This document shows, piece by piece, positions 1-23,797 of a stretch of 23,797 bases of DNA. Position 1 is the first letter of the stretch, and each line of letters opens with the position of its first letter. Location of the stretch: IMG/VR virus record IMGVR_UViG_3300026500_001430, positions 1 through 23,797 of that record; one strand, 5' to 3'. The position numbers and the translations under genes are program-made. Source of the stretch: a virus. The notes below the pieces were generated by a model, which had not been told where the DNA came from, did no database searches, and worked only from the letters and a program-made list of their open reading frames with translations.

Positions 1-62
1 AGAAATTCTTCTGGAGGTTCGTTACTAGAAACGGCTGGCAAGAACAAACGTTCACGTCCTAG
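1..62 (+). CDS. C-terminal end of an upstream tail gene (partial)
   Basis: One frame enters the window open and stops at TAG 60-62. It encodes about 19 residues that end in FFWRFVTRNGWQEQTFTS, a Trp/Phe-rich stretch that looks like real protein. A second open frame (stop TAA 85-87) gives a Ser/Arg/Lys-rich peptide, which I think less likely because its stop lies against the next ribosome binding site. In the lambda order the gene before the tube encodes a tail terminator or completion protein (U or Z type). That identity is inferred from position only; the residues are too few to assign a family. Confidence 0.4.
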   Translation, partial: KFFWRFVTRNGWQEQTFTS

Positions 63-90
63 TCCTTTCAATATACATAGGAGATAAACT

Positions 91-1233
91 ATGGCAGATA
101 CATTATATTTTAGTCGCGATACTCAGGTATTCGTTAAGATAGGCAGTGCAGTATGGACAATGCCTGTTCTTGATGGATTCTCTTTCTCGCAAGCAACAAA
201 TGCGTCAGAAATTACTCTGAACGAAATGTCAGACACCTCAGGCAATAGCCGACGTGCACGACAAATGTTTACTGATTCTTATGCACCGGCTGAGTGGAGT
301 TTTTCTACTTACGCACGTCCCTTTAAATCAGTAGGGACTACAGACCCTGTAACTCAAGGTGTTGCCGATAGTGCTGTGAAGCATCACGCAGTAGAAGAAG
401 TCTTATGGGCAATGATGGTAGGAGATGCAGCTTATGCATCAAATACTTTTACAGGCTTTACTGCAGACGGCGATGATCTTGATATCACTTTTGCAAACTC
501 AAATAAAACAAGTCTAGGAAAAGCAGATATTTTCTTTGTAATGGGCGGCGCTCGTGGAGGCACAAAAACTACTTACAAAATTGCAGACTGTTGTGTAAAC
601 GAAGCTTCTTTAGACTTTGATATTGATGGAATTGCTACTATCAACTGGTCGGGTTTTGGTACAATAATTACAGAAGATACGGCTCCATCACCTACAATTT
701 ATGAAGGTACGGCTTCTAGTGATACAAGTAATTTTATACGTAATCGTCTTACTAGTCTAGCTATAAGCACTACAGACGACCACTTGTTAGCTACTGGAGA
801 GACTGCGGATAGTGACTCAGCTCGAGAAGACTATGACTTAGTTTTAACCGGAGGAAATGTAACTATTTCAAATAATATTACATTTTTAACTCCAGAAACT
901 TTAGGAGTTGTTAATCAGCCTCTTGGTCATGTAACGGGAACTCGATCTGTATCAGGTAACTTTACTTGCTACTTAAATGCTGAAGCAGACTCAAGCGCTG
1001 ATTTGTTTGAGCGTCTAATTGAAGATACAGATACCATTGTTAATAATTTTACTTTGTTATTTAAAGTAGGGGGAGGCGCAACTCCTCGTATTGAGTTAAA
1101 CATGGCGCAATGTCACTTAGAAGTACCTACTCACTCAATTGATGATGTTATCTCGCTGGAAACTAACTTCCATGCGTTGCCTAGCACAATTAGTTCAACA
1201 GACGAACTAACTATTAAGTACGTCGGAGAATAA
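91..1233 (+). CDS. Major tail tube protein, probably a duplicated tube fold
   Basis: This 380-residue protein should polymerise into the hollow tail tube around the tape measure. The assignment rests on its position just before the G/GT chaperones and tape measure, and on a Thr/Ser-rich beta-strand pattern with no signal peptide or membrane segment. AGGAGA at 79-84 lies 6 bases before the ATG and fixes the start. It is clearly longer than lambda gpV (246 residues). The two halves look related. Residues 28-76 and 100-110 match 254-312 in pattern: a Ser/Asn/Thr-rich strand, a strand of alternating aromatics, then a helix such as VEEVLWAMM or DLFERLIED. Residues 160-190 (ADCCVNEASLDFDIDG) match 331-363 (AQCHLEVPTHSIDD). 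The gene has its own terminator directly downstream, as expected for the most abundant tail protein. A minor tail protein with a tube-like fold is the alternative. Confidence 0.85.
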   Translation: MADTLYFSRDTQVFVKIGSAVWTMPVLDGFSFSQATNASEITLNEMSDTSGNSRRARQMFTDSYAPAEWSFSTYARPFKSVGTTDPVTQGVADSAVKHHAVEEVLWAMMVGDAAYASNTFTGFTADGDDLDITFANSNKTSLGKADIFFVMGGARGGTKTTYKIADCCVNEASLDFDIDGIATINWSGFGTIITEDTAPSPTIYEGTASSDTSNFIRNRLTSLAISTTDDHLLATGETADSDSAREDYDLVLTGGNVTISNNITFLTPETLGVVNQPLGHVTGTRSVSGNFTCYLNAEADSSADLFERLIEDTDTIVNNFTLLFKVGGGATPRIELNMAQCHLEVPTHSIDDVISLETNFHALPSTISSTDELTIKYVGE

Positions 1234-1251
1234 TAATAAAGATTATTCTTT

Positions 1252-1273
1252 AAGGGGCTCCGGCCCCTTTTTT
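1252..1273 (+). terminator. Rho-independent terminator after the tail tube gene
   Basis: A perfect 7-bp stem, AAGGGGC (1252-1258) with GCCCCTT (1263-1269), closes a TCCG loop. As RNA this is a UNCG-type tetraloop on a C-G closing pair, an unusually stable hairpin. A run of T (1268-1273) follows at once. It lies 19 bases after the tube stop codon and ahead of a new promoter, so it should end most transcripts coming from the capsid and tube genes. Confidence 0.92.
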
Positions 1274-1284
1274 CGTTACCTCTT

Positions 1285-1324
1285 AAAAATAAATCTTGAC
1301 ATCTCACCTCCCATAACCTATAAT
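1285..1324 (+). promoter_or_regulatory. Consensus sigma-70 promoter for the tail assembly operon
   Basis: TTGACA at 1296-1301 and TATAAT at 1319-1324 are both perfect consensus boxes separated by the optimal 17 bases. An A/T-rich stretch (1285-1294) just upstream could act as an UP element. The predicted start is near 1331, leaving a short leader with AAGGA (1349-1353) before ATG 1361. The 18 bases 1285-1302 (AAAAATAAATCTTGACAT) recur exactly at the promoter near 19554. It should drive the chaperone, tape measure and tail-tip genes with host RNA polymerase. Confidence 0.9.
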
Positions 1325-1360
1325 TACAAGATATAAATTTACACTCTCAAAGGATAAAAA

Positions 1361-1783
1361 ATGAGCGATTCACCTATTTCTTTATCGAGTCTGATGACTC
1401 CAAGTAAAACTGTTTCTATTGACTTTCCTGGTTATAAAGACATGAAAGTATCTCTGTGCTATCTGGCTCGAGAAGAACTTCTTAAACTGCGTAAAAAATG
1501 TGTATCTACAAAGTTTGATAAAAAAACTCGTCAACCAGAAGAAGTACTAGATGAAGAAAAGTTTTTAGTAGAGTACTGTAAGGCAGTAATTAAAACATGG
1601 TCGGGCTTGAAGTTTTCATACCTAGAAGAGCTTCTTTTGGTAGATGTCTCGGCTTACGACCCTGAAGATGAACTTCCTTACACACAAGAAAACGCAGAGC
1701 TTTTGATGAAAAATTCAAACGTATTCGATACGTGGGTTACCGAAACCGTAGGTGATCTTGAAAATTTTACTGGGAGCAAGTAG
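1361..1783 (+). CDS. G: Tail assembly chaperone, gpG-like (unshifted product)
   Basis: This 140-residue soluble, charged protein sits between the tube gene and the tape measure, the fixed place of the lambda G chaperone. Such proteins coat the tape measure and recruit tube subunits, and are absent from the finished virion. AAGGA at 1349-1353 lies 7 bases before the ATG. The gene ends with TAG at 1781-1783 shortly after a slippery heptamer (1762-1768), and the -1 frame is open from exactly that heptamer. Sequence similarity to lambda G is not obvious by eye. The call rests on size, position and the frameshift arrangement, which together are highly characteristic of long-tailed phages. Confidence 0.88.
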   Translation: MSDSPISLSSLMTPSKTVSIDFPGYKDMKVSLCYLAREELLKLRKKCVSTKFDKKTRQPEEVLDEEKFLVEYCKAVIKTWSGLKFSYLEELLLVDVSAYDPEDELPYTQENAELLMKNSNVFDTWVTETVGDLENFTGSK

Positions 1784-2196
1784 GGCAAATCCACTCCCTA
1801 CTAAAGCGATACGTAAAGGAAGCAGATAGTACCTTCAACGTGGAGAAGTACTTACGTCTTTGCGAACAATTAGGGGAAGAACCAGATCCTGCCAAAATGC
1901 CGCTCGAGCCTTCTGATTTTCCAGAAGAAGTTCAAGTGGCATTTTTTATGTTCGGCTTATTACCAGATCACTGGGAAGGAATGAGTGGGACATATATGGG
2001 AAAGTATTGGGACGGGCTGGACTACTTTTTTAAAGTATACGAAGTTGAAAAACCTAAAGAAATACTATATTTTATGAAGCTTTATGAAGGAACTATAATT
2101 TCATACAGAGCAGAAAAAGCAGAACAAAAGCGTAAAGCAGACGAAAGAAAGTCAAAAAGCGGTGGAAAAAACTACACCCACAATGTGAAAGGCTAA
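1361..2196 (+). CDS. GT: G-T fusion tail assembly chaperone made by -1 frameshift
   Basis: Slipping back one base at A AAT TTT joins residues 1-136 of the G frame (ending ENF) to 142 residues of the next frame, beginning YWEQVGQIHSLLKRYVKEAD, for a predicted 278-residue protein. The join is clean: the -1 frame has a TGA at 1759-1761 and opens at 1762, while the G frame closes at 1781-1783. Slippage can therefore only occur in this 22-base window, which holds one canonical heptamer. In lambda the minor GT product links G to the tape measure through its T domain. The C-terminus here is Lys-rich (KAEQKRKADERKSK), suited to binding a partner. Its TAA overlaps the tape measure ATG (TAATG at 2194-2198). 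Confidence 0.85.
1762..1802 (+). promoter_or_regulatory. Programmed -1 ribosomal frameshift signal
   Basis: AAATTTT (1762-1768), read A AAT TTT in the G frame, fits the X XXY YYZ rule. Downstream, AGTAGGG (1779-1785) pairs with CCCTACT (1796-1802) in a perfect 7-bp stem with a 10-base loop. The stem begins 10 bases after the heptamer and contains the G stop codon. A competing 5-bp pairing, GGGAG 1772-1776 with CTCCC 1794-1798, uses the same downstream arm. Whether either structure stimulates slippage is inference. Confidence 0.82.
1840..2196 (+). CDS. T: T-domain reading frame of the tail chaperone; GTG start doubtful
   Basis: Read on its own, this frame could begin at GTG 1840 and give 118 residues. 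I doubt it is started independently. The nearest purine-rich tract, AAGGAAG at 1816-1822, is about 17 bases away, too far for a normal ribosome binding site. Coding character also continues upstream without a break to 1762, inside the frameshift window. It is listed because it would be called as a separate gene if the frameshift were ignored. The fold looks mixed helical and aromatic (AFFMFGLLPDHWEGM, YWDGLDYFFKVYEV), and the end is Lys-rich. Confidence 0.55.
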   Translation: MEKYLRLCEQLGEEPDPAKMPLEPSDFPEEVQVAFFMFGLLPDHWEGMSGTYMGKYWDGLDYFFKVYEVEKPKEILYFMKLYEGTIISYRAEKAEQKRKADERKSKSGGKNYTHNVKG

Positions 2197-5100
2197 TGGC
2201 AAATAAAATTACAATTGATATTGAAGTCAATGGCAAGATGCAAAAAGCCACTGTGTCTGCTAAAAAATTAAAAGACGCATTAAATGAGACTAGTAGGTCT
2301 GCAAAAGAAACAGAGCGAAATACTAAAGGTTTAGCGCAGACTGCTTCTGCTGGAGGTAAAAACTTTTCTAAAATGGCTTCAGGTATTTCCGGAGGTCTTG
2401 TACCAGCATATGCTGCGCTTGCTGCAAACGTGTTTGCTTTAACAGCTGCGTTTAATTTTTTAAAGAGCTCTTCTCAAGTAGCTTTGTTAGAAAGATCTCA
2501 AGTTGCTTATGCTTCAAATACTGGAGTAGCCTTAGACAGGCTGACAGGGTCTCTAAGAGAGGCTTCAAAAGGAATGTTAGATTTTCAAGCTGCTGCGCAA
2601 GCGTCTGCCATTGGGCTCGCAAAAGGCTTTTCTTCCTCTCAAATGGATTCAATAGCGGAAGGCGCATTAAAAGTTTCTAATGCCTTGGGTAGAGACTTTA
2701 CTGATTCTTTTGATAGGCTCGTAAGAGGTATTTCAAAAGCAGAACCAGAATTACTAGACGAATTAGGCATAACTTTACGTCTAGAAACAGCTACCAAAAA
2801 CTACGCCGCGGCTTTAGGAAAGTCTGCAAAAGAACTTACTGCCGCAGAAAGGTCGCAGGCGGTGTATTTAGAAACAATGAAACAATTAGAAGACGTTACT
2901 GCAGGCGCGGATGCAGAAGCAAATCCCTTTGTACAGTTGGGAGTTACAATGTCTGACTTAGTAAAAAATATAATGCAGTTTCTTCTTCCTGCATTTGAAG
3001 CACTGGCTAAATTTATTAATAGCAATGCTGTTGCAGCACTAGGGTTTTTTGCTCTTCTAGGCGCAAGCGTGCTTAAAAGTATGCCTTTTGTAGAAAAATT
3101 AACTGGCTCTTTTAAAGAGTTTGCTTCTGCCCAAAAAACCGCATTAGCAGACAGTAGAAAAGAGCTAGAAAGCTACCGTCAAAAACTACAGCAGGTAAAA
3201 AATACTGCAGAGCAAAGTAAAGCTATGGGGGCTGCTCAAGTAAAATCGGGTGCACAGGGAGCAATATCTGCCGGTGCACAGTCTCCTGTACTTATGAGGG
3301 CTGCCCTAGGCACAATGAAGGGAGCAGACCAAGCAAACCTTAAAAAAGCGTTAAAGTCTGCAGAAGCTCAATATACTAAATCAGGAGCAATTACAAAAGG
3401 AATATTTAAAGGGGTTTCAATAGATGTAGTAAGAAGTATGTCTGGAGGCTTTAAGCAAATAGAAGCTGCAAATTTAAAAACAACTAAAACTATCGGTACT
3501 AGGTTTAAAATAATTGGAATGCAAGCAAAGGCTGCTGGTATGCGTATTCGTACTGCTTTTACTTCGGCGTTTGCAAAGGCAGGAAAAGCAGTAAATGGCT
3601 TTGGTAAAGCAATGAATCTAGCTATGAAAGCAACAGTTATTCTTGGGCTTATTCAAATGATTTATGATTTGGTAGTGTCTATAGCAACTGCTCCCCATAC
3701 AATACTAAAAAATGTTATAGGAATAGGAACGGGCGCAGTAGGAATTTTACAAAGTATAGCTAATACTGTTATTGATGTGATAAATTATATTATTAATCAA
3801 GTAAATAGACTGCCGGGGATAGAAATTGCAACTTTAAACTATAAAACTTTTGGAGATGACTTCAAAAAAGATATGGACACTTTTCTAGAAACAAGCGAGT
3901 TTGCTTTAAATCTTAAAAAAAGAGAAGAAAAAATGAAAACTCGACAAACAGAATTAGACACTATAAAAGCAATAAAGGAAGAGTTGCCCGAAGTAGAAAA
4001 AGCTATTTCAAAAATTATGCAGGGTAAGTTATTTGACCCCGATGATAAAGATTTTGCTAAGAATACTCAAAAAAGAATGGAAGCAACCGCCAAAGCAATG
4101 TCTTCTTTAGGGATAGAAGGACTTTTCGCGGATGCTTTAACAATTAAAGATCCAGCACGACAGAAAAAAGCAATTAAAGCTATAGGAGACGGGCTCGCAG
4201 ATGATTTAGAAAAACTTTCTCCCAAGTTTGCGGCGGCGGTTCGTGCAGGAGATGCACAGCTGGTAGGTTCTATGGTTGCTAATGCAGGGGCATTTACAGC
4301 AAACATTGCAGAAGTAGAAGACCAAATAGCAAGTATGTCAACTACTTTATCTGGAAAAGGAGCCGAAGGCACTCGCGTATTTTTAGAAATGTTAATGAAA
4401 ACCGGTAACGCCGCCGTGCTAGCAGGAAGCAAAATAGGCTTAACTACTGATGTAGTAGACCAGTTAAACGCTGCTTTTGAAAATAAAGGAGGTATTGATT
4501 CTTACATAGCTTCTTTACGACAAGTAGAGCAAAAAACTCAAGAAATTGCCCAAAATCGACACTTGATAGGGCTAGACACTATAGGCACTTCCAGGCAGTC
4601 CGGAGCTTTAGCATCACAAACGGGGCTACAAAGAACCTCTGACTCCGCCGAATTAAACTTACAAGAAAAAAGAAATAATTTACAAAAAATATACAATGAA
4701 AACAGGGCATTAATGGATACAACGCAAAAAGTAGAACATGACAACAGAGTAGCAGAGGCAATAAGAGAAATAGAATTAGCAGAGAAAAAAGCAGAAGTAG
4801 CTAAAGTAAATGCTACAGAGCTTGGACAACTCGGACAAGCTATAGGAGACTCTCTTACCTCAAGCATGCAAAGCGCATTTGATGGCCTTATACAAGGTAC
4901 TATGACTGCAAAAGAAGCGTTCGCAAGTATGGCAACAAGCATGCTTCAAAGTATTGCCAAAGTTATTGCAGAACTACTCACAGCTAAACTATTGACTGCA
5001 GCTCTTGGCGGAAGCAGCTTTGGAAGCTTTTTAGGTATACCTGCAGGCAAAACAGGAGGAGTTTTTTCAAACGGAGGAAAGGTCTCTGGGTACGCAACAG

Positions 5101-5393
5101 GCGGGGTCGCAAAAGGACCTGGCTCGGGTTATCCTGCTATTCTTCATGGTACAGAAGCAGTAGTACCGCTTCCGAACGGTAAATCAATTCCTGTTGACAT
5201 GAAAAATGCAGGACAAAACAATAATGTTACTGTAAATGTTTCTATGAATGGACAGGGAGGGGCACAGCAAAATACACAATCCGACGGGTCTCAAGGAGCT
5301 AACTTAGGCGCTGCAATTGCTGCTGCAGTACAAAAAGAGCTACATAACCAGAAGCGTGCAGGCGGAATACTTAATCCGATGGGAGCATCCTAA
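2196..5393 (+). CDS. H: Tail tape measure protein
   Basis: At 1065 residues this protein sets tail length, fills the tube lumen and is released during DNA ejection. At the usual ~1.5 angstrom per residue it predicts a tail of about 160 nm. It starts with a charged N-terminus, then hydrophobic segments at about 66-90 (PAYAALAANVFALTAAF), 277-295 and 475-540, which may insert into the host membrane at ejection. Long Lys/Glu/Ala helical stretches follow. Residues ~874-945 (SLTSSMQSAFDGLIQGTM, then KEAFASMATSMLQSIAKV) match the conserved C-terminal pattern of lambda gpH-type proteins. The Gly-rich stretch from ~954 (GGVFSNGGKVSGYATGG, then AILHGTEAVVPL) is a hallmark of tape measure C-termini. 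The ATG overlaps the GT stop, so translation is probably coupled. The ATG of the next gene overlaps its own stop. Confidence 0.96.
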   Translation: MANKITIDIEVNGKMQKATVSAKKLKDALNETSRSAKETERNTKGLAQTASAGGKNFSKMASGISGGLVPAYAALAANVFALTAAFNFLKSSSQVALLERSQVAYASNTGVALDRLTGSLREASKGMLDFQAAAQASAIGLAKGFSSSQMDSIAEGALKVSNALGRDFTDSFDRLVRGISKAEPELLDELGITLRLETATKNYAAALGKSAKELTAAERSQAVYLETMKQLEDVTAGADAEANPFVQLGVTMSDLVKNIMQFLLPAFEALAKFINSNAVAALGFFALLGASVLKSMPFVEKLTGSFKEFASAQKTALADSRKELESYRQKLQQVKNTAEQSKAMGAAQVKSGAQGAISAGAQSPVLMRAALGTMKGADQANLKKALKSAEAQYTKSGAITKGIFKGVSIDVVRSMSGGFKQIEAANLKTTKTIGTRFKIIGMQAKAAGMRIRTAFTSAFAKAGKAVNGFGKAMNLAMKATVILGLIQMIYDLVVSIATAPHTILKNVIGIGTGAVGILQSIANTVIDVINYIINQVNRLPGIEIATLNYKTFGDDFKKDMDTFLETSEFALNLKKREEKMKTRQTELDTIKAIKEELPEVEKAISKIMQGKLFDPDDKDFAKNTQKRMEATAKAMSSLGIEGLFADALTIKDPARQKKAIKAIGDGLADDLEKLSPKFAAAVRAGDAQLVGSMVANAGAFTANIAEVEDQIASMSTTLSGKGAEGTRVFLEMLMKTGNAAVLAGSKIGLTTDVVDQLNAAFENKGGIDSYIASLRQVEQKTQEIAQNRHLIGLDTIGTSRQSGALASQTGLQRTSDSAELNLQEKRNNLQKIYNENRALMDTTQKVEHDNRVAEAIREIELAEKKAEVAKVNATELGQLGQAIGDSLTSSMQSAFDGLIQGTMTAKEAFASMATSMLQSIAKVIAELLTAKLLTAALGGSSFGSFLGIPAGKTGGVFSNGGKVSGYATGGVAKGPGSGYPAILHGTEAVVPLPNGKSIPVDMKNAGQNNNVTVNVSMNGQGGAQQNTQSDGSQGANLGAAIAAAVQKELHNQKRAGGILNPMGAS

Positions 5394-5812
5394 TGTCAAC
5401 CTTTAGTTTTACAATATCTGCTCCAGAGGTAAATACCTTAAAAAATACTAATGGGCTATCCGCGTTTGAAGCAACTGCTGATCGAGGAATGTCGCGTTCT
5501 TCAAAGCATCGTGTTCTTACTGCAAAGTTTGGCGATGGGTATGAGCAAAGAGTTCTTGACGGTATAAATACAAAAGACGACGCTTTCAATTTATCTTTTA
5601 ATAATCGTACTGCTGAAGATATAAATTTAATTGCTGCTTTTTTTGACAGTAAAGCCGCAAAAAACTTTGATTTTACAGTAACAGATACTTTTACTGGGGG
5701 TAATCTTTCTAATACAACAATGAAAGTTGTTTGTGATACTTATAATATAAACTATATTAGAGAAAATTTTCACTCTCTTACTTGCACACTACGAAGAGTT
5801 TATGAACCATGA
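5393..5812 (+). CDS. M: Minor tail protein M
   Basis: This 139-residue tail-tip protein carries the signature of the lambda gpM family, AKFGDGYEQRVLDGIN at residues 44-59. The family forms a ring between the tube and the tip complex. The end (LTCTLRRVYEP) also fits the family's conserved C-terminal strand. GGGAG at 5381-5385, inside the tape measure gene, lies 7 bases before the ATG, which overlaps the tape measure stop (TAATG). The stop overlaps the next start (ATGA at 5809-5812), so M and L are probably translated in a coupled way. Its length is close to that of lambda M (109 residues) plus a small extension. Confidence 0.9.
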   Translation: MSTFSFTISAPEVNTLKNTNGLSAFEATADRGMSRSSKHRVLTAKFGDGYEQRVLDGINTKDDAFNLSFNNRTAEDINLIAAFFDSKAAKNFDFTVTDTFTGGNLSNTTMKVVCDTYNINYIRENFHSLTCTLRRVYEP

Positions 5813-6828
5813 GCGATATAATTGATACAGTTCAACTACAAGAAACAGACGATGCTTTAATAACTTTATTTGAGGTAACGTTGCCGAGCACAGGTACGGT
5901 CGTGTATCTTGTAGACGGAATGGATAATGGGGAAAATAATATTTACTTCCCCGAAAAACAACTAAACAATTCTTCTACATACACTTTACAAGAGTATGTA
6001 GCAATACCAATAGATGTGGAAGGAGTAGAGTTTAATTCATCAGGTTCTTCAAACAGACCTACTTTAAGGCTAGCAAATATTCCGGTTCTTTCAAGGACAG
6101 TAGCAAATAATGAAGACGGAGTAGAAGACGAATACGATATACTAGATATTCTAGCCGAAGAAGGAATTGTTAAAAATGAGGATCTACTCACAGCAAAAGT
6201 TGTTATAAGACGAACCTTATTTAAAAAAACCTATACTGAGTCCGATGCCCCTGCGGTAGCTAATGCTCCTGTTGAGTTTCCTACTCAAATTTTTTATATT
6301 GACAGAGTAAGCTCAGAAAGTAATGTACTAGTTGAATTTGAGCTTGCTACAGCTATGGATATAGAAACTGTAAAGCTGCCCGGTAGAGTTATAAATGGTA
6401 GATACTGTCCTTGGAAATACCAAGGGTATCACACTCCTGTAACTGTTGATGATGCAATTGTTCCTTTAAAAGAAGGGGGCTGTACTTGGCCAATAAATAG
6501 CAAAGGTAGGTTTTTTGATGAGCATGATAATGTTATAACTCGAGATATCACAACTATAGCACTTTGGGAATCTAGTAGCACGTTCGCTGTAGGAGCAAAA
6601 GTAAAAACAATTACTAATGGGCATACGGAAATATGGGAGGCTTTAAGAGCGGTACCTTCAAATAAAAATCCTAAAAATCAAAAAGTTTATTGGAAAAGAT
6701 TGGATGTTTGCGGAAAAACGTTAAATTCTTGTAAAATACGATTCCAAGGAAACAATACGACTGATGCTTTATTGACCACATTTACATTACCTTTTGGAGG
6801 CTTCCCGGGCTCGAAGCAGTTTAGATGA
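5809..6828 (+). CDS. L: Minor tail protein L, Fe-S type, with an inserted sugar-binding-like module
   Basis: This 339-residue tail-tip protein of the lambda gpL family has an N-terminal beta domain and a C-terminal metal-binding domain. Lambda gpL binds a [4Fe-4S] cluster through four cysteines. The equivalents here are C200 (NGRYCPWKYQG), C225 (EGGCTW), C301 and C308 (VCGKTLNSCKIRF), and the family ending LPFGGFPG is present (327-334). Between the second and third cysteines lies an extra segment, about 249-299, with the pattern of CBM5/12-like modules: W253, FAVGAKV, W276, then P-rich, then YWK with W295. It may add surface or sugar binding at the tip. The gene overlaps M and K by four bases each. 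Lambda gpL is 232 residues; the insertion explains much of the difference. Confidence 0.93.
   Translation: MSDIIDTVQLQETDDALITLFEVTLPSTGTVVYLVDGMDNGENNIYFPEKQLNNSSTYTLQEYVAIPIDVEGVEFNSSGSSNRPTLRLANIPVLSRTVANNEDGVEDEYDILDILAEEGIVKNEDLLTAKVVIRRTLFKKTYTESDAPAVANAPVEFPTQIFYIDRVSSESNVLVEFELATAMDIETVKLPGRVINGRYCPWKYQGYHTPVTVDDAIVPLKEGGCTWPINSKGRFFDEHDNVITRDITTIALWESSSTFAVGAKVKTITNGHTEIWEALRAVPSNKNPKNQKVYWKRLDVCGKTLNSCKIRFQGNNTTDALLTTFTLPFGGFPGSKQFR
6553..6705 (+). other. CBM5/12-like module inside gpL
   Basis: Residues ~249-299 of the L protein read as a small beta module with three spaced tryptophans (W253, W276, W295) and the phrases STFAVGAKV, EIWEALRAVPSNKNPKN and YWKRL. This order resembles chitin-binding-type CBM5/12 modules (W..s..Y..G..V....g..Y.A......P.....W). 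It falls exactly between the second and third cluster cysteines. The fold and any sugar binding are inferred from pattern only. Confidence 0.6.
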
Positions 6829-7511
6829 TAGAACAAATTAAAGAACATTTTGAAAGTGAATACCCAAAAGAAGGTTGCGGTATTATAGGAATAGTAAAAG
6901 GTAAGAAACAATGGTTTCCCTGCGAAAACATTGCTGAAAACAATGATGACTTTATTATGTCTTCAGAAGATTGGTTTAAAGTAAAAAAGCACGCAGATAT
7001 TTTAGCTATAGTTCACAATCATACAAACAATGATAATACTCCTAGTGAGAATGATATTAATAATTGTAATGCTTTAGGAATACCTTATTACATTTTTAGT
7101 TATCCAGACTTAGAATTAAATATAGTAGAGCCTAAAGAAAACTTTAACCCTTTACTTGGTAGAGAGTACTCTTTTGGAACTTCTGATTGTTTTGAAGCAA
7201 TGAGAGACTGGTTAGAAGCTGAAGGCATTAAAATACCAAAAAGAGCTGCTTTTGAAGACGACTGGTGGTTAAAAGGATTAGACTACTTTACGGAAGAAGT
7301 AGTAAAAGAATGGGGGTTCAAAAAAGTAACTTCACCCCAAAAAAACGATCTATTAGTTTTTGCAGTAGAAAGTCCCGTAGGAAACCACTGCGGAGTTTAT
7401 TTAGGAAATGATGTGTTTTTTCATCACGCAGTAAACAGATTGTCTTGCAGAGAGTCTCTATACCCTTTCTGGGCAAGACACATTATAGGAATATATCGGC
7501 ATGAATCGTAA
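6825..7511 (+). CDS. K: Tail-tip peptidase K: JAMM domain plus NlpC/P60 domain
   Basis: This 228-residue protein has the two-domain layout of lambda gpK. Residues 1-105 form a JAB1/MPN metalloprotease domain: E16 (KEGCG) and the complete zinc motif H64-x-H66-x7-S74-x2-D77 (HNHTNNDNTPSEND). Residues ~115-225 form an NlpC/P60 cysteine peptidase: C122 (TSDCFEAMRDW), H188 (NHCGVYLG) and a third polar residue at H200 or H201. Both active sites look intact. NlpC/P60 domains in tail tips cut cell-wall peptides, and the JAMM domain may act in tip maturation. The ATG overlaps the L stop by four bases (ATGA), and the C-terminus overlaps gene I by 11 bases. No strong ribosome binding site is visible, so translational coupling is likely. 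Confidence 0.94.
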   Translation: MIEQIKEHFESEYPKEGCGIIGIVKGKKQWFPCENIAENNDDFIMSSEDWFKVKKHADILAIVHNHTNNDNTPSENDINNCNALGIPYYIFSYPDLELNIVEPKENFNPLLGREYSFGTSDCFEAMRDWLEAEGIKIPKRAAFEDDWWLKGLDYFTEEVVKEWGFKKVTSPQKNDLLVFAVESPVGNHCGVYLGNDVFFHHAVNRLSCRESLYPFWARHIIGIYRHES

Positions 7512-9054
7512 AGTTTATTTAGAAGGAGAACTTGGAAATAAGTTTGGAAAAGAATTCACTATGAATGCTAAGTCTTTTTCAGATGTGTTTCGCTGCCTAG
7601 AATGTAACTACCCTGAAATTCGACAATACTTAATAGAATGTGAAGAGAATAATATAGGGTTTGTGTGTGAAGTTGCAGGAACCCCTTTAAACTCTGAGGC
7701 AGAGCTTTTACTTCAATACAATGAAGGAGATATGGTAGTTACTCCACTACCTGCAGGATCAAAAAGTGGAGGAGCCAAGATACTGGCTGCTATAGCTATA
7801 ACTATGCTTACAGCAGGTGCTGCTGCAGCTCTAATGCCTAATACAATGGCGGCAGTGGGGGCTGCAGCAACCGGAGTTCCTACATATTCAACGGGTTTTA
7901 TGAGCGCTTTTAGTAGTGGCGCAAACTTTGGAGCGGCGTTAGGGGCAGCTTCGCAAAGTCTTGCAGGATTGACAGCCCTAGGAGTGGCCGTAAACCTAGC
8001 TATGACAGGTGTAAACCAGATAATGGCACCGGATCCTAGTGTAGATAACGATCAGGATGAAAGTTATCTGTTTCAAGGAACAGGACAAACTCTTATAGAA
8101 GGAGATCCGGTACCTGTACTATACGGTCAATTAAGAGTTCCGGGAAGGCCAATTAGTACTCAAGTACGGGGCGAAAAACTAACGTTTATGGATTACGGCA
8201 TAAACCCAATTACATCAGATGACCCTAGTACTGGAGGTACTCCAGCTATTACAGGAATAACAACGCCTGCCTCTATAGCTGAAGGGTCTTCTGCTAATAT
8301 AACAGTTACCACTTCAAATATAGCTCAAGGCACTACTCTTTATTGGACTATAATTCCTAAGTCAGACGGGTTAGATATAGAAAATGATTTTGTAGAGAAT
8401 ACGGACTCTTTTACTGTTTCTAGTAATAATAATGGATCTTTTTCTATACGGCCTGCGTCAGATACCTTATCAGAAACTACAGAGTCTTTTGCTTTAGAAG
8501 TATTCGGTGGGGGAACAGGCACGCCTAAGGAATCTGCTACTATAAATATTATAGATTCTACTACAGGAGGAAGTACTCCCGACCCTGATAAAGAAATTTC
8601 TTCAATATCCAGTAATGTTACAAATGTAGATGAGGGTAGCCTTGTAACATTTACAATTACTACTTCAGGACTATCGGACGGTACTCGACTAAATTACTAT
8701 GTTAGTCAAGCTGCTACTTATGGAGAAGTTTCTTCAGACTTTAGTGCGTATAGAGGCGAAGTAGCAATAGGAAATAACATAGGTTATGTATTTATTACTC
8801 CAGACGCAGATTTAACGACAGAAGGCTCTGAGCAATTTAAGTTGATAGTAGAGGGGGAAGATGTAGAGTCTAAAGTGTCTTCGTTAATTACTGTTAATGA
8901 CACCTCTCTTACTCCATCAGAAACCCCCGATACCCCCGAAAGTGACCCAGATGGAGAGCAAGATGACGATAGAGCAGACCAAGAAGAGCAGGCGCCTTCG
9001 CCTGGAGGCGGTAGGCTCCCAAGCCCAACCCCGGATCCTCCCAGCCCACACTAA
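7501..9054 (+). CDS. I: Tail assembly protein I fused to two Calx-beta repeats
   Basis: Residues 1-~225 match the lambda gpI type: a ubiquitin-like N-terminus (KVYLEGELGNKFGKEF), the phrase YNEGDMVVTPLPAGSKSGG, an Ala/Gly-rich hydrophobic stretch (~93-175), then QGTGQTLIEGDPVPVLYGQ. In lambda I acts with K and J in building the tip. Lambda I is 223 residues; here there are 517. The extension holds two Calx-beta-like repeats, ~250-353 (SIAEGSSANITVTTS, DTLSETTESFALEVF) and ~366-467 (VDEGSLVTFTITTSG, TTEGSEQFKLIV). A Pro/Asp/Glu/Gly-rich, probably disordered tail (~470-517) follows. Calx-beta domains often bind calcium or mediate adhesion, so this protein may display extra surface at the tip. 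The gene overlaps K by 11 bases; 29 bases separate it from J. Confidence 0.86.
   Translation: MNRKVYLEGELGNKFGKEFTMNAKSFSDVFRCLECNYPEIRQYLIECEENNIGFVCEVAGTPLNSEAELLLQYNEGDMVVTPLPAGSKSGGAKILAAIAITMLTAGAAAALMPNTMAAVGAAATGVPTYSTGFMSAFSSGANFGAALGAASQSLAGLTALGVAVNLAMTGVNQIMAPDPSVDNDQDESYLFQGTGQTLIEGDPVPVLYGQLRVPGRPISTQVRGEKLTFMDYGINPITSDDPSTGGTPAITGITTPASIAEGSSANITVTTSNIAQGTTLYWTIIPKSDGLDIENDFVENTDSFTVSSNNNGSFSIRPASDTLSETTESFALEVFGGGTGTPKESATINIIDSTTGGSTPDPDKEISSISSNVTNVDEGSLVTFTITTSGLSDGTRLNYYVSQAATYGEVSSDFSAYRGEVAIGNNIGYVFITPDADLTTEGSEQFKLIVEGEDVESKVSSLITVNDTSLTPSETPDTPESDPDGEQDDDRADQEEQAPSPGGGRLPSPTPDPPSPH
8248..8901 (+). repeat. Two tandem Calx-beta-like coding repeats in gene I
   Basis: The two copies lie at about 8248-8559 and 8596-8901 and encode ~100 residues each. 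Each opens with (S/V)xEGSxxxxTxTTS, continues through a G-T-x-L-x-Y/W step, and closes with D-x-x-x-x-T-E-x-x-E-x-F. They are separated by a short Ser/Thr/Gly/Asp linker. Copies have clearly diverged in DNA and protein, so the duplication is old or both came in together. Confidence 0.72.
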
Positions 9055-9083
9055 GCTGAGATACTTAATAGAGAGAAAAAATT

Positions 9084-12000
9084 ATGGCTAAGACAGGCTT
9101 TATTGCCCAAAATGTAAATGTAGTAGATGTTATTTCCGAAGGCCCTATACACGGTTTAGTCGGAGGGCTCTCAGGTGTCTATTTAGATGATGTACCTGTA
9201 GAAGAAGCACGTTTTAGTGCTACTACAGGTTCTCAAGAGGATAACGCTCCTGTAACCGCAACAATAACTTTCGATGGTAGTTATACAGGTACTGTTTCAG
9301 AGAACGTTGATTTATCTGGGGCAGAAGTAGGAAATATTTCAAGTATAACTTTGTTTGACTATTATACTACCGAAGTAACCCTTACAAATATTTCAGAAGT
9401 AGATGAAACTACTACAGCAACAATAAGCACTGCTCCACGATCTGTTTGGACAGACGATTGGGAGTCGGGCCCTAAAGGTCAAGGGGCGGGCATAAACCAA
9501 GCGTTTTTACTTAAAGACGATGTTTTTGTATTAGGAAGCTTTTCTATAGCAAATGGAAAAACTGGCAATTTTATTGTTATATCTGATTATGTTTTAGAAG
9601 AGGGAGAAACTTATACTTTAGTTATATGGCAGACTAGAACAATAACTTCTATTGATGGAAATTCAAATACAATACTACTACGAAGCGGATACCAAGGCAG
9701 CGGTATTCCTCCAAGGTCTGGTACTTATAATTTTATATTAAATGGTTCCGTGCTCTATGATGAGGAGGGTTCTACTGTTAATTTATACAGTAACGTTAAA
9801 AAAATTGATAAACTAAACGTTGATTTTCGTAGAGGTGAAATCAATCAGCTGCCTGTATCCTCTGTAGGAGGAGTAGGGGGATCTGTAGGAGTAAACGGAA
9901 ATACACAACTTATTAATGGCCCTTCTGAGTTAAAAATGATAGATGAGGCTTTGGCTTCAAATTTAGGATTTACTTTATTCGACATTGATGCACTTCCTAA
10001 TACAGATCCGGATAGTAAAGCCTACCCAGGTAATCCAGATAAAAGCACTCTAGCTACTACTGCTACCCTTCTTCCTGCGGCTTCTTTTGGGCTAGATACA
10101 GGTGCAAAGATTAGAGAAGTAGACGAGATTATATTTTCTATTAAGTATAATGCACTACAAACTTTAAATTTGAACGGAGGAGATAAGGAAACTGCTTATG
10201 CCTTTTATCAAATGCATATACGATTTGAGCAAAACAATGCTTTTGGGCCTTGGTATAAGCTTTTTGGTAATTCTGATAGTCTAATTCGTCACCGAGGAAA
10301 TACTAGTGCTTCCGTAGAGTTTGATCATGTTGTAAATGTAGACGCGTATAGAAAAACTGTAGGTCAATTTACAGATTTTCAAGTTAGAATATGCAGAGTT
10401 ACCCGACACATAGGAATGGGAGTTACTAGTACGGGAAGCAAACTAAGTAAGCATACTGATAAGAAAAAATGGCAGGTTCAAGCATCTGCATCAGTTTCTA
10501 GAATGAGTGCTACAATTAAAGATTATTTTAATTATCCTTATAGCTCTCTAGCTTCTTTAAGTTTTTCTTCTCGACAGTTTGATGGAATCCCAAAAAGAAG
10601 CTATTTACTTAAAGGTAAATTAGTAAAAGTTCCTACTACATACATCCCTCGGGAGTACTCTAATACAGGAATTGCAAAGTATCAAGGATTTTGGGACGGA
10701 AACTTTAGAACAACTCCTATGTACACAGATAATCCTGCTTGGGTTTTTTATGACATAGTAACAAATAATCGTTACGGAGCCGGTAAATGGATTAAAGAAG
10801 AAGATATAGATAAATACGCTTTGTATAGAATTGCAAGATATTGTGATGAACTTGTAGAAGATGGCAGTGAGTATACTTCTTCTACTCCGTTAAAAATTGG
10901 AGAGTTCTACAAAATCAAAGTAACGGGTTCTATGAACTGGAGCTCTGTAGGTGCATCTAGTAATGCTGTAGGCACTATTTTTCAAGCTACAAGCCCTACC
11001 CTTACTACTGTCCATGCCAAAGCATGTAGAGTTGAGCCTCGGTTTCGTGCGAATATATTCTTAACAAAAGCTACTGAAGCGTATAAAGTATTAAAAGACT
11101 TTGCCACTGTATTTTTAGGAATTCTGTACGCACAAGATAGTAAAATTACTGCTGTACAAGATGCTCCACAAGACCCTGTTTATAGCTTTACTAAAGGTAA
11201 TGTTCTTGATGGAGCTTTTACCTACGAGTCTACTGGTGCGAGAACTCGAACTAATCAATGTGTAGTTACATGGAATGACCCTACAATTAATTATGAGCCC
11301 GTGCCTTTAGTAGTTGAAGACAGAGAAAGCATTGTTAGAACGGGTAGAATTATCTCAGAAAATGTAGTAGCTTTTGGAGCGACTTCAGAAAGTCAAGCAA
11401 TACGCTATGGTAAGTGGAAGCTTTGGACTGCTCAAAATCAAACTGAAATAGTGTCTTTCAAAACTTCTCTTGCTGCCTATTACATTAAGCCTGGAGATGT
11501 TATTAATGTTCAAGATGCGGATAGATTTGGGGTATCTTACAGCGGCCGCACGTCTTCTGCAACTTCAACCACTCTTACATTTGATAGAAACGTTTCTTTT
11601 AACTCTGGCTCTGTGTATGAGTTGAGTACTCTTGTAACAGCAGCTGCAGCTTTAAATAGCTCTAGCTCTAGTGTAACTATTAACGACACAAACGGAAACG
11701 GAACTACTTACGCTCAAGGAGAGAAAATTGACTACGCATGGGTATATTCTGATACAGATACCCCTGCTGATGGAAGTAGAGATACTTATGTTTACACAGC
11801 TTTAGATACAGAAGAAAAAGCTTCCAATGCTTTTTTAGACTCTAACGGCTCAGAACTTATTCCTACTATTTGGAAGCCTTATTCTTACGTAGAAACACAC
11901 GTTATAACAAACCCTGGAAATACTTCAAACAGCGTAACTCTTGCTAACTCCGCCACTTTTGATACTACGCCTTCAAAGCATAATATTTGGACATTAAAAG

Positions 12001-15000
12001 AGACTTCTGGAGGTGTAAACACTGCTGCCTCTAAAAGGCTATACAAAATTTTAAGTATATCCGAGGAATCTCCTAATACTTTTGGCGTTTCCGCAGTAGA
12101 ATACTTTGATGAAAAATTTCTTGCTATAGATGGCGACTACGAGCTAGGAACAATACCCTCTTCTGTTTATTTACAAAACGAGCCCGTAGATCTACCTAGG
12201 CCTATAAACCCTAGAATTGTACTTGCGTCGGACAGATCAAAGCCTGGAGAAGAGTTATTACTTGAGTGGGAAAACCCGGGGTCTGAGGCAATTGTATCTT
12301 ATGAAGTAATTCATAATATTGAAACAATAGACTCCCCTATATTATCAGATGATACGCATATAACTTTAGATAATCTTCCTAATGGACATATTTTATTCAG
12401 AATAAGAGCAATTTCTAGAAATGGAAATAAGTCTTCTCCTACTACTCTTAGTTATGATGTCTACGATGTCTATGACGAAAATGTTCCTCGCATGCAACAA
12501 GGAATAGCTAAAGGAGCAGTCGCCACCGCGCAAGGAAAAATAAATAGTAGTAATCAGTTTGAGTTTCAAGCAACAAATACAAGCGTAGCTTCTGTAACGA
12601 ATCCCTTTATAACTTATACAATTACAGGAGCAAAAAATGTAGCAAATATCTCTACGGAAGATATTTATTATATGTATTTAGACACTGCGGTCCCTTCTTT
12701 AAAACTATTAGAGTTTGACACTACTGCGTTAAATAACTTACAGTTTTATAGAGATGTAGGAAGTGGAAACGCGGCTATTTCTACTGCGTGGACTTCTCTG
12801 GGGACTATTTCCATTGCTGAAGGATCTAATGAAGTTACCGGAAGTGGGTTTAATAATAGTGTTGAGCTGAGAGACGTTCTCAATTTGTCAAGTTCTGCTT
12901 CCCCCTCTAATGGAGACGGGGCTAGAGTAGTATCTGTTATATCTGATACACGGTTACTTATTGATCGTACCTTTGATACTGCAAAATCTAATATTACAGG
13001 GTATCGAGCCGCTTTTCGACCCGACTACGCAAATGATTGTATTTTTGCTGAAATTACAAAGAGCGGAAGTACAATTTCAACAAATAACTTTATTACTCTT
13101 CGCACTCTATCAGACGATACCGAAGGCACTATTGAAACACAAGACGACGGTACAATTGCAGTAAGAGACGGCGGTATTAGTGTAGATAAAATTGCAGCAA
13201 ACTCAATCACAGCAGACAAAATTTCTGCAAACTCAATTAACGCAGATAAAATTGCGGCAAACTCTATTACAACAGAAACACTTGCAGCGAATAGTATTAC
13301 TGCAAACAACATAGCGGCAAATAGTATTACAACAGAAGAACTTGCAGCTAACTCAGTAAATGCCAATACTATTGCTGCAAACAGTATCAACTCAGACATG
13401 ATTACTGCCAACTCTGTAGTTTCTTCATTAATTACAGCGTCTACTATTCAGTCTTCCCATATTAAAGCAAATAGTATTGTATCAACAATTATTGATGCAA
13501 CAACTATTAATGCTTCGGATATTACTACAAGCACACTATCTGCTCTTACAGCAAATATGGGCGACATTACAGCAGGTACGTTAAAAGGCGGTACTATTCC
13601 AGACGCTAATGCTTCTCCTTCAGGAACTGAAAGCGGTGCCTTCATGGATCTTACTGGCGGTAAAATGGTGTTCGGTAATGCGAGTAAGCACGTTTTATTC
13701 GACGGATCAGACCTTATATTATCAGGTGTAACTATTGATGCAAACTCAATTGTTAACGCAACTGCAGCGGCGGATATTGAAGTAAAAGAAGACGGTACTA
13801 GCGAAGGTACAGGAATTGCTTCTTTTAACTTTACTACAGGCTTAAATCTTTCTGTAAATGGAACAGAAGCAACAATATCAGCAGATAGTAGTGCTCTTGA
13901 CCACGATAGCTTAATAGGTTTTGTAGCTAATGAACACATTGATCACAGCGGAGTAACTCTTACTGCAGGCAACGGTCTTACTGGAGGCGGGGACATTACT
14001 GCTTCAAGATCTTTTGCAGTAGGTGCAGGAACTGGTATTAGTGTAGCAGCGAATAGTATTAGTACAAATGATAGTGCTATTGTTCACGACAACCTTTCTG
14101 GTTTTGTAGCTAATGAGCACATTGACCATAGTACTATATCTCTGACAGCAGGGGACGGCCTTACTGGGGGCGGAGATATAACTGGAGACAGAAGTTTTGC
14201 GGTAGACGCTACAGTTGTGCGTACTTCAGCTGCTCAAACTATTGCTGGAGTAAAAACTTTCTCTAACGGAATAGTAGCTTCCGGAGGAATTTCAGGGCTT
14301 ACACTTACGAGCGGCATTTCTGGAAGTAATTATAATATTACTGGAGTTAATGAGTTACAAATAAATGATCCTGGAGAGGGGATTAAATTTACTGCAGGCA
14401 GTAGCGGCAACATGGTTCTTGCAATTGTAGATGATGCAAGTGATAATATACTTCGCTACAGCGGCACTAATGCAGTATTTGATGTTCAAGGTAATATAAC
14501 TTTGAGCGGTACAGTAGACGGCCGTGATCTTGCAGCAGATGGGGGCAGGCTTGATGGTATGGCTGACAATGCAAATAACTACTCATTACCTACTGCTACT
14601 GCTTCTGCTCTTGGGGGTGTTAAGATTGGCTCTGGAATTAATATTAATTCGGGAGTTATCTCTGCGGTTACTCAATCTGACGAAAACTTTACTACAAACT
14701 TAAAGGATAAGCTAGTAGCTGTAGATGACAATGCAAATAATTATACACTACCTACTGCGTCGTCTTCTGTTCTCGGAGGAGTCAAGATAGGCGCAGGTAT
14801 CAACATAGACGTTAACGGAGCAATTACAGCAAGCACTCAGTCACAAGAAAACTTTACTACAAACTTAAAAGATAAGCTAGTAGCTATAGATGACAATGCA
14901 AATAATTATAGTCTTCCAGCAGCAACCTCTACTGTACTAGGAGGAGTAAAAGATGGTGCTCGAGTTACGATTGACGTAAATGGAGTACTTTCTGCAGATG

Positions 15001-18000
15001 TACAAACTGCAAACGACTTTACTAATGCATTAAAGGATAAATTAGTCGATATAGAGGAAGATGCAAATAATTACTCACTTCCTACCGCAAGTACTACAGT
15101 ACTTGGCGGAGTAAAAATAGGTTCAGGAATTAGCATCTCTTCAGGCGCTATTTCTGCAGACACTCAATCAGATGAAAACTTTACTTCTGATTTAAAATCT
15201 AGGTTAGAGGGTATAGAATTAAATGCTACTGCTGACCAATCAGCTTCTGAAATTCGTACTCTGTTAGGCACGGCCACAAGCAGTACTAGCGGCCTTGTAA
15301 AAATTGGATATACTGAAAACAATAAAAACTATCCTGTAGAGCTTTCAAGCGGGCAGATGTTTGTAAATGTTCCTTGGACCGATAATAATACTACGTATAC
15401 CGCAGGGTCTGGGCTTTCTTTATCGGGGTCTAATCAGTTCTCTGTGGATAGCACTGTAGTTCGTACAAGCGGTGCTCAGACAATTGCAGGAAATAAAACG
15501 TTCTCAAATAATGTTACTGTTACTGGTAACTTTACCGTAAATGGCACTACTACTACAATTAATACAGCTACTTTAACAGTTGAAGATAACATAATTGTTG
15601 TAAATAGTGGTCAAACAGGAACTCCGGCTACAACCGTAACGGCCGGTTTAGAGGTAGAAAGAGGAGACTCTGACAATGTAAGATTAGTATATGCAGAAAC
15701 AGGTCTTGGGCCAAGTAGCAATCTAGCGGGTTGGAACTTTGGGAACACAAATGTAACTGCAGACACTTTTTATGGTGACTTTATAGGAGATATTGTAGGC
15801 TCTCCTTCTAGTTTTGGAACTCTAACAACTGATGACCTAACAGAAGGCGATAATAATCTTTATTACTTAGACTCTCGTGTTCGAGCAGCAATTTCAGGAG
15901 CTTCTGGTGGAGGTATTAGCTTTAGTTCAAGTAATGGTGAAATAGCTGTAGATAGTACTGTGGTTCGTACAAGTGGTACTCAGACAATTGGAGGAGCAAA
16001 GACCCTTACTTCAAATCTAACAGTAGGCACAACTACTGATAGCACTTATATTTTATTCCCAGATAAAAATGTACTAGACAATCCAACAGCAGTAGGAGAT
16101 AAACGAAAACTTATCGCTATGGGCAATAGCGGGAACGGCGGTTTGTGGCAAACTACTGGACGCGGAGGCTTGATGCTTGCTTCCGCAGATGATTCTTTAA
16201 TTCTTGCTTCTGGAGATGTAGGTAGAAGTTATGATCCTGATGCGGGAGGCTATCACCCGAACGCAGATAATGAGGATATTTACCTCTTAACTGATGGTAG
16301 TGTAAGATTTATGACAAATCTGCAAACTGCGTCTAATTATAAGCAGTTTATCTTTGATAGCTCCGGCAATGCGACTATACCTAATAATATTGTTGTCGGA
16401 GGTACAGTAGACGGCCGCGATCTTGCAGCAGATGGAAGTAGACTTGATGGTATGGCTGACAATGCAACAAATACAGCCGCTCCTGCAATTACAACTGATG
16501 GAAGCACTCCTTCTCTCGCAAGTGGAATTACTGCGGCAGAAGTACGAACTGCTATAGGAGCAGGCACATCAAGTCTTACTCTTGGTACTACGTCTACAAC
16601 TGCACTTCGTGGTGATACTGCTATTCCTACAGTGTATAATCCAGCTATTACTTTGAGCGCTGGAAACTCCGGTATCACAATGGATAGCGATAACTCCTTT
16701 ACTCTTAACCAGTCAGGGGCCGAAACTATTACAATTAGTCACGCAGATACTTCTTCGCAAGAATCTGTAGATAATAGTAATGGTACTGTAATTCAAGATA
16801 TTACTCTTGATACTTTTGGCCACATTACTGGAATAAACAGTGTAAGCTTAGATGGCCGTTATTTTACTGAAACCGAATCAGATGCTCGATATTTAAGAAA
16901 GGATTCTTACAACAGTAACTGGACTCGACTTGGATACGGCACAAGTGGTGTAGCCTACTGGCATAAATTAGCAAGAGTTACAATTAATGGTGCTTATAAA
17001 GACTATCAGCTACGTTGTGACTGGACGGATCGTTATAATCATGGTACTTTAAACATTCATATACACTCAGATAACGATAGTACTGCAGATGTTTGGGATG
17101 CTTACATACAACAGTTTGGAGAAACAAACCAAAAGCCACTTAGTGACTTTAAATATTATAAGTCTGGCTCGATTGTAGACGTTTGGATTCGTACCGCAGG
17201 ATGGAAAGAGTGGGATTACATTCGCACTGATGCCGTAACAGAAGGCACACCTACTATTGTTTGGTATAAAGAAGGAGACTCGGGCGCGGGTAAAACTACA
17301 ACGGAACCTTCTGGATTAACACAGTTTTCTGACTATACTCCTTGGCACCCAAATAATGATGGCGCGTCCTCTGGGTTAAATGCAGATACTCTTCATGGCG
17401 CGGCTCCCTCAATGGATGCAGGGAATAGCACTATTGTTCAACGAAATGCAAACGGTTACGTTTTTGCAAACTACTTTAATACTACGGCTAACGATGTTAG
17501 TAGTGGTGTGACAAAAATAATGGTTGAAACCGGAAACGATAATTATATTCGTCACGGAGACGCTAGCGCTGTACGAGGCTTTATAAATGTATCTAATGGC
17601 GCAGATGTTACCCCTTCTTGGGTTCCTTCTAGTAACCCAAGCTATGTATCAAGCTTAGGTGATTTAAGCATTACTTCTACAGCCACAGAAATTAATAAAC
17701 TCGATGGATTTACAGGAGTAACAGCAGATTTAAATTACGCAAAAGATTTACGGGCTACCGGAGTTACTTCAACTGAGTTTGATTACTTAGATGGTGTTTC
17801 AGACAATATTCAAACTCAGTTAAACGGTAAACAGGCTTCAGGTAGTTACATAACAAGTCTAGGTGACTTAAATATTACGTCGACAGCTACAGAAATTAAT
17901 AAGCTGGATGGGTTCACAGGAGTAACAGCAGATCTAAACTATGCAAAAGATCTGCGAGCGACTGGAGTTACTTCAACTGAGTTTGACTACTTAGACGGGG

Positions 18001-19532
18001 TAACAAGCAGTATTCAAACCCAGCTGAACGGTAAGCAAGCTTCTCTCGGGTTTACTCCCTATAACTCCACCAATCCCTCTGGATTTATCACAAACTCTAC
18101 TGCTTCTTTAGCAGCTTCAAAAATTACTAGTGGTACTTTTAACATAGCTCGTATACCTAGCCTTTCTAGCAGACACCCCGACCTTATAAACACACAAGAC
18201 GATATTACTTCTCGAACTGAATCAGGATTTTATCAAACCAGCAGCGCAACCACGGGAGAAGGATGGCCAGAAACTAGTAATAGTTACTACCATATGTTAA
18301 GTAATACGCATAGTAATACTGATAATTACTATGCGATGCAGCTTGCGGCGGATTACTATCAACAGCAGTTCTGGTTTAGATCTACAAACGGAAGTGGAAC
18401 TACAGGGTGGAATCAGGTATTTCATGATGCTTATCACCCAAATGCGGACAAGTGGACCACACCAAGAACACTTACATTAACAGGCGCAGTTACGGGTTCT
18501 GTAAATTGGGACGGGTCTGGAAATGCTAGTCTTGCAACTACTGCTACTTCTGACCCTACCCTAACTCTTACCGGAGATGCTTCAGGATCTGCTACTTTCA
18601 CTAACTTAGGAAATGCAAGTTTATCAGTAACAGTAGCGAATGACAGTCACAACCATACAAAATTATTTGAGAATTCAACAATAACTTTTGGAGCTAGTCA
18701 GCTACAGTGGATGGATCAGAACGGTGCTGGAGGTAACGGCTTAAATGGAAACGCGCCACGAAATCCCACAACTGGCTGGTACCACAACCTAATAATGAAC
18801 CACGCAAACAGTAGTGGATATTACTCTCAGATTTCCACAGGACTGAATAGTAGTGATATTTACTTTAGTAGAGTTCAAGGGGGTGCCGCACAAGACTGGC
18901 AAAGAATATTTGCAGATGATTATCATCCAAATGCCGATACACTAACAACTGCTAGAAATATTGGAGTTACTCTTTCCGGGGACGTTACAGGAACAGGATC
19001 TGCCAGCTTTAACGGCTCTGCAGCTATTGATATTGCTATTACTACAACCGGCGGAGGCGGTGTCACAGGAGTTACTGCAGGCACTGGCTTATCAGGAGGA
19101 GGTTCAGGAGCTGTTAGTTTAGCTGTAGATTTAGATGAGCTAAATACAGCAACGACAGCACTTACTACAGATTTTATACCTATTGTTAAAGCAGCTACTG
19201 GTATTAGTAAGAAAATATTATTCAGTGAAGTTATTGACGACCTTGACCTTGTAACAGGAAATGTAACAGGTACTCTGTTCGCAGAAGTTATTCAAGTAAA
19301 CACATTAAATGCAAACAGAATTACCGCCAATACCATTACAGCGGCACAAATTCAAGCAGATGCAATTACAGCAAACGAAATTAATGCAGGAGCAATTACA
19401 GCAGAACAGCTACAAATCTCAAACAATAGCTCTGGTAGTGCTGGTATTTTTATGGACTATAATAGTGGAAACTCAAGAATTGACATACGAGACTCCAGTG
19501 CTCTACGAGTTAGAATTGGATACCTGGCATAA
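9084..19532 (+). CDS. J: Giant gpJ-type tail tip attachment protein and central fibre
   Basis: This 3482-residue protein is about three times lambda J (1132). The N-terminus (VDVISEGPIHGLVGGL, ~13-30) is typical of gpJ. Residues ~470-850 hold the tip hub core (YLLKGKLVKVPTTYIP, PAWVFYDIVTNNRYGAG), interrupted at ~598-648 by a small extra module. A fibronectin-III-like domain lies at ~1039-1130. Twelve xxIxANSIxx decapeptides occupy 1368-1487. Then come fibre repeats of several families (1606-2350), a mixed beta domain (~2608-2742), two 68-residue EINKLDG repeats (~2857-2990) and two pyocin-knob-like modules (~3048-3122, ~3230-3285). Three more decapeptides (3411-3440) and a gpJ-style end (RIDIRDSSALRVRIGYLA) follow. 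GAGAG at 9071-9075 precedes the ATG by 8 bases. It forms the central fibre and probably binds the first receptor. The reading frame is unbroken. Confidence 0.95.
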   Translation: MAKTGFIAQNVNVVDVISEGPIHGLVGGLSGVYLDDVPVEEARFSATTGSQEDNAPVTATITFDGSYTGTVSENVDLSGAEVGNISSITLFDYYTTEVTLTNISEVDETTTATISTAPRSVWTDDWESGPKGQGAGINQAFLLKDDVFVLGSFSIANGKTGNFIVISDYVLEEGETYTLVIWQTRTITSIDGNSNTILLRSGYQGSGIPPRSGTYNFILNGSVLYDEEGSTVNLYSNVKKIDKLNVDFRRGEINQLPVSSVGGVGGSVGVNGNTQLINGPSELKMIDEALASNLGFTLFDIDALPNTDPDSKAYPGNPDKSTLATTATLLPAASFGLDTGAKIREVDEIIFSIKYNALQTLNLNGGDKETAYAFYQMHIRFEQNNAFGPWYKLFGNSDSLIRHRGNTSASVEFDHVVNVDAYRKTVGQFTDFQVRICRVTRHIGMGVTSTGSKLSKHTDKKKWQVQASASVSRMSATIKDYFNYPYSSLASLSFSSRQFDGIPKRSYLLKGKLVKVPTTYIPREYSNTGIAKYQGFWDGNFRTTPMYTDNPAWVFYDIVTNNRYGAGKWIKEEDIDKYALYRIARYCDELVEDGSEYTSSTPLKIGEFYKIKVTGSMNWSSVGASSNAVGTIFQATSPTLTTVHAKACRVEPRFRANIFLTKATEAYKVLKDFATVFLGILYAQDSKITAVQDAPQDPVYSFTKGNVLDGAFTYESTGARTRTNQCVVTWNDPTINYEPVPLVVEDRESIVRTGRIISENVVAFGATSESQAIRYGKWKLWTAQNQTEIVSFKTSLAAYYIKPGDVINVQDADRFGVSYSGRTSSATSTTLTFDRNVSFNSGSVYELSTLVTAAAALNSSSSSVTINDTNGNGTTYAQGEKIDYAWVYSDTDTPADGSRDTYVYTALDTEEKASNAFLDSNGSELIPTIWKPYSYVETHVITNPGNTSNSVTLANSATFDTTPSKHNIWTLKETSGGVNTAASKRLYKILSISEESPNTFGVSAVEYFDEKFLAIDGDYELGTIPSSVYLQNEPVDLPRPINPRIVLASDRSKPGEELLLEWENPGSEAIVSYEVIHNIETIDSPILSDDTHITLDNLPNGHILFRIRAISRNGNKSSPTTLSYDVYDVYDENVPRMQQGIAKGAVATAQGKINSSNQFEFQATNTSVASVTNPFITYTITGAKNVANISTEDIYYMYLDTAVPSLKLLEFDTTALNNLQFYRDVGSGNAAISTAWTSLGTISIAEGSNEVTGSGFNNSVELRDVLNLSSSASPSNGDGARVVSVISDTRLLIDRTFDTAKSNITGYRAAFRPDYANDCIFAEITKSGSTISTNNFITLRTLSDDTEGTIETQDDGTIAVRDGGISVDKIAANSITADKISANSINADKIAANSITTETLAANSITANNIAANSITTEELAANSVNANTIAANSINSDMITANSVVSSLITASTIQSSHIKANSIVSTIIDATTINASDITTSTLSALTANMGDITAGTLKGGTIPDANASPSGTESGAFMDLTGGKMVFGNASKHVLFDGSDLILSGVTIDANSIVNATAAADIEVKEDGTSEGTGIASFNFTTGLNLSVNGTEATISADSSALDHDSLIGFVANEHIDHSGVTLTAGNGLTGGGDITASRSFAVGAGTGISVAANSISTNDSAIVHDNLSGFVANEHIDHSTISLTAGDGLTGGGDITGDRSFAVDATVVRTSAAQTIAGVKTFSNGIVASGGISGLTLTSGISGSNYNITGVNELQINDPGEGIKFTAGSSGNMVLAIVDDASDNILRYSGTNAVFDVQGNITLSGTVDGRDLAADGGRLDGMADNANNYSLPTATASALGGVKIGSGININSGVISAVTQSDENFTTNLKDKLVAVDDNANNYTLPTASSSVLGGVKIGAGINIDVNGAITASTQSQENFTTNLKDKLVAIDDNANNYSLPAATSTVLGGVKDGARVTIDVNGVLSADVQTANDFTNALKDKLVDIEEDANNYSLPTASTTVLGGVKIGSGISISSGAISADTQSDENFTSDLKSRLEGIELNATADQSASEIRTLLGTATSSTSGLVKIGYTENNKNYPVELSSGQMFVNVPWTDNNTTYTAGSGLSLSGSNQFSVDSTVVRTSGAQTIAGNKTFSNNVTVTGNFTVNGTTTTINTATLTVEDNIIVVNSGQTGTPATTVTAGLEVERGDSDNVRLVYAETGLGPSSNLAGWNFGNTNVTADTFYGDFIGDIVGSPSSFGTLTTDDLTEGDNNLYYLDSRVRAAISGASGGGISFSSSNGEIAVDSTVVRTSGTQTIGGAKTLTSNLTVGTTTDSTYILFPDKNVLDNPTAVGDKRKLIAMGNSGNGGLWQTTGRGGLMLASADDSLILASGDVGRSYDPDAGGYHPNADNEDIYLLTDGSVRFMTNLQTASNYKQFIFDSSGNATIPNNIVVGGTVDGRDLAADGSRLDGMADNATNTAAPAITTDGSTPSLASGITAAEVRTAIGAGTSSLTLGTTSTTALRGDTAIPTVYNPAITLSAGNSGITMDSDNSFTLNQSGAETITISHADTSSQESVDNSNGTVIQDITLDTFGHITGINSVSLDGRYFTETESDARYLRKDSYNSNWTRLGYGTSGVAYWHKLARVTINGAYKDYQLRCDWTDRYNHGTLNIHIHSDNDSTADVWDAYIQQFGETNQKPLSDFKYYKSGSIVDVWIRTAGWKEWDYIRTDAVTEGTPTIVWYKEGDSGAGKTTTEPSGLTQFSDYTPWHPNNDGASSGLNADTLHGAAPSMDAGNSTIVQRNANGYVFANYFNTTANDVSSGVTKIMVETGNDNYIRHGDASAVRGFINVSNGADVTPSWVPSSNPSYVSSLGDLSITSTATEINKLDGFTGVTADLNYAKDLRATGVTSTEFDYLDGVSDNIQTQLNGKQASGSYITSLGDLNITSTATEINKLDGFTGVTADLNYAKDLRATGVTSTEFDYLDGVTSSIQTQLNGKQASLGFTPYNSTNPSGFITNSTASLAASKITSGTFNIARIPSLSSRHPDLINTQDDITSRTESGFYQTSSATTGEGWPETSNSYYHMLSNTHSNTDNYYAMQLAADYYQQQFWFRSTNGSGTTGWNQVFHDAYHPNADKWTTPRTLTLTGAVTGSVNWDGSGNASLATTATSDPTLTLTGDASGSATFTNLGNASLSVTVANDSHNHTKLFENSTITFGASQLQWMDQNGAGGNGLNGNAPRNPTTGWYHNLIMNHANSSGYYSQISTGLNSSDIYFSRVQGGAAQDWQRIFADDYHPNADTLTTARNIGVTLSGDVTGTGSASFNGSAAIDIAITTTGGGGVTGVTAGTGLSGGGSGAVSLAVDLDELNTATTALTTDFIPIVKAATGISKKILFSEVIDDLDLVTGNVTGTLFAEVIQVNTLNANRITANTITAAQIQADAITANEINAGAITAEQLQISNNSSGSAGIFMDYNSGNSRIDIRDSSALRVRIGYLA
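10875..11028 (+). other. Small inserted module in the gpJ hub domain
   Basis: Residues ~598-648 (from TPLKIGEFYKIKVTGS through NWSSVGASSNAVGTIFQAT to HAKACRV) interrupt the hub core between YALYRIARYCDELVEDG and EPRFRANIFLTKATEAYKVL, which run on continuously in ordinary gpJ proteins. The pattern (GxxYxIxxxGxxxWxxxGAxxxxxGxxFxAT) is a short beta module seen in many phage structural proteins. Function unknown; identification is by pattern. Confidence 0.6.
13185..13544 (+). repeat. Twelve tandem decapeptide repeats (30-bp period) in gpJ
   Basis: Twelve in-phase 10-residue units run DKIAANSITA, DKISANSINA, DKIAANSITT, ETLAANSITA, NNIAANSITT, EELAANSVNA and on to SDITTSTLSA. The core is xxIxANSIxx, decaying toward the 3' end. 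The regular Ile spacing suggests a narrow trimeric beta shaft. Codons differ between units, so the DNA repeat is much weaker than the protein repeat. Confidence 0.93.
13899..14210 (+). repeat. Two 61-residue fibre repeats in gpJ
   Basis: Units beginning at 13899 and 14082 (183-bp period) share GFVANEHIDHS and LTAGxGLTGGGDIT, ending in RSFAV. The HIDHS and LTGGGDIT phrases are common in phage fibre shafts. The second unit runs into a VVRTS-AQTIAG module, which recurs at about 15444 and 15948. Confidence 0.88.
14514..16476 (+). repeat. Dispersed VDGRDLAADG modules in gpJ
   Basis: Two near-identical stretches, at 14514-14576 and 16407-16470, encode VDGRDLAADGxRLDGMADNA. They lie on either side of the ~54-residue repeat block and of two VVRTS modules (15444, 15948). 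The pattern suggests that the shaft grew by copying larger cassettes and not only by tandem slippage. Confidence 0.8.
14568..15224 (+). repeat. Four ~54-residue fibre repeats in gpJ
   Basis: Copies start at 14568, 14730, 14895 and 15060 (periods 162, 165 and 165 bp). Each encodes NANNYSLPTA-type, VLGGVKIGSGI-type and NFTTNLKDKLVAI-type segments. The last copy passes into ELNATADQSASEIRTLLG, a common fibre junction. Confidence 0.92.
17652..18047 (+). repeat. Two tandem 68-residue EINKLDG repeats in gpJ
   Basis: Units start at 17652 and 17856 (204-bp period). Over the 63 residues from SLGDL to NGKQAS only four differ, yet about 26 of the 59 shared residues use different codons. The block holds the common fibre phrases STATEINKLDG and STEFDYLDGV. 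Confidence 0.94.
18225..18939 (+). other. Two pyocin-knob-like modules near the gpJ C-terminus
   Basis: Residues ~3048-3122 and ~3230-3285 share YYHMLSNTHSN / WYHNLIMNHAN, then aromatic strands, then W(N/Q)xxFxDxYHPNAD. Each is followed by TTxRxxxxTLSGxVTG-type sequence. This is the usual layout of knob modules on fibre proteins, which can contact the cell surface. The family name is inferred from the pattern; binding is not shown. Confidence 0.6.
19314..19415 (+). repeat. C-terminal decapeptide repeats in gpJ
   Basis: NRITANTITA, AQIQADAITA and NEINAGAITA are three further in-phase 10-residue units followed by a partial EQLQIS unit. They resemble the 13185-13544 array, although some 5.8 kb of fibre lies between. 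Confidence 0.85.
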
Positions 19533-19542
19533 AATACCTCCA

Positions 19543-19582
19543 AAAAATAAATCTTGACATAATATGTCCTGTGGGCTATAAT
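19543..19582 (+). promoter_or_regulatory. Consensus sigma-70 promoter for the accessory fibre genes
   Basis: TTGACA at 19554-19559 and TATAAT at 19577-19582 are perfect boxes 17 bases apart, preceded by an A/T-rich tract. Bases 19543-19560 are identical to 1285-1302 at the other promoter; the spacers differ. It lies between the gpJ stop and the next ribosome binding site (AGGAG 19591-19595), so the leader would be very short, about 15 bases. I see no terminator before it, so gpJ transcripts probably also read into this block. Confidence 0.9.
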
Positions 19583-19601
19583 TCCACAATAGGAGAAAGA
19601 A

Positions 19602-19943
19602 ATGGCAGCGGCAACATATAATCTAGTTATTGACCAAGGATCAGACTTTGTCATAGACTTAGTCGTAAAGCAATCCGGTTCAATTAAAGACCTCACTAAC
19701 TATTCAGCGAGAGCACAGTTGCGCACTAAAAAAGATGCTTCTGGAGACGCTGCTGCCAGCTTTACTTGTACAATACCTGATGCTACAGGTGGAGTAATAA
19801 AAATAGAGCTTCCTAACTCCGCTTCTTCCGGTATTTCTGCAGGACGATATTACTATGATTTAGAAATATTTACTACTGGAAATGGTACTGTTAAACGCCT
19901 ACTACAGGGAGAGGTTACACTTAACCAAGAAGTAACACGATAA
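19602..19943 (+). CDS. Small Ig-like / BppU-N-like virion protein
   Basis: This 113-residue protein is mostly beta strands. The pattern (YNLVIDQGSDFVIDLVV, LTNYSARAQLRTKKDAS, SAGRYYYDLEIFTTGNG, LLQGEVTLNQEVTR) is that of a small protein family found beside fibre genes in many tailed phages. It resembles the N-terminal adaptor domain of lactococcal phage BppU. It may attach fibres to the tip or decorate the virion; that role is inferred. It is the first gene after the 19554 promoter, with AGGAG 7 bases before the ATG. Its TAA overlaps the next start (TAATG at 19941-19945). Confidence 0.75.
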   Translation: MAAATYNLVIDQGSDFVIDLVVKQSGSIKDLTNYSARAQLRTKKDASGDAAASFTCTIPDATGGVIKIELPNSASSGISAGRYYYDLEIFTTGNGTVKRLLQGEVTLNQEVTR

Positions 19944-20353
19944 TGTCAGTTTCCGGAGTAACAATAGATATTTCTGAAGATGTAACAGAGGTTTCTGTTA
20001 CTGAGAGTGGAAAAGTTCAAGTCTCAATAACTGAAGACGTTAATACTATAGAAATAAATAATTTAGCGATTCCTTCCGTAACAAGTACGGCTTCGGGAAT
20101 TGCTTTTGTACCTCACGGTACAGTAACTGCAAATAACTTGCAAGATGCCCTTGAGCAACTTGCAGACCAAGACTTTCGTTCCGATGACGCACCAACTGGC
20201 TCAAATGTAGAAGAAGGAGACACTTGGTATGACACAAATGATAATCAACTAAAAGTATACCGCGAAACTAGCGAAGGAAACTTTGAGTTTGTACCTATAA
20301 TGATAGGAGACGACTCACCAGATTCAGATACGCTAGATGCAGGAGCCTTTTAA
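19943..20353 (+). CDS. Small fibre-associated structural protein
   Basis: This 136-residue protein is acidic and probably part of the fibre assembly. Residues 1-45 are short Val/Ile/Thr beta repeats (VTIDISEDVTEVSVTE). The middle (GTVTANNLQDALEQLADQDF) is a helical phrase common in fibre proteins, where it often forms a trimeric coiled coil. The C-terminal part (EEGDTWYDTNDNQLKVYRE) is a small beta motif common in phage fibre and head-fibre proteins. No catalytic motif is seen. Its start overlaps the stop of the preceding gene, and 20 bases separate it from the next fibre gene, so the three are probably co-expressed. The exact role is not known. Confidence 0.7.
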   Translation: MSVSGVTIDISEDVTEVSVTESGKVQVSITEDVNTIEINNLAIPSVTSTASGIAFVPHGTVTANNLQDALEQLADQDFRSDDAPTGSNVEEGDTWYDTNDNQLKVYRETSEGNFEFVPIMIGDDSPDSDTLDAGAF

Positions 20354-20373
20354 AGGCAAATCGGAGTTTTTAA

Positions 20374-21837
20374 ATGGCTCAAACAATTAAGATCAAACGC
20401 AGTACCAGCACGGCGGCACCCAGCTCACTACAGCAGGGTGAATTAGCGTATTCACAAAGTAGTAAAAAGCTCTTTATTGGTCAGCCTGGTGGCGGAACTG
20501 GCGATATTCTTGTTATTGGAGGTCAATATCATACTGATATTATTGATGACCTAGTAACAACGAACGCACTTGCAATTACAGGTGACGTAGCAGGTACAGG
20601 TAGCTATAACTCAGGTACTGGTGTTTGGACAGTCAACGTTGCTCAACAAAATAACAGTGTCGATTTAGGTACTCATACTGTAGGTAATTATGTTGCTACG
20701 TTACAGGGAACTGCAGGTCAAATTGCAACTACAGGTGCTGCTACCGGCGAAGGTATCGGGCATATAATTAGCCTCATAGATACTTCTGTAACTGCAGGCT
20801 CCTATGGCGGAACAACTTCAATTCCGACATTTACAGTAGACGCAAAAGGACGATTAACAGCTGCAAGCGAAGTCACAATCGCAACAACTCTCAATATTAC
20901 AGGCGATAGTGGTTCTGATGGTGTAGCACTTCTTTCTGAAACTCTTAACTTTGAAGGAGGTACTGCTCTTACTACTACTGTTACTGACGACAATGTAAAA
21001 ATTGATCTTGACAACACGGCAGTTACTGCTGGACAGTACGGTTCTGCTACTCAACTCGCTCAATTTACAGTAGACGCACAAGGTCGTTTAACTCAAGCAG
21101 CAGAATTTACAGCAGACTTTGTTATTACTGGTGATACGGGTTCGGATACTGTTGTATTACAAGAAACTCTTCACTTTGATGGTGGCACAGGCGTAACTAC
21201 AGCAGTTAGTAACAATCAGGTAGCTTTCTCTATCGGTCAGGATGTTGCTACAACTTCGAATGTAACGTTTAACAATGTTAGTGTAAATGGTACTCTTACT
21301 TCTGACGATATTACTTCAACAAATATTTCGGTTGACGGTAATGCAACAATTACCGGAAACCTTACAGTAAACGGTACAACTACTACTGTTAATTCAGAAA
21401 CTGTTACTCTTGACGATCCTCTTCTTACTCTGGGAGGGGACACAGCTCCAACAACTGATGACGACCTCGATCGCGGTGTGGAGTTCCGTTGGCACAATGG
21501 TACTGCTGCTAAGCTTGGCTTCTTTGGTTATGATGACAGTGCTCAACAGTTTACATTTATTCCTGACGCAACAAATACTTCAAATGTGATTTCAGGTACA
21601 GCAGGTGCGGCAAAGTTTGGCTCACTTGCTCTCGATACAGATCTCGCAGTCGCACATGGCGGTACAGGCAGAGGAACCTTTACTTCAAAAGGTATCATTT
21701 ATGGAAACGGTACCGGAGGCCTTCTTGCCACTGCTGTAGGAGCTTATGATTCCAGCAACAGTGTAGGACAACTTCTTTCAGTTGATTCGAATGGCACTCC
21801 TGCTTGGACAAACACACTCGACGGCGGATCATTCTAA
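20374..21837 (+). CDS. Tail fibre protein with Mtd-N-like adaptor
   Basis: This 487-residue fibre starts with an adaptor-like N-terminus, QTIKIKRSTSTAAPSSL then GELAYSQSSKKLFIG (~3-37), resembling Mtd N-terminal domains that anchor fibres to the virion. Two 78-residue repeats follow (~139-216, ~217-289; FTVDAKGRLTAASE / FTVDAQGRLTQAAE). Then comes a TVNGTTTTVNSETVTLDD module (~329-345) that is also present in gpJ, and an aromatic patch, VEFRWHNGTAAKLGFFGYDD. The end (AHGGTGRGTFTSKGIIYGNG, then TPAWTNTLDGGSF) is a usual fibre terminus. No C-terminal chaperone peptidase is visible. CGGAG at 20362-20366 precedes the ATG by 7 bases. It is a plausible receptor-binding fibre or a proximal segment that carries the next protein. 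Confidence 0.85.
   Translation: MAQTIKIKRSTSTAAPSSLQQGELAYSQSSKKLFIGQPGGGTGDILVIGGQYHTDIIDDLVTTNALAITGDVAGTGSYNSGTGVWTVNVAQQNNSVDLGTHTVGNYVATLQGTAGQIATTGAATGEGIGHIISLIDTSVTAGSYGGTTSIPTFTVDAKGRLTAASEVTIATTLNITGDSGSDGVALLSETLNFEGGTALTTTVTDDNVKIDLDNTAVTAGQYGSATQLAQFTVDAQGRLTQAAEFTADFVITGDTGSDTVVLQETLHFDGGTGVTTAVSNNQVAFSIGQDVATTSNVTFNNVSVNGTLTSDDITSTNISVDGNATITGNLTVNGTTTTVNSETVTLDDPLLTLGGDTAPTTDDDLDRGVEFRWHNGTAAKLGFFGYDDSAQQFTFIPDATNTSNVISGTAGAAKFGSLALDTDLAVAHGGTGRGTFTSKGIIYGNGTGGLLATAVGAYDSSNSVGQLLSVDSNGTPAWTNTLDGGSF
20788..21240 (+). repeat. Two 78-residue repeats in the 20374 fibre
   Basis: Units begin at 20788 and 21022 (234-bp period). Each runs VTAG(S/Q)YG, FTVDA(K/Q)GRLT, ITGD(S/T)GSD, ETL(N/H)F(E/D)GGT. 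Such units are typical of phage fibre shafts. Confidence 0.88.
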
Positions 21838-21884
21838 AAAATACTCACCTCTCGCGTAAATACGCATAGTTATGGAGGAGCCAC

Positions 21885-23797
21885 ATGGCGCAAACGATTA
21901 AACTCAAGCGTTCTGGAACTCAGAACGCTGTCCCTAGCACGTCTCAACTCGCACTTGGCGAGGTAGCTCTTAACACTTATGATGGCAAAATGTACATCAA
22001 GAAAAGTGTGGGCGGTACAGAATCCATTGTAGAAATTGGAGGAGACGCAACTTCTAGTTCAGGACTTGATTTCACCGGAAACTTAAATCTGGCGGATAAC
22101 GTGCGCATCGTAATTGGAGACGGAAATGATCTTCAAATCTACCATGATGGCTCTGATAGTTATATTCTAGAAAATGGTACAGGAGACTTATTTTTAGGAG
22201 CAACTAATCTAAGACTAACTAATGGAAATGCTAGTTCTACATATTTGCAAGGTATAGATGGTGGTGCAGTTGATATTCGTCATAATAATTCTGTAAAACT
22301 CGCCACAACTTCTTCTGGTATTTCTGTAACAGGCGATATTACTTTAACAGGAAATGTATTTACTGACGAAGGGTTTTACGGAAATAGAGTATGGAACGAA
22401 GATAATAGTGCCTTACGATTTGCTACTAATAATACTGAACGTATGCGTATTGATGCAAACGGTCGCCTTCTTGTAAATACTACTTCTTCGATTGATAATT
22501 TTGCAAAAATACAAGTTGTGGGCGATAGTAGTTCTTTAGCTAGAATTACTCTGAAAGATGTAGATGGAACAAATCAATATACCTACTTTGAGCAATCTGG
22601 CGGCGGCACTCGAATCAATACTCAAAACGGCACTGCCAATGGTTTTTTTACCATTGGAGCGTGGAATGGTACAGCGAGTAGCGACTTTCTTCGTGTTACA
22701 GCAGAGGGTCGCGTAGGTATTGGTACTACATCTCCTGCCGGCAATCTTCATATTAAGTCTCTTAATAATGTAGGAGATGCTACACTAATTATTGAAGCCG
22801 ATGCTGATAATAATTTCGAAAACGACAATCCAAGAATCGAATTAAGACAAGATAATAATTTAGTCGGTGGGTACATATACCTAGAGGGTAATGCTGCAAC
22901 AACTGCAGTCAATACTATAGCAAATTCGTTAATTTTAGATGCAAAGGCATCTAGCACTGCAGGATCGCATTCAATACAATTTGCTACTGGAGGACTAGCT
23001 CCTAATCAAAGTGGGGGACCCACAAACAGTTCAGTACGAATGACCATTACAGACGATGGTAAAGTTGGTATCGGCACAACTTCTCCCGGTAGAAAATTAA
23101 CTATACAAGGAGGTTCTGGAGATAACTTACCTGTAAGAATTATTGGCGGCGCAAATACGACGCATGGATCTATTGAGTTTCAAGACCCTACTACAACAGC
23201 AGATTATAAAGTTACATTAGGATCTAAGGGAGATGACCTATACTTTCAAGCCGGTGGCGGTGAGAAGGCGCGCATCGACTCGAGCGGTAATTTGCTGGTT
23301 GGTACTACTACTGCTGACGCAGAGGGTATAACTCTAAGAGGTGACAGTCATTACTTAAAAGTAGTACGTAATGGAGCAATTACAGCTTATTTTGATAGAA
23401 AAACTTCAGATGGCGATATTGTACAGTTCCGCAAAGGTGGCTCCTCAGTCGGTAGTATTGGTAGTAATCTCGGTCGTTTTTACATTCATAACAATTACGG
23501 CTCTGGCTCTGGATTCCGATTTGATAACGCGGCAATTAGACCTTCTGATAGTTCCGGTGCTAGTGAAGATGCCACTACAGATTTAGGCGCTTCAGCCGCA
23601 CGCTTCAAAGACCTTTACCTGTCTGGTCAAGTTAGCACAAGCAAACTTGCAGTTGAAGACGGGACAGTTGGTGCGCCGTCAATTACTTTTCAAAATGATA
23701 CGAATACGGGCATCTATAGATCAAGTTCAGACCAGCTGAGAATTGCAACTGGAGGAGCTTGGAGCGCTTACTTCGAACAAAGCGGAATTCATTCCTC
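21885..23797 (+). CDS. Large tail fibre protein, C-terminus beyond the window
   Basis: Translating from ATG 21885 gives 637 codons with no stop before the window ends. GGAGGAG at 21874-21880 is a strong ribosome binding site. The N-terminus (MAQTIKLKRSGTQNAVPSTS, then ALGEVALNTYDGKMYIKK) parallels that of the preceding fibre, so both probably use the same attachment point. Shaft modules follow: IYHDGSDSYI near 86-95, GRVGIGTTSP near 273, GKVGIGTTSP near 392, GNLLVGTTTADAEG near 468, TTDLGASAARFKDLYLSG near 563-580 and NTGIYRSSSDQLRIATGG near 607. Fibres of this make often end in an S74-type self-cleaving chaperone, which would lie past the window. No repeat pair suitable for a diversity-generating retroelement is seen here. 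Confidence 0.9.
   Translation, partial: MAQTIKLKRSGTQNAVPSTSQLALGEVALNTYDGKMYIKKSVGGTESIVEIGGDATSSSGLDFTGNLNLADNVRIVIGDGNDLQIYHDGSDSYILENGTGDLFLGATNLRLTNGNASSTYLQGIDGGAVDIRHNNSVKLATTSSGISVTGDITLTGNVFTDEGFYGNRVWNEDNSALRFATNNTERMRIDANGRLLVNTTSSIDNFAKIQVVGDSSSLARITLKDVDGTNQYTYFEQSGGGTRINTQNGTANGFFTIGAWNGTASSDFLRVTAEGRVGIGTTSPAGNLHIKSLNNVGDATLIIEADADNNFENDNPRIELRQDNNLVGGYIYLEGNAATTAVNTIANSLILDAKASSTAGSHSIQFATGGLAPNQSGGPTNSSVRMTITDDGKVGIGTTSPGRKLTIQGGSGDNLPVRIIGGANTTHGSIEFQDPTTTADYKVTLGSKGDDLYFQAGGGEKARIDSSGNLLVGTTTADAEGITLRGDSHYLKVVRNGAITAYFDRKTSDGDIVQFRKGGSSVGSIGSNLGRFYIHNNYGSGSGFRFDNAAIRPSDSSGASEDATTDLGASAARFKDLYLSGQVSTSKLAVEDGTVGAPSITFQNDTNTGIYRSSSDQLRIATGGAWSAYFEQSGIHS

Follow-up and report, generated by a model that had tools for sequence, protein, structure and literature searches.

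The J gene and its setting

The window, by which we mean the whole 23,797-nucleotide stretch analysed here, is a 23.8-kb virus record with a siphophage tail module, in which a T5-type tail tube protein, the tape measure and lambda-type M, L, K and I genes precede J. Immediately upstream of J, at 5393–9054, PF05939, PF05100, JAB/NlpC and phrog_32 matches follow one another in the order of lambda-type gpM-L-K-I. The major tail protein (91–1233) is of the T5 tail-tube type (about 31% identity and 97% coverage to T5-group phages) and, because it stands with lambda-type tail-tip genes, the tail module is itself mosaic. The gpI-type gene (7501–9054) encodes 517 aa, with the phrog_32 match confined to the first 224 residues and about 290 extra residues at the C terminus. 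Downstream of J lie small genes of fibre-associated type and a further two fibre genes. The genes of this region (19602–23797) look like those that accompany fibres in marine T4-like cyanophages and pelagiphages (phrog_1084, phrog_697), even though this phage appears to be a siphophage. On the basis of this resemblance to cyanophage and pelagiphage genes, we infer that the virus is apparently aquatic.

An open-reading-frame check of the window gave J as one unbroken frame of 3482 residues. Residue positions are counted from the Met; the stop-to-stop lengths used for relatives begin four residues earlier. Its parts and internal features, all on the plus strand, are as follows.

9084–19532, +: J, central tail fibre or tail-tip protein, 3482 aa (phrog_31 central tail fiber J, E 5e-103)
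9084–13175, +: hub part, residues 1–1364, comprising lambda-gpJ-like hub, FNIII region and linker (domain and profile matches)
~11067–11525, +: PF13550 in the hub (E 1.8e-18)
13014–13055, +: FRPDYANDCIFAEI, the motif at the hub end; in split relatives the hub gene stops after it
13176–13544, +: decapeptide array 1, residues 1365–1487, DNA period 30; crossover joint where hub meets shaft
13545–13889, +: conserved block after array 1 ('knob'), residues 1488–1602; four beta strands predicted for its core, where pLDDT is about 90
13890–19298, +: variable mosaic shaft, residues 1603–3405 (similarity and conservation profile)
14549–15226, +: direct repeats of about 165 nt in the shaft, PF11133 head-fibre type
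15360–16433, +: shaft block common to the window and locus L006, 91% identical in nucleotides (hubs about 70%)
17640–18043, +: 204-nt direct duplication in the shaft (ATEINKLDG units)
18390–18530, +: PF03903 T4 gp36-like stretch in the shaft (E 1.5e-11)
19299–19412, +: decapeptide array 2, residues ~3406–3443, DNA period 15; joint between shaft and tip in relatives
19413–19529, +: tip, residues ~3444–3482, ending in ..GIFMDYNSGNSRIDIRDSSALRVRIGYLA, an ordinary gpJ-type C terminus

A megablast search of J against isolate phages gave no match. The hub profile A1 matches both lambda gpJ (8iyk, E 5e-80) and the F2-pyocin fibre (25vf, E 3e-87), and in hub homology, gene position and C-terminal type J agrees with a gpJ central tail fibre. 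It is probably the protein with which an uncultivated virus of bacteria recognises its host at the tail tip.

Both decapeptide arrays described in a first-pass annotation of this DNA were recovered with TRF and a repeat finder. Array 1 holds 22 motif matches against 0.66 expected in shuffles (maximum 6), and array 2, which precedes the RVRIGYLA end (..LRVRIGYLA), holds 6 against 0.16 (maximum 4). At DNA level the two arrays of the window have no exact match of ≥12 nt in common, and recombination between them was rejected on this ground. The start of array 1 (13161–13364) has a decapeptide pattern in common with PDB 9eg4 chain H (orf16; E 0.0022), which is a possible structural guide to the array. 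No account of tail-fibre decapeptide repeats was found among the papers available for searching.

Array 1 leads into LTANMGDITAGTLKGG (residues 1488–1503), which had been read as the usual lead-in to a gpJ C terminus; it is present directly behind the array, but it opens a conserved block of 115 residues that in the J family is invariably followed by fibre. Searched against 50,697 isolate phage records, the block gave only two matches, both weak, and a search of isolate phages with the tip found none. The last 40 residues of the tip are 85–95% identical among relatives, and the RV[RK][LI]GxL ending is also found on ordinary J proteins, namely L121 (Pandoraea), L143 (Thorsellia) and L171 (Aggregatibacter). 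Structure models of block and tip are weak (pLDDT 64 and 72), and a Foldseek search with them returned nothing below E 0.2. The idea that block and tip are an internal duplication (GAFMD/GIFMD, similar predicted strand patterns) was rejected, with a profile comparison probability of 4.5%.

Between the arrays lies mosaic fibre, as had been proposed: the shaft contains PF11133 head-fibre repeats, PF18338 BppL_N and PF03903 T4 gp36, and resembles Vibrio KVP40-type distal long-tail-fibre subunits, with the PF03903 and KVP40-type matches falling within the shaft only. It sits within J, not in a stand-alone gene with a tail-attachment N terminus of its own. At E≤1e-8, shaft modules were found neither in the non-J genes of J-centred loci nor in the downstream fibre genes of the window; distant fibre genes share such modules, and the nearest copies are in other J genes.

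Conserved ends and a variable middle

About 190 loci, many of them truncated contigs, were gathered by searches that used the hub, the tip and profile alignments as queries. Relative to the window, conservation is kept to about residue 1600, collapses and resumes at about 3407, so that the 5′ edge of the variable part lies about 110 residues past array 1 and its 3′ edge is array 2; the boundary at residue 1490 originally assigned to the variable material is thereby displaced. Where complete J proteins agree in hub, block and tip type, their stop-to-stop lengths are 1991 (L031 group), 2199 (L024), 2644 (L034), 3409 (L014) and 3486 residues (the window), and the four other than the window all carry a shaft. 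Further fused relatives (L016, L019, L070, L085 and others) are without array 1 and the block and end in RVxLGxL-type tips.

The first-pass annotation had taken J for an ordinary short protein (hub, array, block and tip) into which a long side-fibre was inserted between block and tip via the decapeptides. Both ends of J are indeed recognisable gpJ material, distant ordinary J proteins finish directly in the same kind of tip, and other phages have side-fibre and long-tail-fibre proteins similar to the shaft modules. However, the shorter forms that exist among the complete relatives include none without a shaft; the variable part begins well downstream of array 1; the two arrays lack DNA homology; and it is other J genes that hold the nearest copies of the shaft modules. 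GC3 is also uniform, staying at 0.23–0.27 throughout the supposed insert, and a foreign insert with a compositional signature was rejected for this reason. We consider insertion unlikely. Recombination at the decapeptides, the other half of the original proposal, is supported as exchange: breakpoints do lie there, as nucleotide-level switches, trees and identity correlations show.

A different concern is that J past about residue 2402 could belong to another phage, mis-joined during assembly within a shared shaft module. L002 and L003 (100% identical), the sole other contigs of this phage that enter the shaft, stop at residues 2402 and 2342, in the very block that is 91% identical in L006, and the sequence of J beyond residue 2402 rests on one assembly. 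Against such a chimera, the frame stays open through to the conserved tip, the downstream genes are the same as in L014, L024, L061 and L063, and the relatives share the overall plan; we regard it as improbable. The breaks in these two contigs both fall within window positions 15360–16433, and shared shaft modules are a likely general cause of fragmented assembly.

Exchange at the two repeat arrays

The clearest switch at array 1 is between L009 and L063, in which amino-acid and nucleotide identities rise from 51% and 54% at the hub end to 91% and 89% in the array, 96% and 91% in the block and 99% and 92% in the next 100 shaft residues. The switch point lies in the first repeat codons of array 1, beyond which the two sequences are almost identical for more than 80 nt. 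Comparison of the window with L066 gives the same rise, from 58% and 61% at the hub end to 86% and 79% in the array and 86% and 82% in the block, followed by a fall to 33% and 49% in the shaft. The nearest hub relative of the window, L004 (83%), has a block only 64% identical to that of the window, as compared with 82–83% for the blocks of L006, L066 and L067. Shaft blocks are also shared independently, as in the 1075 nt over which the window and L006 are 91% identical.

These individual cases are matched by the histories of hub and block as a whole. AU tests reject the hub topology for the block and the block topology for the hub (p < 1e-5). Across 14 J proteins, whose pairs are not mutually independent, the Mantel rho of pairwise identity is 0.82–0.89 for neighbouring hub segments and −0.01 for the hub end against the block. 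Mean block identity across clades (0.76) is as high as that within the clade of the window (0.73). When the two block/array types are placed on the hub tree, they change 5 times, a minimum taken from one tree, as compared with a mean of 5.3 for shuffled labels, and so behave like the shuffled labels.

At array 2, L034 and L063 are 93–94% identical in nucleotides up to the array and about 50% identical after it. What follows the switch is a tip of one of three kinds, RVRIGYLA in L024 and L034 and a further kind each in L061 and L063.

On the evidence of the sequences, J is a three-part adhesin whose shaft and tip reassort among hub lineages at the repeat joints. A crossover at array 1 replaces shaft and tip together on a resident hub, whereas one at array 2 replaces the tip alone; a recombination enzyme would presumably carry out both. 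What the arrays contribute to the choice of site may be passive. Array types that have not been exchanged share a median longest exact DNA match of 12 nt, against 10 nt for hub segments; exact matching between unlike arrays goes no further than between hub segments, and the joints may therefore be places where crossovers are tolerated rather than favoured. A stronger version, in which both coding repeat arrays are kept as joints dedicated to recombination and shaft and tip are separately tradable cassettes for a pool of hub lineages, seems to us unlikely; if true, it would amount to a built-in means of reshuffling host recognition that needs neither a dedicated recombinase nor a retroelement.

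Split relatives and known tail-fibre systems

In several more distant relatives, with about 40–54% hub-core identity, hub and fibre are separate genes. These split hub genes stop at or just after the FRPD..DAIxA motif, some 20–40 residues or more short of where array 1 would lie. The separate fibre gene follows directly and is translationally coupled: in nearly all split forms the stop overlaps or nearly adjoins the next start, mostly as TAATG. Split forms occur in several hub clades and are intermixed with fused forms on the hub tree, where supported branches force at least 4 changes, and in L028–L030 a gpJ-type ending is carried by the separate fibre gene.

In the L071–L080 group the boundary between hub and fibre is earlier still, apparently inside an FNIII-like domain. 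The gene after the hub continues the FNIII-looking domain cut by the hub stop at L071:5957, L073:9782, L074:12229 and L078:9030 and in L075, L079 and L080, and a TTTGATTAATGTCAGAAGAAATTACATTTAAAGT stop–start overlap is conserved in two subclades of the group. A domain divided in this way, with a conserved overlap, points to coupled translation or to a product made by frameshifting.

From such forms it can be argued that hub and fibre were once separate coupled genes, like T5 pb3 and pb4, and were fused in some lineages at the linker just before array 1, or that a fused gene was split in others. In favour of this are the recurrence across hub clades of hub stops, mostly TAATG, shortly before the array 1 position, the interleaving of the two forms on the tree and the gpJ-type ending on a separate gene. 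Distant ordinary J proteins are fused, however, which makes the polarity ambiguous, and fusion or fission accounts for the boundary but not for the repeated exchange among fused forms or for the switches at array 2. As the origin of the hub/fibre boundary it is compatible with reassortment of the distal parts, and we hold it as a tentative, somewhat doubtful possibility.

T5 provides the model for the split arrangement, as its pb3 hub and pb4 straight fibre are separate proteins (PMC10038345), in contrast to the single polypeptide of the window. The five best Foldseek matches of the block model, all non-significant, are T5/DT57C straight-fibre or tail-tip chains (E 0.2–0.8); the tip profile matches pb4 weakly and below significance (E 0.53), and a profile search with the block against pb4 gave no match. 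Lambda gpJ, of 1132 residues, comprises two FNIII domains, a helical shaft, a beta prism and an RBD (PDB 8iyk, PMC11101478). The J of the window resembles it in its hub domains, by a strong profile match, and in gene order, FNIII region and C-terminal distal fibre, and shares RVRxG-type endings with its ordinary J relatives, but is about 2,000 residues longer, including the mosaic shaft between two decapeptide arrays.

Trading of distal adhesin parts at conserved joints on a conserved anchor has precedents. In T-even phages, conserved motifs are the sites of the recombination that exchanges distal tail fibres (Tetart et al. 1998, as related in PMC10408124), and modular RBPs are known in Klebsiella phages and coliphages (PMC8262889, PMC10408124). 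As in the T-even model, the crossovers described here sit in short conserved joints; the joints differ in being coding decapeptide arrays within J that flank the shaft on both sides. The fibres of marine phage metaviromic islands likewise have a conserved N terminus, family-specific repeats and a hypervariable distal part and come from uncultivated marine phages (PMC3909814). That work measured read recruitment of T7-like fibres and is not known to have mapped crossover points in a gpJ. Adhesin exchange at this locus is a variant within the known modularity of tail fibres.

Collectively, these observations make it probable that J is a gpJ-type central fibre in which the hub closes the tail, the shaft and tip meet the host, and the arrays are linkers at which phages trade the distal parts. 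By analogy with lambda and T5, the fibre would be trimeric, with the hub closing the tail tube and the long variable shaft and small C-terminal tip placed distally; the two arrays may act as flexible or oligomerising linkers. In the same two phages lie the grounds for supposing that the distal parts bind the receptor and that a change in host range would be the selective reason for the exchange.

The architecture of J, its conserved ends around a variable middle, the sharp switches in DNA and the unlinked histories of hub and block reveal the sites and the units of central adhesin exchange in an uncultivated siphophage lineage. The exact joints are provided for testing whether repeats promote adhesin exchange. 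Metagenomic contigs of such phages will tend to break or be mis-joined by assembly in the shared shaft modules. Because the histories of hub and distal fibre are unlinked, prediction of the host from the hub alone would fail.
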